A stretch of 64,000 nt of DNA from an uncultured Nitrospira sp. (GTDB lineage: Bacteria; Nitrospirota; Nitrospiria; Nitrospirales; Nitrospiraceae). The first letter of the stretch is position 1. Each line of letters begins with the position of its first letter. The notes under the pieces are model-generated. The model saw nothing but the letters and a program-made list of their open reading frames with translations. It was not told the DNA's origin and searched no databases. Shown one piece after another: positions 1 to 64,000 of this stretch. The position numbers and the translations under genes were made by a program. The stretch spans positions 62,001 through 126,000 of the forward strand of contig CABVSR010000003.1 in assembly GCA_902500995.1 (NCBI GenBank), read 5' to 3'.

Positions 1-1
1 T

Positions 2-475
2 AACGGGTATCTCGTGATTTCACTGCCGCACATGGGGCATGCGGCCGTTGTGTCGTGCCTGATCAATGGTGACATTGAATATCGCGAATGGGGCCTGCTT
101 GATCGCACCCATATCCGCTTCTTCTGTCTTAAGAATATCGAAAACTTGTTTGCCCAGGCTGCTCTCAAGATCGTTGAGGCCAGATACGTTGTAAAGTCGC
201 CCGAAGAGACAGAATTGTCTGCAAGCTGGTACAGGCTTCCTGCGGGAGTAAAAGAAGTATTGAGGCGATGTGCCCATGCAGATGTCTACCAGGTGGTCAT
301 CAAGGCTGTTCCCCTCAGCTACTCTGGCGATGCGGTCTCTTTAGTGCCTCCGGAATACCGTCGTAGGTCAGCTGCTTTGGCGGCAGTGTGGAGAAGGCGT
401 GTTGCTAATCGTTTGAGTGAGCAGGCTAGGCAGCGGATCCGCCTCATATGCAGTCTTCTCGGCATCCGCCTTTGA
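2..475 (+). CDS. SAM-dependent methyltransferase, C-terminal part (cut by window edge)
   Basis: The reading frame is already open at the left edge and runs 157 codons to a TGA. The first residues (NGYLVISLPHMGHAAV) and the following GLLDRTHIRFF match the end of the Rossmann domain in class I methyltransferases of the Methyltransf_11/23 type, where a late strand is followed by a G-L-L-D-x-T-H-x-R-F-F segment. A GTG at 14 could be taken as a start, but the conserved text begins upstream of it, so the gene is truncated rather than short. It is AT-richer than genes after 4256 and is followed 54 nt later by a WbsX-type gene, so it probably modifies a sugar or lipid precursor of a surface polysaccharide. 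The substrate cannot be read from this fragment. Confidence 0.75.
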   Translation, partial: NGYLVISLPHMGHAAVVSCLINGDIEYREWGLLDRTHIRFFCLKNIENLFAQAALKIVEARYVVKSPEETELSASWYRLPAGVKEVLRRCAHADVYQVVIKAVPLSYSGDAVSLVPPEYRRRSAALAAVWRRRVANRLSEQARQRIRLICSLLGIRL

Positions 476-529
476 CTCTGGTGGGTGCGTCACTTTCGCG
501 CCCTAACCAGTATCAAATTGGAGCAAAGC

Positions 530-1816
530 ATGTCGGATACTTTGTCCGGATCAGGTGATCGGACTAGCCCTAGGCTGATCGCGTTTTTTCTTACCCAATT
601 TCACCCAACTGCGGAGAATGATGAGTGGTGGGGCAAAGGGTTCACAGAGTGGACCAATGTGACGAAAGCCTCGCCTCTTTTTAATGGTCACTATCAACCT
701 CACCTTCCGGCTGATTTGGGATTTTATGATTTGCGTCTTCGGGAAATCCGTCACGAGCAGATCCAGCTTGCTAAACAGTACGGTATCGACGGGTTTTGTT
801 ATCATTATTATTGGTTTTCAGGCACTCGCATTTTGAATCGGCCGCTCGATGAAATGTTGGCGGATCCGGATAGTGACATGCCGTTCTGCCTTTGCTGGGC
901 GAACGAAAACTGGACTAGGCGATGGGATGCTGCTGAGCATCAAGTCCTTATCAGTCAAAAGTACCTGCCCGATGACGATCTGAATTTTATAAAGAGCCTA
1001 GTCCCGTTCTTTAAGGACCCACGCTATATCAAGCTTGGAGGGGAGCCATTTCTCATCGTATATCGACCGCAGCATTTGCCCAACCCGCGTAGAACGGTGC
1101 AGGTGTGGCGAGAGTATTGTGAGAATCTAGGTATCGGCAAGATTCATGTGTGCGCTGCGCTTACTCATGGCAATGAGGAGTACAGCCAATTTGGATTTGA
1201 CAGTGGCGTGGAATTTCCCCCGCACAATCTCTATTGTCGGAACGTGAATGACCGGATCGAATTTTATGAACAGTTTTATGGTAATGCCATGGAATATCAG
1301 GATATTGCCATATCTTATATGGGGAGACAGTATCCTGAACAGAATGTCTTTAAGACGGTGTTCCCTTCTTGGGACAATACGGCTCGTGCACATGAACGGG
1401 CGCTCGTTGTGTTAAATGGAACGCCAGAAAACTACGAGTGCTGGTTGGCGAGAACTGTGGAGCAAGCACGTAATATGTATCCGGGTAAGGACCGATTGGT
1501 ATTTATTAATGCCTGGAATGAATGGGCCGAAGGTTGTCACTTAGAGCCGGATAGGCGGTTTCAGCGACGATTTCTGGAGGCAACACGGCGAGCGAAGAAA
1601 GGTCTTTCGACCGTTCAAGGGTTCCGGGCGGTTGGGGTGCCTGGAATGGATGGCGTTACGCCACGATCCATATGCGGTGATTTAGTTTCAGTTGCTCGCT
1701 ATCATGGGTGGAGGATTTTGACAGCTTGTCGTTTTAGGCTCAACCGCTATCCCAGGATTAGAGGTTTGATCAGAACACTGCTCTCTCCTGTTAGACGACT
1801 TTTTGTCGGCGGATAA
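530..1816 (+). CDS. WbsX-type (GH99-like) polysaccharide biosynthesis protein
   Basis: A 428-residue protein of the Glyco_tran_WbsX family, found in O-antigen and exopolysaccharide clusters and related in fold to GH99 endo-mannosidases. Family text visible: FFLTQFHP near residue 19, WWGKGFTEWTNV near 32-43, CWANENW near 122, and INAWNEWAEG near 326, the last being the diagnostic family signature. The ATG at 530 is chosen over a GTG at 485 because GGAG lies 7 nt before it and the 15 extra residues are not family-like. No signal peptide or membrane segment is apparent, so it is probably cytoplasmic. Base composition is low (17 G/C in 1261-1320), unlike the genes beyond 4256. The acceptor sugar is unknown, and whether this family transfers or hydrolyses is unsettled. 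Confidence 0.88.
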   Translation: MSDTLSGSGDRTSPRLIAFFLTQFHPTAENDEWWGKGFTEWTNVTKASPLFNGHYQPHLPADLGFYDLRLREIRHEQIQLAKQYGIDGFCYHYYWFSGTRILNRPLDEMLADPDSDMPFCLCWANENWTRRWDAAEHQVLISQKYLPDDDLNFIKSLVPFFKDPRYIKLGGEPFLIVYRPQHLPNPRRTVQVWREYCENLGIGKIHVCAALTHGNEEYSQFGFDSGVEFPPHNLYCRNVNDRIEFYEQFYGNAMEYQDIAISYMGRQYPEQNVFKTVFPSWDNTARAHERALVVLNGTPENYECWLARTVEQARNMYPGKDRLVFINAWNEWAEGCHLEPDRRFQRRFLEATRRAKKGLSTVQGFRAVGVPGMDGVTPRSICGDLVSVARYHGWRILTACRFRLNRYPRIRGLIRTLLSPVRRLFVGG

Positions 1817-1878
1817 AAGGCTGCGTGTAAGAGCGCCAGCAATATCTAGTCGGGCCTAGAGTCTTATTCTCGCCGCCA

Positions 1879-3819
1879 ATGCATCGGTCGTACGCCCAAC
1901 TCCAAGCTCTTGATGCAACTGCTATCCGGAAAGGCCAATCGAGGCAACTTCTGCAAGCTTCCGAATCGAGCATGAAATTTCGGAACAAAGAAAAAAAAGC
2001 GGGCTGCGAATGTCCTCCATTCTGGGAGAGGAGATTGGCCAATATTTTGTGGCTGATTGCTCGTTTAAGAGAGGTAGCCGCGAATGAGGGTGCGTTTGCG
2101 TGTTTTCGGAAAGCGTTCATCAAGCTACTCGCTATTATAGCTGGTCATTCATCGGCGCTTCCATTCTCGTCTCAGGAACAGGGTGAGCGTTATAAAGTGT
2201 GGCGAAAGAAGCATGTCCCCTCATCAGAAAGTTTGCGCCGCATGCGAACTGAAGCCGAAGAACTATTCGAGCCTCAGATTATGACCGTAGTACTCCCGGT
2301 GAGCAGCACGGATGAGGAAGGATTGCGGCAGACGATTGCTTCACTTCGGCAGCAGACGTATCCGCATTGGAGGCTCCTGGTAGTTGGGGATATGTCGGGC
2401 CGTAGTACGCTGGAGACTCAAGTTGCCCATGCTTCAGAGGAAGATAATAGGATTCGATTCAAGATCATTTCAGAATTGGACAATGCGGCTGAGTATGTCC
2501 TTGGGGAGGCTTCGGGGGACTTTGTAATTTTTCTGTCCGAGGATTGCTATCTCGCTCCTGAGGCAATTTATGCTGTGGTTATGCAAATCCAAGAGTGCCC
2601 ACATCTTGATTTCCTCTATTCCGATGAAGACACAGCCAGGAAAAACGGCACGCTTGTAGATCCTTTCTTCAAGCCAGGCTGGAGCCCAGATCTCCTCATA
2701 GGGATGAATTACGTGGGCCGTTTCTGTGTTATGCGGGCAAAGATTCTTGCCGCTATCAGGGAGAGTTGGGGTGATATGTGGCATGATGGTTTGTATCACC
2801 TTGTTTTGCGTTATACGGAGGAGACGAATAAGGTTGGGCATATTCCTAAAGTGCTCTGCCATTGCCGCGCCGTTAACGAAAGACCCTCCAACCACGACCA
2901 CTTGCGTGCTAAGGCTCAGATGAACTCACTTCGAGGTGCATTGTATAGGCGAAACGAGCACGCAGAGGTTGTATCCGCTATGTCGGACAAGTGCAGGGTG
3001 GTCTTCCAAATATCAGATGCGCCGCTGGTGTCTATCATTATCCCCACAAAAGATCGCTCGGATCTGTTACGTCAGTGCATCCAAAGCATCGAACAATTAA
3101 CAGCATATTCGCGTTATGAGATCATTGTGATCGACAATGACAGTCATGCTTGGAGCGCGCAAGAGTATCTCGCTGAGGTCTCGACGAGATGGGCGGTTCA
3201 CCAGTTCTCAGGGACGTTTAACTTCTCTAGCATTAATAACTATGGTGCATCGAAGGCGAGGGGAGAGTTCTTGCTTTTTTTAAATGATGACACCCAAGTG
3301 GTTTCCCCTGACTGGCTTAGCGTTATGATGGCTCAAGGACAGCGAAGCGGCGTTGGTGTTGTGGGCGCCAAGCTTCTTTATTCGTCGGGAAGAATACAAC
3401 ACGCGGGAGTAGTACTTGGAATCAGAGGGATTGCGGGGCATGCCTTCCGTCATCTTCGAGGAGATCGTGAGTATTATCATGGGTTGTGTTCTGTTATGCG
3501 AAATTGTAGTGCGGTGACTGCAGCCTGTGCACTTGTTTCCGCGAAGACATTTCAAAAGATTGGAGGATTCGAGACTCGTTTGAAGGTTGAATACAATGAT
3601 GTGGATCTTTGCCTGCGTCTGATTCGAGAGGGATACCGCATTATTTACACTCCTGAGGCAGTATTAATTCATCACGAAAATGCCTCCAGAAGAGGACGAC
3701 GAGATCCAGAAGATGAAGAGTTTTTTCTCAGCCGATGGGGAGAAAGTATTCGACAAGGAGATCCCTACTATAATCCCCATCTTTCGTGTTCCAAGGAAGA
3801 TTGGAGCATTCAAGTGTGA
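1879..3819 (+). CDS. Double-domain family 2 glycosyltransferase
   Basis: A 646-residue protein with two GT2 (GT-A) domains in tandem after a ~130-residue leader without a recognised domain. Domain one begins at MTVVLPVSSTDEEGL (~134) and has the FLYSDEDT acidic motif near 248. Domain two begins at SIIIPTKDRSDLL (~384), with FLLFLNDDTQV near 467 and YNDVDLCLRLIREGY near 570, the usual late acidic/ED-type motif of rhamnosyl- and galactosyltransferases of this class. Two-domain GT2 proteins often add two sugars or build a repeating unit. The start is uncertain: ATG 1879 has no clear ribosome site, and an in-frame ATG at 1972 is equally plausible because the first conserved residues lie much later. 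It is the last gene of the AT-richer block. Confidence 0.88.
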   Translation: MHRSYAQLQALDATAIRKGQSRQLLQASESSMKFRNKEKKAGCECPPFWERRLANILWLIARLREVAANEGAFACFRKAFIKLLAIIAGHSSALPFSSQEQGERYKVWRKKHVPSSESLRRMRTEAEELFEPQIMTVVLPVSSTDEEGLRQTIASLRQQTYPHWRLLVVGDMSGRSTLETQVAHASEEDNRIRFKIISELDNAAEYVLGEASGDFVIFLSEDCYLAPEAIYAVVMQIQECPHLDFLYSDEDTARKNGTLVDPFFKPGWSPDLLIGMNYVGRFCVMRAKILAAIRESWGDMWHDGLYHLVLRYTEETNKVGHIPKVLCHCRAVNERPSNHDHLRAKAQMNSLRGALYRRNEHAEVVSAMSDKCRVVFQISDAPLVSIIIPTKDRSDLLRQCIQSIEQLTAYSRYEIIVIDNDSHAWSAQEYLAEVSTRWAVHQFSGTFNFSSINNYGASKARGEFLLFLNDDTQVVSPDWLSVMMAQGQRSGVGVVGAKLLYSSGRIQHAGVVLGIRGIAGHAFRHLRGDREYYHGLCSVMRNCSAVTAACALVSAKTFQKIGGFETRLKVEYNDVDLCLRLIREGYRIIYTPEAVLIHHENASRRGRRDPEDEEFFLSRWGESIRQGDPYYNPHLSCSKEDWSIQV

Positions 3820-4255
3820 GTTGTCCATTGCAAAACATGAAGTTGATCAGGCCGTCGGAATATATGGTGAAAGGCCTGCCCCGCGAAATAACTCACCGAA
3901 TGCCTTCAGTCATGGCTTTCTTTTATTACCTATGCGATTTGGAGATATCGTTTCACTGTTGTTGATTCAGGATCGGCCTTTGCCTGCTGTCTAAGGGGAG
4001 GTGTGTAAACTACTCCACAACATGAGATGGTTTACGCAATGTGGTATAGGAGACCACGCATCGACAGCATGCGAATCCTGCATCGCCCGTTTCTTGATAC
4101 AGTCGCACCCATCGCAGTGTCTGCGAATCACACACTTCCCCTTCAGAAACATCGAAAAATCTATCCTTGCCGGAGAACTCCGGTAGTATCTGACTAGCCG
4201 GTGTTGCCTGCGTAACCGGTGAATATGTTGAGACAACGGGGCGGAACGCCGCGCC
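3820..4255. other. Gene-free junction between AT-rich and GC-rich polysaccharide blocks
   Basis: There are 436 bases without a supportable gene. Composition changes across it from the AT-richer genes on the left to the GC-rich operon on the right. A 104-codon frame running out of the preceding gene in another phase (to 3994) has no recognisable protein features. The right half contains two short inverted repeats: CCGGAGAACTCCGG at 4170-4183, and CCGGT/ACCGG arms around 4198-4220. These could be operator or hairpin sequences ahead of the 4256 gene, but nothing fixes a role. Confidence 0.5.
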
Positions 4256-5395
4256 ATGACCGTCACCTATTTTTCCAAAAGCTCCCCCATCGGCCCCAGC
4301 AGTCGCTACCGCCTGTACCAATTCCTGCCGCATTTCCAAGACGCGGGCATTGAGTGCCGTGTGGATCCACTGTTCGGTGCCACGTATTTCTCGATTCTCC
4401 AGGTCCGCTCATCGGTCCTTCAAACCTGTCTCAAAATTCCCTATGTCGTGGCTCGTTTTGTCAAACGGCTGGGAACGCTCCTGACGCTGGGCCGGCGAGA
4501 CGTGATCGTGATCGAAGGGCAGCTGTTCCCCTATGCGCCTCCGCTGATCGAGCGGGTGTTGGCCTGGTTGCGATATCGCCTCGTGTTCGAGATGGATGAT
4601 GCGATTTATCTGACCCGCGGCCATCAACGGAAAATGCCGGTGCTCTTCAGGATGGCTAGCGGTGTCATAGTCGGAAACAATCGCTTAGCTGCTTACGCCG
4701 CTCAATTTTCATCGCGAGTAAACGTGGTGCCCACAGTGGTGGATACGGCGCGGTTTCTTCCCAAGCCGGTTGAAGGGGCCACCCGGCGCACAGACGGCGA
4801 TGACCCTATCACGCTTGTCTGGATCGGCCTCGCCTGTAACCTGAAGTATCTGAATGTCTTGGCGCCCGCACTCCGCCGTTTGCAGGAACGCTATCGCGTG
4901 AAGCTGCGCGTCGTCTGTTCCGAGCCACCGGTGCTCCCTGGCGTGGACATCGAGTTTCGTTCCTGGGAGTGGCAGCGTGAGGTGGAAGATCTCCAGGATG
5001 CCACCATCGGCGTGATGCCCCTGGAGGATACGGAGTGGGCGCGGGGCAAGTGTGGGCTCAAGCTGTTGCAGTATCTTGCCGTGGGTCTGCCTGCTGTGGC
5101 GTCGCCTGTCGGGGTCAACGGTGAGATTCTCGTGAATGGAGAAAACGGATTTCTCGCCTCCACGGCACAGGAGTGGTATGAGCGGCTTGAATTGCTGTGC
5201 CGGGATCCGCAATTGCGCACCCGCATGGGGCAGGCAGGCCGCCGCACCGTAGAGACCCGATACTCCCTGGCGGTATGGGGCCCTCGGCTGGTTGAGGTGT
5301 ACCGCACCTTTAGCCAGGTTGGGCCCAACCCTTCGCTGCACCGGACTCTGAGCCACCCGGTGTCAGGTCGCGGGCAATCCACTGGTGCGCGATGA
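4256..5395 (+). CDS. Family 4 glycosyltransferase (GT-B fold)
   Basis: A 379-residue GT-B glycosyltransferase. The N-terminus GPSSRYRLYQFLP (12-24) matches the start of GT4 enzymes whose acceptor loop carries S-x-x-R-x-R. The nucleotide-sugar side is visible at KCGLKLLQYLAVGLPAVASPVG (two stretches within ~264-286), the place of the usual E-x7-E motif; here the first acidic residue is replaced (KLLQYLAVG), which is seen in some GT4 subfamilies. No membrane segments. The stop TGA at 5393-5395 overlaps the ATG of the next gene (ATGA), so it is translationally coupled to the WecA-type gene and opens the GC-rich polysaccharide operon. No clear Shine-Dalgarno precedes the ATG. Donor and acceptor are unknown. 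Confidence 0.88.
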   Translation: MTVTYFSKSSPIGPSSRYRLYQFLPHFQDAGIECRVDPLFGATYFSILQVRSSVLQTCLKIPYVVARFVKRLGTLLTLGRRDVIVIEGQLFPYAPPLIERVLAWLRYRLVFEMDDAIYLTRGHQRKMPVLFRMASGVIVGNNRLAAYAAQFSSRVNVVPTVVDTARFLPKPVEGATRRTDGDDPITLVWIGLACNLKYLNVLAPALRRLQERYRVKLRVVCSEPPVLPGVDIEFRSWEWQREVEDLQDATIGVMPLEDTEWARGKCGLKLLQYLAVGLPAVASPVGVNGEILVNGENGFLASTAQEWYERLELLCRDPQLRTRMGQAGRRTVETRYSLAVWGPRLVEVYRTFSQVGPNPSLHRTLSHPVSGRGQSTGAR

Positions 5396-6450
5396 TCCTC
5401 CTGGCGCTGACCTTCCTCGTCGCGGTCTTGCTGTCGGTCTATGGCGTGCCGATTGCGCGCTGTGCCGCCTTGAAATTCGGCATTGTCGACAGCCCGGACG
5501 GCCGGCTGAAGCGTCAGGGCGAGCCGGTTCCTTATCTAGGAGGATTGGCGATCTATCTTTCCTTCCTGGTGAGTCTGGCGTTTACCTTCGAGTTCCGGCA
5601 GGACGTGCTGGGAATTGTGCTGGCGGGCACCTTGATCGTCATGCTGGGCCTGATCGACGACTTCGGCGTGTTGTCGCCGGGCACCAAGTTGGCGGGGCAA
5701 TTTCTGGCGGTGTTCGTCTTGATCAAGAGCGGCATCCGTATCGAGATTGCGTCGCTTCCCGATTGGGTCGATCTCATGCTGACCCTGTTCTGGATGATCG
5801 GCATCATCAATGCCTTCAATCTTCTCGATATCATGGACGGATTATCGGCCGGCGTGGGCGTCATCAGCGCGGCGTTTCTGTGCGTCGTGGCGATCTTGAA
5901 CGGGGATCAGGCGACGGCGTTCATGCTGGCGGCGTTGATGGGCAGTCTGCTGGGATTCCTGCGCTACAACTGGAAACCGGCATCCATCTATATGGGGGAT
6001 TCCGGGGCCATGTTCATCGGTCTCATGCTGGGCGCGCTGTCGATGATCGGCAAATACACGGAGGGCCATTCCGTTTCGCTGCTGACGCCGGTCCTGATCC
6101 TGGGGATGCCGATTTTCGACACGCTGTTCGTCATGTACATCCGCTTCTTGCGCGGGCTGCCGGTCTTTCTGGGCAGCCCTGATCACCTCGCGATACGGTT
6201 GCGCCATTGGGGGCTGTCGGTCACGCAAGTCGTCCTGCTCAGTTATCTCGGGGCGGGGGTATTGGGAGGGATCGGGCTTCTGGTTATGGCCGTTCCGCAG
6301 GATCTCGCCGTGATCTTGAGCGGGGCGACCGTGGTGGGTCTGGCCGTGGCTGCCGGGGCGCTGACGCGGGTCAATGTGTCCAGCGGAGTCGTCGCCGTCA
6401 GTCCTGAGGAAGTCCCGGCTCGTTCGACAGAAAGGACCGGCACAGTATGA
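5392..6450 (+). CDS. WecA/TagO-type polyprenyl-phosphate sugar-1-phosphate transferase
   Basis: A 352-residue polytopic inner-membrane enzyme of the MraY/WecA superfamily that starts lipid-linked glycan synthesis by moving a HexNAc-1-phosphate from UDP-sugar to undecaprenyl phosphate. Diagnostic cytoplasmic motifs are present in order: GLIDDFG (~86, Mg-binding Asp pair), NAFNLLDIMDGL (~141-152), YMGDSGAMFIG (~200), and GSPDHLAIRLRHWG (~260), which stands where WecA and MraY have their His-rich loop. About ten hydrophobic segments fit the family. ATGA overlaps join it to the GT4 gene before and the FAD enzyme after. It is more likely the initiating enzyme of the local polysaccharide than peptidoglycan MraY, which normally sits in the dcw cluster. 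The exact sugar is not readable. Confidence 0.92.
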   Translation: MILLALTFLVAVLLSVYGVPIARCAALKFGIVDSPDGRLKRQGEPVPYLGGLAIYLSFLVSLAFTFEFRQDVLGIVLAGTLIVMLGLIDDFGVLSPGTKLAGQFLAVFVLIKSGIRIEIASLPDWVDLMLTLFWMIGIINAFNLLDIMDGLSAGVGVISAAFLCVVAILNGDQATAFMLAALMGSLLGFLRYNWKPASIYMGDSGAMFIGLMLGALSMIGKYTEGHSVSLLTPVLILGMPIFDTLFVMYIRFLRGLPVFLGSPDHLAIRLRHWGLSVTQVVLLSYLGAGVLGGIGLLVMAVPQDLAVILSGATVVGLAVAAGALTRVNVSSGVVAVSPEEVPARSTERTGTV

Positions 6451-7757
6451 TTGTGATCGTGGGGGCTGGATTGGCCGGGCTCAGCGCGGCCTATCACTTG
6501 CGCGGAATGCCATACAAGATCCTGGAGCGGGAACGCGAGGTCGGCGGGCTGTGCCGCTCCTACGTCAAAGACGGCTTCACCTTCGATTACACGGGGCATC
6601 TGCTGCATTTTCGCCAGACGGCGATCAAGGCCTTGGTTGAGAGCCTGCTCCCGGACCGGTTGCAGCGGCACGCGCGGAAATCCTATGTCTATTCTCACGG
6701 CACCTATACCGAATATCCGTTCCAGGTGAATACGTACGGCCTGCCGCCTGAAGTAGTGCGCGAGTGCCTGTTAGGATTTATCTCCACGTTGTCTCCTTCC
6801 TCATCGCCGCCGCCGGTCGAAACCCCATCGTTCAAGCAGTGGATCATCGAGAGTCTGGGCGAGGGGATCGCGAAACATTTCATGGTGCCCTTCAACGAAA
6901 AGTTATGGCAGGTGCCGCTCGATGAGCTCACCTCGGACTGGGTCTCGTGGCTCGTGCCGAAACCGGATATCAAAGATGTCGTCAGCGGGGCGTTGGGCAT
7001 TAAAGACAAGGCCTTCGGCTACAATCCGTCGTTTCAATATCCGGTCAGCGGCGGCATCAAGGTGCTGCCGGAGGCGTTTCTGCCTTCAGTGGAGAACCTG
7101 GCGTACGATTCCGAGTTGGTGGAAATCGAGACGGGCAGGCGCCGTGCCGTGTTCCGGAGTGCGGAAGGGGAACGGACTGAGGAATATGAACGCCTCATCT
7201 CGACGATCCCGTTGCCCGAGCTGGTGCGCCGGTGTGTCGACCTTCCGGCGCCGATGCGAGACTTGGCGGGCGTGCTGCGCTGGGTTTCCGTGTATAACGT
7301 CAACCTGGCCGTAGCGCGGGAACATCTGTCCGACAAACATTGGATTTATTTCCCGGAGCACCGGTATCCGTTCTACCGAGCCGGTTTTCCCATGAATTTC
7401 TCTCCGACCATGGGACGGCCGGGATGCAGCTCGCTGTATGTGGAAATTTCGCACCAGCCGACGCAACACCAATCGGAGGCCGCGCTGATCGAGCGGGGTC
7501 GCCGCGGGTTGGAGGAGGCCGGTCTGTTGCAGCGCGCTGATGAGCTGGTCATGTCGGATGTGAAGGATTTGTATTACGCCTATGTCTTGTTCGATCGGTA
7601 TCGCAGTCGCGCCGTAAAAGAGCTAGTGGCTGAATTGGAACGGCGTGGGATTTTTTCAGTCGGGAGATATGGATTATGGGAACACACGTCCATGGAAGAC
7701 GCGATCGCCCAGGGACAGCAGGTGGCCATGCGGTTACGCATGAGGGCCGCGGCCTGA
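6447..7757 (+). CDS. FAD-dependent oxidoreductase of the amine oxidase/UDP-galactopyranose mutase type
   Basis: A 436-residue flavoprotein. The N-terminal dinucleotide-binding motif is MIVIVGAGLAGLSAAYHL, followed by the E-R-E-x-x-V-G-G-L-C-R block and FDYTGHLLHF, typical of the NAD(P)-binding_8/amino-oxidase superfamily that includes protoporphyrinogen oxidase-like and UDP-galactopyranose mutase-like enzymes. Proteins of this subtype recur in exopolysaccharide clusters, where their reaction is mostly unproven. The ATG overlaps the preceding stop (ATGA) and the next gene starts 13 nt after its stop, so it belongs to the operon. It may isomerise or oxidise a nucleotide-linked or lipid-linked sugar; heme biosynthesis is less likely given the neighbours. 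Confidence 0.82.
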   Translation: MIVIVGAGLAGLSAAYHLRGMPYKILEREREVGGLCRSYVKDGFTFDYTGHLLHFRQTAIKALVESLLPDRLQRHARKSYVYSHGTYTEYPFQVNTYGLPPEVVRECLLGFISTLSPSSSPPPVETPSFKQWIIESLGEGIAKHFMVPFNEKLWQVPLDELTSDWVSWLVPKPDIKDVVSGALGIKDKAFGYNPSFQYPVSGGIKVLPEAFLPSVENLAYDSELVEIETGRRRAVFRSAEGERTEEYERLISTIPLPELVRRCVDLPAPMRDLAGVLRWVSVYNVNLAVAREHLSDKHWIYFPEHRYPFYRAGFPMNFSPTMGRPGCSSLYVEISHQPTQHQSEAALIERGRRGLEEAGLLQRADELVMSDVKDLYYAYVLFDRYRSRAVKELVAELERRGIFSVGRYGLWEHTSMEDAIAQGQQVAMRLRMRAAA

Positions 7758-7770
7758 CCGCGTCGAACCT

Positions 7771-8961
7771 ATGGATGTAATTTGTCACGTCATCACGAAA
7801 CTCGAACTGGGCGGCGCGCAGGAAGTGGCGATGCGTGTGGTGTCGAGTCTGGACCGCCGGCGATTCCGACCGGTGCTGATTGCGGGGCCAGGCGGATTGT
7901 TGACCGAGGAAGCGCACGCGCTCGACGGCGTCGAAGTCCGCTTGATCCCGTCGCTCGTTCGAGACATTCGCCCCGTACAAGATCTGCGTGCCTTGTGGGA
8001 ACTGGTCGCCACGTTCCGTAGCCTGCAGCCGAAGATTGTGCACACCCACAGTTCAAAAGCTGGTATCCTAGGGCGATTAGCCGCCTGGATCGCCGGGGTG
8101 CCTTGCATTTTGCACACGGTCCACGGGTACGGAGTGACGCCCGCCCAGCCATCGTGGCTTCGACATATGCTGATCGGGCTGGAGAAAATCGTGGGGCGAG
8201 TCACGACCCATTGGATTGCCGTCTCGCAAGCCGACCGTAGGCAGGGACTTGAGTGGGGCCTCTTCACCGCCTCCAAGGTGTCGGTCGTCCGGCCTGGCAT
8301 TGATCCCACGACCTTTGCGGCGCGGGTTGAACCGGCGGAACGCGATCGTCTGCGAGCCGTGCTGGGTGTGGGGCCCGATCAGCTGCTCGTGGGGACGGTC
8401 TCGTGTTTGAAACCGCAGAAGTCTCCCGAAGACTTTATCCGCGTCGCGGCGCTCGTCTGTCAGCGTATGCCCGCGGCAAAATGCGTGCTGGTCGGGGACG
8501 GCGCATTGCGGCCGCAAATCGAAGCGATGATTCAGGCGCAGGGGCTTCAGGAGCGGGTGGCGCTGCTCGGCTGGCGCCGGGACGTCGCGTCATTGCTGAA
8601 GGCGTTCGACGTGTTCGTCTTAACGTCCCATTGGGAAGGGTTGCCCTGCGCGATGTTGGAAGCCAGGGCCAGCCGGATTCCGATTGTGGCCACGCGCGTC
8701 GGGGGCGCTGCCGAAGCGATCATTGAGGGCATCCATGGGACCCTCTGTCCGGCCGGCGATGTCCGGGCCATAGCCGGTCGAGTCTGTCAGATCTTGGGGG
8801 ATAAGCGACTTCGGGCGGACCTCCGGGAAGGGACGGATGTATTGCCGGAAGAGTTTACCATTCAGGAGACGGTGAAACAGCATCACTCGCTCTATACGTA
8901 TCTCCTGCATACCACGCGGCCGGCGGAAGATATGATGAAGTTGCAACCCAATCGGTTGTAA
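7771..8961 (+). CDS. Family 4 glycosyltransferase
   Basis: A 396-residue GT-B enzyme. The start region [19 protein letters not shown] contains the conserved G-G-A/V-x loop of GT4 enzymes that contacts the donor phosphate. The C-terminal half has [10 protein letters not shown] (~289-298), an intact E-x7-E catalytic/donor motif, followed by [21 protein letters not shown] near 212 matches the inter-domain strand of this family. No membrane segment or signal peptide. It lies 13 nt after the FAD enzyme and 17 nt before the aminotransferase, in the same operon. It differs from the 4256 gene in having the full E-x7-E motif, so the two probably use different sugars. Confidence 0.92.
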
Positions 8962-8978
8962 AAAAGGGATTTCGGACG

Positions 8979-10097
8979 ATGAACATTCCGCTGCTTGATT
9001 TGAAGGCTCAATACCAATCTATGCGCAGTGAAATCCTGGCCGCCATCGAGGCGACTTGCGATGAGCAGGGTTTTATCCTGGGCCCGCGGGTGGCGGCGCT
9101 CGAACAGGCGGTGGCGGCCTATGCAGGCAGTACACACGCGGTGGGCGTGGCTTCAGGCAGCGACGCGTTGCTGCTGGCATTGATGGCGCTGGGCGTCAAG
9201 GCCGGCGATGAGGTGATTACGGTCCCGTTTACGTTCTTTGCGACCGCCGGTGCCATTTCCCGGCTGGGCGCGAAGCCGGTGTTTATTGATATCCGTCCTG
9301 ATGATTTCAACATGGATCCGGCGCTCCTGGAGCGGGCCATCACCGCACGGACCAGGGCGATTATACCAGTGCATCTCTTCGGCCAATGCGCGGACATGGG
9401 GGCCATTCACGACATTGCGCGACGGCACAAAATCGGCGTCATAGAAGATGCCTGCCAGGCTATCGGCGCCGCGCAGCAGGGGCGGCGTGCCGGCGTACTG
9501 GGCGATCTCGCCTGCTTCAGCTTCTTTCCCTCCAAGAACCTGGGTGGGTTCGGTGACGGCGGCATGGTGACGACGAACGACCGGGAGCTGGCGGAATCCA
9601 TCGCCATGCTTCGGGTCCACGGCAGTCGCGTGCGCTACGTGCATGAAGCGATCGGCATCAACAGCCGGTTGGATGCCTTGCAAGCGGCCGTCCTGCTGGT
9701 GAAATTGAAGCGGCTCGATCAATGGGCGGAAGGTCGCCGCCGGAATGCCGCGCGGTATGCACAGTTATTCAAGGACGCGCAGTTGACCGACCATGTCACT
9801 CTGCCGGTGACGCACGCGCACAATTTCCATGTCTTCAATCAATTCACGCTTCGGGTGCGGAAGCGCGATGAGTTGCGGGCCTATTTGAAGGATCACGGCG
9901 TTGGAACGGAAGTCTATTATCCCTTGCCGCTCCACTTGCAGAATTGTTATCGCGATCTCGGCTATCAGAAAGGCGCGTTCCCTCGATCGGAACGTGCCGC
10001 GGAAGAAGTGTTGTCGGTTCCGATTTATGCCGAGCTGACCGATGAGCAGCTCCAGTATGTCGCGCAGATGATTGCGTCCTTCTATCGTAAGCGATAG
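8979..10097 (+). CDS. DegT/DnrJ/EryC1/StrS-family sugar aminotransferase
   Basis: A 372-residue PLP enzyme. The N-terminus [15 protein letters not shown] is typical of the family, [13 protein letters not shown] and EDACQAIGA give the PLP phosphate and ring contacts, and [14 protein letters not shown] carries the Schiff-base lysine at K186. The C-terminal substrate part ([14 protein letters not shown]) is also typical. The family transfers an amino group from glutamate to a keto-sugar nucleotide, giving amino sugars such as 3-amino or 4-amino deoxyhexoses. The oxidoreductase domain that could make the keto-sugar is encoded downstream (10268), which fits a UDP-sugar oxidation/transamination pair. 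Length is normal. Specificity is inferred only from the neighbours. Confidence 0.93.
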
Positions 10098-10213
10098 GTC
10101 GAGGCTCCTCTCGAGCCCCTCTCCGTTGCGGGCGCCTCCTTCTCCCGCGGGCATGTTCTCGGCCTCTTCACCTCAGCACGGGTCACGCGTCTTGCACAAA
10201 TTTCGAAGAAGGC

Positions 10214-10242
10214 TTCAAGAACGTGTGGGAATAGACTATAGT
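10214..10242 (+). promoter_or_regulatory. Candidate sigma-70 promoter before the Gfo/Idh-SDR gene
   Basis: TTCAAG (10214-10219), a 17-nt spacer and TATAGT (10237-10242). The -10 box matches five of six consensus bases and the -35 box three. It lies in the 170-nt gap between the aminotransferase and the GTG start at 10268, giving a short leader of about 18 nt. This could let the fused dehydrogenase be transcribed apart from the operon. Confidence 0.4.
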
Positions 10243-10267
10243 AGCACTGCACCTTCGCAGACGACTT

Positions 10268-12283
10268 GTGACGAATCCTAGCCGGAACACTCCCCAGTCA
10301 GGTCCCTTGCGGATCGCGCTCATCGGCGCCGGCCGCCATGCGCAGCACCACGCCCGCGCCATCTTGCGATGTCCCGGTGTGCAGTTGGTGGCGGTAGCCG
10401 ACCCGTCCGATGTGGCTCAAGCCGCCATGCGCGATATCGTGCCGGGCATCGGCTGCTTTAAGACGCCGGAAGAACTGTTCGCCTCGGAAACCCTGCAGGT
10501 CGTCCATATCATTACTCCGCCGGCCACCCATGCTCCCCTCGCTCGCATGGCGCTCAAAGCCGGGTGCCATATCTATGTTGAGAAGCCCTTTACGGAATCG
10601 GTTGAAGATGCGCAGCAGATCCTGGACGAGGCCAACGCAAAAGGCCTGCGCGTCTGCGCCGGCCACCAGCTGCTGTACGAACCACCGACACGGGTGTTGA
10701 CGCAATACCTGCCTTCAATCGGCCGGGTCGTGCATGTCGAAAGTTACTTTTCCTTCCGGACCGTCCGGCATGCTCCGGGTGGGCGAAAAGTGCTTCGCGC
10801 CGACCATCAACTGCTCGATATCTTGCCGCATCCGGTCTATCTGCTGCTGCAAGTATTGGAACAAGCCGCGACAGGCCGTACGGAACTTCTGTCGCTGGAA
10901 GTCAGTCAAGCCGGGACCGTGCATGCGCTGGTGCGTCGCGGGGGCCTCACAGGAAGCTTGATCGTCACGCTGGAGGGACGCCCGGTCGAGAGTTATTTGC
11001 GGGTCATCGGGCGTAATGGATCGTTGTTTGCCGATTACGTCCGGAGTACGACTCAACGGGCCATCGGGCCGGGATCGTCCGGCATTGATAAGTTGTTCGC
11101 GCCCTACAGGCAGGCCTGGCAACTGCTGACCGGTACCACGTCGGCGATGGCGAGCCGGTTCCTCAAAAGCCAGCGGAGTTATCCGGGATTGGCTGAACTG
11201 TTTTCCGCCTTCTACGAGTCGGCCCGCGCCGGCACTCCGTCGCCCCTGTCGCCGGAGAGTCTCTTGGAGACCGTGCGAATTTGCGAGCGGGTGGCGAAGG
11301 CACTCAAGGTGGGGGAAGCGAAAGCTCTGGCGGACGCCGCGCCCAAGCCGGTCGAGAGCCGGGGCGTGCTCGTGACCGGGGGAACGGGATTTCTGGGAAA
11401 GGAAATCGTGCGCTCGTTGTTGTCGCGCGGTCGCCCTGTTCGCGTGGTGGCACGGCGCGACCCTTCTCCCTGGGAGCGGATAGCCGGCGCCGAATACGTC
11501 GTGGCCGATGTGGCAACCGGAGCTCCCGCGCATCTGTTCAAGGGGGTGGATACGGTCATTCATGCGGCCGCGGAAACCGCCGGCGGGTGGCCGGAGCACC
11601 AGCGTAATTCGTTGGATGCCACAGAGCATATGGTTCGCGGCGCAGCCGGGGCGGGGATTACACACCTGGTCCATGTCAGCAGCCTCGCCGTGCTAGCCCA
11701 GGGAACTGGGCGGCCGATTCCCGACGATCACCCCTTGGAACCGGACAGCAAGGGGTCGGGCCCCTATGTGTGGGGGAAGCTGGAATCGGAACGCTTGGCG
11801 GTGCAGCTCGGAAAGGAGCTGGGCCTTTCGGTGAAGGTCGTTCGCCCTGGAGCCTTGGTCGATTATCGCGATTTCGATCCCCCCGGCCGTCTCGGCAAGC
11901 GCCTGGGCAATATCTTCGTCGCCGTTGGATCGGCGAGCGACCGTCTCGGAGTCGTGGATGTCGGATTTGCCGGTCGGTTCCTCGGCTGGATGACAGACGC
12001 CTGGGACGCGGTGCCCAGTCCCTTGAACCTGCTCGACCCGGTGTCTCCCACGAAACGTGAGTTGCTGGATCGTCTCCGCCAGGCTAATCCGGACCTCAGC
12101 CTTATTTGGCTGCCCAGGTTTGTGCTGGTGCCGCTCTCATGGGCGGCTACACTGGCGCAAAAGGTGCTGCGCCCGGGGAAGCCGGCGATCGATGTGGCCA
12201 AGGTCTTCAGCGTCTTGCCCTACGATACCTCCGGCATCGCCAGGCTTGCCCCGCGCGTGGATTCTCCCTCGGAACAGCCATAG
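10268..12283 (+). CDS. Gfo/Idh/MocA oxidoreductase fused to an extended SDR (epimerase-type) domain
   Basis: A 671-residue two-enzyme fusion. Residues ~15-345 are a Gfo/Idh/MocA dehydrogenase: IALIGAGRHAQHHA gives the nucleotide-binding motif, and YVEKPF near 100 the catalytic-lysine E-K-P motif. Residues ~366-671 are an NAD-dependent epimerase/dehydratase: VLVTGGTGFLGKEI gives the G-x-x-G-x-x-G motif and Y500-x3-K504 (YVWGK) the catalytic pair. Each is normally a separate protein of about this size. The GTG start is inferred from frame limits. It follows a sugar aminotransferase, so it may oxidise and then epimerise or reduce a nucleotide sugar, but coupled chemistry is inference. No linker repeat or membrane segment is visible. 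Confidence 0.88.
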   Translation: MTNPSRNTPQSGPLRIALIGAGRHAQHHARAILRCPGVQLVAVADPSDVAQAAMRDIVPGIGCFKTPEELFASETLQVVHIITPPATHAPLARMALKAGCHIYVEKPFTESVEDAQQILDEANAKGLRVCAGHQLLYEPPTRVLTQYLPSIGRVVHVESYFSFRTVRHAPGGRKVLRADHQLLDILPHPVYLLLQVLEQAATGRTELLSLEVSQAGTVHALVRRGGLTGSLIVTLEGRPVESYLRVIGRNGSLFADYVRSTTQRAIGPGSSGIDKLFAPYRQAWQLLTGTTSAMASRFLKSQRSYPGLAELFSAFYESARAGTPSPLSPESLLETVRICERVAKALKVGEAKALADAAPKPVESRGVLVTGGTGFLGKEIVRSLLSRGRPVRVVARRDPSPWERIAGAEYVVADVATGAPAHLFKGVDTVIHAAAETAGGWPEHQRNSLDATEHMVRGAAGAGITHLVHVSSLAVLAQGTGRPIPDDHPLEPDSKGSGPYVWGKLESERLAVQLGKELGLSVKVVRPGALVDYRDFDPPGRLGKRLGNIFVAVGSASDRLGVVDVGFAGRFLGWMTDAWDAVPSPLNLLDPVSPTKRELLDRLRQANPDLSLIWLPRFVLVPLSWAATLAQKVLRPGKPAIDVAKVFSVLPYDTSGIARLAPRVDSPSEQP

Positions 12284-12518
12284 CCTGATGGCTCACCTCC
12301 ATGGATAACTCCTTCATTCGTCAGGCCGATCTGCCGTAGGAGACGAGTTGAGGCCAAAGGGGCTAAGTGCCTGAAAAAATAGGGTGCGGCATTGACTGTA
12401 GAAAAAGTTCTTCTCGGGGTTGATTTGAGCCTCAGGAGGGGGTAAGTCTTAAGGTATTCCGCGAGCAAGGGTAGTCTCCAAACGGCAACCGCCTCACCAC
12501 ACAGAAGAGTCAACTATC

Positions 12519-13781
12519 ATGAACATGCGATCGAACGCGCGGGCATTCACCCTTGGTCTGGCCTTGCTCGGGCTTTTTTCCGGCTGCGCTGTGGACCATC
12601 GGTGGCGTTCGGCTATGAACGAAGGCAATACCGCGATGCGCTCCGGCGACTATACGCATGCCGAAGAAGCATTTGTCGCGGCGCGCAAAGAGGCGGAAGT
12701 GTTGGACCCTCAAGGCAAGCGTCTCGCTGAAACGTTGGGTCAGCTGGGCGAGGTGAACCGTGAACTGGGCCGCTATCCGCGCGCCGAGGCGTTGTTCCAG
12801 GAGGCCCTGGCCATCCGGGAGCGCGTGTATGGCCCAGCCCATGCGGAGACGGCCACGAGTTTGACGGATTTGGGAGAACTCTATCGACTGCAGGGATTGT
12901 ACACACAGTCGGAAGCGCTTCATCAACGGGCGAAAGAAATTCGTGAGAAAGTCTTCGGATCTGATCACAGCAAAACGGCCGAAAGTCTCAACAACATTGC
13001 CGTCGTCTATCAGGATCAACGGCGATTTTCCGACGCGGAACCGCTCCTGCAGCAAGCCCTTGCCATTTTTGAGAAGCAACTCGGCCCGGAGCACAGTCTG
13101 ACGGCGATCACACGCGACAATCTGGCCAAAATGTATCAGGCGCAGGGACAACATCCCCGCGCCATGCCGCTCTATCAACGCGCCCTCACGATCCATGAAA
13201 AAGCGTTCGGACCCCATCATCCGATCGTGGCAAGAAATCTGGAAAATCTAGCCGACACCTATCGGGCGCAGAATCAATATCCTCAGGCCGAGGCGCTCTA
13301 TCAGCGGGCGGTCAGCATCTTCAAGAAGTCGATCGGGAGCGACCATGTGGATACGGCCGAGGCCATGAGTCGCTTGGGGCAACTCTACGAATTGCAGGGG
13401 CTCTACTCGCAAGCCGAGCCCTTGTTCCAGCAGGCGATTGCCATCAGGGAGAAGCAGCAGGGGGCCGATAATCCTCATGTGGCGGGCGAGATGAACAATC
13501 TGGCGTCGCTCTACCAGTCGCAAAATAAGCTGGAGCAGTCCGAAGACCTGTACAAACAGGCCCTGGTCATTTACGAGCAGGCTGCCGGGTATGACCGGGA
13601 AGCCTATGTGAAGACGTTGAAGAGCTACGCGTCTTTATTGAGACGTCGCCAACGCTCCGGCGAGGCCGAACGCCTGGAGGAGCGGGCTAAAAGTGTTTTG
13701 AAACGCCTCTCGTTGGAAAACCAAAGTCAGGGAAAAACAGCGGCGGATATGCCGCTTGCGCCTGTCGCCCCTGTCCCGTAG
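12519..13781 (+). CDS. TPR-repeat lipoprotein (kinesin-light-chain-like repeats)
   Basis: A 420-residue predicted lipoprotein. The N-terminus has basic residues, a hydrophobic stretch and the lipobox LFSGC, with the acylated Cys at position 23. From ~31 to ~395 it consists of about eight 42-residue TPR units of the TPR_10/TPR_12 type, each containing A-E-x-L-[YF]-x-x-A-L-x-I-x-E-K and G-x-x-H-x-x-x-A motifs. These form a superhelical protein-binding surface. It would sit on the periplasmic side of the outer or inner membrane. The preceding 235 nt contain no gene. No catalytic domain is visible; a scaffold role in envelope assembly is possible but unproved. Confidence 0.88.
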   Translation: MNMRSNARAFTLGLALLGLFSGCAVDHRWRSAMNEGNTAMRSGDYTHAEEAFVAARKEAEVLDPQGKRLAETLGQLGEVNRELGRYPRAEALFQEALAIRERVYGPAHAETATSLTDLGELYRLQGLYTQSEALHQRAKEIREKVFGSDHSKTAESLNNIAVVYQDQRRFSDAEPLLQQALAIFEKQLGPEHSLTAITRDNLAKMYQAQGQHPRAMPLYQRALTIHEKAFGPHHPIVARNLENLADTYRAQNQYPQAEALYQRAVSIFKKSIGSDHVDTAEAMSRLGQLYELQGLYSQAEPLFQQAIAIREKQQGADNPHVAGEMNNLASLYQSQNKLEQSEDLYKQALVIYEQAAGYDREAYVKTLKSYASLLRRRQRSGEAERLEERAKSVLKRLSLENQSQGKTAADMPLAPVAPVP

Positions 13782-13907
13782 GATCTGCAGCACGTTCCTG
13801 CCGTACCCATTCCCTTTCGTGCCTTTCCTCGATCATCTGGGGATCACCTGTTTCCTAGTCATGCGGGGTTTGTCCGGCCCTGGTCGGCTCCCCTTCGTAA
13901 GTATCGA

Positions 13908-13936
13908 TTGAGACGCAACGTAGAACCTCCTACACT
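13908..13936 (+). promoter_or_regulatory. Candidate sigma-70 promoter for the 13981 lipoprotein
   Basis: TTGAGA (13908-13913), exactly 17 nt, TACACT (13931-13936): five and four of six consensus matches. It stands 44 nt before the ATG at 13981, with a GAGGA ribosome site in between, in a 199-nt gap after the TPR gene. Confidence 0.5.
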
Positions 13937-13980
13937 GTGGCCGCCGAACCGGTACGTGTGACCCACCCAGAGGACGTTCT

Positions 13981-14730
13981 ATGAAACGACTAATGATCGC
14001 GATGGCAGCGGTCGCGTTGTTGGTGAATGCGGCCTGTGCGAGTAAACCCAAGAAGCAGTTTCAGCGGCTAGCCGGAGAGTTTGTCTCACCCGTTCACATT
14101 ACCAAGCCGGTCGATCAGCACAGTGCCGTGATCGGGATGACGATCAAAAGTCCCGCCTGGCAGCCGAATACGGAAGACCGCTTGTATCTCGTGAAGATCG
14201 AGCAGGATCGCGATCTGTTCGAAGGAACGAAACTGATTCCGACGAGCATCGTGGTTCCTCCTGCGGGAAGCGGAGGCGGCGGAACGGTCTACGTGCAGAA
14301 TGTGCCGCCCGGTCGTTATGCCGCGGTCGCGTTCAGCACATCGGAGAAAGGCTTCGGTAAGGTGCGGGAGGTAACGCTGTTTCTGTTGCCGAAGGCGGTG
14401 GTGAAGCAAAGCGACACCACCGTGACACCGGGAAGTCTGCATTTCATGGGTGAGTATGAGGTCGGCGCCTCTACCATGGTGCTGCAGGAAAACGCGGCCG
14501 ATGAGGTGCAGGCCCATTATTTCGAAGCATTCTGGGGGAAGCCATTAGCGCAAGTGATTGCCGACATCAAGGTGCTCGGCACGCCCGCCTACTTTGCCGT
14601 CCATGCGGTCGGCGTCAAGCGGGGAAGCCGGGATGCAGAGGCCGAAGCCAGATTTCAAGCCACTGCCAAGCGTGATCTTGAGCCTTCGTGGGCACCTCTC
14701 ATCGAACGGTACCGGGCGTCAGCGAAGTAA
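13981..14730 (+). CDS. Predicted lipoprotein of unknown function
   Basis: A 249-residue protein with a lipoprotein signal MKRLMIAMAAVALLVNAAC (acylated Cys 19). A GAGGA ribosome site precedes the ATG. The mature part contains a Gly-rich turn (AGSGGGGTVYVQ) and a PPGRYAAVAF segment that resembles the P-x-G-x-Y turn of beta-sandwich domains in surface lipoproteins, so a beta-rich fold is likely. No enzyme motif is visible. It has its own candidate promoter and no operon partner on the same strand except the small CxxC protein 237 nt downstream. Function is unknown. Confidence 0.75.
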   Translation: MKRLMIAMAAVALLVNAACASKPKKQFQRLAGEFVSPVHITKPVDQHSAVIGMTIKSPAWQPNTEDRLYLVKIEQDRDLFEGTKLIPTSIVVPPAGSGGGGTVYVQNVPPGRYAAVAFSTSEKGFGKVREVTLFLLPKAVVKQSDTTVTPGSLHFMGEYEVGASTMVLQENAADEVQAHYFEAFWGKPLAQVIADIKVLGTPAYFAVHAVGVKRGSRDAEAEARFQATAKRDLEPSWAPLIERYRASAK

Positions 14731-14967
14731 CAGGCTTCACCCCCTCAGTGCGAGGCGCGCGCCATTCGAAGGTGTGCGCCAGATCGTTGCAGCCCCGTCG
14801 ACCGTCCCCGCTGATGACCCTCTCCCGCTCACATCCGCTCGCCCGTCTTCACCCCAGCATCTTCACGACGTTAACACAATATTGACCTTGTCCGGACGTC
14901 GCCGTGATCTTTCACCGGTAGTCTGGTGTGCATCGTTCACCTCACTACACCTCGCAGGAGGAATCGT

Positions 14968-15183
14968 ATGCGACTTGTACAAGGAAGTCTGCGGATCTAT
15001 CGATCTCGTTCCCGCCGGCAAGATGTCTTGACACTTCGCCACGGTGTGCTTCGGGGGAGCGGCGTTTGCCGGGAGTGCAGAAGCGATCTTCGCACCGTGG
15101 CTGGAGCCCGCAGGTTTCAGGCAACGCTCTGCCCGGGATGCATCGCGGAACGACTTGAACGCCTTTCTGCCGACGCGTTATAG
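14968..15183 (+). CDS. Small Cys-rich (CxxC...CxxC) protein
   Basis: A 71-residue basic protein. The ATG at 14968 is preceded by a strong AGGAGG 6 nt upstream, which overrides an upstream ATG at 14926 in the same frame. The C-terminal half has CRECRSD followed 20 residues later by CPGCIAERL, an arrangement that fits a zinc-ribbon knuckle pair. The N-terminal half is rich in Arg. It could bind nucleic acid or zinc, but no family is recognised. It ends 38 nt before the convergent ppk1 gene. The strong ribosome site and the paired motifs argue for a real gene despite the size. Confidence 0.6.
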   Translation: MRLVQGSLRIYRSRSRRQDVLTLRHGVLRGSGVCRECRSDLRTVAGARRFQATLCPGCIAERLERLSADAL

Positions 15184-15221
15184 GAGGCGGGGGAACGCAG
15201 GGCGGGCCGTCCGGAGCGGCG

Positions 15222-17360
15222 TTAGGTGACCAGGCGGTTCATCAACCACTGTTGGGCGGAACGCGCCCCTCGCCGGCCGGGCGTTTGCCGTTTGTAGGTT
15301 CCGTCTCGATGCAGAATCCAGGCGTGGGTATTATCCTCCAGGTAGGGGCGGAGCCCTTCCTCGATGATCCTCTGGCGAAGGATCGGATCCAGCACCGGAA
15401 ACGCGACTTCGATCCGTCGGAAAAAATTGCGATCCATCCAGTCTGCGCTGGAGAGAAACACTCTGTCGTCGCCGTCGTTGAGGAAGTAGAAGATCCGGCT
15501 GTGCTCCAAAAATCGTCCGATGATGGAGCGCACGCGAATATGTTCCGAGAGCCCGGCAATCCCCGGTCGCAACGCGCAGGGCCCACGGACGATCAAATCG
15601 ATTTTGACGCCGGCTTGAGAGGCCTTATACAGCGCACGAATAATTTGCGGCTCCAGCAGCGCATTCATTTTGGCGATGATGTGTGCCGGTTTGCCTTTTC
15701 TGGCGCGGTCGGTTTCACGGGCGATCCATTTCAGCAACGTCGTATGCAAGGTGAACGGCGATTGGAGCAAATGCTTGAGTCGTCCCGGTTGTCCCAGAGA
15801 GGTGAGTTGCTGAAAGACAGTCCGCACGTCCCGGCCGATGGCCGCATCGCAGGTGAGTAACCCGAAATCCGTGTAGAGCCGCGCATTGCGAGCATGATAG
15901 TTCCCCGTCCCGAGATGGGTATAACTTCTCAGAAGCCGGCCTTCCCGCCGGAGCACGAGGCTCATTTTTGCGTGGGTCTTGAGCCCCACCACTCCGTACA
16001 CCACATGGGCGCCGGCCTCCTCCAGATCGTGCGCCAACTCGATATTGGCTTCCTCGTCGAAACGGGCCCGCAATTCGATCACCACGGTGACCTCTTTGCC
16101 GCCGCGCGCGGCATCCACGAGAGATTGCACGATGGCCGAATCCGCACCCGTTCGATACAACGTTTGTTTGATGGTCAGCACGTGCGGATCGGTCGCTGCC
16201 TGGCGGAGAAACTCGGTGACCGGAGCGAATGACTGATAGGGATGATGCAGGAGGATGTCGTTTTGGCGGATGGCATCGAACCAATCCTCACTCGGCACCG
16301 GAGTCGCCGGGAGGCCGGGGGTGAACGGCTGGAACTTCAGATCCGGCCGATCGACGAGGTCGGGCACAGCCATGAGCCGGTGCAAATTGACGGGCCCATG
16401 GCATTGATAAATGTCTCGCGCATCCAGGTGGAACTGCTCGCGGAGAAAATAGACCAGATCCGGCGGGCAGTTGTCCGCCACTTCCAGCCGTACCTCATCG
16501 CCGAAGCGGCGGTCCGGTAGCTGGCCTTCAAGGGCGCGGCGAAGGTCGTCCACATCTTCTTCATCGACGAACAGGTTGCTGTTGCGCGTCACGCGGAACT
16601 GGTAGCAACCGGTGACATGCATGCCGGGAAAGAGTTGATGCACGAACGCGTGGATCACCGACGACAGGAAGGCAAAGTCATGGGGAAAGGCGGCATTGCG
16701 CATGGGCAGGTGAATCACGCGGGGGAGCGATCTCGGGACTTGCACGATGGCCGTGCCATTGGGGCGCCCGAAGGCATCGGTCCCTTCCAGCGTCACGAGA
16801 AAGTTCAGACTTTTGTTGAGGAGTTTGGGAAACGGATGCGCGGGATCCAGGCCGACCGGGCTCAACAGCGGGAGCAGCTCGCGAGAAAAAAACCGGCGCA
16901 TCCAGCGAATGTGCGACGGCATCCAATCGGCTCGCTTCAGGAAGCGGATGCGTTCGTCGGCCAGTTTGGGAATCAACGACTGGTTCAAGACGACATACTG
17001 TTCCTGCACCAGCTGATGCGTGAGCACTGCGATGCGAGCCAGCAACTCCGACGGCGTCAGACCGTCGGCCCCCCGCTGCTCGACTCCATGCGTGACCTGT
17101 TCTTTGAGGCCGGCGACACGAACTTCGAAAAATTCATCGAGATTGGAGCTGACGATGCAGAGGTATTTCAAACGTTCCAGCAGGGGAACTTTCTGGTCCT
17201 TGGCGAGATCCAGCACCCGGCGGTTGAACTCCAGGAGGCTCAGTTCGCGGTTGATGAACCATTCGGGACGGGAAAGGTCGCTGGTGACCGGGCGTCTGGA
17301 AGCAGCCTTGGGCGGCTGAGCCGGAGGCTGGCTTTCTGCAATGGTGGACCGTAATGCCAT
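15222..17360 (-). CDS. ppk1: Polyphosphate kinase 1
   Basis: A 712-residue PPK1, which reversibly polymerises ATP gamma-phosphate into polyphosphate. Domain order is standard: N-terminal domain (WFINRELSLLEFNRRVL near 36), head domain, then two catalytic PLD-like domains. The phospho-accepting histidine lies in YTHLGTGNYHARNARLYTD (~480) and the second conserved histidine in RFLEHSRIFYF (~620). ATG 17360 is preferred over an upstream TTG at 17366. No strong ribosome site is seen. The gene is alone on the minus strand, convergent with the small CxxC gene, and follows a minus-strand secreted-protein gene with a 98-nt gap. Polyphosphate supports phosphate storage and stress survival; no Pho box was identified. 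Confidence 0.97.
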   Translation of the reverse strand: MALRSTIAESQPPAQPPKAASRRPVTSDLSRPEWFINRELSLLEFNRRVLDLAKDQKVPLLERLKYLCIVSSNLDEFFEVRVAGLKEQVTHGVEQRGADGLTPSELLARIAVLTHQLVQEQYVVLNQSLIPKLADERIRFLKRADWMPSHIRWMRRFFSRELLPLLSPVGLDPAHPFPKLLNKSLNFLVTLEGTDAFGRPNGTAIVQVPRSLPRVIHLPMRNAAFPHDFAFLSSVIHAFVHQLFPGMHVTGCYQFRVTRNSNLFVDEEDVDDLRRALEGQLPDRRFGDEVRLEVADNCPPDLVYFLREQFHLDARDIYQCHGPVNLHRLMAVPDLVDRPDLKFQPFTPGLPATPVPSEDWFDAIRQNDILLHHPYQSFAPVTEFLRQAATDPHVLTIKQTLYRTGADSAIVQSLVDAARGGKEVTVVIELRARFDEEANIELAHDLEEAGAHVVYGVVGLKTHAKMSLVLRREGRLLRSYTHLGTGNYHARNARLYTDFGLLTCDAAIGRDVRTVFQQLTSLGQPGRLKHLLQSPFTLHTTLLKWIARETDRARKGKPAHIIAKMNALLEPQIIRALYKASQAGVKIDLIVRGPCALRPGIAGLSEHIRVRSIIGRFLEHSRIFYFLNDGDDRVFLSSADWMDRNFFRRIEVAFPVLDPILRQRIIEEGLRPYLEDNTHAWILHRDGTYKRQTPGRRGARSAQQWLMNRLVT

Positions 17361-17458
17361 ACGCAATGGGTGGGCAGTCTACACCAGCCGGGCGTCACGG
17401 CAGATCAAGAAACGGTTAACTTTCCGATCACCGGCCGGATGCCTCGCCGGCGTTCCAG

Positions 17459-18364
17459 TCATCTCGCACATCCGATCCGGGCGGTGGACACCACGAAGTT
17501 GTCGAAGTAGCGTTGTTGCACCTGACTGAATGGGACCGAGGTCCAATACTGTTCCAGGTACACGGCATTGATGCCGTACTCATCATAGCGGCCGATCCAA
17601 TTCACGTCGGTCCGCTGTGCTTCTAGTTGCCCGTCGATCCAATATTCAAAGACGCCGTCATTTGCCTCGCCATGATTCAATTTCATGTGTATTTCGATGC
17701 AGAACCATTTGCCGATGTTGGCAGGGCTGAACAGCGCCGTCTCGCCGCCGGCGGCGCCGAGCCAGCGCAGGCGTGGGAAGTCGTTGTACGTGGTTGTGCG
17801 CAAGAGGCCTGAATCATCGGTGCCGGATGCGGGATCGAGGTAGAGACGTTCAGGATCGGAGCCGGGTGGGCCCCCGCTCCACAGATGGCCGATGGCGGCC
17901 TGCGCAAATCGATCGGTCGAAAGAATGGTCGCTCGAGTGAGTTTGTCGGCGCCGCCTCCGGTCCAGCCTGGTTGAAGGCGCAGGTCGAAGCGCCAGTAAA
18001 TGTCGCGATACTTGGCGGTCCCCGCATCGACCGGTTTCATATATTCGCTCGGGGTCTTGCCGAAGGCCAGATGGAGGGAGCCGGCATGAGGATCACCAGG
18101 CAGGAATTCTGCGCGCATGCCGGTCGACGCGCCGACTCCCGCTCCGGCCTCACGCACGAAGCGGCCATGCCGGATATCGTACTCGAAGTAGTGGCTGAGG
18201 CGATCGATCTCGAAATCGTCGCACCAGATCCATTCGGGGTGCCGGCTCTCCCGGTCTGCGCACAGGGTCTGCTGTGGATCGCCTGCGTGGCTAGGGCTAG
18301 GCCCGAGGAGACAGGCGGCGGCGCACAGCGCCGCCGCGAGACGCCATCGAGCCTGATTGGCCAT
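17459..18364 (-). CDS. Secreted protein of unknown function, possible concanavalin-like fold
   Basis: A 301-residue exported protein. The N-terminus RWRLAAALCAAACLLGPSPSHA is a clear Sec signal with an A-x-A site. The mature part is rich in aromatic residues and Gly, with WCDDFE, YWRFDLRLQPGW, FCIEIHMKLN and FEYWIDGQLE, a pattern like the jelly-roll strands of polysaccharide lyase/LamG-type domains, where a phrase W-x-x-x-E-x-H-x-x-x-N followed by x-W-x-D-G is common. Two cysteines near the start and one near the end could pair. The start lies 2 nt after the ilvD stop, so the two are probably co-transcribed, although no functional link is evident. A carbohydrate-binding or lyase role is a guess from fold-like patterns. 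Confidence 0.7.
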   Translation of the reverse strand: MANQARWRLAAALCAAACLLGPSPSHAGDPQQTLCADRESRHPEWIWCDDFEIDRLSHYFEYDIRHGRFVREAGAGVGASTGMRAEFLPGDPHAGSLHLAFGKTPSEYMKPVDAGTAKYRDIYWRFDLRLQPGWTGGGADKLTRATILSTDRFAQAAIGHLWSGGPPGSDPERLYLDPASGTDDSGLLRTTTYNDFPRLRWLGAAGGETALFSPANIGKWFCIEIHMKLNHGEANDGVFEYWIDGQLEAQRTDVNWIGRYDEYGINAVYLEQYWTSVPFSQVQQRYFDNFVVSTARIGCAR

Positions 18365-18366
18365 GG

Positions 18367-20040
18367 CTAGGTGGTCACCGCGCCTTCGGAGGCGGAGGAA
18401 ACGTGGCGGGCGTATTTTCCCATGACGCCGGAGAGATACCGAGGAGCAGGATGCTTGACCTTCTTCAGGCGCGCCGCCATTTCTTTCTGCGACACGTTGA
18501 CATCCAGCCGCCGTTTCACAATGTCGAACGTAATCACATCCCCGGTCTTCACGGCGGCGATCGGGCCGCCCTTGACGGCTTCAGGGGCGACATGTCCGGC
18601 CATCAGGCCATGTGTCGCTCCGGAGAACCGCCCGTCGGTGAGCAGGGCGACGGAATCGCCCAGTCCTGCGCCGACGATGGCTGCCGTCACCCCGAGCATT
18701 TCCCGCATGCCCGGGCCGCCGGAGGGGCCTTCATATCGAATCACCACGACATCACCGGCCTTGATCTTGCCGGCCTGAACGGCTTTGAACGCATCTTCCT
18801 CGCGCTCATACACCTTGGCCGGCCCGCTGAAATGCAGGATGGAATGGCCGGCGACTTTGACCACGCAGCCATCCGGGGCCAGGTTGCCCTTGAGAATGAC
18901 CAGGCCGCCTGTCGGCTTGATCGGTTTGGACAGGGGCCGCAAGACCTGTTGATCTGCTTTTTCCGTCGCGGCGCCGGCCTCTTCGCCGATCGTCCGGCCG
19001 CTGACGGTGATCTGATCCGGGTGGAGAATCTTCGCATCGATGAGGCGTTTCGCCACCAGGGTGGTGCCCCCCGCCGCATAGAGATCCGCCGCGGTGAAGT
19101 GACCGCCCGGCTTCAGATCGGCGAGCAACGGCACCTTCCGGTTGATCTTGTCGAAATCGTCGATGGTGAGCCTCACACCCATCTCGCGCGCCACGGCCAG
19201 CAGATGGAGGACGGCATTCGTCGAGCCCCCGGTGGTCGCGACGGCCGCGATGGCATTTTCGATCGAGCGCCGGGTGATGATTTGCTTGGGACGAATGTCT
19301 TTCTTCAGCAGGTCCATGACCAGTTTGCCACATTCGAACGCCACGTCGTCCTTCTTTTGGTCCATGGCCGGGACGCCGTTGCGTCCCATCGGCGAGATCC
19401 CGAGGAATTCAAAGGCAATCGCCATGGTGTTGGCGGTGAACTGGCCGCCGCAGGCGCCGGGACCCGGGCAGGCATGGTCCTCCAAGTCTTTCAATTCGGC
19501 GTTCGTCATCTTGCCCGATGCGTGTTTGCCGACGGCCTCGAACACATCTTGAATCGTGACGTCATGTCCTTGGAACTGCCCAGGCATGATGGAGCCGCCG
19601 TACAGCATGAGCGAAGGCACGTTCAGGCGGCACAGGGCCATCACGGTACCGGGAATAGTCTTGTCGCATCCTGAGAGGGCGACGACTCCATCGAACAAAT
19701 GCCCCCGCGCGACGAGTTCGATGGAATCGGCGATGACTTCGCGGCTGATAAGCGACGCCTTCATGCCCTCCGTGCCCATGGAAATCCCGTCGGAGACCGC
19801 GATGGTGTTGTACTCGATCGGGGTCCCGCCTGCCGCGCGAATGCCCGCCTTGACCCGCTCCGAAAGCCGGCGCAGGTGAAAATTGCAGGGCATGACTTCG
19901 ATCCAGGTGTTGGCGACGCCGATCAGCGGGCGTTCGAGGTCGGCATCGGTAAATCCCACGGCTTTCAGCATGGCGCGGGCCGGTGCGCGGCCCGGTCCGT
20001 CGAGCAGGTTGTGACTTTTGTGTCGAGGGTCGATCGTCAT
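18367..20040 (-). CDS. ilvD: Dihydroxy-acid dehydratase
   Basis: A 557-residue IlvD, which dehydrates 2,3-dihydroxy-isovalerate and 2,3-dihydroxy-3-methylvalerate in valine and isoleucine synthesis. Iron-sulfur ligands are visible at GCDKT (~113) and [16 protein letters not shown] (~180-195), and PCN at ~50 supplies the third Cys, the set of the [2Fe-2S]-type enzymes. The C-terminal [11 protein letters not shown] is diagnostic. Start ATG 20040 is chosen because AAGGAG lies 6 nt upstream; an earlier ATG at 20115 adds 25 residues absent from the family. It is followed 2 nt later by the secreted 301-residue protein. No other ilv gene is in the window. Confidence 0.97.
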
Positions 20041-20211
20041 GGAAACTCCTTCAGTTACGGGACGGGACAGCGCGTCAGCACGGTGTTTGCGCAGATAGAG
20101 CGCAAACTTTCGCATAGATGAGCGTGGAGGGTCAATCTGCGGCGTTGATGCTCGGGCCTGAGGCCGGTGGCTGCGCTGGGTGTTGAGGGGTAGCGGGGGA
20201 AAAGTAATGCA

Positions 20212-20250
20212 CTGCGGCAGGGCGACACAAAAGATGCGACCCTGCCGCAG
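20212..20250 (-). terminator. Rho-independent-type terminator after the PepSY gene
   Basis: Perfect 11-bp arms CTGCGGCAGGG (20212-20222) and CCCTGCCGCAG (20240-20250) around a 17-nt loop. Read on the minus strand it begins 8 nt after the PepSY stop codon and is followed by a T-rich TGCATTACTTTT tail. It would end transcription of the Spy-like/PepSY pair before ilvD. Confidence 0.65.
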
Positions 20251-20258
20251 GTGTCTGG

Positions 20259-20609
20259 TTAATGCTTGTCTTTCTTCTCGTGTTTCTCGTGCTTCGCTTC
20301 CTTGTCGATGACGGCGCCCGTGGCTGCGTCGATATGCACTTCCGTCATCTTCCCGTCGGCCCCGAGGACTTCAACTTCCCAGACGGTCTTGTCGTGTTTC
20401 TTTTCGAGTTCAGCCTCGACCGCCGTCCCTGGTGCCGCCTCCAACGCGGTTTTGATCGCCTGGTCGATCGTGACTTTGGCGTCCTTCACCAGGTCGGCGA
20501 TGTCGCAACTCTCGCCCTTGCCCTTGTGGCCCTTGTCACTCCAGGCGGGCGTCGTCGCGAGACACAGGGCTGCAACCATCAGGGCCGAAACTGCCAGGTG
20601 CTTGATCAT
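20259..20609 (-). CDS. PepSY-domain periplasmic protein with His/Lys-rich tail
   Basis: A 116-residue exported protein: signal peptide [18 protein letters not shown] with cleavage near AWS, then one PepSY domain (~40-105) with [46 protein letters not shown], the classic two-strand and helix pattern. The last residues ([11 protein letters not shown]) are His/Lys-rich and could bind metal. GGAGGT lies 6 nt before the ATG. It starts 30 nt after the Spy-like gene, and a terminator follows its stop. PepSY domains are thought to inhibit peptidases or sense periplasmic conditions. The shared His-rich character with the gene before it suggests a metal or stress role, by inference. Confidence 0.88.
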
Positions 20610-20639
20610 CTGTGACCTCCGATTCAGCAGGTGAACAGG

Positions 20640-21266
20640 TTACTGGGCTTTCGCGCCGCTATGCGGGTTGGCGCCATGCGGATTTGCGCCGTGGGGATTC
20701 GCGCCATGCGGATTGCCGCCATGAGGATTTTTGCCCTGCGAGGCGCCGCCCATACCCTTGTGCTGCTGCATCATCTTCTCGTGTTCGGCCTCTTCCTTCG
20801 CGCGCTGTTCAGGCGTCAGGATCGCGAGGGCATCCCGCCTCGTTTTGACCGACAGCACTCGGAGCCCGACCTGTACCTCGGCGCTCTGCTTCAGTTTCGC
20901 TTCGATCGCCCCGATGTCGGATTTTTCGTCCTCGGTCAGCGCCTTGACCTCGCGTTCGGCGACTTGAATGTCGGCTTCCATCTTGATCCGGTTCTTGTCG
21001 AGATTGAGCTGCAACTCCTTCAGCTTGGTCACCTGGTCGGCGCTCAATCCGATTTCCTTGTCATGCTTCAAAAGGTGACGGATGAGGTGGCCGGCGCCTC
21101 CGTGCAGCATCATCTCCATCATGGCGGCGCCCATGCCGTGCTGCCCCTTCTGATAGCTGCCGCTGTGCCCGCCGTATTCGCCTTCGGGATTGGCCCAGGC
21201 GGGCGAGATCGTCAGCGCGCAAGCGATGGCCGACGCGGTGGCCAGCGTGAACAGTTTCGTCGTCAT
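20640..21266 (-). CDS. Spy/CpxP-like periplasmic protein with NPHG repeat tail
   Basis: A 208-residue exported protein with signal peptide (cleavage near AWA, ~26). The middle (~60-160) is helical and charged, with LSADQVTKLKELQLNL and ILTPEQRAKEE, the two L-T/S-x-x-Q motifs that define the Spy/CpxP chaperone family. The C-terminus has five NPHG-type units (N-P-H-G-A/G) encoded at 20661-20729, followed by a short GAKAQ end. The His-rich tail is not part of the usual family and may bind Ni, Cu or Zn. GAAGGAGG precedes the ATG. It heads a two-gene unit with the PepSY gene. Family members protect against envelope protein damage and are often metal-induced; the regulator is not in view. Confidence 0.88.
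   Translation of the reverse strand: MTTKLFTLATASAIACALTISPAWANPEGEYGGHSGSYQKGQHGMGAAMMEMMLHGGAGHLIRHLLKHDKEIGLSADQVTKLKELQLNLDKNRIKMEADIQVAEREVKALTEDEKSDIGAIEAKLKQSAEVQVGLRVLSVKTRRDALAILTPEQRAKEEAEHEKMMQQHKGMGGASQGKNPHGGNPHGANPHGANPHGANPHSGAKAQ
20661..20729 (-). repeat. Tandem 15-bp coding repeat (NPHGA units)
   Basis: Five in-frame copies of a 12-15 bp unit encode N-P-H-G/S with A or G between units at the C-terminus of the Spy-like protein. Copies differ mainly at third positions (for example CGG/GGG/AGG complements for Pro), so the array is not a fresh slippage product. It is a protein-coding repeat, not a CRISPR or regulatory array. Confidence 0.85.
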
Positions 21267-21292
21267 TCGGGTCCTCCTTCGTTGAAGTGCGA

Positions 21293-21955
21293 TTAATGTC
21301 CTGTCAGCCCACGTAACAAGCCCCGGTCACCGGTGAGGGCATTCACCATGAATTGAACGGCCAGCGCAGCCAAGAGCAGCCCCATCAGTCGGGAAATAAT
21401 TTTTTCGGCGATGGGATTGAGCCACTTCGCGCTGCGCGCGCCGATCGCTAATATACTGTAACTCGCCAATCCGATCAGTACAAGGCATCCCAGCAATACG
21501 GCCCGCAGGAGCCAGGTGGTGGCCTGTGTTTCCAGGAGGATCACGGTAGATATCGCGGCCGGACCCGCGAGCATGGGAATGGCGAGCGGCGTGATGGCGA
21601 TGTCATCCTTGCTGGTCCCTGCTGCAGTTTCCGCCGGAGTCTCCTGTACGGTTGACCGTTGCGCGCGCAACATGTCCAGGGAGACCAATAGCAGAATCAG
21701 GCCGCCGGCGATTTGCACCGCGGGCAAGGAAATGCCCAGCAGGCTCAGCAGGGTCTGGCCGAAGAGCGCGAATCCGCTCAAGGAGCCGACCGTCACCAGG
21801 CAAGCGACGCGCGCGGTGCGCAGCCGTTGCGCCACCGAATCCCGCGGGGTCATGGCGAGGAACGCCGGAACCACGGCAATGGGATCGACGATCACGAAGA
21901 GGGAGCTGAACGCCAAGAGGGCATATTCGACCATCGTCATGGCAGTGGCCGTCAT
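21293..21955 (-). CDS. MarC-family integral membrane protein
   Basis: A 220-residue protein with six hydrophobic segments, the size and topology of the MarC/UPF0056 family. Conserved text includes FVIVDPIAVVPAFLAMTP (~20-37) and the internal IAITPLAIPMLAGPAAIST (~119-137), the two pseudo-repeat motifs of the family. The central loop TVQETPAETAAGTSKDD is variable. It lies 26 nt before the Spy-like gene and 14 nt after the DnaJ-like gene, all on the minus strand. Despite the old name, the family has no proven role in multiple antibiotic resistance, and its substrate is unknown. Confidence 0.93.
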   Translation of the reverse strand: MTATAMTMVEYALLAFSSLFVIVDPIAVVPAFLAMTPRDSVAQRLRTARVACLVTVGSLSGFALFGQTLLSLLGISLPAVQIAGGLILLLVSLDMLRAQRSTVQETPAETAAGTSKDDIAITPLAIPMLAGPAAISTVILLETQATTWLLRAVLLGCLVLIGLASYSILAIGARSAKWLNPIAEKIISRLMGLLLAALAVQFMVNALTGDRGLLRGLTGH

Positions 21956-21969
21956 CAGGGTGGTGTGGA

Positions 21970-23004
21970 TCAGGACGAGCTGCGTCTGGACGCCGCGAGG
22001 ATCTCGGCTCGGGGATCACCGTGGCGGCCGTGGCTCAGCTGTTGGTAGAGCGCCCGTTCTTCGTCGGAGAGGCCGGTAGGCATGACGATTTTCAGCTTCA
22101 GAAACAGATCGCCATGGTCGCCGGCGGCCGTCGGCAGGCCTTTGCCTTTCAGGCGCAGCTTGCTGTCGGCTTTGCTGCCGGCCGGAATTTTCACCTTGAC
22201 CGGTTCGGCCAGCGTCGGCGCCATCACCTCGGCCCCCAGCGCCGCTTCCCATGGCCACACCGGCAGCGTGACGTGAATGTCGGACCCCTTCTGCCGGAAG
22301 ACCCCATTGGCTTGAATGTGCACGCGCAGGTAGAGATCCCCCGGTCTGCCCCCATTGATTCCCGGTTGACCTTTGCCTGCGATGCGGACGCGGGTGTCGT
22401 GCTGAACGCCCGCCGGAATGCGCACTTCTATCGCCCGTTTGTCGGTCTGGGTGCCGCTGCCGCCGCACACGACGCAAGGGCGCCCCCGCACAATGGCGCT
22501 CCCGCCGCAGGCTTTGCACGTGACGCGTTCGGTGAGATCGATGCGCCGGCTGACGCCGGTGGCCACGTCGCGGATGCTGAGTTCCACATCGGTTTCCAGG
22601 TCTTCGCCATCGACGGCAAACCCCGCGGTCCCTGCGCCGCCTCCGCGCCCGCGGCCACCGAAAAAGGTTTCGAAAATGTCGCCGAAATCGCCGCCGAACC
22701 CGCCGGCTTGGCCCGCGCGTCCCGCTTGAGCCCCGGCTTGCTGGCGGGCCTTTTCGTAGGCCTCGGCCTGTTCCCAATTCTGCCCGTATTGATCGTATTT
22801 TTTCCGCTTGTCGGGGTCCGACAGCACCTCATGCGCTTCGTTCAGTTCCTTGAACTTCTTCTCCATCTCCGTCTTTTTCGCGCCGGTATGGAGGTCGGGA
22901 TGGATTTCACGCGCACGTCGGCGAAAGGCCTTCTTGATGTCGTCGGCGGAGGCGTCCCGCTGGATGCCGAGAATGTCGTAATAGCCGCGTTGAGCTGTCG
23001 CCAT
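21970..23004 (-). CDS. DnaJ-type co-chaperone with a reduced two-CxxC zinc region
   Basis: A 344-residue J-protein. Residues 1-70 form the J domain ([21 protein letters not shown], with HPD at ~36-38), followed by a Gly/Phe-rich linker ([17 protein letters not shown]). The cysteine region has only CKACGG and CVVCGG, so half of the four CxxCxGxG motifs of full DnaJ. The C-terminal substrate domain includes [19 protein letters not shown] and GDLYLRVHI, as in DnaJ/CbpA. It would stimulate DnaK ATPase. No dnaK or grpE is adjacent, so it is probably an accessory J-protein. It may be a class intermediate between DnaJ and CbpA. Confidence 0.93.
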
Positions 23005-23187
23005 CAGGATCTGTCCGTGGAAAATGGTGCGCTGCGCGCAGGCAAAGAGTGCAAACCTTTCCGGAGCTTACGAGGTCTCCGGGTGCATTGCAAGCGAACA
23101 GTCTGATTTTTCTCAGCCTGCTGTCGCGCCTGTTACTACAGAGATAAGAAAGTCGAGGCCACAGTCAAGGCCGGTGGGTGACGGCGT

Positions 23188-24474
23188 TCATCGAAGCTCT
23201 GTCCCCGCGACGGAGCGCATCACAAAGGCGGCGAGCACCTCGTGTCCCAGATCATTGAAATGGGTGTCGTCACGCCACCACAGCAATTCCTGTGAACGAT
23301 GGAACATTCGTTTGGCCTCTGATTCCAGATAGGCCCGGCTGTCCAGACAGGTCAATGACATGCGCCGGCAGACGGCCAGCACGGCTTCCGCAAACCCTGA
23401 CGATGCCGGCCCTTCCGGGGAGTCCGGATTCAACAACCAGCGATACACTTCTCCCTTGGTCGGCAAAATAATGATGGTGGTCCGGATTCCCAGCCGGGCG
23501 ACCGTCTCCTCCATGGCCCGGAGCGTGGTCTGCAGTTTCGCAAAATTGTGATGCCGTTCGACCTCCGCGCGCCCGCGCCGGCCCCAGACCTCCTGAGGCC
23601 CGTAAAACAAGATCGGGCGACCGTCAGGCAGAGAACGGACGACGACATCGTGAGAGATCCCGCCCCAGCGGCTGCGTATCGAGTCCCACGCCTGCCTCAG
23701 TGGCGAACGGCTCCGGAATGTCCGGTAGTCCACGAGCGCGGCCGAGAGGCCCTTCTGCCAGGGCAGTGCATCGAGGTCCCAGGTGTCGCCGCCCGTGTCA
23801 TCCAGATCGTTGCCGGTATAAAGGGTCCAAATCAGGTGCATGCCCGGCGTCACAGGCAGGTCGCGGGTTTCGATGGAAAAATTGAGATACTGCTCATAGG
23901 GACCGCCGGGATAGGACAAGTTGTAGACGGACCATCCTAACCGCTGCTCCAGAACAGAGGCCCAGGTTTTGGCTTGCGTTACGCCCACCCCGGCCGTGAA
24001 GGAATCGCCGAGCGCGATTGCCGTGAGCGGAAGTCTGAGGGGATCGTTGCGAAAGCCCTTGGCGTCGGTCCGGAATTCCACGTGGCGCGGCTCTCGATAG
24101 GACGGCTCGCCGGTCATGGCCGCGAGATCGCCATAGGTCTCCCCTGAAAAGCTCACTCCGGCATCCCAGCGTCCCAGCATCGGCAGGGCCGGCAAGCGAC
24201 GTTGATGGAGATTCATCGGGGAGTAGTGAAGCCGGTCGCCGATCACCGGCCGCAAGAGCAGATCGAACAGCGTGAGGGCGAGGCACAGACTGGTCATCAC
24301 CAGGACCGAACGCAGGGCATATTCACGTGTGCGTGTGGCGACCAGGAGCCAGGCCACCGGCAGGAGGAGCAGGACTTCCAACAAGCCATTCTTGAAGACG
24401 CCCTCCGCAAACGGCAACGCCGTCGCGAAGACCGCCGCCAAGGCCGCTCCCAATGACCTTCCTGAACGGTTCAC
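23188..24474 (-). CDS. Membrane-anchored SGNH/GDSL hydrolase
   Basis: A 428-residue protein. Two or three hydrophobic segments occupy the first ~80 residues; the rest is an SGNH-hydrolase domain: IALGDSFTAGVGV (~152, block I with the nucleophile Ser), a GND in YTGNDLDD (~223, block III) and DTHFNDLGHEVLA (~406, block V D-x-x-H). The domain faces the periplasm if the topology is as expected. Related proteins acylate or de-acylate exopolysaccharides (AlgJ/AlgX-like) or peptidoglycan. The start is GTG 24474 with GGAG upstream. It lies 106 nt after the ABC-transporter ATPase on the same strand, so it could be the last gene of that unit. Confidence 0.8.
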   Translation of the reverse strand: MNRSGRSLGAALAAVFATALPFAEGVFKNGLLEVLLLLPVAWLLVATRTREYALRSVLVMTSLCLALTLFDLLLRPVIGDRLHYSPMNLHQRRLPALPMLGRWDAGVSFSGETYGDLAAMTGEPSYREPRHVEFRTDAKGFRNDPLRLPLTAIALGDSFTAGVGVTQAKTWASVLEQRLGWSVYNLSYPGGPYEQYLNFSIETRDLPVTPGMHLIWTLYTGNDLDDTGGDTWDLDALPWQKGLSAALVDYRTFRSRSPLRQAWDSIRSRWGGISHDVVVRSLPDGRPILFYGPQEVWGRRGRAEVERHHNFAKLQTTLRAMEETVARLGIRTTIIILPTKGEVYRWLLNPDSPEGPASSGFAEAVLAVCRRMSLTCLDSRAYLESEAKRMFHRSQELLWWRDDTHFNDLGHEVLAAFVMRSVAGTELR

Positions 24475-24580
24475 TGATCACGAACTCCGGGATGAGGAAA
24501 TCCATACGTGACGATGCGGGGGCCGTCTTCTCACCTTGCGCGTTCAATGTCAAGCACCTGCGGGCGGCGGCGATGCGGGA

Positions 24581-25681
24581 TCAGGAAACCGTGATAGGAG
24601 GGAGATCGACACGGCGCTGGTCGAGGAAGGCATGCAGTTTGTTAACGGGGAGAAAGAGACGAATCTTTCCCCCGGTGGAAATGCCGGTGTGTCGATAAGC
24701 GCGGGCCACCAGCTTGACCTGATCCACCCGGCAGTGGATCAGCAGATCGGCGCCCAGATCTTCAATCAGTTCCACCGTTGCCTCCACAGGGAGCGATCGT
24801 GGGACATTCTCTAGCGAAATGTCTTCTGGGCGGATTCCAAGAGTGAGCGTGGATGGATGTGGCGGGAGCGCGGAACGAACCTGTGCCGGTAACGTGAGCA
24901 TCAGGCCACCGGCGTGGAACCGGGCATTCGTGCCTTGTGCTTCGAGCGTGCCCTCCCACAGATTCATCGGCGGCGTACCGATGAAGGACGCCACGAAGGG
25001 ATCAGCCGGGGCGCTGTAGGCCCGCTGCGGATCATCGGCCTGCCGGATGCGGCCGCCTTCGATGACGACGATCCGGTCACCCAGGGTCATCGCTTCAACC
25101 TGGTCATGGGTGACGTAGATCATGGTCGCCTGCAGGCGTTGCTGTAATTTCTTCAGTTCGATGCGCATCGACGTGCGCAACTGCGCATCCAGGTTGGACA
25201 GCGGTTCGTCGAACAAAAACAATTTCGGTTTGCGCACGATCGCGCGTCCCATGGCGACCCGCTGCCGCTGCCCTCCGGAGAGGTCCTTGGGTTTGCGATC
25301 CAGCAGCGGCTGAATCTCCAGAAGCTGCGCGGCTTCGGCGATGCGATCGTCGATGACGTGGCGCGGCGCGCGGCGCATCTTGAGCGCAAAGGCGAGATTT
25401 TCGCGAACCGAGAGGTGCGGGTAGAGGGCATATTGCTGGAAGACCATCGCGATGTCGCGCTCCGCCGGCGGCAGGTGATCGACCTCGTTGCCGTCGATGA
25501 GGACCTGCCCCGCCGTCTGAACCTCGAGCCCGGCAATGATCCGCAAGAGCGTTGATTTGCCGCAGCCGGAAGGCCCGAGCAGAATCGTAAAACTCCCATT
25601 GGGCACGCGCAGCGAGATGTCACGCAACACGGCCTGCTCGCGAAACGATTTGGAGATGTGACGCAGTTCTAGCTCAGCCAT
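24581..25681 (-). CDS. Sugar ABC transporter ATP-binding protein (MalK/UgpC type)
   Basis: A 366-residue ATPase. Walker A GPSGCGKST (~36), signature LSGGQRQRVAMGRAIV (~134), Walker B LFLFDEPLSNLD (~155) and the H-loop VTHDQVEA (~191) are all intact. The C-terminal ~120 residues are the TOBE/regulatory domain (LGIRPEDI) typical of MalK/UgpC, which drive carbohydrate uptake systems. It is separated from the permease genes by 216 nt containing a palindromic repeat, but lies on the same strand and completes the transporter encoded at 25898-28994. The substrate is unknown; maltose/trehalose or glycerol-phosphate types share this ATPase class. Confidence 0.94.
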   Translation of the reverse strand: MAELELRHISKSFREQAVLRDISLRVPNGSFTILLGPSGCGKSTLLRIIAGLEVQTAGQVLIDGNEVDHLPPAERDIAMVFQQYALYPHLSVRENLAFALKMRRAPRHVIDDRIAEAAQLLEIQPLLDRKPKDLSGGQRQRVAMGRAIVRKPKLFLFDEPLSNLDAQLRTSMRIELKKLQQRLQATMIYVTHDQVEAMTLGDRIVVIEGGRIRQADDPQRAYSAPADPFVASFIGTPPMNLWEGTLEAQGTNARFHAGGLMLTLPAQVRSALPPHPSTLTLGIRPEDISLENVPRSLPVEATVELIEDLGADLLIHCRVDQVKLVARAYRHTGISTGGKIRLFLPVNKLHAFLDQRRVDLPPITVS

Positions 25682-25781
25682 CTTGGTATCTTTCCAAGCG
25701 CAAGCTTCACGTCCTTTCAGTAGACTGTCGATATCCTCCGTCTGACCGCCTTCAGACCCAAGGGCGGCAGCCGCAGGCTAA

Positions 25782-25900
25782 TCAAAAAGGCTATCCAGCA
25801 AGGCCGCACGAGCACGTCGACTGAGGCGTACCCTTGCGGTACGTCGCAGGGAGACGGGCGCCCGAGAACGCCGCTGGCAGCCATTCTGGATAGCCTGCTA
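25782..25900 (-). repeat. Dispersed palindromic element, copy A
   Basis: About 119 nt, beginning at the stop codon of the permease gene (TAG, 25898-25900). Outer arms AGGCTATCCAG (25788-25798) and CTGGATAGCCT (25886-25896) are perfect complements. The central GCGTACCCTTGCGGTACG has its own GTACC/GGTAC hairpin. On the minus strand the closing arm runs into TTTTTGAT, like an intrinsic terminator. The core is shared with copies at 39991, 50340 and 60484. Confidence 0.8.
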
Positions 25901-26713
25901 GCCTTTGACGGCTCCGGCGGACAACCCGCTCACAATCCATCGTTGACACAACAGCACGACGCCGATCAGCGGCAGCGTAGCGACGACCGACGCGGCAGCC
26001 AATTCTCCCCAGGGCATGGTGAATTCTCCCTGAAAGAGGGCAATCCCCACGGGCAATGTTTGTTGCTCCGGCTGTGTCAGAATCAACAGCGCAAAGAAGA
26101 ATTCATTCCAGGCATAGATCAAAATCAAAATGGCGGCCGTGAAAATCCCCGGCGTGGCCAGCGGGAGCGTGATCCGGAACAGGATGCTCCAAGGCCCGCA
26201 GCCGTCTACACGCGCGGCATCTTCAAGCTCAGGCGGGAGTTCCTTAAAGAAGCTGGCCAGGATCCAGATCGCCAAGGGCAAGGTCAGCGCGACATAGGGT
26301 AGGACCAGACCCCACCGCTGATTGAGCCCGCCCAACGAATCGAGCAATCGCCAGATCGGTCCCGCGATAGCCATCTGCGGAAACATCGAGACGCACAGCA
26401 ACAGGGCCAAGATGCCTTGTTTGCCGGGGACGGTGAGCCGCGCCAGCGCATAGGCGGCAGGGATCGCGAACAAGAGCGCCAGCAGCGTGGTGGAACCGGC
26501 CACCAGGGCGCTGTTCCACGCGTAGTTGAACAGGTGATGGTCGAAGAGCGCCGCGCGGTAAAACTCCAGACTGCCCGACGGCCACCAGGCAGGGGGGGCG
26601 GCTTCGATTTCAGTTTGCGACTTGAACGAGGTGAGGACAAACCAGAGAAACGGCAGCAGGCTCAGTCCCACCGTCGCAAGGATACCCGTTGCGAGTAAGA
26701 GCCGGCCTTTCAT
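25898..26713 (-). CDS. Sugar ABC transporter permease (MalG/UgpE type)
   Basis: A 271-residue inner-membrane permease with six hydrophobic segments. The EAA loop is at ELPPELEDAARVDGCGPWSILFRITLPLATPG (two stretches of ~160-190), with the E-x-A-x-x-D-G-x-x family signature. The N-terminal FLWFVLTSFKSQTEI is typical of the MalG side of carbohydrate transporters. ATG 26713 is chosen because it overlaps the stop of the preceding permease gene (ATGA) and starts at the first membrane segment; the frame is open further upstream, but that text is not family-like. It is encoded directly after its partner permease. Confidence 0.95.
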   Translation of the reverse strand: MKGRLLLATGILATVGLSLLPFLWFVLTSFKSQTEIEAAPPAWWPSGSLEFYRAALFDHHLFNYAWNSALVAGSTTLLALLFAIPAAYALARLTVPGKQGILALLLCVSMFPQMAIAGPIWRLLDSLGGLNQRWGLVLPYVALTLPLAIWILASFFKELPPELEDAARVDGCGPWSILFRITLPLATPGIFTAAILILIYAWNEFFFALLILTQPEQQTLPVGIALFQGEFTMPWGELAAASVVATLPLIGVVLLCQRWIVSGLSAGAVKG

Positions 26714-27621
26714 GCGCGTCTGCGCTCCAAAAGACTCGACCCGATGGCACGCAGGTACGTCAACGACAGCGCCATGATCATGAGAAACACGGTGACGGAG
26801 ACGGCAGAGCCGTAGCCGACGCGGCCTTCGGTGAATAACGTTTGGTAGCCGTAGTATTGCAAGACTTGCGTGGCGTCGCCGGGCCCGCCTTGTGTCATCA
26901 CGAACACCAGGTCGAACACCCGGAAGGCGTCCATGGTACGAAACAGCAGCGCGAGCAACAGCGCCGGTTTGAGGAGCGGCAGGGTAATGTGCCAAAAGCG
27001 CTGCCACATTGTGGCACCGTCGACGCGGGCGGCGTCGTACAGATCGCGTGGAATGACCTGCAGCCCGGCCAAGATCAACAGGGCGGCGAAGGAGGACGTT
27101 TTCCACACATCGGCCAGAACGACGACGGCAAAAGCCACGCTCGGATAGGCGAGCCAGGGGATGTAGTCTGTGACACGGTCGCCGAACAGGAGCAGATTGG
27201 CGAATCCGTACTGGTCGTTGAAGATGTAGCGCCAGAGTTGCGACGCGACCACCGTCGGAATGGCCCAGGGAATCAGAATGGCGGCGCGTACCAGACCTCG
27301 CCCCTGAAATTGTTCGTGAATCACCAGCGCGATGATGAGCCCGCAGGCCAATTCGAGCAGAGTAGAGAGGATTACGAACGCGAGGGTCACGACCAGCGCT
27401 TGCCGCGCCACCGGGTCGCGGAACAGAGCGATGTAATTCTCGAAGCCGACGAATGGACTGCCGAGTTGTGGAATGCCCACGAAGATGTCATGCAGGCTGA
27501 GCCAGAGGGAATCCACCACAGGGTATAACGCGAAGACCATCGTGATCGCGAGGGCGGGCGCCACCATCGCCCAGGTGGCCAAGCCTTCGCGGCGCCGTGG
27601 AACCGGAGGTGCCCCGGTCAT
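26710..27621 (-). CDS. Sugar ABC transporter permease (MalF/UgpA type)
   Basis: A 303-residue permease with six hydrophobic segments. The EAA loop QVIPRDLYDAARVDGATMWQ (~206-225) and the segment ALYPVVDSLWLSLHD near the N-terminus are typical of the MalF/UgpA partner. It overlaps both neighbours by 4 nt (ATGA at 27618-27621 and 26710-26713), a pattern of translational coupling among binding protein, permease and permease. This fixes the order SBP, MalF-like, MalG-like, element A, MalK-like. Confidence 0.95.
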   Translation of the reverse strand: MTGAPPVPRRREGLATWAMVAPALAITMVFALYPVVDSLWLSLHDIFVGIPQLGSPFVGFENYIALFRDPVARQALVVTLAFVILSTLLELACGLIIALVIHEQFQGRGLVRAAILIPWAIPTVVASQLWRYIFNDQYGFANLLLFGDRVTDYIPWLAYPSVAFAVVVLADVWKTSSFAALLILAGLQVIPRDLYDAARVDGATMWQRFWHITLPLLKPALLLALLFRTMDAFRVFDLVFVMTQGGPGDATQVLQYYGYQTLFTEGRVGYGSAVSVTVFLMIMALSLTYLRAIGSSLLERRRA

Positions 27622-28991
27622 GGTGCGGCCTTCGTCAGCGCCAACAGTCGATCGATGTGCGCATCGGTCAGAGCGGCTTCTTCCGCGAGATCGATCCCGT
27701 CAACGGCCAGGGCGCGGCTGAAGTAGCGCTGCAGGAGATGCGAGATGGCGGGATACAGCGGCGATCGCGGGCGAGCCGTGGCGGCTTGGAGCACCGCGCG
27801 CTGGTTTGTGAGTTGCGGCGAGCGAGCGAGGACATCGGGGTCGGAGAAAAGCGCTTCCCGGGACGGCGCGATGCCGGCTTCGCGGGAAAACTTTTTTTGC
27901 ACGGCCTGGCTGGAAAGATATTCGATGAGGGTCCAAGCCTCGTCCGGGTGCCGGGAATAGGCGCTGATGCCGTACAGCCAGCCGCCGAGCGCCGCCGCCG
28001 TCCGCCCCGGCGAAAATCCCGGGAGGGGCGCCACGCCTACCTGACCGGCAATGGTCGAACGTGCCCGGTTGTTGGCCAGTTCCCAGGCGTAGGGCCAATT
28101 CCGGTGAAAGATCGCATGCCCCTGCAGAAACAGGGACAGTGCTTCCGGTTCTTGATAGGTGAGGGCGGCGCGTGACGTGAGGCGGCCGATCACGGCGTCA
28201 CGGACGAATTGGACGGCTGCCAAAGCCTGAGGCGAGGATAACGACGACCCGGTCCCATCCGGCCGCAGCAGACTTCCGCCATGCCCTTCCACGAATTCCA
28301 GCATGTTGCAGACCAGGCCTTCATATTGCTTGAACTGCGCGGAGTAGCCTTGCAGCAGCGGGTTGGTTGCACGTTCACCGGCCAGGATGGTCTCGGCCTG
28401 GTGGATGAGTTCCGGCCAGGTCGCCGGGGGAAGGAATCCGTACTTGGTGAGCAGGTCTTGGCGATAGTAGAGCAGGCCGGCATCGATGCGGCTCGGGACA
28501 CCGTAGTAATGGGTGCCGTATCGGCCGACCTCGACGGCGGCAGGGAGAAACTCCTGGCGCATGGCCGGCGAAAAGAAGTCGTCGAGCGGGTGGGCCCAGC
28601 CGGTTTCTCCGAACTCCGGAACCCAAATGACATCGATGAAAAAGACATCGACCGTGGCATCGCGATTCTTCAGCTTTTGCGTGAGGAGATCGTGATAGGC
28701 GGTGGAACTGTGCGGGGCCAGCTCGCGCGCCACCGAAATCTGCGGGTGCGCGCGACTGAAGTCCGCGAGCACCTCATCCCAGACAGGCGCATGGTCCGGT
28801 TTCCACGACACAAACCGGAGCGTGACCGGCGGCGTTGAAGCGGCAAGGGCGGCGTCGGCCCGTGACTCTGCGCGTAGCGTGCCGGGGCTCCAAGCAAGCA
28901 GTATAAGAACGAGCAGGCCGATCCAGCTGGAGGCGGTTCCGGTAGGCGGCTGAGGGGACCGCTCGATGCGTCGTGAACAGATCCATCGCAT
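27618..28991 (-). CDS. Sugar ABC transporter substrate-binding protein
   Basis: A family 1 extracellular solute-binding protein of 457 residues. A basic N-terminus is followed by a hydrophobic signal segment (GLLVLILLAWSPGTLRAE) and the mature region TLRFVSWKPDHAPVWDEVLADF. Further family text: DVFFIDVIWVPEFGETGWA, FLQGHAIFHRNWPYAW and AALGGWLYGISAYS. Aromatic residues in these stretches are typical of sugar-stacking sites. No lipobox is seen, so it may be free in the periplasm or held by an uncleaved anchor. Start is ATG 28991, or GTG 28994. A -10-like TATAAC lies 8 nt before the GTG. First gene of the transporter unit; closest in style to trehalose/maltose binders. Confidence 0.93.
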   Translation of the reverse strand: MRWICSRRIERSPQPPTGTASSWIGLLVLILLAWSPGTLRAESRADAALAASTPPVTLRFVSWKPDHAPVWDEVLADFSRAHPQISVARELAPHSSTAYHDLLTQKLKNRDATVDVFFIDVIWVPEFGETGWAHPLDDFFSPAMRQEFLPAAVEVGRYGTHYYGVPSRIDAGLLYYRQDLLTKYGFLPPATWPELIHQAETILAGERATNPLLQGYSAQFKQYEGLVCNMLEFVEGHGGSLLRPDGTGSSLSSPQALAAVQFVRDAVIGRLTSRAALTYQEPEALSLFLQGHAIFHRNWPYAWELANNRARSTIAGQVGVAPLPGFSPGRTAAALGGWLYGISAYSRHPDEAWTLIEYLSSQAVQKKFSREAGIAPSREALFSDPDVLARSPQLTNQRAVLQAATARPRSPLYPAISHLLQRYFSRALAVDGIDLAEEAALTDAHIDRLLALTKAAP

Positions 28992-29002
28992 CACTCTGTG
29001 AG

Positions 29003-29031
29003 GTTATACACAGTCACGAAGGGTGATGCAA
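29003..29031 (-). promoter_or_regulatory. Candidate promoter of the sugar transporter (near-leaderless)
   Basis: On the minus strand TTGCAT, 17 nt, TATAAC, then 8 nt to the GTG at 28994 (11 nt to the ATG). The -10 box matches five of six bases. Transcription would begin within a few bases of the start codon, and no strong ribosome site is present. Confidence 0.4.
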
Positions 29032-29043
29032 AGAACCCGTCGC

Positions 29044-29439
29044 TTACTTCTTGCTCTGCACGGCGAGTTCCCACCGGTACCCGTCTGGGTCGGTAAACCA
29101 GATCCCCAGGCTCTTCGATCCCGGCGCCACGGGCCCGATTTCGTCTCCGGGATCCTCTACCGCAACTTTCAGCTTTTTGAGATGGGCCAGGGCCTTTTTC
29201 AGCGCAGCCATCGTGGGCAGGTGGAACGCCACGTGCCCAATGGTTTTGGGCGATGGCTTTCCTTTGGAAAAGACGATCAGCGTATTCGCGTTCCCGATTC
29301 CCACGCCGCCTTCATAGTCAAATTGTTTGCTGAGTCCGGACACCCGCATGAACCACCGGGCGCTCGCGCGGGGATCGCGAACCGCCAACCCGAAATGCCA
29401 CACAGGGCCGAGCGTGAACGGTACCTTCATGTTCGTCAC
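29044..29439 (-). CDS. VOC (glyoxalase/bleomycin-resistance) superfamily protein
   Basis: A 131-residue single-domain VOC protein. The start GPVWHFGLAVRDPRASARWF matches the first beta-alpha-beta-beta-beta module with its conserved H, and the end SLGIWFTDPDGYRWEL the second module with D-P-D-G and the metal-ligand Glu. The active-site metal residues (His near 17, Glu near 123) are thus plausible. The ATG is preceded by AAGGAGGTGA, the longest anti-Shine-Dalgarno match in the window, implying strong translation. It follows ogt by 27 nt on the same strand. The reaction is unknown: dioxygenase, isomerase and drug-binding functions all occur in this fold. Confidence 0.9.
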   Translation of the reverse strand: MTNMKVPFTLGPVWHFGLAVRDPRASARWFMRVSGLSKQFDYEGGVGIGNANTLIVFSKGKPSPKTIGHVAFHLPTMAALKKALAHLKKLKVAVEDPGDEIGPVAPGSKSLGIWFTDPDGYRWELAVQSKK

Positions 29440-29466
29440 CTCCTTATGAGTAAAAAGGGCCCCATC

Positions 29467-30033
29467 CTACCATGGGAGAGCGAGGCTGGACGCCAGAGTA
29501 TCCTCGGCGCCTGTTCCGGCCTGGTTCTCGTGATCTAATAACCAGCGTTTACGATCCAGGCCTCCGCCGTAACCGGTGAGCGATCCATCGGCGCCGATCA
29601 CCCGGTGGCAAGGGACGACGATATTGATGGGGTTCGCGCTATTGGCGAGGCCTACCGCGCGCACGGCGGCCGGTTGTCCGATGCGCCTCGCCAGGCCGGC
29701 ATAACTGAGGGTCTGTCCCGCGGGGATCTCGCGCAGCGCAGCCCAAACGCGTTTCTGAAACGGAGTGCCTGCCGTTGCGGTCAGGAGCGCGTCGACGGCG
29801 TCGAGCACTCCTTCAAAATAAGCAGCTAATGCCAGCGCTGCTGCGGAGCGCTGGGATCCCGCTGCGATGGTCATAGGCGCATCTCCGTACTGGCGTGCCA
29901 GCAAGCGGCGCATGCGCTCCTCATGGTCCGTCCAATCGACGGCGCGCAGGTGCCCCTCTTCGTCTGAGAGGATCATTAAAGTGCCGATGGGCGTGGTCAG
30001 GATCTCCGAGAAAAGGTGCAGTTCATGAGACAT
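29467..30033 (-). CDS. ogt: Methylated-DNA-[protein]-cysteine S-methyltransferase
   Basis: A 188-residue O6-alkylguanine-DNA alkyltransferase, a suicide repair enzyme. The active-site motif is VVPCHRVIG (~140), the Cys receiving the alkyl group. The DNA-binding helix-turn-helix and Arg finger lie in VRAVGLANSANP, and FQKRVWAALREIPAGQTLSYA is the family hallmark before it. The N-terminal ribonuclease-like domain starts at ~10. It is 24 nt downstream of the Ada/AlkA fusion gene on the same strand, so the two form an alkylation-repair unit, with the VOC protein following. Confidence 0.96.
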   Translation of the reverse strand: MSHELHLFSEILTTPIGTLMILSDEEGHLRAVDWTDHEERMRRLLARQYGDAPMTIAAGSQRSAAALALAAYFEGVLDAVDALLTATAGTPFQKRVWAALREIPAGQTLSYAGLARRIGQPAAVRAVGLANSANPINIVVPCHRVIGADGSLTGYGGGLDRKRWLLDHENQAGTGAEDTLASSLALPW

Positions 30034-30057
30034 GATGACTCTCCCCGTGTGACAGTG

Positions 30058-31536
30058 CTATCGATTGACGGTCCAGAGATACTGCGCCGCGTAGGCTCGC
30101 CATGGCTGCCAGGCCTCGCTTCGCCGCAACAGGCTGGCGGCGTTGTGGCGGCCCTCTCCTTTCAAGCGCCCGGCGCCGCTGAGGAGGCCGAGGTCGGTCG
30201 CCGGAAAGGCGTCCGGTTCACGGAACGCGCGCAGGGCGATATAGTTCGCGGTCCACGCGCCAATGCCGGGAATTGCTCGCAGGCACGCGAGACGTTCTTC
30301 AATCGGAACTGCCGGCGTAAAAAGGCTCGGATTGGCGAGGGCCGTTTGCGCCAGGGTGGTGATCGTGGCTTTCCGGGCGGCAGGCATGCCCAGCCGGCGC
30401 AGGTCCGCAGTGGCCAGACAGCGGGCCGTCGGAAATGTTCTGGTGAGGCGCGGGTGATCCGAATGGGGCAAGTGCTCTCCCCACAAATCGACCAGGATTG
30501 CCCCTAGCCTGCGGGCGGCAGCGAGAGAGATCTGCTGCCCCAGTACGGCACGGACTGCAAGCTCAAACCCGTCCCAGCAACCGGGCGCGCGTAATCCCGG
30601 CCGGGCGGCGATCAGAGGCGCGAGGGCTTGATCCTTCGAAAGATGGGCGGCGATCGCATCGACGTCGGCTTCTAGGTCGAACTGATGCCGGATGCGGGAG
30701 ACAATGGCCTGGAGCGCGCGGACGGACGGAAACCTAATCGTCGCCAGAAGGCAGTGTGCATTTGCACTGTGCTCGATGGTCACGCAGCCCGCCAGTCCCT
30801 CATGCGTGATGCTGCGCCGGTAGAGGCCGTCTTCGACCATCTCCAGGCCGTCAATGGCACGGGCTTGGAGATAGTGCAGCATGCCGATCCAGTCGTAGGG
30901 CGGTCGATATGGAACGTGGAGCACAACCGGGGCCGTGGCGGAAGACTTGGGAGTGGCGACGGTGGCGGCACGGCGTAATGCCCGGGGCGACCGGTGATAG
31001 AGCGAACGGAAGGCATGATTGAACCGGCGGACACTGCCGAATCCTCCTCCCAGGGCCACTTCGGTCATCGAGAGACTCGTATCGTGAAGCAACTGTTTCG
31101 CGAATAACAGCCGCCTGGACTGAGCGATCGCCACCGGCGTCACGCCGAGATGCTGGTCGAAGAGCCGGCGCAATTGTCGTGCGCCCATACCGACGCGCGT
31201 GGCGAGGGTCTCGACCGTGCCGCCCTCACGATCCAGAAAGCCGTCGGCGATCAGCGCCAGCGCGCGCGAGACGGTATTCGAGGTGCCGCGCCAGCCGGGC
31301 AGTTCCGGAGCAATTTCGGGACGGCAACGCAGGCAGGCGCGGAAACCGGCCGCTTGGGCGGCCGCGCTGCCGGCGAAAAACCGGCAATGTTCCCGTTTCG
31401 GCGTGCGGGCCGGACAGATCGGACGGCAATAGATTCCGGTCGAGATGACGCCGACGAAGAGCCGGCCGTCGAACCGCGGATCGCGAGTCTGTAAAGCGCG
31501 GTAGCAGATCTCGGGGTCGAGCGCGTCCATGGCCAT
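30058..31536 (-). CDS. Ada-type metal-binding/AraC regulator fused to AlkA DNA glycosylase
   Basis: A 492-residue three-part protein. Residues ~8-85 form the Ada zinc/methyl-phosphotriester domain with YCRPICPARTPKREHC and CLRCRPE (the four Cys ligands). Residues ~90-190 form an AraC helix-turn-helix with MGARQLRRLFDQHLGVTP. Residues ~205-492 form the AlkA domain with VLGQQISLAAARRL and the helix-hairpin-helix IPGIGAWTANYIALRA followed by FPATDLGL, where the Asp is catalytic. It senses methylated DNA, probably activates this operon, and excises 3-methyladenine. Such Ada-AlkA fusions are known. The Ogt enzyme is separate and downstream. Confidence 0.95.
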   Translation of the reverse strand: MAMDALDPEICYRALQTRDPRFDGRLFVGVISTGIYCRPICPARTPKREHCRFFAGSAAAQAAGFRACLRCRPEIAPELPGWRGTSNTVSRALALIADGFLDREGGTVETLATRVGMGARQLRRLFDQHLGVTPVAIAQSRRLLFAKQLLHDTSLSMTEVALGGGFGSVRRFNHAFRSLYHRSPRALRRAATVATPKSSATAPVVLHVPYRPPYDWIGMLHYLQARAIDGLEMVEDGLYRRSITHEGLAGCVTIEHSANAHCLLATIRFPSVRALQAIVSRIRHQFDLEADVDAIAAHLSKDQALAPLIAARPGLRAPGCWDGFELAVRAVLGQQISLAAARRLGAILVDLWGEHLPHSDHPRLTRTFPTARCLATADLRRLGMPAARKATITTLAQTALANPSLFTPAVPIEERLACLRAIPGIGAWTANYIALRAFREPDAFPATDLGLLSGAGRLKGEGRHNAASLLRRSEAWQPWRAYAAQYLWTVNR

Positions 31537-31549
31537 ACTCTGCCATATC

Positions 31550-31569
31550 CGGCCGAGAAATTCCGGCCG
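31550..31569. promoter_or_regulatory. Possible operator before the Ada/AlkA gene
   Basis: Two CGGCCG palindromes (31550-31555 and 31564-31569), separated by 8 nt of A/T-rich sequence, lie 14-33 nt before the ATG of the Ada/AlkA fusion. Placement suits a regulator site near a promoter, but CGGCCG is common in GC-rich DNA and the Ada box of E. coli is different. Confidence 0.25.
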
Positions 31570-31642
31570 TTTTCGGACGTGACCATTGGGGTGGCGGAAG
31601 TTGCTCCGAAGATTTCGAGATGAGCCGTGCTGCCGGGGTTGG

Positions 31643-32593
31643 TCAGGCGCGAGGCTGCGCGGCAGTCTTGGCTTTCGCCATCATCTTGCAGTAGGAGCAA
31701 GTGCCGGCGGTGGTGGGTTGCCCGCAGGCGGTACAGGGAACGAGGGTGCGTTGATCCTTCTCGGCCATGGATTCGGCGCTGGCCTCGGGTTTGGTTTGTT
31801 TGTCCAAAAATCCCCAGTAGAAGCGTTGCTTGGTACCCGGCGACTCCGTTTCCAGCCGGTTGAGCACTTCCTTATAAAGAATCATCTTGGAGCCTTTGGC
31901 CATGGGGCATTCTTCGACGATGTAGTCGATGCGATTGACCACGGCATAGGCGGCGATTTCCCGTTCGGACAGCCGGCAGAGCGGTTTGACCTTCTTGGCA
32001 AACCCTTCCACCGATGCCGGCAGGGTTGGGCTCTGCTTGTCCAGATAGTCGTCCTGCCAGTGCAACACATTACCCAGCAGTCGCGCCGCCTCGTCGTCGA
32101 GATTATGGCCAGTGGCCATGACGTCATAGTCCTGTTCCACGGCTGCGCGGTTGAATTGATAACGCTTGATGGTGCCGCAGGTGGAACAGGTTGGACGGTG
32201 AAGGATCGTCGCCAGCTCGCGGATGCCGGCTCCGGCTTCCTGCTCCACGACATGCACCAGCAGTTTCGCCCCATGCGAAGCGGCGACGGTATCGGCATAG
32301 TGCCGCACTTTGCGGTGTGACTCTTCCGAATAGGCGCCGATGCCGAGATTCACATAGAGCGCGTCGGCCCGATATCCGAGCGCGAGCAGAATATGCCACA
32401 AGGCCAGACTGTCTTTACCGCCGGAGACCGCGACGAGGATCCGGTCTTCGGGGGTAAACATCTTGAAAGCCTTAATGGCGCGCGCCACCTGTTCGTGGAC
32501 AAAGGTGGTAAAGCAGGCTTTGCAGAAGGCGGCATTGTGCCGCGGCAATCCGATCACGGCGCGTGTACTGGTGGGGCACTTGGTGCAATTCAT
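31643..32593 (-). CDS. ttuA: TtuA/Ncs6-type tRNA 2-thiolation ATPase
   Basis: A 316-residue PP-loop enzyme. N-terminal zinc site MNCTKCPTSTRAV and FCKACFTTF, then the PP-loop ILVAVSGGKDSLALWHIL (~52-69), CSTCGTIKRYQFN (~135, catalytic/Fe-S cysteines) and GHNLDDEAARLL. A C-terminal zinc ribbon is CTACGQPTTAGTCSYCK. This full set distinguishes TtuA/CTU1 from TtcA. The enzyme adenylates tRNA and inserts sulfur at a uridine using a ubiquitin-like carrier; TtuA acts on T54, Ncs6 on wobble U34. The ThiS-like gene 116 nt upstream on the same strand is a natural partner. Whether T54 or U34 is modified cannot be read here. Confidence 0.9.
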   Translation of the reverse strand: MNCTKCPTSTRAVIGLPRHNAAFCKACFTTFVHEQVARAIKAFKMFTPEDRILVAVSGGKDSLALWHILLALGYRADALYVNLGIGAYSEESHRKVRHYADTVAASHGAKLLVHVVEQEAGAGIRELATILHRPTCSTCGTIKRYQFNRAAVEQDYDVMATGHNLDDEAARLLGNVLHWQDDYLDKQSPTLPASVEGFAKKVKPLCRLSEREIAAYAVVNRIDYIVEECPMAKGSKMILYKEVLNRLETESPGTKQRFYWGFLDKQTKPEASAESMAEKDQRTLVPCTACGQPTTAGTCSYCKMMAKAKTAAQPRA

Positions 32594-32709
32594 GGTGTCA
32601 CAAAGCGATCGGCATTCAGGTGTCAGGTTTCAGCCGGCAGCGTTCAGCGACAGCAGCGATCGAGTGACATCGCTTTCTTGGCTGAGGGCTGATTGCCGAC
32701 CGCTGATGG

Positions 32710-32907
32710 CTAGGCTCCTCCCGAGATGACCGGCCGGATTTCGATCTGATCGGCATCGGCAAGCATTTCATCTTCCGTGACGAGTTCATCGCCCCGGATG
32801 ACCAGATGCGCCTCCATCACCAGATTGAGCTCGCGCAGCAGTTCCTTGGTACGCTTGGGGCCTTTGATTTCGACTTGTCTGTAGGGATGACTGAGTTGCA
32901 CGAGCAT
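32710..32907 (-). CDS. Small MoaD/ThiS-fold sulfur-carrier protein ending GGA
   Basis: A 65-residue beta-grasp protein. RTKELLRELNLVMEAHLVIRG and DQIEIRPVISGGA (each under 21 residues) match the ThiS/TtuB pattern: helix, then a V-I-x-x-G-x-L turn, then the C-terminal strand and tail. Functional carriers end in Gly-Gly, whose carboxyl becomes the thiocarboxylate; here Ala follows (codons GGA GGA GCC TAG). So it would need trimming, or it may not act as a thiocarboxylate. ATG 32907 is preferred to upstream codons that add a Pro/Arg-rich stretch. The nearest upstream sequence has no ribosome site, but TATCAT lies 5 nt before the ATG. Confidence 0.8.
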   Translation of the reverse strand: MLVQLSHPYRQVEIKGPKRTKELLRELNLVMEAHLVIRGDELVTEDEMLADADQIEIRPVISGGA

Positions 32908-32912
32908 GCGCG

Positions 32913-32942
32913 ATGATACGGCTGATGCGCGCGGGATTGCAA
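32913..32942 (-). promoter_or_regulatory. Candidate leaderless promoter of the sulfur-carrier gene
   Basis: On the minus strand TTGCAA, 18 nt, TATCAT, then 5 nt to the ATG at 32907. The -10 box matches five of six bases, so the transcript would start at or inside the start codon. No Shine-Dalgarno is present. Confidence 0.4.
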
Positions 32943-33004
32943 TCGGAGGAGGAGCTCCGTGGTGACTTATCCTGGGAGGTTCGCTTCGATCACGTTGGTT
33001 GCGG

Positions 33005-34006
33005 TTAGAGCGCGGCATCCCTCAGGCAGGCGGCCGCTTCTTCCGGCGCGACAGGGTTGATGTAAAACCCCGTGCCCCATTCGAACCCTGCCACTTGCGT
33101 GAGCTTCGGAATGATCTCGATGTGCCAGTGATAAAAGTCCCCTGTTTTCTCGTGCAGCGGCGAGCTGTGCAGGATGAAGTTGTAGGCCGGCCTGGCCAAC
33201 ACCGCATCCATACGCCGGAGTGCTTCGCCGAGCATCGGGGCCAAGAACTCGAACTGGGTGCGCTGGCATTCCTCGAAATATCCGGCGTGTCGCTTGGGGA
33301 GAATCCACATCTCAAAAGGAAATCTGGGGGCGTAGGGCGTGAGGCAGAGAAATTCCGGGTTCTCCAAGACCACTCGCGTTCCTTCGGCGGTCTCCTGGCG
33401 CATGATATCGCAGTAAATACAGCGTTCTTTCTGCAGGAAGTGTTGTTTGCAGCCGTCGATTTCTTCGAGCACGCTGGTCGGCACCACCGGCAAGGCGATG
33501 AGCTGAGAATGGCTGTGTCCCAACGTGGCGCCCGCTGAACTTCCGTGATTCTTGAAAATCAGGATATACCGGAGCCGGACATCTTTCTTCAGATCGAGAA
33601 TCCGGTCGCGATAGGCCCATAAAACGTCCTCCAGCCGTTTCGCCGGCAGGTCCCCGAGGCTTTCCTGGTGAGTGGGAGTTTCAATGATGACTTCATGGGC
33701 GCCGATACCGTTCATGCGATCATATAAGCCGAGGCCTTCGCGACCCATGTCTCCCTCTACCTGCAGGGCGGGAAACTTATTCGGAATAACTCGCACGGTC
33801 CAGTTTGGGCTGTCCGGTTCAGAGGCATGCGGCCGGTACGCGAGAATTTCTCTCGGGGTCAATCGTTCCTGTCCCGGGCAAAACGGGCACAGGGCTGCCG
33901 ATGGCAGCGGGGCGGAGGGCATATGGACATCCTGCGGGCGGCCGCTCCGTTCTGTCGAGATAATCACCCAGCGGCCGACGATCGGATCTCTTCTCAATTC
34001 GGGCAT
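33005..34006 (-). CDS. galT: Galactose-1-phosphate uridylyltransferase
   Basis: A 333-residue HIT-superfamily enzyme. Zinc/structural and nucleotide parts are visible at CPFCPGQE (~40), RVIPNKFPALQ (~72), GATLGHSHSQLIALP (~160, with the H-x-H-x-Q catalytic His) and FYHWHIEIIPKL (~290). It exchanges UDP between UDP-glucose and hexose-1-phosphate. AGGAG lies 8 nt before the ATG. The next gene on the strand, upstream of nothing else related, is the GH57 enzyme 101 nt downstream of it in sequence order but encoded earlier (34108-36312), so GalT may act on sugar phosphates from glycan turnover. ADP-glucose phosphorylase-like activity is known in relatives and cannot be excluded. Confidence 0.94.
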   Translation of the reverse strand: MPELRRDPIVGRWVIISTERSGRPQDVHMPSAPLPSAALCPFCPGQERLTPREILAYRPHASEPDSPNWTVRVIPNKFPALQVEGDMGREGLGLYDRMNGIGAHEVIIETPTHQESLGDLPAKRLEDVLWAYRDRILDLKKDVRLRYILIFKNHGSSAGATLGHSHSQLIALPVVPTSVLEEIDGCKQHFLQKERCIYCDIMRQETAEGTRVVLENPEFLCLTPYAPRFPFEMWILPKRHAGYFEECQRTQFEFLAPMLGEALRRMDAVLARPAYNFILHSSPLHEKTGDFYHWHIEIIPKLTQVAGFEWGTGFYINPVAPEEAAACLRDAAL

Positions 34007-34107
34007 CTGAACTCCTGTTGTTCGTCACACATGATTCGTTCTATTCACTGTGCAGAGCAGGAATCGTTGCGACCGATTCCTTGTACGAGGCGGGTGAACC
34101 CGTCCGT

Positions 34108-36312
34108 TTAGACCCGCCACATCGTGGCCTCGAAGTCGTCTCCCGGCCGGGTGAAGGTGGCCGGGCTGTGATGGGGATACCGCGCGATTTCCATGCCATG
34201 CTCCGACACTGTCAGTGTCACGCGTAGTTCTTCGCCGGCATCGATCTCCAGATCTTTGAACGGGATTCCCAGTTCGAGAATTTTCCGCCGGCAAATCGTG
34301 CTGTACGCGCCGATTTCGCGATAGGCGCCGGCTTCATCGGCCCGGGCGAGCTGGTAGCGATCGGCCGCTCCGGGCGTCAAAGCGAAAGAGAGTTTGTATT
34401 GCTGGATGCCGGAGCCGATGTACAGGTCTGCCGTGCATTGCTCCTGGCGGGTTTCGGACCGCTCATCGAAATCGAGGCGAAGGTACAGGTGCGCGCGATC
34501 GAAACCGAAGAAAATGCCGCGGAAGAGCCCTTCGGATTTCCACATCGCTCCCAGCGGCGGGGTCGGATTGATGGTGCCGGCGCCGCGCCACTCGAAAAAA
34601 TTCGACGCCAGGCCGTCCAGGGTCGGGGTGATCAGAGCCAGCGGCAATTGCACGAGATCGAAACCTTGCGGCGTGCGGGCTTCCACGAGGGGCTGATTGA
34701 GGATCTCCGGCGGCGTCATACCGGCATAGGTCCAAACGTTGCGCAAATGCGTGCGGAACAGGCGGTCGAATTCCTGTTTGTAGTCCGTGTCGAAATCATC
34801 ACCGTACCACCAGAACCAATCGCTCCCTTCGGCGGCGTACAGTTCGTCCCAGGCGGCGCGTGCCTTCTCCGGCGGCAGCGAGGGCGTCAGTTCGACGAGC
34901 CGCGCGCGCGTGTGTTGCAGGAGATCCCAGCCGCGATTGTCCTCCTGGTGGCCGATCCAGATTTTGAAGTCCTGATTGATCCAGGATCCGGAGTGCAGCT
35001 GATCCAGTCGCTGAGTCGGCGGCGTGGCATGGATGGCGTTGCTGATGGTGTTCAAGCGCACCCGGATGCCGTGGCCCAGTTGGAGCCCGTCCCGCTCGAA
35101 GGCGCGGAAGAGGAGGGACAGAAATCGTTCGCCGCCGTCGTGGTAATGCTCCCAGGGGTTTTCGCCGTCGAGAATGACCGCGATCGTGCCATTGTCCAGC
35201 CGGATGTCATAGGCGAGGCTGCGGATTCTCCGGAGCACATCGTCCGCGGCGGCTTCCGGAGTGGTCTTATGGTAGACGAAGCCGAATGCGTCGGAAATAT
35301 CCCGGTCACGGAAGAGGATGGAGAGTGGATGGGTTTCGGTGCCGACCGCATAGGGTTGATAGAGATGATAGTGCCGGTTCCACTCTTGCCCGGCCATCTG
35401 CAGAGAACGGTAGAGGATGCCTTCATCCGTGGCCAGCCAGCGGATTCCCGCTTTTGCCACCATCGGTAACAATTCGGGGCAGACCGATCCTTCAGAGGGC
35501 CAGAGTCCCGCCGGCGCGCGGCCGAACGTGCTTGTGTGGTACTCGATCGCCCGCGTGACTTGCGCCTCGGCATCGGCCGGGGCATGAAAGCGGGCGGGAA
35601 GCGGCAGGTCCGGTCTGGCGCGGCGCGTGAATTCTGAATCAATGACGAGCGGAAGGATGGGGTGAAAAAACGGCGTCGTGGTGAGTTCGATTTGCCCGCG
35701 ATCCTGGAGGGCCTGATACATGGGCACGATCTTTCGGATGGCCGTTTGCTGCAAGGCCAGGACGTCCTGCTTGTCCTCTTCGGTGAAGCCGCGATTCTTT
35801 GCGCGCAGCTCCGCCAGGCGGGGGAAGTGTTGCAGGCTGCCGTAGCCAAACCAAGCGAGATTGTGCCAGACCTGCAGGTCCAGGAGTTCCTGGGTGGAAA
35901 ACTGCCGGGCCAGCCGGTCCAAATCCTGCCCGTGCACATCGATGCCGCGTTTGATCAGCAGTTCCTGGTAACGCGGAAACGGCCGCACCATCGTGGCCCA
36001 ATTGGCCGAAAAAAAGTGGCGGATGAGGAAGGCTTTTTCCGTGGGCGTGAGGTCGGCAGCCGGCCGTTGCGCATGTTCGAGGAAGAGATCGCGGACGCGT
36101 CCCGCCGAAAATTCCTCGAGTTGGAGCAGGAGGGACGGTGTGAAGTTGAAGGTCGAACGGGCTTCGGGGAATTGATCGAGCAGGAAGGCCATGTCGTAAT
36201 AGGCCTTCGTGGCATGCAAGCGCACCCAGGGCATGCTGGCGGACCCGGTGAGCGGGTCCGTGTAGTACGGCTGGTGCATATGCCAGAGGAAGCAGAGCTG
36301 TATGGTTTTCAT
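34108..36312 (-). CDS. Glycoside hydrolase family 57 (alpha-amylase/glucanotransferase type)
   Basis: A 734-residue GH57 enzyme. The family motif FLWHMHQPYYTDP (~8-20) provides the metal/substrate His cluster, GLWPSEGSV (~257) the catalytic Glu nucleophile region, and VILDGENPWEHYHDGG (~385) the acid/base Asp region. The C-terminal ~200 residues form the beta-rich GH57-associated domain. No signal peptide, so it is cytoplasmic and likely acts on glycogen or maltodextrins as hydrolase, transferase or branching enzyme. Located just before galT on the same strand. The start ATG 36312 begins directly at the first conserved strand; exact activity needs biochemical work. Confidence 0.92.
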   Translation of the reverse strand: MKTIQLCFLWHMHQPYYTDPLTGSASMPWVRLHATKAYYDMAFLLDQFPEARSTFNFTPSLLLQLEEFSAGRVRDLFLEHAQRPAADLTPTEKAFLIRHFFSANWATMVRPFPRYQELLIKRGIDVHGQDLDRLARQFSTQELLDLQVWHNLAWFGYGSLQHFPRLAELRAKNRGFTEEDKQDVLALQQTAIRKIVPMYQALQDRGQIELTTTPFFHPILPLVIDSEFTRRARPDLPLPARFHAPADAEAQVTRAIEYHTSTFGRAPAGLWPSEGSVCPELLPMVAKAGIRWLATDEGILYRSLQMAGQEWNRHYHLYQPYAVGTETHPLSILFRDRDISDAFGFVYHKTTPEAAADDVLRRIRSLAYDIRLDNGTIAVILDGENPWEHYHDGGERFLSLLFRAFERDGLQLGHGIRVRLNTISNAIHATPPTQRLDQLHSGSWINQDFKIWIGHQEDNRGWDLLQHTRARLVELTPSLPPEKARAAWDELYAAEGSDWFWWYGDDFDTDYKQEFDRLFRTHLRNVWTYAGMTPPEILNQPLVEARTPQGFDLVQLPLALITPTLDGLASNFFEWRGAGTINPTPPLGAMWKSEGLFRGIFFGFDRAHLYLRLDFDERSETRQEQCTADLYIGSGIQQYKLSFALTPGAADRYQLARADEAGAYREIGAYSTICRRKILELGIPFKDLEIDAGEELRVTLTVSEHGMEIARYPHHSPATFTRPGDDFEATMWRV

Positions 36313-36460
36313 CGGGAAGTTTCTTGCAGACTCACGGGCAGTATGTCATAGGGGTATAGGCGTTGCAATGAATCGGCCGATTGATGACGCAGGATTGCGT
36401 GACGTGGCCGCGCGTCGGCCATGGTCGCCACCTCACGTGTACGACACGAGGAATTCCAAG

Positions 36461-36916
36461 ATGGGGTCTGATCAGATGGTCTCGTCGGTTCTGCGAGGTG
36501 GATCGCTTGTCACGCCGCTCTCGATCGTTCGGTATTGGGGGCCGGTCGTTCTCTATGCCGGTCTCATTTTTTTCGGCTCATCGATATCAAGCCCGCCCGA
36601 AGTCATCTCGTCTTTGCTCAGGGAGATTTCCGACAAGGTCCTGCATCTCAGCGAATATGCGCTCCTCGGCGCCTTGATCTACCGCGCCTGCCGCCATGGG
36701 TCCGGTCCATGGCTGGCGCAACATGCGCTGTTGGCGGCGGTGGCCGGTTCGGCCCTGTATGGCGTGAGCGACGAAACGCACCAATGGTTTGTGCCGTTTC
36801 GCGAGTCCGATGTCTTGGATGTGGTGGCCGACACGGTCGGCGGCACTGTGGGAGCCTGGGGCTGGCGGTGGCTTGAACGGCGCGCGGACCGGGAGAAGGT
36901 TTTCTTGTCTCGATAG
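36461..36916 (+). CDS. VanZ-family membrane protein
   Basis: A 151-residue protein with four hydrophobic segments. SDKVLHLSEYALLGALIYRA (~48-67) contains the conserved D-K-x-x-H-x-x-x-Y-x-x-L of VanZ-like domains, and YGVSDETHQWFVPFRESDVLD (two parts) the second signature S-D-E-x-x-Q. GAGGA lies about 9 nt before ATG 36461; in-frame ATGs at 36302 and 36368 would add a polar leader without support. VanZ-like proteins are widespread and mostly uncharacterised; a glycopeptide-resistance role is known only for VanZ of Enterococcus. It is divergent from the GH57 gene and convergent with the aldo/keto reductase. Confidence 0.88.
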   Translation: MGSDQMVSSVLRGGSLVTPLSIVRYWGPVVLYAGLIFFGSSISSPPEVISSLLREISDKVLHLSEYALLGALIYRACRHGSGPWLAQHALLAAVAGSALYGVSDETHQWFVPFRESDVLDVVADTVGGTVGAWGWRWLERRADREKVFLSR

Positions 36917-36941
36917 TTCCGCACCCGGCGCATCCCGGTCG

Positions 36942-37913
36942 TTACCAGGCATAGGCTTCGGGGGCCGCTCCTCCGGGGCCGGGAAAGATCGCGTCCAATG
37001 CTTTGAGTTGTTCCGCCGTCAATGTCAGCTCCAAGCTTCGCATAGCGATGGTCAGTTGTTCCATCGTGCGAGGACCGATGATGGGGGCTGTCACCGCTGG
37101 TTGCTGCAACAGCCAGGCGAGGGCGACCGCGGCAGGCTCGGCATTGAGGGTTCTGCACCACTGCTCATACGCCTCCAATTTCTGACGGTGGAGCTCGATG
37201 TCCTTGCGGACGTCTTCTTCCGCCCGGCGACCGCTCGCGCTCTGATTCAGGGCGCCGCCGAGCAGCCCTCGCGCGAGGGGACTCCAGGGAATGATGCCGA
37301 TACCATAGGCTTGGCAGGCCGGAATCACTTCAAGCTCGATGGTTCGCTCGAGCAGGTTGTACAAGCTCTGTTCGGAAATCAACCCGAGAAAATGGCGTGA
37401 ACGGGCCGCCTCCTGCGCCTGAGCGAGGTGCCAGCCCGCAAAATTACTGCTACCGGCGTAGAGCACTTTGCCTTCCCGGCACAGTTGCTCCATCGCCTGC
37501 CAGATTTCTTCCCAGGGACAGTCACGGTCGATGTGGTGCATCTGGTAGAGGTCGATATAATCCGTCTGGAGACGGCGCAGACTGTCTTCGCACGCGCGTT
37601 TGATATGCAGGGCAGACAGGCGCGACTGATTGGGCCAGTCGCCCATGCGCCCGTAGACTTTCGTGGCGAGCACCACCTTCTCGCGCCGCCCGCCGCCCTG
37701 AGCCAGCCAGCGGCCGACGATCTGTTCCGTGACGCCTTCTCCTACCTTCCAGCCGTACACATTGGCGCTGTCAAAAAAATTGATCCCGAGTTCGAGCGCG
37801 CGATCCATGATCTGCCCGCTGTCGGTCTCACTCGTGTGAGGGCCGAAATTCATGGTGCCGAGACAGAGGCGACTGACGCGCACTCCTGAACGGCCGAGGT
37901 GAACGTATTGCAT
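36942..37913 (-). CDS. Aldo/keto reductase
   Basis: A 323-residue (beta/alpha)8 NADPH oxidoreductase. The catalytic tetrad fits: Asp in FFDSANVYG (~50-58, with Tyr), Lys in VVLATKVYG (~85), His in LYQMHHIDRDCPWEE (~121-135). The C-terminal NADPH site is seen at TAPIIGPRTMEQL (~275). It matches the AKR family close to YghZ/Tas and bacterial voltage-gated-channel-beta-like proteins. AAGGAGG lies before the ATG. It converges with VanZ (25-nt gap). The substrate is unknown; aldehydes such as methylglyoxal are frequent for this class. Confidence 0.94.
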   Translation of the reverse strand: MQYVHLGRSGVRVSRLCLGTMNFGPHTSETDSGQIMDRALELGINFFDSANVYGWKVGEGVTEQIVGRWLAQGGGRREKVVLATKVYGRMGDWPNQSRLSALHIKRACEDSLRRLQTDYIDLYQMHHIDRDCPWEEIWQAMEQLCREGKVLYAGSSNFAGWHLAQAQEAARSRHFLGLISEQSLYNLLERTIELEVIPACQAYGIGIIPWSPLARGLLGGALNQSASGRRAEEDVRKDIELHRQKLEAYEQWCRTLNAEPAAVALAWLLQQPAVTAPIIGPRTMEQLTIAMRSLELTLTAEQLKALDAIFPGPGGAAPEAYAW

Positions 37914-38025
37914 AGGGCCTCCTTGGCTAGCACCTCAGGATACCGGCTTACGACGGAGGCTGACAACCAATCACTGTCGGCGCAGGCAGGACGATCGGCG
38001 GTCGCATGCAGCAGGTGACTTTCTA

Positions 38026-38054
38026 CTGGCAGTCCGGAGCCGTTTGGCTATAAT
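38026..38054 (+). promoter_or_regulatory. Promoter of amgK, likely near-leaderless
   Basis: CTGGCA (38026-38031), 17 nt, then a perfect TATAAT (38049-38054). Only 9 nt separate the -10 box from the ATG at 38064, and there is no ribosome site, so the transcript would start at or within about 3 nt of the start codon. Confidence 0.55.
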
Positions 38055-38063
38055 GCCGATCGT

Positions 38064-39170
38064 ATGAGCACGACAAATCCAGCCGCGCCCGCGGCACCGC
38101 TTGCCCCTCCCGATCCTGTACGTATTGCCCGGACGGTCGCTGGCAGATTGCCATTTTCGGCTGAGATGGCCGGGCTTAGCCCGCTGGCCGGTGATGCGTC
38201 CAATCGCCGGTATTTCCGGATTGCCCTGAAGGGCTCGCCCTCCGCGCTGATTCTCATGCAGCTCGCCGATCCGGAAGGGTTCAAGAAATCCGAAGAGGCC
38301 GTCAGCGGCGCTTCCGCGCAGATTGCAGAATTGCCGTTCACCAATGTGCTGAGCCACCTGCAACGGACCGGCGTCACCGTGCCGGCGTTATATTATTTTG
38401 ACCGCGACGCCGGGCTGCTGTATCTGGAAGATTTCGGGGATCTGACGCTGGCGGAGGCTTGCCGGCATGCAGACGCCGCCCGGCTTCAGGCCTTGTATCG
38501 CCAGGCGATCGATCAGCTGGTGTTGCTGCAGGTCAAAGGCACCACACCGCCCGCGCCGGGATGTATTGCCTTTCACCGGCGATTCGATGTGCCGCTGTTG
38601 ATGTGGGAGTTCGACCACTTTCTCGAATACGGCGTGACGGCCCGTGTGGGGCATCCGATGAAACCGGAGGATGATGCAGCCGTACGCGGTGCGTTTCAAC
38701 GTATTGCCGAACTGCTGGCCGGGCAGCCCCAGGTGTTTGTCCATCGCGATTACCATTCGCGCAATCTCATGGTGGATGGATCTCGCATGGGCATCATCGA
38801 TTTCCAGGATGCGCTCATGGGGCCCGCCACATACGATCTGGCCTCGCTGCTGAAAGATGCCTATATCGAATTGGATGAGGGGGTCGTGGACGGGCTGGTC
38901 GAACATTTTCTCGACGGTCTTGCCGGGCTCGGTAGCAAGGTCGATGATCGCCCCGCGTTTCGCCGCGTCTTCGACCTCACCAGTATCCAGCGCAATCTGA
39001 AGGCGGCCGGCCGATTCGTCTATATCGATCGGGTGAAACACAATCCAAAATTCCTTGCCGATATCCCTCGCGTTCTTGGCTACGTGAAACGGAATTTGTT
39101 CAAATACCCCGAGTTGGCCACAGTACGTCAGCACTTGTCTCCCTACGTGGTCGAACTGCAAGAGGCGTGA
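38064..39170 (+). CDS. amgK: Cell-wall amino-sugar kinase (AmgK type)
   Basis: A 368-residue aminoglycoside-phosphotransferase-fold kinase. After a Pro/Ala-rich leader it has LAGDASNRRYFRI (~52), LLYLEDFGDLTLAEA (~118), the catalytic loop FVHRDYHSRNLMVDG (~225) and MGIIDFQDALMGPATYDLASLL (DFQ Mg-binding Asp, ~247). In Pseudomonas AmgK phosphorylates MurNAc and GlcNAc at C1 for the fosfomycin-tolerant recycling route, and MurU next door then makes the UDP-sugar; the same order occurs here. The role is therefore inferred from both sequence class and the partner gene. Its own TATAAT box lies directly upstream. Confidence 0.88.
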   Translation: MSTTNPAAPAAPLAPPDPVRIARTVAGRLPFSAEMAGLSPLAGDASNRRYFRIALKGSPSALILMQLADPEGFKKSEEAVSGASAQIAELPFTNVLSHLQRTGVTVPALYYFDRDAGLLYLEDFGDLTLAEACRHADAARLQALYRQAIDQLVLLQVKGTTPPAPGCIAFHRRFDVPLLMWEFDHFLEYGVTARVGHPMKPEDDAAVRGAFQRIAELLAGQPQVFVHRDYHSRNLMVDGSRMGIIDFQDALMGPATYDLASLLKDAYIELDEGVVDGLVEHFLDGLAGLGSKVDDRPAFRRVFDLTSIQRNLKAAGRFVYIDRVKHNPKFLADIPRVLGYVKRNLFKYPELATVRQHLSPYVVELQEA

Positions 39171-39189
39171 AACGGGCTTTTGAAGAAGG

Positions 39190-39234
39190 ATCTCGTGTTG
39201 CGGCGATTCACGCTTCACGAGTCACGCTTCACGG
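39190..39234. repeat. Second dispersed repeat (GTGAAGCG family) between amgK and murU
   Basis: The gap holds, on the minus strand, tandem GTGAAGCGTGA-type units (CGTGAAGCGTGACTCGTGAA) with ACGAGA after them. The same motif occurs at 48839-48906 and 60526-60606, all in intergenic positions. The unit length is about 16-17 nt. It separates the amgK stop and the murU ATG. Confidence 0.55.
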
Positions 39235-39243
39235 TTGTTGTAC

Positions 39244-39990
39244 ATGAAAGCCATGATCCTCGCAGCCGGCCTCGGCACTCGGTTGAGGCCTCTAACCGAT
39301 AGCACCCCGAAACCGCTCCTTCCGGTCGCCGGCACACCGATGATCGTCTGGAATCTCTTACTGCTGAAGCGGCATGGCATTCGGGACGTCATCATCAACC
39401 TCCATCATCTCGGTACGATGATTTCGCAGGCGCTGGGAGACGGCCGGACGTTCGGGATGCGAATCGTCTATTCCCACGAGCCGGTCATTCTCGGCACCGG
39501 CGGCGGGATCAAGCAGGCGGAGCCGTATTTCCACGGTGAACCGGTGCTGGTTCTCAACGGCGATACGCTGTTCGAATTGGACCTCGGCGCCTTGATGGCA
39601 TTCCACCGCGAGCAGCAGGCGGCTGCGACGCTGGTCTTGCGGAAAGATCCCGAGGCGGCTCGCTGGGGGTTGGTGGAAGTGACGGATCGTGGAGAGGTGG
39701 TGCGCATCACGGGGCGCGGCCGGACAGAAACGGCACCGGCCCTCGCGCGCATGTTTGCCGGCATTCACATTCTGCATCCGCGACTGTTGCGGTACTTGCC
39801 CGCCGGCAAAGAGTGTTCGATCATCGATGCCTACGTGCAAGGCATCCAAGAGGGAGAGCGAATCCTGAGCTACGACTTCGACGGATTTTGGAGCGACGTG
39901 GGAACGCCGGAGCGGTATGCCCAAGTGGAGCAGGATGCAGCAGAGGGTTTGCTCAGTTTGTCCGCCAGAACGGTCGGTTCTTCAATATAA
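39244..39990 (+). CDS. murU: MurNAc-1-phosphate uridylyltransferase/NDP-sugar pyrophosphorylase
   Basis: A 248-residue nucleotidyltransferase. MKAMILAAGLGTRLRPLTD is the canonical G-x-G-T-R-x-R-P-x-T start, LVLNGDTLFELDL (~103) carries the catalytic Asp, and GFWSDVGTPERYAQVE (~217) closes the sugar site. It is short and lacks the C-terminal left-handed helix, as in MurU rather than GlmU. ATG 39244 is chosen as the start of the family motif; a TTG three codons earlier is not needed. It follows amgK by 73 nt that include a GTGAAGCG-type repeat. Together they would recycle MurNAc to UDP-MurNAc. Confidence 0.88.
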   Translation: MKAMILAAGLGTRLRPLTDSTPKPLLPVAGTPMIVWNLLLLKRHGIRDVIINLHHLGTMISQALGDGRTFGMRIVYSHEPVILGTGGGIKQAEPYFHGEPVLVLNGDTLFELDLGALMAFHREQQAAATLVLRKDPEAARWGLVEVTDRGEVVRITGRGRTETAPALARMFAGIHILHPRLLRYLPAGKECSIIDAYVQGIQEGERILSYDFDGFWSDVGTPERYAQVEQDAAEGLLSLSARTVGSSI

Positions 39991-40114
39991 CCGGAGGCTC
40001 AAAAAGTTCGTCCAGCAAGGCCGCAGCAATGCGACGAGGCGAGGCGTACCCTTGCGGTACGTTGAGCTTCGGAGCGATGCGAGAACGAAGCTGGCGGGCT
40101 TTTTCAGCCTCCGG
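39991..40114. repeat. Dispersed palindromic element, copy B
   Basis: 124 nt between two converging genes. It starts at the base after the murU stop and ends 5 nt before the stop of the response-regulator gene. Outer arms CCGGAGGCTCAAAAAG (39991-40006) and CTTTTTCAGCCTCCGG (40099-40114) pair with one mismatch. Central core GCGTACCCTTGCGGTACG at 40043-40060 is identical to copy A. It may act as a two-way terminator. Confidence 0.85.
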
Positions 40115-40119
40115 ACTGG

Positions 40120-41493
40120 CTACTCGCCGGTGGGCTTCCGCTGCTTGATCAACCGCGCCAGATAGGTTCGCTGCAGGTCCAGAAACTCCGCCGCCTTCGT
40201 CTGGTTGCCCCCCGCTTTTTCCAAGGCCCGATCGATGATATAGGCGCTATGCGCTTCCATGGACTCATGGTAGGTGAGGTTCATGTACGGAAGCGCGTGG
40301 CCGGCTCCGCCCTTGCCTGAGGTGTCATCGGGAGAGAGTGCCAGGAATTCCGGTTCGATGACGTCGTTGGGGCTGAGCACGACGGCCCGGGAAAGCACGT
40401 TGTCGAGTTCGCGGATGTTCCCGGGCCAAGAGTAGTGAGTGAGCGCGGCCCTGGCTGCAGGACTGAGGGTCACACCGGGACGTTTCGCTTCGTAGGCATG
40501 CCGTTTGAGAAAAAATTCTGCGAGCTGGACGATGTCTTCGCTCCGTTCCCGCAAGGGAGGGAGGGTGAAGCTCACGACGTTGAGCCGGAAGAACAGATCC
40601 TCCCGGAACTGTCCGGCTTTGACCGACTGCCGGAGATCCTTGTTGGTGGCGGCTACGAAGCGAATGTTCACGGAGACCGACCGTGAGCCGCCCACGCGCT
40701 GAAATTCCTTATCCTGGAGGACGCGCAGTAACTTGGCCTGTAACGGCAGGGGCATGTCCCCGATCTCGTCGAGAAACACCGTGCCGCCCTCCGCCATTTC
40801 GAGCTTGCCCTTCTGCAGCCGGTCTGCCCCGGTGAAGGCGCCGCGTTCGTGCCCGAAGAGTTCGTTCTCGAGCAGCGTTTCCGTGAGCGCGACGCAATTG
40901 ATCACGACCATGGGCATGCTCTGCCGCGGGCTCCACTGGTGAATGGAACGCGCGAAGAGTTCCTTGCCGGTCCCGCTTTCACCCAACAGAAGAATGCTGG
41001 CATCCGACTTGGCGGCACGCTGGGCCGATTCGATGATGCCCCTGATCTTCTGGCTGTCGCCGACGATGGTGGCGTAGCGATTCTGGACGTCGGACTTGAG
41101 GGCCGCGACCTGCCGCTTCAAGGAATCCCGCTCCAGCGCTTTTTGAATGACGATCAAGAGATGATCTTTTTCCAGCGGCTTGGTCAGAAAATCATAGGCG
41201 CCGTGCCGCATTGCTTCCACGGCATCCGGAATCGTGCCGGCGGCGGTCATGACGATCACCGGGATGTCTTCGCACTGTTTGTTCTGGGCCATGCGCTTCA
41301 GGACGTCCATTCCCTTCAGTCGCGGTAGATACAGGTCCAGCAGCACCAGGTTGGGAGATTCCTGCTCGATGAGTTCGAGGCCGCGCTGGCCGTCGCCGGC
41401 GGTGAAGGTTTTGTAGCCGCCGGCGTCGAGACGATCCTGTAGCATCGTCACGATGTCTTGATCGTCGTCGACTATGAGCACCTTGGCTTTCAT
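40120..41493 (-). CDS. Sigma-54-dependent response regulator (NtrC type)
   Basis: A 457-residue three-domain regulator. A receiver domain (~1-120) with VLIVDDDQDI and the phospho-acceptor Asp in LVLLDLYLP; an AAA+ domain (~145-375) with Walker A GESGTGKELFARSIH, GAFTGAD (the sigma-54 contact loop) and VFLDEIGDMPL; a Fis-type helix-turn-helix at the C-terminus (AGGNQTKAAEFLDLQRTYLARLI). It activates promoters with RpoN. No sensor kinase gene adjoins it; the neighbour is DUF1015, 19 nt away on the same strand. The target genes are unknown. Confidence 0.96.
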   Translation of the reverse strand: MKAKVLIVDDDQDIVTMLQDRLDAGGYKTFTAGDGQRGLELIEQESPNLVLLDLYLPRLKGMDVLKRMAQNKQCEDIPVIVMTAAGTIPDAVEAMRHGAYDFLTKPLEKDHLLIVIQKALERDSLKRQVAALKSDVQNRYATIVGDSQKIRGIIESAQRAAKSDASILLLGESGTGKELFARSIHQWSPRQSMPMVVINCVALTETLLENELFGHERGAFTGADRLQKGKLEMAEGGTVFLDEIGDMPLPLQAKLLRVLQDKEFQRVGGSRSVSVNIRFVAATNKDLRQSVKAGQFREDLFFRLNVVSFTLPPLRERSEDIVQLAEFFLKRHAYEAKRPGVTLSPAARAALTHYSWPGNIRELDNVLSRAVVLSPNDVIEPEFLALSPDDTSGKGGAGHALPYMNLTYHESMEAHSAYIIDRALEKAGGNQTKAAEFLDLQRTYLARLIKQRKPTGE

Positions 41494-41512
41494 CGCGTCC
41501 TGCCGGTCATTT

Positions 41513-42835
41513 CTAGCCTTCCATCACATTCATCACCAAACCGGTGAGCGGCTTCGGAAAGAAATAGGTGGACTTGTGGGGCATTCGCTCGCCCGCGGAA
41601 GCGACCGCTTTGACTTCGGCCACTTTGGTCGGGTTCAGCAACAGGGCGGCCGTGCCGGTTCCCTGGCGCACCCAGTTCAAGGCCTCATGATCATCCTTCG
41701 AATACAACATGGCTTCCTGCTCTTGCTGGGTCGGGCAGAGTGTGGCAATCACATGTTGCTGCAGCAGCGACACGTCGAGCCGATCGCGCGGTGACGTGGA
41801 GGCCGTCGGGCGATGCGAGGCCCGCAAGGTCAGCAGGTAATAGTGCGAGTCATTTTTCAGGGCCAGTCCGAACATCGGCACGGACTGTCCTTGGCTGCGC
41901 AGTGTCTCGATGAACTGCGCGCGCACCTGCGGTTCATTGCCTGCTTGGAAGGGGAGCGCGGTGACTTCGAACACGGGCTCGAACTTGCCCAGGAGATCCT
42001 TCGGCGCGGGCACCGGTGTCGTCAGCACGCGATGGGTCGGCAGCACGGTCAGACCCTTGTCCTCCAGGCTGGCAAAGAGCATCAGGACGTTGTCGTAGGG
42101 TTGCGGCGACGAGGCCGCGCCGGCCTGTTGCCGTCTGGCGCGGCGGTAGTTCAGCGCCGTTTCGTAGCGATGATGGCCGTCGGCGATGAACAGTTGTTTC
42201 GTGTTCATGATCCGGACGACCTTCTCGAGCACCTTCGCATCGGTGATGCTCCACAGCCGCTGCCGGAATCCCTCGTCGTCCTGGAAATCAATGCGCGGTT
42301 TCTCCGCGGCGATCGACTGTTCAAGCAAGGTGAGGACCTCGTTCTGGGGATCCGAATAGAGCGAAATGATGGCGCTGAAATTCGCGCGGCAGGCTTCGAG
42401 GAGATTGAGCCGGTCGGTTTTTGCCGCCGCGCGGGTATTCTCGTGGGGGTAGATCTTGCCCGACCCGAATTCTTCAAGCTCCACCGTGGACAAGAATCCT
42501 TTGAACACCTTGGTCGGCGTCCCGGGCGCCGAATAGGGAGGTCGGTATTCAATGGTGTGGTAGTAGACGGCCGGCTGCGAATCCTTGCGCAGGGCGCCGC
42601 TTTTGAGCCAATCGCCGAGGGCTCCTGCGGCGCGCGTGTATTTATTGTTGGCCGGCGTATCGCCCGGCTGCTCGTAGCCAAGTTCCAGCCGGACGACGTT
42701 GTTCGGGTGGCGATCATGCAAGGTCTTTTGTAGCGTGCTGTCGATGATATCGTAGGGCGGTGCGACGACCTGCCGGACATCGCCGACCGTCGCAGGATGA
42801 TAAAGGGTGCCGTGAAAGGGGATGATCTGTGCCAT
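41513..42835 (-). CDS. DUF1015-family protein
   Basis: A 440-residue soluble protein of the DUF1015 family. Diagnostic text: PFHGTLYHPATVGDVRQVVAPPYDIID in two parts at the start, YEQPGD, GFLSTVELEEFGSGKIYPHE (~115-135) and FIADGHHRYETAL (~216-228). The family is wide in bacteria and archaea and is sometimes linked to phosphoserine or SerA-like genes, but has no proven activity; the conserved H-H-R-Y-E-T could be a metal or nucleotide site. It sits 19 nt upstream of the sigma-54 regulator, so the two may be one unit. Function is unknown. Confidence 0.9.
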   Translation of the reverse strand: MAQIIPFHGTLYHPATVGDVRQVVAPPYDIIDSTLQKTLHDRHPNNVVRLELGYEQPGDTPANNKYTRAAGALGDWLKSGALRKDSQPAVYYHTIEYRPPYSAPGTPTKVFKGFLSTVELEEFGSGKIYPHENTRAAAKTDRLNLLEACRANFSAIISLYSDPQNEVLTLLEQSIAAEKPRIDFQDDEGFRQRLWSITDAKVLEKVVRIMNTKQLFIADGHHRYETALNYRRARRQQAGAASSPQPYDNVLMLFASLEDKGLTVLPTHRVLTTPVPAPKDLLGKFEPVFEVTALPFQAGNEPQVRAQFIETLRSQGQSVPMFGLALKNDSHYYLLTLRASHRPTASTSPRDRLDVSLLQQHVIATLCPTQQEQEAMLYSKDDHEALNWVRQGTGTAALLLNPTKVAEVKAVASAGERMPHKSTYFFPKPLTGLVMNVMEG

Positions 42836-43076
42836 GCGGTGCTATCCTTTTTTTGGGATGGGTGCGGTGTGGCTTGCGGGCTTTCGTGAAAGATCGCCTG
42901 CGGTGGCGGCCGCTGTCGGAGATTGTGAGTCGGTAAGGGTCATCGGGCCGCCGCGGTGGTCGTGTTGGGATTCAACATTCTTTATGGGGTCATCCGGCGA
43001 CGCGTATCGGCGCCGCCGCTCAACGAATTCCTACGGTCGGTACAGCGTGGGCGTTGTGGAGCCGGGCGGCGGCAAC

Positions 43077-44081
43077 TCAGCGGTCGCGAGTCACCATATA
43101 GTCCGCGGCGATGGACAGGGCGCGCTTGGCGGTGTTGTCGTGGAACAAGTCGAGATCGCGTTTGGCGGCGGCGACAAACGCATGCGCCCGCTCCATGGCG
43201 TAGGCGATGGACCCGTATTCCTGCATCAAGGCCACGATGCGGCGCAGTTCCTCATCGGTCAAGGTTCTGGTTTCCATGCGATCTTTGATCAACTGCCGGT
43301 CCGATTCCGGGCAGTGTTGCAAGAGATGCAACAGCGGCAGCGTCGCCTTGCCTTGCCGAAGGTCCTGGCCCAGTGTTTTGCCCAGATGTTCGCCGTTGGC
43401 AGTGTAGTCCAGCGTGTCATCCGCCAATTGGAATGCAATGCCCAGCCGCTGCCCGAAACGGAACAGCGCCTCCTGTAATTCCTCCGTAGCTCCGCCGACA
43501 ATCGCGCCGATCTTGCACGAGGCCGCGATCAAACCGGCGGTCTTGTGCTCGATGATGCGGAGATATTCCGGTTCCGGCATCAGCGGGTTGCCGTTGTAGT
43601 ACAGTTGGAGCACCTCGCCTTCGGCCATCTTCCGGCAGGCTTCCGACAGTGCTTCGTTGATGCCTTGATTGCGAAAGTCGACGATCTGGCAGATGGCTCG
43701 CGAATAGAGATAATCGCCCACCAGAATGCTGATCTGGTTGCCCCAAACCTTGCTCGCGGTACGGCGGCCCCGGCGCAGGTCGGCGTCGTCGACGACGTCG
43801 TCGTGCAGCAGGGTGGCGGTATGAATAAATTCGACCAGGCTACCGAGAGCCTGATGATCCTGGCCGGCGTATCCGCAGAGATGCGCGCTGAGGAGGACAA
43901 AGAGGGGTCGGACGCGTTTGCCGCCGCTGTTCAGAATGTGGGCGGCGACCGTATTGACGAGATCGACACTGGAGTCGAGATTTTTCCGGATCTGATCCTC
44001 GACCCCCTCGAGCTCTTCGCGGTACACATCCCAGACATCGGCCATGCTGTGGAGTGTGAGGGTGGTCGGTCCGTTCGACAT
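43077..44081 (-). CDS. ispB: Long-chain polyprenyl diphosphate synthase
   Basis: A 334-residue trans-prenyltransferase. First aspartate-rich motif LLHDDVVDDADLRRG (~92-106), second QLADDTLDYTAN (~220), both with the D-D-x-x-D needed for Mg and allylic diphosphate. Length and motifs match octaprenyl/heptaprenyl synthases making quinone side chains, hence the symbol, although exact chain length cannot be read. No ribosome site precedes ATG 44081; TACTAT is 7 nt upstream. It diverges from gltB over a 235-nt gap. Confidence 0.9.
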   Translation of the reverse strand: MSNGPTTLTLHSMADVWDVYREELEGVEDQIRKNLDSSVDLVNTVAAHILNSGGKRVRPLFVLLSAHLCGYAGQDHQALGSLVEFIHTATLLHDDVVDDADLRRGRRTASKVWGNQISILVGDYLYSRAICQIVDFRNQGINEALSEACRKMAEGEVLQLYYNGNPLMPEPEYLRIIEHKTAGLIAASCKIGAIVGGATEELQEALFRFGQRLGIAFQLADDTLDYTANGEHLGKTLGQDLRQGKATLPLLHLLQHCPESDRQLIKDRMETRTLTDEELRRIVALMQEYGSIAYAMERAHAFVAAAKRDLDLFHDNTAKRALSIAADYMVTRDR

Positions 44082-44088
44082 GGGGCGG

Positions 44089-44118
44089 ATAGTAGGGCAG
44101 GAAACTCCACTAAGTCAA
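44089..44118 (-). promoter_or_regulatory. Promoter of the polyprenyl synthase, likely leaderless
   Basis: On the minus strand TTGACT, 18 nt, TACTAT, then 7 nt to the ATG at 44081. The -35 box matches five of six bases. Initiation would fall at the start codon, and no Shine-Dalgarno precedes it. Confidence 0.5.
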
Positions 44119-44162
44119 GCACTGGTCGGATGGTTTGTCGCTCAGTTTGCGTCCCCGTTCTC

Positions 44163-44192
44163 TTGACAGTTTCACGGCCCATCCAGTAAGGT
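44163..44192 (+). promoter_or_regulatory. Possible gltB promoter
   Basis: A perfect TTGACA (44163-44168), 18 nt and TAAGGT (three of six) lie about 125 nt before the gltB ATG in the divergent gap. The weak -10 box leaves this open. No sigma-54-type GG-N10-GC site was seen in this gap. Confidence 0.3.
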
Positions 44193-44316
44193 GACTTCTC
44201 GCTGATTTCCCCGAATGAATGGTAGCAGTCACCGTGGTCGTGCGACAGCTTCAATGTCCCCGCAAGGGGAGTCTGTTCCCCGGTTCATTGCCTGCCTCTA
44301 GACGAGAATACGTGCC

Positions 44317-47300
44317 ATGAATGTACCAGGTCTTCCTCCCAAACAAGGGCTTTATGATCCGCAGCACGAGAAGGATTCGTGCGGAGTCGGGTTTGTCGTC
44401 GATATCAAGGGCCAGCGCTCGCACCAGATCGTCCAGCAAGGACTGCAGGTCTTAGAAAGCCTGACCCATCGCGGCGCGCAGGGGTGCGATCCCTGCACCG
44501 GAGACGGCGCGGGCATCCTGCTTCAAGTGCCGCATGAGTTCTTCAAGCGCGCCGCCAAGGACAGCGGCATCAAGCTGCCAGGGGCGGGAGAGTATGGTGT
44601 CGGCATGGTGTTTTTGCCGCCCGATGCCGACGCCCGTGCGCAGTGCGAGACAGTGTTTACGCGGGTGATCAAAGACGCGGGCGCGAAGTTGCTCGGGTGG
44701 CGCGATGTGCCGGTGAAGAGCGACGCCATCGGCGCCTTGGCGCGCACCACCGAGCCCTTCATGCGCCAGGTGTTCATCGCCCGCGGCATCTTCTCGGACG
44801 AGGAATTCGAACGGCGCTTGTATGTCATCAGAAAGTGCGCGGAACGGGCGGTGCGCGAATCCGCCATCGAAGGGCGGGACTACTTCTATATCTCGAGCCT
44901 GTCCAGCAGCACCATTGTATTCAAGGGACTTCTGCTCCCGCACCAGATCCCGCAGTACTACCAGGACCTGACCGACAGCAGCCTGACGAGCGCTCTGGCC
45001 CTCGTCCACTCGCGCTTCAGCACGAATACGTTTCCCACTTGGCCGCTGGCCCATCCCTATCGCTACATTTGCCACAACGGTGAGATCAATACGTTGAAGG
45101 GCAATGTGAACTGGATGCGCGCGCGGCAGGGGCGCCTGAACTCCGAGCTGTTCGGCGAGGACATGAAGAAGCTCTTCCCGATCGTCTACGAAAATCAGAG
45201 CGACTCGGCCAGCTTGGACAATGCGTTGGAGTTTCTGGTGCTCGGCGGGCGGTCGTTGCCGCATGCCATGATGATGTTGATTCCGGAACCGTGGGTCGCC
45301 AATCCGCAGATGGATCTGGATCGCCGTGGATTCTACGAGTACCACGCCGCCATGCAGGAACCCTGGGATGGCCCAGCGGCCGTCTGTTTCACCGATGGAA
45401 AATTGATCGGCGCCACGCTGGACCGCAACGGCTTGCGTCCCTGCCGGTACCAGGTGACGACGGATGGATTGGTTGTGCTGGCGTCGGAAGCCGGCGTCCT
45501 ACCCATGGATCCGCAGCGGATTCGGCAAAAGGGCCGGTTGATGCCGGGCCGCATGTTCCTCGTCGATACGGAGCAGGGCCGCATCATCGACGATGAGGAA
45601 GTCAAAGCCGATATCGTTCGCCGCAAGCCGTACCGGTCATGGGTCACGGAACATCGCATTTCTTTGGATGAGTTGCCCGATCCCATCAATGTGCCGCAGC
45701 CCGATCATCCTACGATCCGGCAGCGCCAGCAGGCATTTGGCTATACCATCGAAGAGCTGAAGATGGTCATCACCCCCATGGTGGTTGAAGGGCAGGAAGC
45801 CATCTCCTCGATGGGCACCGATACGCCGCTGGCCGTGTTGTCCGATCGGCCGCAGCTGCTCTTCAAATACTTCAAGCAACTCTTTGCGCAGGTGACGAAT
45901 CCGCCGATCGATCCGATCCGCGAAGAACTCGTGATGTCGCTCACCACCAGCATCGGCCCCAAGCCCAACCTCATGGACGAGAATCCGGAATCGGCCCGCC
46001 GCATCCGGGTGAAGCAGCCCATTTTGACGAACGCGGATCTGCACAAGATCCGCGAGATCGCCGACCCGCATTTCAAAAGCAAAACCTTGAAGATGTTGTT
46101 CCGCGTCGCCGAGGGTCCGGAAGGGCTGGGGGCGGCGGTGGATGATCTTTGCCGGCAGGCTTCGCAGGCCATTCGCGAAGGCTACAAGTTCCTCATTCTC
46201 AGCGATCGTGGGGTGAATGCTGAGTGGGCGCCGATCCCGAGTCTCCTGGGCGTGGCGGCGGTCCATCACCATTTGGTGCGGGAATGCACCCGAACCGAAG
46301 TCGGCCTGACGGTCGAAACCGGCGAGCCGCGCGACGTCCATCACTTCGCCTGCTTGATCGGCTTCGGAGCCGGGACGGTAAATCCCTATTTGGTCTTCGA
46401 ATCGCTGGTGGATCTGGAGCGGGACGGGTATTTCCCTGAAGGCCTGGACGCCGCGACTGCCGAAGGCAAGTTCATCAAAGCCATCAATAAGGGCTTGCTC
46501 AAGATCTTCTCGAAGATGGGTATCTCCACGGTGCAATCCTACTGCGGCGCGCAGATTTTTGAAGCGATCGGGCTCAATCATGAATTGATCGACCGGTACT
46601 TCACCGGTACGCCGTCGCGTATCGAAGGCATCGGCGTCCGTGAGATCGGGGAAGAGACCTTGCGACGCCACCGGGTGGCCTATGAGCCGGCCCCCATTCG
46701 TCAGCTGGATTTCGGCGGCGAGATTCACTACCGGATTCAGGGCGAGCACCACAATTGGAATCCGGATACCATCTATAAGCTGCAGCATGCGACCAAAAAT
46801 AACGATCCGAAGACGTTTGCCGAGTTTTCCCAACTGGTGAATGACGAGAGCAAACGTCGTTCGAACCTGCGCGGACTGCTGGAGTTCAAGTTTCTCCCTG
46901 AGCCCATCGCGCTGGAGGACGTGGAGCCGGCCAAGGACATCGTCAAACGGTTCACCACCGGAGCCATGTCGTTCGGCTCCATCAGCAAAGAAGCGCATGA
47001 GACGTTGGCCATCGCCATGAACCGGTTAGGCGCCAAGAGCAACACGGGCGAGGGCGGCGAAGATCCGGAACGGTTTGCGCCGCTTCCGAACGGGGATTCG
47101 CGTAACAGCTACATCAAGCAGGTGGCGTCGGCGCGATTCGGCGTGACGAGCCATTATCTGGTGAATGCCAAGGAACTGCAGATCAAGATGGCGCAAGGCG
47201 CCAAGCCTGGTGAAGGCGGTCAGTTGCCCGGCCATAAGGTTGATGAGAACATCGCGCGATTGCGCTATTCGACACCGGGCGTGCAGCTCATTTCGCCGCC

Positions 47301-48837
47301 GCCGCACCATGATATTTATTCCATCGAAGACCTGGCGCAGCTCATCTTCGACTTGAAGAATGCCAATGCCGATGCGGCCGTCTCGGTGAAATTGGTCTCC
47401 GAAGTCGGTGTGGGCACGGTCGCAGCCGGCGTTGCCAAGGCCCATGCGGACAAGGTGCTCATCAGCGGTGATTCAGGCGGGACCGGAGCCTCCCCACTGT
47501 CTTCCATCAAGTATGCCGGTGTGCCCTGGGAATTGGGTTTGGCCGAAACGCATCAAACGCTGGTGCTCAATGATTTGCGCGGCCGGATCCGGGTGGAGAC
47601 CGACGGCCAGATGAAGACCGGGCGCGATGTGGCCATTGCGGCGCTCTTGGGGGCGGAAGAATACGGATTTGCCACGGCCCCGCTCATCATCGAAGGTTGC
47701 ATCATGATGCGCAAGTGCCACCTCAATACCTGCCCCGTCGGCATTGCGACCCAGGATCCGGTCTTACGCAAGAAGTTTACCGGCCAGCCGGAACATGTCG
47801 TGAATTTCTTCTTCTTCATCGCTGAAGAGTTGCGGCAGATCATGGCCAAGCTGGGATTCCGCACCATTAATGAAATGGTCGGGCGCGTGGACAAGCTCAA
47901 GATCCACAAGGCTGTCGAACATTGGAAGGCCAAGGGGCTGGATCTGGCGCCGCTGCTGAAGATGCCTGAGGTCGGCCCCGAGGTGGCGCGCTATTGCGTA
48001 CAGCAGCAGGATCATGGCATCGCCGAGATTCTGGACCGAAAGCTCATCGAGCAATGCAAGCCCGCGATTGAGCGTGGCCAAAAGGTCACACTCGAACTGC
48101 CGATCCGGAATCTGAACCGGACCGTGGGCACGATGTTATCGAGCCAGGTCTCCAAGAAATACGGTCAGGATGGATTGCCTGCCGATACCATCACGATCAA
48201 GTTCAACGGATCGGCCGGCCAGTCGTTCGGGGCCTTTCTCACGCGCGGCATCACGCTGATCCTTGAAGGGGAATCCAACGACTACATCGGCAAAGGCCTT
48301 TCGGGCGGCAAGATCATCGTCTTCCCGCCGAAAAACGCGATTTACACGCCGGAAGAAACCATCCTTGTCGGCAATACGTCGTTGTACGGCGGCACGCAGG
48401 GCGAAGCCTATTTTTACGGCATGGCCGGCGAGCGGTTTGCGGTGCGCAACAGCGGCGTGCGCGCCGTCGTCGAAGGAACCGGCGACCACGGGTGCGAATA
48501 TATGACCGGCGGCGTCGTGGCGGTCTTGGGGCGGACCGGCAGGAATTTCGCGGCCGGCATGTCAGGCGGCGTGGCCTTCGTGTTGAACGAGTTGGACAAG
48601 TTCCAGTCCCGTTGCAACCTGGGCATGGTCGAGTTGGAACCGGTCGCGACCGACGAGGACAAGCGGCTGCTGCACGACATGATCACGTCGCACTTCCTGT
48701 ATACCGGCAGCCGGAATGCCAAACGCATTCTGGATGGCTGGGAGGCGATTCTGCCGAAGTTCGTCAAGGTCATGCCGATCGATTACAAGCGTGTGCTGGC
48801 CGAGCGGAAAGCCGCAGCCGCAAAAGCAGTCAAGTAA
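44317..48837 (+). CDS. gltB: Glutamate synthase large subunit
   Basis: A 1506-residue GltB. Residue Cys22 (KDSCGVGFV) is the glutaminase nucleophile after propeptide removal. The central and FMN-binding synthase domains follow, with [13 protein letters not shown] (~965), [17 protein letters not shown] (~1050) and the 3Fe-4S cluster CHLNTCPVG near 1132-1140. The C-terminal beta-helix ([23 protein letters not shown]) completes the enzyme. It makes glutamate from 2-oxoglutarate and glutamine together with GltD, encoded 74 nt downstream. Length is normal for bacterial NADPH-type enzymes. The gap to gltD holds a GTGAAGCG-family repeat. Confidence 0.98.
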
Positions 48838-48838
48838 C

Positions 48839-48906
48839 CGTGAAACGTGAAGCGTTCCTCGTGACCCATCAGGCGAGATACGAGAAACGAACGACGAGAG
48901 TCGAGT
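48839..48906 (+). repeat. GTGAAGCG-family repeat between gltB and gltD
   Basis: CGTGAAACGTGAAGCG starts 1 nt after the gltB stop, followed by ATACGAGAAACGAACGACG. Parts match the units at 39190-39234 (reverse) and 60526-60606. It fills nearly the whole gltB-gltD gap and no ribosome site for gltD is obvious besides it. Confidence 0.6.
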
Positions 48907-48911
48907 AAGAC

Positions 48912-50345
48912 ATGGGTGATCCAAAGGGCTTTCTGAAATACGCGCGTGAGGGACCGAAGCGGAAGCCGGTCGAATTGCGTGTGCTCGACTGGAAAGAGAT
49001 GTACGAGCCCATCCCCGAGGAGAAGCTCAAGGTCCAAGGCGCGCGTTGCATGGACTGTGGCGTGCCCTTTTGCCAGGGCAATACCGGCTGCCCTGTCGTG
49101 AATCTGATTCCCGAGTGGAACGATCTCGTCTATCGCGGGCGCTGGAAGGACGCGCTCAAGGCGCTGCACACCACGAACAATTTTCCTGAGTTCACCGGCC
49201 GGCTCTGTCCCGCTCCCTGCGAAGGCGCCTGTGTACTGGGCATCAACAGCGACCCGGTGTCGATTCGCGTGCTTGAATGGAACATCATTGATCGCGGCTT
49301 CAACGAAGGCTTGGTTGAGCCGGCCATGCCGGTCAGAAAGACGGGAAAAACGGTCGCCATCATCGGGTCAGGTCCGGCCGGTCTGGCCGCCGCGCAGCAA
49401 CTCGCGCGCGCCGGGCATAGCGTCACCCTGTTCGAGAAGGCCGATCGGATCGGTGGCTTGCTGCGCTACGGCATTCCTGATTTTAAGATGGAGAAGTGGG
49501 TCATCGACCGGCGGCTGGAGCAGATGAAGGCCGAAGGCGTGGAGTTCAGGACCGGCGTCAATGTGGGCAAGGACATCACGGCCGAGCAGTTACGCCAGGA
49601 GTTCGACGCGGTCGGGCTGACGATGGGCGCGGAAATGGCGCGTGATCTGCCGGTGCCGGGACGTGAACTCAAGGGCATCCATTTTGCCATGGAGTATCTG
49701 ACGCAGCAGAATAAACGAACGGCGGGAATCTCCGTTTCCGAGGAACCGATTACCGCCAAGGGCAAGCGGGTGGTGATTATCGGCGGCGGCGATACCGGGT
49801 CCGACTGTCTGGGGACTGCGCATCGCCAGGGCTGCAGCGAAGCGCATCAGTTTGAAGTGTTGCCTGAGCCGCCTCCATCCCGATCGAGTTCGACACCTTG
49901 GCCGCTGTGGCCGATGCAGCTTCGTACGTCGCATGCGCACGAAGAAGGGTGCGATCGCCAATGGAGTGTGTCCACCACCAAGTTTACCGGTCACAACGGT
50001 CATGTGACCAAACTGCATGCCAACCGGGTCAAGTTTGAGGGCGGCCAGTTCGTTCCCATGCCGAGTACGGAATTTGAGTTGGATGCAGATCTCGTGCTTT
50101 TGGCCATGGGCTTCACCGGGCCGGTGCGCAATGGATTCCTCGACGGCCTCGGCGTCAACTACGACGCGCGTGGTTGCGTGACCGTCGATGAAAATTTCAT
50201 GACCAACCTCGACGGCGTCTTTGCCGGCGGCGATACCAAGCGCGGTGCCTCTCTCATCGTTTGGGCCATCGCCGAAGGGCGCAAGATGGCTGCGGGGATC
50301 AATCAGTATCTGCAAGCGGGTAAGTCTGCAAAATCAGGTCGCTGA
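48912..50345 (+). CDS. gltD: Glutamate synthase small subunit
   Basis: A 477-residue GltD, the NADPH-oxidising flavoprotein that feeds electrons to GltB. N-terminal 4Fe-4S ligands: CMDCGVPFCQGNTGCPV (~42-58) and CPAPCEGACVL (~98-108). The FAD site is VAIIGSGPAGLAAAQQL (~149) and the NADPH site VVIIGGGDTGSDC (~287). The C-terminal FAD part is VFAGGDTKRGASLIVWAI (~436). The stop codon TGA (50343-50345) lies inside palindromic repeat copy C. A diverged copy of its final ~25 codons occurs at 51268-51357, so the present 3' end may have been replaced when the following block inserted. Confidence 0.97.
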   Translation: MGDPKGFLKYAREGPKRKPVELRVLDWKEMYEPIPEEKLKVQGARCMDCGVPFCQGNTGCPVVNLIPEWNDLVYRGRWKDALKALHTTNNFPEFTGRLCPAPCEGACVLGINSDPVSIRVLEWNIIDRGFNEGLVEPAMPVRKTGKTVAIIGSGPAGLAAAQQLARAGHSVTLFEKADRIGGLLRYGIPDFKMEKWVIDRRLEQMKAEGVEFRTGVNVGKDITAEQLRQEFDAVGLTMGAEMARDLPVPGRELKGIHFAMEYLTQQNKRTAGISVSEEPITAKGKRVVIIGGGDTGSDCLGTAHRQGCSEAHQFEVLPEPPPSRSSSTPWPLWPMQLRTSHAHEEGCDRQWSVSTTKFTGHNGHVTKLHANRVKFEGGQFVPMPSTEFELDADLVLLAMGFTGPVRNGFLDGLGVNYDARGCVTVDENFMTNLDGVFAGGDTKRGASLIVWAIAEGRKMAAGINQYLQAGKSAKSGR

Positions 50346-50452
50346 AAACGGCCTCCACCTTCGTTCTCGCTTCGCTCAAACCCTCAACGTACCAAAGCAG
50401 TACGCCTCGGATTGTCGCTCGCTGCGGCCTTGTTGGAAGACCGTTTTGAGCG
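50340..50452 (+). repeat. Dispersed palindromic element, copy C
   Basis: 113 nt, overlapping the last codon and stop of gltD. Outer arms CGCTGAAAACGG (50340-50351) and CCGTTTTGAGCG (50441-50452) pair with one mismatch. The centre, read on the minus strand, is GCGTACTGCTTTGGTACG (50388-50405), a variant of the core in copies A and B. Orientation relative to the upstream gene is the same as in copies A and D. Confidence 0.85.
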
Positions 50453-50519
50453 GCCTCAATATCCCCGCCCGAGCCTATCCCGTTTTCATTCCCAGCCATT
50501 GTCAGATCGGCTGCTAATT

Positions 50520-50539
50520 ATACGCGTATCCGCTAGAAT
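50520..50539 (+). promoter_or_regulatory. Palindrome plus -10 box before the nucleotidyltransferase gene
   Basis: ATACGCGTAT (50520-50529) is a perfect 10-bp palindrome. TAGAAT (50534-50539, five of six) lies 6 nt before the GTG at 50546. No -35 box and no Shine-Dalgarno are visible. The layout suits an autoregulated, leaderless toxin-antitoxin-type gene. Confidence 0.45.
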
Positions 50540-50545
50540 GGCACC

Positions 50546-51046
50546 GTGTCGGTCTTCGAACCCATATTTCAAATACTAAATACGGCAAGAGTGCGTTATG
50601 TCGTCGTGGGCGGCCTGGCCACTGTGCTGCACGGCTATGCCAGGTTGACGGCGGATGTCGATCTGGCCGTCGATCTTGCTCCTGAAGAAGCAACCAAAAT
50701 GATTCGGACCTTGGTGACAAATGGGTTTCGACCTCAAGTGCCGGTGTCGCCTGAGGCGTTTGCAGATCCCGACTCACGGGAAGTATGGCTTCGAGACAAG
50801 CATATGATGGCCTTCTCCCTTGTTGATCAAGCTAATCCGATGCGGGTGGTAGATTTGTTGTTGAAGCCAGACGTGCCTTTCGAAACGCTTTTTGCGCGCT
50901 CAGTTGAAGTGGCTCTAAATGACACGATGATTCGCATTGCATCCGTCGATGACCTTATTGCTCTGAAACGGCACGCCGGCAGGCCGCAAGATCTGGCGGA
51001 CATTGAGCAGTTGGAAGCGATTCGACGACGAAAAGGAGTTTTTTAG
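50546..51046 (+). CDS. AbiEii/MNT-like nucleotidyltransferase
   Basis: A 166-residue minimal nucleotidyltransferase. YVVVGGLATVLHGYARLTAD (~19-38) then VDLAVDL gives the G-G-x(13)-D-V-D metal-binding signature of the Pol-beta fold, and RVVDLLLK (~109) a third acidic position. DDLIALKRHAGRPQDLADIE (~138-157) is the typical closing motif of AbiEii/DUF6036-type proteins. GTG start; no ribosome site, but a -10-like box is just upstream. The downstream 72-residue gene starts 1 nt after its stop and probably forms a two-gene module. Related proteins are toxins of type IV or VII systems, or housekeeping; which applies is not known. Confidence 0.8.
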   Translation: MSVFEPIFQILNTARVRYVVVGGLATVLHGYARLTADVDLAVDLAPEEATKMIRTLVTNGFRPQVPVSPEAFADPDSREVWLRDKHMMAFSLVDQANPMRVVDLLLKPDVPFETLFARSVEVALNDTMIRIASVDDLIALKRHAGRPQDLADIEQLEAIRRRKGVF

Positions 51047-51047
51047 T

Positions 51048-51266
51048 ATGGCTCACGAGTCATCGAAGCAGCCGCATGGGACGTCATCAACCAATTGGAC
51101 TGCGGACGAGCAAAATCTGCTCGCGGCGACACTCGCTGCTACGCCCGCCCAACGGTTAGCTTGGCTGGAGGAGGCGCTTCAGCTAGCCTATGCAAGTGGT
51201 GCATTGAAGCTCAGAGCGCCGATTGGAAAACGGGAGTGGGAGGCGAAATCCTCAGAGTCTCGATGA
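51048..51266 (+). CDS. Small partner protein of the nucleotidyltransferase
   Basis: A 72-residue hydrophilic protein. AAAGGAG lies 11 nt before ATG 51048, and the start is 1 nt after the stop of the nucleotidyltransferase gene. The central TPAQRLAWLEEALQLAYASG is a helical motif that I associate with small proteins encoded next to AbiEii-type nucleotidyltransferases. It may be a regulator or antitoxin. No DNA-binding fold is clear. The gene ends 2 nt before the remnant of gltD. Confidence 0.65.
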   Translation: MAHESSKQPHGTSSTNWTADEQNLLAATLAATPAQRLAWLEEALQLAYASGALKLRAPIGKREWEAKSSESR

Positions 51267-51267
51267 C

Positions 51268-51357
51268 GTCTGGGCAATTGCCGAAGGGCGCAAGATGGCG
51301 GCAGGGATCAATCAGTATCTGCAAATGGGCGAGACTGCGAAGAACGCACTCTCGTAA
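51268..51357 (+). pseudogene. Remnant of a second gltD 3' end
   Basis: Ninety bases encode VWAIAEGRKMAAGINQYLQ plus a short tail and TAA. The first 75 nt align with gltD 50259-50333 with 12 differences, mostly at third codon positions. There is no start or upstream homology, so it is a displaced fragment, not a gene. The mostly synonymous differences mean the two ends evolved in separate functional gltD genes before being joined here. Confidence 0.85.
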
Positions 51358-51434
51358 GAGAGCTGGCTCCATGAATCTGGTCATCGACGAGAAAGAGCTC
51401 AAGTTTCTGCCGATTGCGATCCTTCTAGAAGTAT

Positions 51435-51452
51435 AGGGGAGGCCCCTGTTTT
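51435..51452 (+). terminator. Short terminator-like hairpin
   Basis: AGGGG-AGG-CCCCT (51435-51447) followed by GTTTTC. The 5-bp stem and four T residues make it a weak intrinsic terminator, placed 78 nt after the gltD remnant stop. It may be the original end of the glt operon. Confidence 0.35.
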
Positions 51453-51492
51453 CACGGAAATCCGAATTCGCTCTAATCATACTCAATAATCA

Positions 51493-51705
51493 GTGGCTGA
51501 AAAATTTGAAGTAGATGCGCGCAGTGAGGAACAATCAGGTCATTCCTCGAAGAATGTGAATGGTCAGCCTCTGCTCAATGAAGTCCCTACAGGCTATATG
51601 TCGGGAGTGCGCCCTCACTTGAGGAAAATCCTTCATCTCCTCCAGGCAGATTCTGGTAAAGTTCCGTGTCTTGAAGTTCCTTCTGATTCCAGCCTGTCTA
51701 TTTGA
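51493..51705 (+). CDS. Weak 70-codon open frame, possibly a gene fragment
   Basis: A GTG-initiated frame of 70 codons with plausible but unfamiliar composition (hydrophilic, GVRPHLRKILHLLQAD in the middle). There is no ribosome site and no recognised family. It may be a small accessory gene or the relic of a longer one in this insertion. It ends 52 nt before the HEPN gene. Confidence 0.25.
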   Translation: MAEKFEVDARSEEQSGHSSKNVNGQPLLNEVPTGYMSGVRPHLRKILHLLQADSGKVPCLEVPSDSSLSI

Positions 51706-51736
51706 GGAAGGACTTTTGGACTGATACCTTGAGTTA

Positions 51737-51752
51737 TACGAATTCATTCGTA
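51737..51752. promoter_or_regulatory. 16-bp palindrome just before the HEPN gene
   Basis: TACGAATTCATTCGTA has perfect 7-bp arms around a TC centre, ending 4 nt before the ATG at 51757. It would block a ribosome or polymerase at the start and is placed like an operator of an autoregulated gene, or a hairpin sequestering the start codon. Confidence 0.55.
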
Positions 51753-51756
51753 AGCT

Positions 51757-52986
51757 ATGGACTTGATGATGAATTCTGCCGACCTTTCAGCTGTTCTTTA
51801 TGTTAATCAAGTGGACGCTGAAGAGCTTGCCCAGATTGTTCTGGAGGTTCTTGGAAGTGGTAGTTACGATTCCGTCAATGAAGTGAGCTATAACCGGCCT
51901 GGTCATCCGTCGTCTTTACATTTTAAGTTTGAGAGAAATGAACTTAAAACATTGAAAGCAGGATCGGGACTCTCGTCGAATGATATTTCAGAGATCCAAT
52001 CAAAAATTAGAGTAGAAATCCTTGATCTGAACCGGAAAATTGTGGGCAGAATGATTCTCTTCTCCGCCTATCCTGTGACCGGTCGATTGCGCATAGGAAA
52101 TCTCTTGCAGGTGTCTCCGGCTCCTAACCATACGTCAACCTCGAAACAATCTGAAAAGGGATATCATCCTTTTTTGATCGAGTTTGAAGTTTGTGACAGC
52201 CCTAATGTGTCAATTCGAGGATACAGAATATGCTCAAAAGCTCAAAAGTTGTCATTGCTTCTGAGTCTGCTCGCAGAAGGAGATGTGCTGGTTCCCAGTA
52301 CTGCCAACCACTTCAGATGGATGCGCAGAAATGACCCCAAATCACAGTATGAGCAGATGCTAGAAGAATATGGCTACGGCGAGTTTCAGCCGTTCCAAGA
52401 CAGTTTTACAGAATCTGATATGTTGCCGAGCATAGAGCTTGTCGATGATCAACAATACTTCAAGGAAAATGGGTTCACAGCAGGCTATCCACTACGGCTA
52501 CCTGTCTCGTTCAAGGAACTGGTCCACGCGTTTGAGCGGTTAACTCCCGTTCTGCAGGAGAGATTTTCAAGAGCGGGATACTGGTATCATTTGGCGAAAA
52601 GGCAAGAATCGTATTCCGCGTATTTCTTGCACCTTATTCAGAGCATCGAAACCCTATTGCCATCTGCCGAACCCGGGAATGCATGCTCCGAATGTGGCAA
52701 AGACAAGAACGACGGTCCCACGAAGAGATTTAGGAATTTCTTGGATGAATTAGTTCCAGCACAGCCAGAGTTTGCTAGCGCAAGGAAGCAGCTCTATACA
52801 TTCCGTAGTAATCTCAGTCACGGTTGGGATATTTGCGGGCGAGATTTTGGGAGGATGAATATTCCCATGTCTGTGGCCCAAACAATGTGGACTGTACAAG
52901 CCTATCACTTAGCAAGGTGTGCCCTCATTAATTGGCTCAATAGGTACAATCTTCAGCTATCAGAATCTACCCATTTGAATTTGTGA
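51757..52986 (+). CDS. HEPN-domain protein (ApeA-like), putative defence/RNase effector
   Basis: A 409-residue protein without a signal peptide or membrane segments. The first ~230 residues have no recognised domain. The last ~130 resemble ApeA-like HEPN domains: helix ESYSAYFLHLIQSIETLLPS (~286-305), a CSECG pair (~311-315), PTKRFRNFLDEL (~321), then LYTFRSNLSHGWDI (~344-357), whose R-S-N-L-S-H is the catalytic R-x4-H of HEPN ribonucleases. HEPN proteins with a variable sensor half are frequent in abortive-infection systems. AT-richer than flanks (23 G/C in 51961-52020). ATG 51757 has no ribosome site; in-frame ATGs at 51766 and 51769 are alternatives. Defence is an inference from the family and the mobile context. 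Confidence 0.75.
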   Translation: MDLMMNSADLSAVLYVNQVDAEELAQIVLEVLGSGSYDSVNEVSYNRPGHPSSLHFKFERNELKTLKAGSGLSSNDISEIQSKIRVEILDLNRKIVGRMILFSAYPVTGRLRIGNLLQVSPAPNHTSTSKQSEKGYHPFLIEFEVCDSPNVSIRGYRICSKAQKLSLLLSLLAEGDVLVPSTANHFRWMRRNDPKSQYEQMLEEYGYGEFQPFQDSFTESDMLPSIELVDDQQYFKENGFTAGYPLRLPVSFKELVHAFERLTPVLQERFSRAGYWYHLAKRQESYSAYFLHLIQSIETLLPSAEPGNACSECGKDKNDGPTKRFRNFLDELVPAQPEFASARKQLYTFRSNLSHGWDICGRDFGRMNIPMSVAQTMWTVQAYHLARCALINWLNRYNLQLSESTHLNL

Positions 52987-53019
52987 GGCGTTAGAGCAAC
53001 TACAACATGCGAGGATCAC

Positions 53020-53214
53020 ATGCGTTCGAGTATTGAGATCGACGACGCCCTTTTGCGCAACGCGTTGAAAGCTTCAGGCCTTGGTAGTACGCGTGCGGTA
53101 GTTGAGGAGGGCCTTCGCTTGCTTGTCAAAGTTAGCGAGCAAGAAAGCATTCGTCGCCTTCGAGGGAAAATCCTGTTTGATCCTGGCGCTCCTAGAACAG
53201 AAACTGGAGAGTAA
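53020..53214 (+). CDS. VapB-type antitoxin without adjacent toxin
   Basis: A 64-residue protein. MRSSIEIDDALLRNALKASG followed by TRAVVEEGLRLLVK matches the VapB/DUF2191 ribbon-helix-helix DNA-binding module, and the C-terminal tail (RRLRGKILFDPGAP) has the usual toxin-contact W/L-R-G-K phrase. GAGGA lies 5 nt before the ATG. No PIN-domain VapC follows: the next gene, 5 nt later, is DUF5069. So the antitoxin is an orphan or its toxin was lost, or it regulates another gene. Confidence 0.85.
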   Translation: MRSSIEIDDALLRNALKASGLGSTRAVVEEGLRLLVKVSEQESIRRLRGKILFDPGAPRTETGE

Positions 53215-53219
53215 TCACA

Positions 53220-53657
53220 ATGACGCAACAGATTTATCCCCGCAGTCCCAAAGTCCTCCTCGGTGGCATTGCCCACTTGGGGCGGTTCATCGATAAGGTC
53301 AAGCTACGTAACGCCGGCCAGATTCAAGACTATAACTACATCACCGTCGGGTTCGATAAGTACCTAATCGACTTTTTGCAGATCGACCCGAAAGCTTTCG
53401 AGCAGCAGGTGTTGGCGGGTGGAAGCGATGAGTCTTTATTGGCCTGGGTTAAAACCAACGGTCGCACACATTCCGATCAAGAGATCGCCGAGTGGTCGAA
53501 GGGCATTCTCACCGGCGGCCCGAAGGACGATGCGGCGAGGCAGCGGTTTCAGGGACGGGTGCAGGACATCGCCACCAAGCGCGGCGTGCCGCTTGCCTCG
53601 TTGCCGCCCGTGACGACGTGGGCCGATGTGATCGAGCTGGACGAAGAGCGGATGTAG
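53220..53657 (+). CDS. DUF5069-family protein
   Basis: A 145-residue soluble protein. QIYPRSPKVLLGGIAHLGRFIDKVKL near the start (split here at IAHLGRF) and WSKGILTGGPKDDAARQRF (~90) are typical of DUF5069, with a helix-rich fold. The GC-rich composition matches the host background, so it marks the right boundary of the accessory insert. No function is known; members are common in environmental bacteria. A GGAGA ribosome site overlaps the end of the VapB gene. Confidence 0.85.
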   Translation: MTQQIYPRSPKVLLGGIAHLGRFIDKVKLRNAGQIQDYNYITVGFDKYLIDFLQIDPKAFEQQVLAGGSDESLLAWVKTNGRTHSDQEIAEWSKGILTGGPKDDAARQRFQGRVQDIATKRGVPLASLPPVTTWADVIELDEERM

Positions 53658-53684
53658 ATTTGAGACCGGAGCAAGCGACAACGA

Positions 53685-54323
53685 CTAACGTACTTCAGTC
53701 CACCCGGTCGATTGCGACTTGAAGATCACCGTGCGGGATGACGTGCGGACGACCATGCCGTTCTGACTGCCATCGACCGCCAGCACCCGCTCATGCGGTG
53801 TCCAATCGATACCGAAGAAGCCACCGGTATAGGTCGAAAACCCCAGCGCCCGTTCGTTGGTGACGGCGACGGCCACAAGCCCATGACCGCGTAGTTGGGA
53901 GACGATCTCGTTGGGTCCCAATGAGACAGTGGTCCAATGACCGCGCGTTTCCTGGAAGCCAAAGACCTGCTGATTACTGTGCGCGAGGATCAGAAATGGC
54001 AGGACCTGATGCCGTCCGATCCGTTCTTCCACTCCCATCGACACTTCCCGCCATTGCCGCAGGCCGGCGGAAAATCCTAGCAGTCTGCTCGACGTCTGCA
54101 CGAACCCGGTGTGCCCGCGCGCGCCGGAGGTGATCACGGACTCACCTGGTTCCAGCGATTCTTCGACTCCTCCCCCTGCGGCGGACCAGGCAATGACTTT
54201 GACGGCGGTGGGCGTGACCGTTACCTGGCCCCCTCCGCCCTGACTCTGTGAAGGGACTGCCATAAGGAGGCTTCCGGTTGCCATCGTCGTCACGAGAAGC
54301 GCAAGAAGGGTGGGTCGGCGCAC
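53685..54323 (-). CDS. Secreted beta-propeller-like protein of unknown function
   Basis: A 212-residue exported protein. GTG 54323 is chosen because AGGA lies 8 nt upstream and it starts directly at the signal peptide (RRPTLLALLVTTMATGSLL); a TTG at 54344 is an alternative. The mature part repeats an aromatic-Thr pattern such as LLGFSAGLRQWREVSM, VFGFQETRGHWTTVSL and ALGFSTYTGGFFGIDW at ~40-45 residue spacing, suggesting beta-hairpin or propeller blades. No catalytic motif is seen. Convergent with DUF5069 (27-nt gap). Function is unknown. Confidence 0.7.
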   Translation of the reverse strand: MRRPTLLALLVTTMATGSLLMAVPSQSQGGGGQVTVTPTAVKVIAWSAAGGGVEESLEPGESVITSGARGHTGFVQTSSRLLGFSAGLRQWREVSMGVEERIGRHQVLPFLILAHSNQQVFGFQETRGHWTTVSLGPNEIVSQLRGHGLVAVAVTNERALGFSTYTGGFFGIDWTPHERVLAVDGSQNGMVVRTSSRTVIFKSQSTGWTEVR

Positions 54324-54488
54324 AGGGTGTATCCTTTCGGTCAATCGAAGCTACCGTATCATATTGTGGGGCATAAGCGAAGTTGAGACCGTTGCAGGGA
54401 GCGCCGTTGGACATCATCATGGCGCGAGAGGGAAGCGGGACAGGGCGGGGCAGTTCTCTTACGACTGGCCCCGCCCAGTATGTGAGCC

Positions 54489-54980
54489 CTATGCTCTCGG
54501 TTTGATCGTGAGCACGACGACATCCAGAACCAGATGTTTGCCCGCCAGCGGGTGATTAAAATCGACTACCGCCGAGTCATCCGTGAGCGACACGACAGTA
54601 AACGCTCGGCCTTCAGCGGTGGTGGCCATATCGCCACGGGCGATCGTGTTCGGCAACTCAGCCCGCGGAACGGTCATCTTTTTCGCAGCATCGTATTGGC
54701 CAAAGGCCTGATCCGCGTCGAGCTCAACTCGTCTCGTGTCGCCCGGATGGAGACCAATCAGAGCCTGTTCCAACCCGGGCAACAACTGTTTCGCTCCATG
54801 GGTGTATTCGCTCGTGTGCGGAGGGATAATCAGATGGTCGTGGGGCAGGGTAATCGTCATTTGAAGCGTGACCCGTGAGCCCTCTTCGATGGTCGCTGCA
54901 CCCTGTTGCGCAAGGGCAGGACGAATCAGGAATGCAAGACCCAAAAAAATCGCCACGGCGGTGAAGAATGCGCGTGTCAT
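54489..54980 (-). CDS. Periplasmic FKBP-type (SlyD-like) peptidyl-prolyl isomerase
   Basis: A 163-residue exported isomerase. Signal peptide with cleavage near PALAQQ, then IEEGSRVTLQMTI, EQALIGLHPGDTRRVEL (~78) and DQAFGQYD (~98), VVDFNHPLAGKHLVLDV near the end: the SlyD/FKBP domain with its inserted flap. It lacks the His-rich tail of SlyD. Start ATG 54980 has GAGG 8 nt before; an ATG at 55019 adds a polar leader. It is 59 nt downstream of a small secreted-protein gene on the same strand. It would speed proline isomerisation in exported proteins. Confidence 0.9.
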   Translation of the reverse strand: MTRAFFTAVAIFLGLAFLIRPALAQQGAATIEEGSRVTLQMTITLPHDHLIIPPHTSEYTHGAKQLLPGLEQALIGLHPGDTRRVELDADQAFGQYDAAKKMTVPRAELPNTIARGDMATTAEGRAFTVVSLTDDSAVVDFNHPLAGKHLVLDVVVLTIKPRA

Positions 54981-55039
54981 GCTGTACCTCATACGTTGGG
55001 ACATGGACATCAGATACATTGGCCAGAGCTCATCTGCGT

Positions 55040-55327
55040 TTACGGTGAACTGGAATCGATTTTGACGATTTTGGTCACGCGGTTATCCAGGTCAATCTCC
55101 AGGCTGCACGTGTCGCCTTTGTGCAAGCCACTGAGCATGTCCGGGGAAAGGGCGGCGAGGGTCCAGACTTCGCCTTCCACGGTTTTGAAAGTCAGACTGC
55201 GGCTCGCTGCATCGACGGCTTCGACCCTCACGCGGGTGTACGTCAACGCGGCCTGGCTCTCTTCGGGGGCCATCAGCGGTATGACGAGCATGAACAGAAG
55301 AGCGGCGATCAAGATGAACGACTTCAT
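55040..55327 (-). CDS. Small secreted protein of unknown function
   Basis: A 95-residue exported protein: signal peptide IAALLFMLVIPLMAPEESQA, then a short all-beta region (YTRVRVEAVDAASRSLTF, GDTCSLEIDLDNRVTKI) resembling an OB-like or SH3-like barrel of the kind named DUF1344/YgiW-like. AAGGAGG precedes the ATG. It precedes the FKBP gene by 59 nt and may act with it in the periplasm. No active-site motif is seen. Confidence 0.75.
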   Translation of the reverse strand: MKSFILIAALLFMLVIPLMAPEESQAALTYTRVRVEAVDAASRSLTFKTVEGEVWTLAALSPDMLSGLHKGDTCSLEIDLDNRVTKIVKIDSSSP

Positions 55328-55534
55328 GGCGTCATCCTCCTTGTGACAATGGCAGATAGATCGAGGTCATCACTTTCAAGCAACAGGCCAGTCTGTAAGC
55401 CACTGCCTGCAGAAAGAGTGCCGACTTTTTCGCTGCTTAGGGCCTCCGACGTTTGGCGAGAGTAACCGGCGGCCGCGCATCTTGTCCCTGCGGGACATGT
55501 TGTCCCGTCCTCCGATAGGAGAAGTTACGGAGTA

Positions 55535-56770
55535 ATGTCGCAGAATAAGGCACCGTTCTCACATCCGGGTTCGCGCGGGATCACGATTGCATGGGCACTG
55601 TCCGCAGTCGTCTTGCTGCCCTTGCTGGGCCCGTGGCTCGCTGGGCGATCGCTTCAGCCGTACCTTGAGTTTCCACCGCTCAGCACAGGGAAGGTGACGC
55701 ATGCGCGGTTTTCGTGGCCTCTTTTCATCAGTCTGACGGTTGTGATTGTCGGCCTGCTTTCGCCATGTATTGTGCGCGTCTTGCGAACCAATCTTCGCAA
55801 CCTGGCGGCAAATCCATCGGCCCGCACAGCACATGCCACCGTTTATCAGCGCCCCGTCGTACGACGCCGGTTCCCCTGGTGGGGTTGGCTTGCAACTGGT
55901 TGGACGCTCTGTGTCTGGGTACTGGCCTGGACGCGATTCGACTGGATGGAGGCATGGCAGCCACATACGTTCACTCCCTTGTGGCTGGGTTACATTATGG
56001 TGATGAATGCCCTCACGTACCGCAGCGCCGGACATTGCCTGGTGATCAATCGTCCGCGCTATCTGCTCTCACTCTTCCCGCTCAGCGCTTGTTTCTGGTG
56101 GCTGTTCGAGTATCTCAATCGCTTCGTCCAGAACTGGTACTACGCGGATGCCGGAACATTGACGCCCTGGGAGTATGTCCTGCGCGCGACGCTCCCCTTT
56201 GCGACGGTGCTGCCGGCCGTGCTCAGCACGGCAGAATGGCTGACGGCTTATCCGCGGCTGTCGGCGGGGTTGGATGCTTTTGTGAGGATCGATGTGGCCG
56301 GTCGCCGTCTATGGGGATGGTGGCTGCTCTCTGTCGCTTCCGCCGGGCTCTTCGGCATCGGCCTGTGGCCGGACTATCTGTTTCCGCTGGTGTGGGTGGC
56401 GCCGTTGTTTGTGATCACGGCGCTGCAGCTGATGCATGGCGAGTCGACGATCTTTAGCGAGACGGCCTGTGGTGATTGGCGAACGCTCTGGGTAGTCGCG
56501 CTGGCCGCGCTGCTCTGCGGGTGGTTCTGGGAGATGTGGAATTTTTATAGCCTGGCACATTGGGAGTACGCCGTGCCCTATGTGCAGGGTTTCACGCTGT
56601 TTCAGATGCCGTTGCTCGGGTATGCGGGGTATCTCCCGTTCGGCCTGGAGTGCCTGGCTGTGGCCGACTTGTGTCTCGCGAGGAAGTTCTCGGGCGGCGT
56701 GGCTTACTATCGCGCGCTTGAGCCTGGTACCGATTTCGCGCAACGGAAACCGACGGTCGCAGAACGCTGA
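55535..56770 (+). CDS. Polytopic membrane protein of unknown function
   Basis: A 411-residue integral membrane protein with about nine or ten hydrophobic segments (for example TIAWALSAVVLLPLLGPWLA, LFISLTVVIVGLLSPCIV, WLGYIMVMNALTYRS) and many Trp residues. No family motif is recognised. The start has a GAGAAG/CGGAG site. Upstream, GTCCCTGCGGGAC (55484-55496) forms a small hairpin before the gene. The 3' end overlaps the convergent SUMF1-like gene by 64 nt. A transport or glycan-related role is possible only by topology. Confidence 0.75.
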   Translation: MSQNKAPFSHPGSRGITIAWALSAVVLLPLLGPWLAGRSLQPYLEFPPLSTGKVTHARFSWPLFISLTVVIVGLLSPCIVRVLRTNLRNLAANPSARTAHATVYQRPVVRRRFPWWGWLATGWTLCVWVLAWTRFDWMEAWQPHTFTPLWLGYIMVMNALTYRSAGHCLVINRPRYLLSLFPLSACFWWLFEYLNRFVQNWYYADAGTLTPWEYVLRATLPFATVLPAVLSTAEWLTAYPRLSAGLDAFVRIDVAGRRLWGWWLLSVASAGLFGIGLWPDYLFPLVWVAPLFVITALQLMHGESTIFSETACGDWRTLWVVALAALLCGWFWEMWNFYSLAHWEYAVPYVQGFTLFQMPLLGYAGYLPFGLECLAVADLCLARKFSGGVAYYRALEPGTDFAQRKPTVAER

Positions 56771-57651
56771 TCGGCGGGCGCGCCGCTGCGCGTCGCGGTA
56801 CGAAGCATGATCGGCCGGCTTTTCCACGACCCGCCGCGGAGGCTCTTGTATCGGCCGCTGGTGGGGCCGGGCGGGTTGCGTTCCGGCATGTAGGCGTAAT
56901 AGTCGAATCCGAACCAATCATTGACCCATTCTGCGACATTGCCGGCCATGTGGTGGAGTCCGTAATAACTCTTGCCCGGCTCGCCGCTGCTCACCGGCGC
57001 GAGAATCGGAATCTCATGCACATGATGTTGCCCGAACATGGCCAGGGAATTGTCGGGGAACGACTCGCCCCAGGGAAATCGATTGCCCTCCGGCCCGCGC
57101 GCCGCCTTTTCCCATTCGGCTTCCGTGGGCAACCGTTTGCCTGCCGCCCGGCAAAGGCTGTCGGCTTCTTTCCAGGTGACATACAGCGCAGGCCACTGTG
57201 CCAGCGTGTCATCGTTGACGGAGTGAACGGTAATGACGTGCCAGATCAGATGCTGCAGGTCTTTGGACGGGTGGAACTTTCGCGCATGCAGATAGGTCAG
57301 ATATTCAGCGAGGCTGACTTCGTCTCGATCGATTTCATAGGCATCGAGCCAGACGCGATGCTGCGGGAGTTCCGTATCGTCGAACTGCGTGCCCATGCCG
57401 TAGGGGTCGTCATCCACCCGGATGCTGCCGAGTAAAAACGGTCCCTCGGGAATGAGAATGGCCGGCGAGGCAGCCGCTAATGCGGCGATCGCGGTCAGAT
57501 GTTTGGCCAATTCCGCAGTAGGCGGAGGCGTAGGCGCCCGAGCGGCAATCGAGAGAACCGGGTTAAGCCAGGCCGCTGCGATCGCGAGGATCGCAACGCG
57601 CAAATACAGTGGTAGGAAAGCCGTTCCCGGTAACGATGCGCGCGACTTCAT
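56707..57651 (-). CDS. SUMF1/formylglycine-generating-enzyme-like exported protein
   Basis: A 314-residue protein with a signal segment (LRVAILAIAAAWLNPVLSIAA) and one FGE-sulfatase domain: FLLGSIRVDDDPYG, LDAYEIDRDEVSLAEYLTYL, GKRLPTEAEWEKAARG, YGLHHMAGNVAEWVNDWF, LRGGSW and VGFRCAKS. The catalytic Cys pair of true formylglycine-generating enzymes is absent in the RGGSW-to-end part (no Cys before FRC), so sulfatase activation is unlikely; many such domains act as ligand-binding or unknown enzymes. Start overlaps the lipoprotein stop by 1 nt (TAATG). It overlaps the convergent membrane-protein gene by 64 nt. Confidence 0.85.
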   Translation of the reverse strand: MKSRASLPGTAFLPLYLRVAILAIAAAWLNPVLSIAARAPTPPPTAELAKHLTAIAALAAASPAILIPEGPFLLGSIRVDDDPYGMGTQFDDTELPQHRVWLDAYEIDRDEVSLAEYLTYLHARKFHPSKDLQHLIWHVITVHSVNDDTLAQWPALYVTWKEADSLCRAAGKRLPTEAEWEKAARGPEGNRFPWGESFPDNSLAMFGQHHVHEIPILAPVSSGEPGKSYYGLHHMAGNVAEWVNDWFGFDYYAYMPERNPPGPTSGRYKSLRGGSWKSRPIMLRTATRSGAPADQRSATVGFRCAKSVPGSSAR

Positions 57652-58406
57652 TACGACTTACTCGGCGAAGAGACGGCTTTCCCGATTTCAGCAATGAGCC
57701 GGCGTTCAATCTCTGCAATCTCTTCCGCATCCACCGCGAGCACACGGCCCCCTTGCGCGACTCGCTCGAACTCGGCCTTTACACTCAGCCGCGTGACGTT
57801 CGAGGGAAGCGCCTGCAGCGAGACGATATATTGATTCCGTGACCCGGCGGTTTCCAGTGAAGTCGGTGTGGAGATTTTCCGCTCGGTGACGAAGATCGCT
57901 TTTTGATCGGTCTTGACGGTGACGCGAACCCGGTATCCGTTCCGCGCCAAGGCTTCTTCGGCCGCCTTGCCGACGGCGGGCAGCGGGCGCGGAAGGTCTT
58001 CGGTCTGCGAGCCCTTTTCTTCTACGCGGATACTCTCCGTGACCTGAGCGGCTTTGGCGGCGGTCCGTTGAATTTCCCCGGAGAGTTTTTTGGATTCAGC
58101 CAGTTGCGCGTCGAGTTTGGCTCCAAGCGCCTTCGCTTCAGTCTGCAACGCCTTCGCGTCGGCCTGCGCGTGCTCCGCCTGTTTTTTCGCGTCCCGTAAT
58201 TCCTGGTTCAGCAGATCGATCTGCTGCTGCATGACCTTGTTGCCGTCCTGCAGTGACGTGAGGAGCGATTCCTGTTTCGCCAGCTGCTTACGCAGGTTTT
58301 CGTTTTCTTGCCGAAACGGGGATTCGTCGGGAGCGCATCCGACACACCACGATAGTACCGCGAGGCTGAAGAGGGGGGCGAGCGATCGCTGGGAGGCCTT
58401 GATCAT
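57651..58406 (-). CDS. Coiled-coil lipoprotein of unknown function
   Basis: A 251-residue lipoprotein: MIKASQRSLAPLFSLAVL followed by SWCVGCAPDES gives the signal and lipobox (Cys ~24). Residues ~35-115 are a long helical coiled coil (ENENLRKQLAKQESLLTSLQ, EHAQADAKALQTEAKALG), then a beta-rich C-terminal domain. ATG 58406 is chosen as the beginning of the lipoprotein signal; the frame is open further upstream but is Arg-rich and unlikely. It is translationally coupled to the SUMF1-like gene (TAATG). It may be an envelope spacer or adaptor. Confidence 0.8.
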   Translation of the reverse strand: MIKASQRSLAPLFSLAVLSWCVGCAPDESPFRQENENLRKQLAKQESLLTSLQDGNKVMQQQIDLLNQELRDAKKQAEHAQADAKALQTEAKALGAKLDAQLAESKKLSGEIQRTAAKAAQVTESIRVEEKGSQTEDLPRPLPAVGKAAEEALARNGYRVRVTVKTDQKAIFVTERKISTPTSLETAGSRNQYIVSLQALPSNVTRLSVKAEFERVAQGGRVLAVDAEEIAEIERRLIAEIGKAVSSPSKS

Positions 58407-58479
58407 AGTTTGAGCAGACAGCCTGACTAGTATCAGAGTTGAGCCCCCCTTGTCCATCTTCAATCGTATTCCTGCCGGT

Positions 58480-58508
58480 TTGACCATGGGAAATGGAGCG
58501 GCTATTCT
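58480..58508 (+). promoter_or_regulatory. Leaderless promoter before the 58515 gene
   Basis: TTGACC (58480-58485), exactly 17 nt, TATTCT (58503-58508), then 6 nt to the ATG at 58515. Five and four of six consensus matches. Transcription should begin at the A of the start codon, and no Shine-Dalgarno is present. Confidence 0.55.
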
Positions 58509-58514
58509 GTCCGC

Positions 58515-59174
58515 ATGTGGTGGCGGCACGGCATGGTGTTCATCTTGAGTCTGGTCGCGTTTCAACCGGGGATGGATTCGGTTTGGATCGCCGCCGTGCC
58601 TGATCAGGCGGAGACCGTGTCGGCGGAGGAATATGCGTTCTATGATCTCGCGGTCGAGGACAAGTTCCTGACGTCTCACACGAAGGTCGTCGTGATCGAA
58701 CGGATGTCGGTCACGCATCTTCATCCGGATGAGCCGCAGGTCCCGACCCTTGCCTGGTTTGCCGAGCGCGACTATTTCGACGGTCGGTTGCCACAGGAGT
58801 TGGTTCGGGACTTCGTCGGGAAGAATCAGCGTTCGTCGCGGCTGGACGCGAGATTTGGTTTCGGGGTGCGCTATCGGTTTGTGTCAGGCGAAGGAGGCGC
58901 GGATATCGAGACATCCCTTCCGGCCATTCCCGCCGCTTGGCTGGTGGAGGGCGAGGAGGGCCTGCCTGACATCATCGACCGCCTGGCGTTTTCGCGTGTG
59001 GGCCTGAACTTGCGGGCCGATCAGGCACTGTTGTACGTCGCCAACCTTCGTCCTGAGGGAACCGGCGCCGGGTTTCTCTTCTGGTTCGTGCGGCGCCACA
59101 AGGATTGGCGTCTGTACGACACGGAAGTACTCTGGGTTGCGCGACCGGACGAACCCTCTCCGGGCCGGCGCTAG
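58515..59174 (+). CDS. Secreted protein of unknown function
   Basis: A 219-residue protein. The N-terminus (RHGMVFILSLVAFQPGMD) is a short hydrophobic signal. The rest contains a TSHTKVVVIERMSVTHLHPD segment and LLYVANLRPEGTGAGFLFWF, a mix of strands typical of a small alpha/beta exported domain; no family is recognised. It has its own near-consensus promoter with the transcription start at the ATG, so translation is probably leaderless. It diverges from the coiled-coil lipoprotein gene (108-nt gap). Confidence 0.7.
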   Translation: MWWRHGMVFILSLVAFQPGMDSVWIAAVPDQAETVSAEEYAFYDLAVEDKFLTSHTKVVVIERMSVTHLHPDEPQVPTLAWFAERDYFDGRLPQELVRDFVGKNQRSSRLDARFGFGVRYRFVSGEGGADIETSLPAIPAAWLVEGEEGLPDIIDRLAFSRVGLNLRADQALLYVANLRPEGTGAGFLFWFVRRHKDWRLYDTEVLWVARPDEPSPGRR

Positions 59175-59224
59175 CCCAGACGGCATGCCGTAGCGGTTCT
59201 GGTTCGATTCCTTGAGGAGTGCGC

Positions 59225-59854
59225 ATGATTCGCAAGACCTTTTCTGTCCCGCCGCTTGGCTGTAACTGTTCGATCATCGGAGATCCGATCACGAAGCAGG
59301 CGATCGTGATTGATCCGGGCGGGGCGCCCGAGCGCATCATGCAGGAAGTGCGTGCGCTGGGATTGACGGTGATGAGTATTCTGCACACTCACGCGCATTT
59401 CGATCACTTCCTGGCCTCCGGAGCGATGAAGCAGGCGACCGGCGCGGCGCTCTGTCTGCATCCCGATGACCTGCCGCTCTGGAACATTCTGGAGATGCAG
59501 TGCCGCATGTTCGGTGTGCCCTATGTGCCTGCGCCGGCCCCGGACTACTGGCTCAAGGATGGGGAACGTGTGGCGATCGGCGGGATGGAGGCCATCGCGC
59601 TTCATACGCCGGGGCACACTCCTGGGTCCATGTGTTTCCACGTACCCGCCGCGAAATTGCTGGTGGCGGGCGATACGCTGTTTCGTGGCGGCATCGGCCG
59701 CACCGATCTCTGGGGCGGGGATTTCGACGCCATCGAGCAGTCGATCCGCGAACGGCTGTACACCCTCGATGAGGACACCGCCGTCGTGACCGGTCATGGA
59801 GCCGACACCGAGATCGGCCGCGAGCGAGAGACGAACGCGTTCGTGCGCGCGTAG
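59225..59854 (+). CDS. Metallo-beta-lactamase-fold hydrolase (glyoxalase II-like)
   Basis: A 209-residue MBL-fold enzyme. The metal site is intact: HTHAHFDH (~58-65, the H-x-H-x-D-H motif), GHTPGSMCFH (~130, third His), LLVAGDTLFRGGIGRTDL (~145, bridging Asp) and VVTGHGADTEIG (last His ~190). It closely resembles YcbL/GloB-type thioesterases that hydrolyse S-acyl glutathione or similar. Start ATG 59225 follows GAGGAG by 6 nt. It lies 50 nt after the secreted-protein gene. Confidence 0.94.
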   Translation: MIRKTFSVPPLGCNCSIIGDPITKQAIVIDPGGAPERIMQEVRALGLTVMSILHTHAHFDHFLASGAMKQATGAALCLHPDDLPLWNILEMQCRMFGVPYVPAPAPDYWLKDGERVAIGGMEAIALHTPGHTPGSMCFHVPAAKLLVAGDTLFRGGIGRTDLWGGDFDAIEQSIRERLYTLDEDTAVVTGHGADTEIGRERETNAFVRA

Positions 59855-59969
59855 CAGGATGTATCACTCTCACGCACGGTGAACCTTCTGCGGGCCGCGA
59901 GCGCGTTTCTCCGGCGGCCTTGCTCAGAGCCGCTCATATGGGCCTCCACAAGACACACAGGAGGGAATT

Positions 59970-60485
59970 ATGATCGCGACGGCACGGCGCTGGTTGAAAT
60001 ATCCGCTATTGTTTCTGCTGCTCGGGTTTCCCTATGCCGGGGTTCTTGTCTATGCCGATGAATCGGCACCTTCCTCTCAGGTCACGATCAGCCAGGTCCG
60101 GGTAGGCTTGTCCGATCACGGCCCGGTGGTCTTGCTTTCGGCAGACGGGAAAACCATTCCCGTCTTTGTCGACCATACGGTAGCCGCCTCCATTCAGGCG
60201 GCCCTGACCGGTGAAAAACTGCCTCGCCCGCTCTCTCACGATTTAATGCATACGATTCTGGAATCACTCGGCGGCCGGGTGGTCCGGACGGTCATTACGC
60301 TCAAGGCGGGCACCTATTACGGAAGTTTGACGGTGGCGTTCCAAGGACAGGAAAAAGTGTTCGACAGCCGGTCTTCAGACTCGATCGCCCTCGCGATACA
60401 TTTTCATGCGCCGATTGTCGTGGGGCGTGACATGTTGGACGCGGTCGGGAGATCCTCTTTTGATCCCAAGCCGGAAACGCTCTAG
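59970..60485 (+). CDS. Exported bifunctional-nuclease (BFN/DUF151) domain protein
   Basis: A 171-residue protein: signal segment (WLKYPLLFLLLGFPYAGVLVYA), then a BFN domain with VRVGLSDHGPVVLLSADGKT, VDHTVAASIQAALTG, RPLSHDLMHTILESLGG (~86) and FDSRSSDSIALAIHFHAPI (~134), the D-A-R-x-S-D-A-I-A-L-A-type signature of DUF151. Plant members cleave DNA and RNA; bacterial members are little studied. Here it is targeted to the periplasm or envelope, which is unusual enough to note. AGGAGG precedes the ATG. The stop codon TAG opens palindromic copy D. Confidence 0.88.
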   Translation: MIATARRWLKYPLLFLLLGFPYAGVLVYADESAPSSQVTISQVRVGLSDHGPVVLLSADGKTIPVFVDHTVAASIQAALTGEKLPRPLSHDLMHTILESLGGRVVRTVITLKAGTYYGSLTVAFQGQEKVFDSRSSDSIALAIHFHAPIVVGRDMLDAVGRSSFDPKPETL

Positions 60486-60708
60486 CAGGTTGCGGAAAAA
60501 ATCCGCCAGCGGCGTTCTCGCCACCCGTGAAGCGTGAATCGTGAAGCGTATCTCGTCAGGAGCCGCAACGGGACTGTCACGAGAGACGAACGACGTTTCA
60601 CGAACGTGAGGACGGCCTTTTTGCGCATCCTGCGTGCTATTCTGACGCGAGACGGCCCCTGTGTGAAACGCGACGTATGACGCAATAATCGAGTTTTCCG
60701 CAGCCTGT
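60484..60708 (+). repeat. Dispersed palindromic element, copy D (composite)
   Basis: Starts on the TAG stop of the BFN gene. Outer arms AGCAGGTTGCGGAAAAA (60484-60500) and GTTTTCCGCAGCCTGTT (60692-60708) pair, with two G-T wobbles. Its first part (CCAGCGGCGTTCTCG) equals copy A. The central palindromic core is replaced by a GTGAAGCG-family repeat (60526-60606), so two repeat families are nested here. Confidence 0.75.
60526..60606 (+). repeat. GTGAAGCG-family repeat inside copy D
   Basis: CGTGAAGCGTGAATCGTGAA begins at 60526 and is followed by GTATCTCGTCAGG and ACGAGAGACGAACGACG. It matches the reverse complement of 39190-39234 and parts of 48839-48906. Confidence 0.7.
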
Positions 60709-60946
60709 TAGGAAGCGCCGGCGGGTTGGCCATGCCGGATGCCATCGTTGGCCTCCCGCTCCTGCGGCCTTGCATGCGGCCTCGATGTGATCCCGGACAA
60801 CGGCGCGCCGCAGGCGAGTGCGTATCACGTAAGAGCAGGCTGTTCGCGAAGAAGTGCGCAGTACTGGCCTTTTGCCCGGTTCTGTCCTATCGTACGCCTG
60901 GTGCGCAGTCGCCTGGATAGTGGCAGGCACGGAGGCCAGTCTCACG
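60609..60946. other. Upstream region of the PilZ gene without other genes
   Basis: Between the nested repeats and the PilZ ATG there is no recognisable protein or RNA gene. The left part holds the closing arm of copy D (to 60708); from 60710 on the sequence is GC-rich and featureless, presumably containing the PilZ promoter, which I could not place. Confidence 0.5.
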
Positions 60947-61270
60947 ATGAAGAATCAACGCAAACATGAGCGGGTGCGTGTCCAGTTTCGCAGCCATTTC
61001 TCGATGAAAGGCAAGATGCTGGCCGGCGACGGAGATCTGACCGATCTTTCTCCAGGAGGCTGCCGCATTATCAGCCCTGTTCAAGTGGCGGTGGGAGCTG
61101 AAGTGGAACTCTGCATTTTCCCCGGTGACCAGGCTAATCCCATTCTCATTGATGCGGCGACGGTACGCTGGTGCCGCCCGAACGAGTTCGGGTTGTCCAT
61201 CACGAAGATCCGTGGCCCGGTCCAGCGCCAACTGACCGATGTCTGGCGCAAGCTGGCCAAGCCCGCCTGA
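60947..61270 (+). CDS. Single-domain PilZ protein
   Basis: A 107-residue PilZ domain: KHERVRVQFRSHFSM (~5-19) with the R-x-x-x-R c-di-GMP motif (E-R-V-R-V-Q-F-R), then DLTDLSPGGCRI (~31-42), the D/N-x-S-x-x-G motif. Both binding motifs are intact, so it probably binds c-di-GMP. ATG 60947 has GGAGG about 11 nt upstream; the frame upstream is open but not PilZ-like. It converges with trpS (19-nt gap). The output, such as motility or polysaccharide export, is unknown. Confidence 0.92.
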   Translation: MKNQRKHERVRVQFRSHFSMKGKMLAGDGDLTDLSPGGCRIISPVQVAVGAEVELCIFPGDQANPILIDAATVRWCRPNEFGLSITKIRGPVQRQLTDVWRKLAKPA

Positions 61271-61289
61271 TCCTCATTCGCCGACGAGC

Positions 61290-62279
61290 CTAAATCTTCA
61301 TCGCGTCCCGCACCTCGGCCATGGTCTGAGACGACAGGGCCGTTGCGCGCCGCCGGCCGTCCTCCGCAATCTCATCGAGGCGGCCGGGATGTTGAGTCAG
61401 TGTCGCGCGCGCCTCCCACATCGGCGCCAGCCGTTCCACCGCCCGGTCGGCGACGAGCTTCTTGCAATCGATGCAGCCGATGGCTGCGGTGCGGCAATCC
61501 CGATTCACCTGCTCGATGACCGGCAGCGGCGAAAAAATCTTGTGGAAGTCGTAGACGGGGCAGACATCGGGATTGCCCGGATCGGTGCGCCGGACGCGCG
61601 CGGGGTCGGTGATCATCGTCTTGAGCTTCTGGCGGACGACTGCTTCCGTATCAGACAGGTTGATCGCATTACCGTAGCTCTTGCTCATTTTCCGTCCGTC
61701 GGTGCCGAGGACTTTCGGGAACTTCGTGAGATGTTCCTGGGGTTCGGGAAAGACGGAGCCATAGAGGCTGTTGAAGCGGCGCGCCAGTTCCCGGGTCAAT
61801 TCCAGATGGGGTAACTGATCTTTGCCCACCGGCACGAAATCAGGCTTGTACAAGAGGATGTCGGCGGCTTGCAGGACGGGATACCCGAGAAAGCCGTAGG
61901 TGCTGAGGTCTCGCTCCTTGATCTCCTCCTGTTTTTCCTTGTAGGTCGGATTTCGCTCCAGCCAGGAGACCGGAATGATCATGGAGAAGAGGAGATGCAG
62001 GATGGCGTGATCCGGGACCTGCGATTGAATGAAGACGGTGGCCCGCTGCGGGTCGATGCCGGCCGCGAGCCAGTCGATCAGCATTTCCCGCACGTATTCG
62101 CGAATGCGGCTGGTGTCCGCGTAGTTGGACGACAGGGCATGCCAGTCGGCCACAAAGAAAAAGCAGTCGTATTGCTCCTGCAATGCCTTCCAATTTTCCA
62201 GTGCCCCCAACCAGTTGCCGAGATGGAGCAACCCGCTCGCCTGCATCCCGCTGAGTACTCGCTTACGAGCCGTTGTCAT
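61290..62279 (-). CDS. trpS: Tryptophanyl-tRNA synthetase
   Basis: A 329-residue class I aminoacyl-tRNA synthetase. The HIGH-like motif is GLLHLGNWLGAL (~17-28), and the KMSKS motif DGRKMSKSYGNAINL (~195-209) is intact; the tryptophan site is VFIQSQVPDHAILHL. GGGAG lies 10 nt before the ATG. It is 54 nt downstream of the periplasmic-binding-protein gene on the same strand. Length and motifs are normal. Confidence 0.97.
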   Translation of the reverse strand: MTTARKRVLSGMQASGLLHLGNWLGALENWKALQEQYDCFFFVADWHALSSNYADTSRIREYVREMLIDWLAAGIDPQRATVFIQSQVPDHAILHLLFSMIIPVSWLERNPTYKEKQEEIKERDLSTYGFLGYPVLQAADILLYKPDFVPVGKDQLPHLELTRELARRFNSLYGSVFPEPQEHLTKFPKVLGTDGRKMSKSYGNAINLSDTEAVVRQKLKTMITDPARVRRTDPGNPDVCPVYDFHKIFSPLPVIEQVNRDCRTAAIGCIDCKKLVADRAVERLAPMWEARATLTQHPGRLDEIAEDGRRRATALSSQTMAEVRDAMKI

Positions 62280-62333
62280 GCCGTATCACTCCCATATCCT
62301 GGACCGATGTGTTGTTGCCCCCTGGCGGTAAGA

Positions 62334-64000
62334 CTACTCCAGAGGGACGAACTTGCCTTGTTTCACTTGAATGAGAAAGATGTGGCGATTGAGGGTGCCG
62401 TCGGGGCTAAATCCGCTGGGGCCGCTCAGAGTCGGCAGGTCATGCTGCATCATTAAGTAGTCGCGAACCGCTTCTCCGCTGGTGGCGCCTCGCCGGATCG
62501 CTTCCACGGCCAGTCGTGCGGCGTCATAGCCTTGGGCCGCGAAGAGCGAAGGCGTCGCTTGGAACCGTTTGCGATACCGTTCCACGAATTCCTGCACCGC
62601 CGGGCTGGCGCTGTCGGCAAAAAACCCGTCGGCAAAGACGCTGCCTTCGACGCTGCGGTCGGCCACGCGTGCGAAATCGGGTTGGTTCCATCCATTGGCG
62701 CCCAGTAGCGGAACGGCGATGTCGAAAAAGGCCAGTTGCGCGGCCAGCAGGCCCACGTCCAGCGAACGACCGGGGATGAACACGGCATCGAACCCCGGAG
62801 AGTAGAGCAGGCGCTTGCCTTTCTTGCCCGCCCCCTGTCTGATCCCGGTTTTCGCCGGATCGTTCTCGACTTGAACCTCAACGCCGTACTTCTTCAAGTC
62901 TTCGGCTTTGAGCTTGCCGATGACGGCGCGGAAGTCGGCATCACCCTCCTTGTAGGGTTCGCTGGCAATCAGTTCTCCATCTTGCTGCCGGATTTCTTGC
63001 GCAAACAGGCGTGCCAGCTCACGGCCGTAAGGCGTGTCAGGGTAGAGTATGGCGAACCGTTTGAACTGTTGCTCCTTGACCGCATAGTCCGCCACGCGTT
63101 TCGCCTGATGCCCGTAGGTCAGCGCCGTGCTGAAGACATAGTTCCCGAAGCGCCGTAAGTTCGGGACGGTCGCGCTCGGGGTGATCAGCGGGATATGCGC
63201 GCGTTCGGCCAGCTCGGCCATCACCGGCAGGTTTTTCGACAGCAACGGCCCGATCACGGCAAGGGGGCGGTCGTCCGACAAGACCGAGGAGAGTTCATCC
63301 AGGAATGCCGCGCGGTCGGATTCCGTGTCTTTGACGATAAGGCCGATCGACGGGCTCTCGCCCCCGTCCTTCGATCGCTCGAGCGCGAGCTGGATTCCAT
63401 TCAGCACTTCCGTCCCGAAGGGCGCGAGTTTGCCGGACATCGGGAAAATGGCGGCAATGGAGTAGGGGTGCGATTTGAATTTGGTTCGCACCGTGGTCTG
63501 AAGATCGGCGGCTTTCGCGGCGTAAGGATGGTTGGGGAATCGGGTGAGGAAGAGGCGCAGGTCTCGCTCGACTAAATGATCTTCTCCCGCGGAGGTATGC
63601 AGCTCAATGAGCTTGATGGACGCCACGTCTCCGGGAAATGTTCGCGGGTACGCGTCGCGTACGCGCATAAGCGCCGGCGCGTCGAGTTTGTCGTTCACCA
63701 GATCCCGGATCTGCGTCTCGGTTTCGCGCGCCTGGTCGCCGGCATCCAGCGGCAACTCATCGAGCCAGGCTTGAATGGCTCGCAGAAAATCTTTCTTCTG
63801 GGCCTGAAACTCTCCGGTCAGCCGCAGGGCGTCGCGTTTGATGGCAGGATCGGCCGACAGGCTGCGCACTTCGGACAGTAGGGGAAGCGCGAGATCCAGA
63901 TTGCCGGCCCTGGCGTGGGATCTAGCCAGGAGCAGTTTCGCCCGATCCACGAGGTCTGAGTTGGGAAATTCCCCGAGGAGCTGATTGACGTAACGGATGG
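62334..64000 (-). CDS. Periplasmic ligand-binding protein with TPR part (LpoA/Peripla_BP_6 type), cut by window edge
   Basis: The frame remains open to the right edge (residues IRYVNQLLGEFPNSDL precede the first in-window GTG at 63950), so the N-terminus is missing. The visible ~555 residues start with TPR-like helices (~1-170) and continue with a Peripla_BP_6 domain: IAAIFPMSGKLAPFGTEVL, IGPLLSKNLPVMAELAER, ITPSATVPNLRRFGNYVF, FAILYPDTPYGRELARLF. This domain order is that of LpoA-type activators of penicillin-binding proteins, or of branched-chain amino-acid binding proteins with an added TPR region. No permease gene is in view, favouring the LpoA-like role. trpS follows. Confidence 0.85.
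   Translation of the reverse strand, partial: IRYVNQLLGEFPNSDLVDRAKLLLARSHARAGNLDLALPLLSEVRSLSADPAIKRDALRLTGEFQAQKKDFLRAIQAWLDELPLDAGDQARETETQIRDLVNDKLDAPALMRVRDAYPRTFPGDVASIKLIELHTSAGEDHLVERDLRLFLTRFPNHPYAAKAADLQTTVRTKFKSHPYSIAAIFPMSGKLAPFGTEVLNGIQLALERSKDGGESPSIGLIVKDTESDRAAFLDELSSVLSDDRPLAVIGPLLSKNLPVMAELAERAHIPLITPSATVPNLRRFGNYVFSTALTYGHQAKRVADYAVKEQQFKRFAILYPDTPYGRELARLFAQEIRQQDGELIASEPYKEGDADFRAVIGKLKAEDLKKYGVEVQVENDPAKTGIRQGAGKKGKRLLYSPGFDAVFIPGRSLDVGLLAAQLAFFDIAVPLLGANGWNQPDFARVADRSVEGSVFADGFFADSASPAVQEFVERYRKRFQATPSLFAAQGYDAARLAVEAIRRGATSGEAVRDYLMMQHDLPTLSGPSGFSPDGTLNRHIFLIQVKQGKFVPLE

Follow-up and report, generated by a model that had tools for sequence, protein, structure and literature searches.

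A mobile hairpin, probably spread by an IS5-family element, at stop-codon-like sites in nitrite-oxidising Nitrospira

Four copies of the repeat and their flanking genes

Four copies (A, B, C and D) of an imperfect palindrome were identified in the window, a 64,000-nt stretch of DNA (contig C3, positions 62001-126000) from a Nitrospira-like genome of 3.97 Mb in 56 contigs. A covariance model of the repeat was trained on 44 copies and then run on the genome. It matched positions 25776-25895 (minus strand; copy A), 39993-40112 (minus strand; copy B), 50337-50455 (plus strand; copy C) and 60488-60630 (plus strand; copy D), recovering all four copies that a sequence-only reading of the window had placed at stop codons. 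Gene ends were taken from a gene caller built on an in-house hexamer script, and protein families were assigned with Pfam. No match was found in the window at the gathering score of Rfam 15, where the best sub-threshold hit (E = 0.52) was unrelated, and a literature search of open-access papers returned no published account of the repeat.

Copy A (25776-25901, minus strand) is a hairpin-only copy, designated type II, whose CTAGCAGG end sits on the stop of an ABC permease gene (25898-26713, minus strand). The permease TAG (25900-25898 on the minus strand) is followed by the CAGG of the element. This copy is missing in three other genomes (G004, G007 and G014), in which the permease stop directly adjoins the following ABC gene. 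Copy B (39993-40112, minus strand), also type II, is located between convergent genes, and its core lies 2 nt from the TAA of murU (39988-39990) and 7 nt from the TAG of a sigma-54 regulator gene (40122-40120). Copy C (50337-50455, plus strand) is a third type II copy, and the gltD stop codon TGA (50343-50345) falls within its own GCTGAAAA. A second gltD 3' end, a remnant without the element, is present 1 kb downstream of copy C (51267-51357) and matches 50258-50332 over 75 nt with 85% identity. The remnant ends in ..TAKNALS*, whereas the intact gltD ends in ..SAKSGR* inside the element; the last residues of GltD may have been replaced by copy C.

Copy D (60486-60707, plus strand) is a MITE-like type I copy of 222 bp. 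It is preceded by the target duplication CTAG (60482-60485), at the first base of which CTAGCAGG begins (60482) and whose TAG (60483-60485) terminates a BFN-domain gene (59970-60485; PF02577), and it is followed by TTAG (60708-60711), which has one mismatch to CTAG. Between the two tetramers lie a left terminal repeat (CAGGTTGCGGAAAAA), a hairpin with a divergent middle and a right terminal repeat (GTTTTCCGCAGCCTG). The sequence-only reading was right to place copy A on the permease TAG, copy C over the gltD TGA and copy D on the BFN-gene TAG, but copy D is longer than the others and differs in its middle. Copy D is absent in 16 of 16 other species examined, and the BFN gene stops at the same residue there; judged by these orthologous loci, it is a recent insertion exactly at the native stop. 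A 15-bp tandem repeat of four to five units (CGCCATGCGGATTTG) was also observed in the window at 20657-20731.

Distribution, structure and the IS5 link

The genome contains approximately 100 copies of the ~120-bp imperfect palindrome, with a core of 119 nt; 22 are complete (type I) and 79 are hairpin-only (type II), all counts being limited to copies that score with the covariance model. The model also matched 24 of 24 other genomes of the genus, including Nitrospira defluvii, with 2 to 89 hits each, and most genomes of the order carry the repeat. The DNA pattern of the core extends to further Nitrospirota, and weaker relatives occur in Rokubacteria and Methylomirabilota. A plasmid-borne or viral origin was considered and rejected, as plasmid and viral contigs contained no match. 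Two or three hairpins arranged head to tail ~130 bp apart, unlike ordinary MITE insertions, were observed in G000 on contigs C34 (5098-5480), C39, C15, C1, C9 and C4. Two antisense copies in G000 (C39:6569 and C6:147898) have their left end 4 nt from a start codon, so that the hairpin would lie over the ribosome-binding site, provided that the start has been called correctly.

Complete type I copies are ~200 bp long, have no coding capacity and consist, in order, of YTAR, CAGGmTG..GAAAAA, the hairpin, a tail of ~80 nt, TTTTTC..CAGCCTG and YTAR. The YTAR target duplication, CTAG or CTAA, is identical on both sides in 16 of 19 young copies. Near-identical young copies from G014 and N. defluvii carry the duplications CTAG/CTAG, CTAA/CTAA and TTAG/TTAG, the last of these in N. 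defluvii; the CTAG/TTAG of copy D is imperfect. YTAR is a documented target duplication of IS5 (PMC10359306). An autonomous IS of 1.32 kb was identified in N. defluvii (L184:775-2090), with CAGGCTGCGGAAAAA at both ends and TTAG/TTAG on its flanks. It encodes a single transposase of 342 aa, which matches the NCBIfam IS5 model NF033581 with 279 bits (cut-off 140), and it has the terminal repeat CAGGmTGCGGAAAAA in common with the young copies. Type I thus has both marks of an IS5-family MITE (terminal repeats in common with an autonomous IS, and a YTAR duplication); terminal repeats at both ends are not found in every member of the repeat family, and only type I is classed as an IS5-family MITE. 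An IS701-type transposase was also considered as the source of YTAR and was rejected, the genome having no PF13546 match. The repeat is a mobile hairpin that has probably been spread through nitrite-oxidising Nitrospira by an IS5-family element targeting stop-codon-like sites.

The right-hand terminal repeat is absent in the 79 hairpin-only copies. The left tetramer of the core is mostly CTAG or TTAG, and in hairpin-only copies agreement between the two flanking tetramers is no more frequent than after shuffling, although C3:147865 carries TTAG on both sides. The right-hand duplication is therefore not above chance, and the idea that hairpin-only copies form a separate 124-bp transposing unit with its own duplication was rejected. 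From intermediates such as C7:83893, we infer that the tail and the right end are lost with age and that type II copies descend from complete MITEs. The element is found behind glmS in 12 of 16 other species, behind purH in 14 of 16 and behind the regulator at the copy B site in 13 of 16. The type II copies at these three sites are, to judge from such shared occupancy, vertically inherited. GlmS (..SVTVE) and PurH (..MRHFRH) each terminate at an unchanged residue whether or not a species carries the element, so the stop codon there was not created by it. The element-free glmS 3' ends of three species (L222, L262 and L263) carry another palindrome, GGTGCAAAGGAGGGG..CCCCTCCTTCGCACC, directly after the TGA, which may belong to a further family of stop-flush hairpins or may have arisen by replacement.

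The hairpin contains several conserved motifs (GTTCTCG, CAACGTAC..GTACG and GCGGCC) and a conserved G-G mismatch near its end, where GCTGAAAA stands opposite TTTTGAGC. Inspection of one purH group showed that the stop codon TGA itself pairs with TCA at the opposite end. Compensated cells numbered 121 among the copies within the genome (33 in shuffles), 79 among purH orthologs (28 in shuffles) and 12 among glmS orthologs (4.2 in shuffles). At purH, 94% of cells were paired and both sides had changed in 20 of 40 pairs. The covariation signal was destroyed when one arm was slid by 1 to 3 columns. Since orthologs at one site keep their pairing despite sequence drift, the simplest reading is that the folded form is under some selection. 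Part of the purH signal may stem from entire elements having been exchanged for other copies; this applies less to glmS, where the loop is nearly unchanged.

Relatives in Rokubacteria and Methylomirabilota (L424-L452, L307 and L311) keep the inner GTTCTCG and CAACGTAC..GTACGCCTC but differ in their arms (TGCCGGGCCAACTGAC..), and the TAG of the gene is located 32-33 nt before GTTCTCG in several of these copies. Some Rokubacteria copies with different arms and without the IS5 repeat are still located directly after a TAG, which suggests that the inner domain predates the present IS5 ends. A young, shorter version of ~145 bp was observed in Rokubacteria GWA2_70_23 (L423, L427, L431, L435, L442 and L445), with few nucleotides between the hairpin and the right terminal repeat and, mostly, with the left end on a stop codon.

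Contact with stop codons and its explanation

The position of the copies relative to stop codons was determined on 341 kb of sequence stitched around them, with genes called by the hexamer script rather than taken from curated annotation. The null expectation for the 97 copies whose flanks are known on both sides was obtained by random placement and orientation of each copy inside its own spacer. In 32 of these copies the left end follows a stop codon at a distance of exactly 2 nt (1.2 expected; largest count in 20,000 simulations, 7), and in 49 the distance is at most 10 nt (10.7 expected), whereas only 4 have the right end that close to a stop (10.6 expected). Among 108 copies sampled independently from other genomes, 53 have the left end exactly 2 nt after a stop (2.3 expected), 71 have the left end within 10 nt (14.8 expected) and 4 the right end; none lies inside a gene. 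The contact with stop codons is real, general and far beyond chance, as the sequence-only reading had proposed from four copies, and random distances and orientations, the outcome that would have spoken against it, are excluded in both samples. The same reading had the CCAGC side of every copy facing the gene. Genome-wide, the left end (CCAGC/GTTCTCG) points toward the 3' end of a gene in 71 of 101 copies; in copy B it faces the regulator and not murU. Hairpin-only copies of this genome are mostly in sense orientation (39 versus 17, p = 0.005), and so are the 108 outside copies, mostly hairpin-only (52 sense versus 20 antisense, p = 0.0002).

These observations are best accommodated, with a probability of roughly 0.6, by an IS5-family MITE that carries a conserved hairpin of ~120 nt and whose sense copies behind stop codons would be kept for an action at the 3' end. 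An IS5-family transposase would insert the MITE at YTAR. TAA and TAG are both contained in YTAR, which makes a stop codon after a pyrimidine a safe target, where the duplication keeps the stop and the element enters the 3' UTR. Sense copies directly behind the stop would be preferentially kept because the transcribed hairpin would act on the 3' end of the mRNA upstream. It would most likely protect or set this end and lower the expression of the next gene of the operon in a REP- or ERIC-like manner, possibly with partial termination added. Of the two explanations suggested by the sequence-only reading, insertion into stop-codon contexts has gained support from the IS5-type ends and from the YTAR duplications containing TAA or TAG in young copies. 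A 3'-end device agrees with the retained sense orientation and with the compensatory changes at orthologous sites, although its form as a hairpin plus U-tract terminator has become weaker. Sense bias and compensatory change together suggest that an RNA (or DNA) structure has been retained at 3' ends, comparable to the case of REP and ERIC elements, and a transcribed 3' hairpin that would set the stability and relative expression of upstream and downstream genes is favoured. Empty sites exist for copies A and D. Among recently amplified copies of one Rokubacteria genome a left bias is already present (5 clear left, 1 right), so the orientation could be set at insertion and not by selection.

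A bidirectional intrinsic terminator (A run, GC stem and T run), spread by transposition and ending transcription after the gene, is rather unlikely. It agrees with the left ends behind stop codons, with the many copies between convergent genes, among them copy B and its orthologs, and with a right-arm T run of at least 4 nt in ~72% of hairpin-only copies; the run is 3 nt or shorter in the remaining ~28% and is only TTT in the old purH copies. The T run, which had been described as following the closing arm in copies A and B, lies within the stem, where it pairs with the A run and is followed by 8-12 more paired bases. Several old copies are also located between co-directional, operon-like genes (purH-purD, glmS-gatC and an ABC transporter). 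This arrangement speaks against a strong terminator; the names purD and gatC were assigned by reading the locus comparison rather than by family search. A terminator scan of 25500-41500, restricted to loops of 3-8 nt, found none at copy A or B.

A pure target-site effect, in which stop codons are the commonest tolerated YTAR and the hairpin has no host function, is unlikely for the repeat as a whole. Outside the elements, YTAR (CTAG, CTAA and TTAG) was counted at 236 coding, 94 intergenic and 45 stop-codon positions of the sampled sequence. Stop codons thus make up 45 of 139 (32%) non-coding YTAR sites, near the 8 of 19 young copies in relatives that lie on a stop. As YTAR contains TAA and TAG, insertion alone accounts for much of the contact, and for type I, with its YTAR duplications, target choice and loss of in-gene insertions are a sufficient explanation. 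Young copies have no strong orientation bias: those in relatives touch the stop by the left end in 5 cases and by the right in 3, and 12 of the 22 type I copies of this genome lie on a stop (7 left, 6 right). Old copies differ, with 32 left ends on a stop versus 4 right ends at the matching distance, compared with 12 versus 9 in young copies (Fisher p = 0.009). Neither their strong left and sense bias nor the compensatory changes at orthologous loci would be expected of neutral relics, and TGA, rather than TAA or TAG, precedes 5 of the 24 hairpin-only copies at 2 nt.

It is doubtful that the effect is coupled to translation, with a hairpin 2 nt behind the stop stalling or slowing the terminating ribosome and lowering expression. 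Half to two thirds of the copies lie inside the 15-nt zone from the stop in which E. coli REPs act on translation and lower expression, according to work cited in PMC12306157, and by analogy ribosome pausing would be equally compatible with the position. The hairpins are, however, far longer than REPs, and some copies lie upstream of genes. The repeat is very unlikely to be a REP-type element that owes its mobility to a Y1 (RAYT) transposase and has an unpaired NTAG tag on one side only, with no duplication. Such an origin would match the TAG on one side of the hairpin, the lack of a right-hand duplication in hairpin-only copies and the GTAG REPs that often provide TAG stops (PMC3733652), but Y1_Tnp (PF01797) was not found in this genome or several other copy-rich genomes and, apart from one weak hit, the element does not flank the Y1 genes present elsewhere. 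Young copies carry IS5 ends with two-sided YTAR, and the 119-nt core is not a 20-40 nt palindrome with a GTAG or CGTC tag.

A broader version of the favoured 3'-end reading is more tentative and falls somewhat short of even odds. The repeat would be a mobile 3'-UTR module, in which a stop-targeting IS5 transposase distributes a folded RNA as a regulator of translation termination or of the upstream mRNA end, selected at essential genes including glmS and purH and present in Nitrospirota and in Methylomirabilota/Rokubacteria. If this is true, a transposon family has supplied many genes of the main nitrite oxidisers with a 3' end ready for use, and targeting of YTAR is a way into a compact genome without gene breakage, as the stop codon that is struck is duplicated. 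Presence and absence of the element at the same stop in sister species (copy A, copy D and glmS) provide natural comparison pairs for studying the effect of such hairpins.

Comparison with known systems

The role of hairpins behind stop codons is a question that dates from the discovery of REP and ERIC. The RUP elements of Streptococcus pneumoniae and the Correia elements of Neisseria resemble the present repeat as MITEs of ~100 bp and ~100 copies that are served in trans by a resident IS. Both are attributed to IS630-type elements, and we know of no stop-codon offset for either. REP/BIME elements (GTAG and CGTC repeats) likewise form hairpins close behind stop codons, and some head-to-tail arrays occur here, but REPs are 20-40 nt long compared with 120 nt, and the present repeat has no linked Y1 transposase and has two-sided YTAR in young copies.

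The 127-bp enterobacterial palindromes ERIC/IRU, compared by description, are similar in length, in their imperfect palindrome, in their intergenic, co-transcribed position and in their MITE-like nature. ERIC acts on mRNA stability in an orientation-dependent manner (PMC2229807). These elements differ from the present repeat in phylum and IS family and in their TA duplication, compared with 4 bp here. ERIC is not known to keep an exact offset from stop codons. The repeat resembles the IS5-family IS and MITEs in having terminal repeats identical to those of the N. defluvii IS, a 4-bp YTAR duplication and a non-coding interior. The present repeat differs from IS5-family MITEs in two respects: its strongly paired 120-nt hairpin outlives the terminal repeats, and its old copies are sense-biased behind stop codons.
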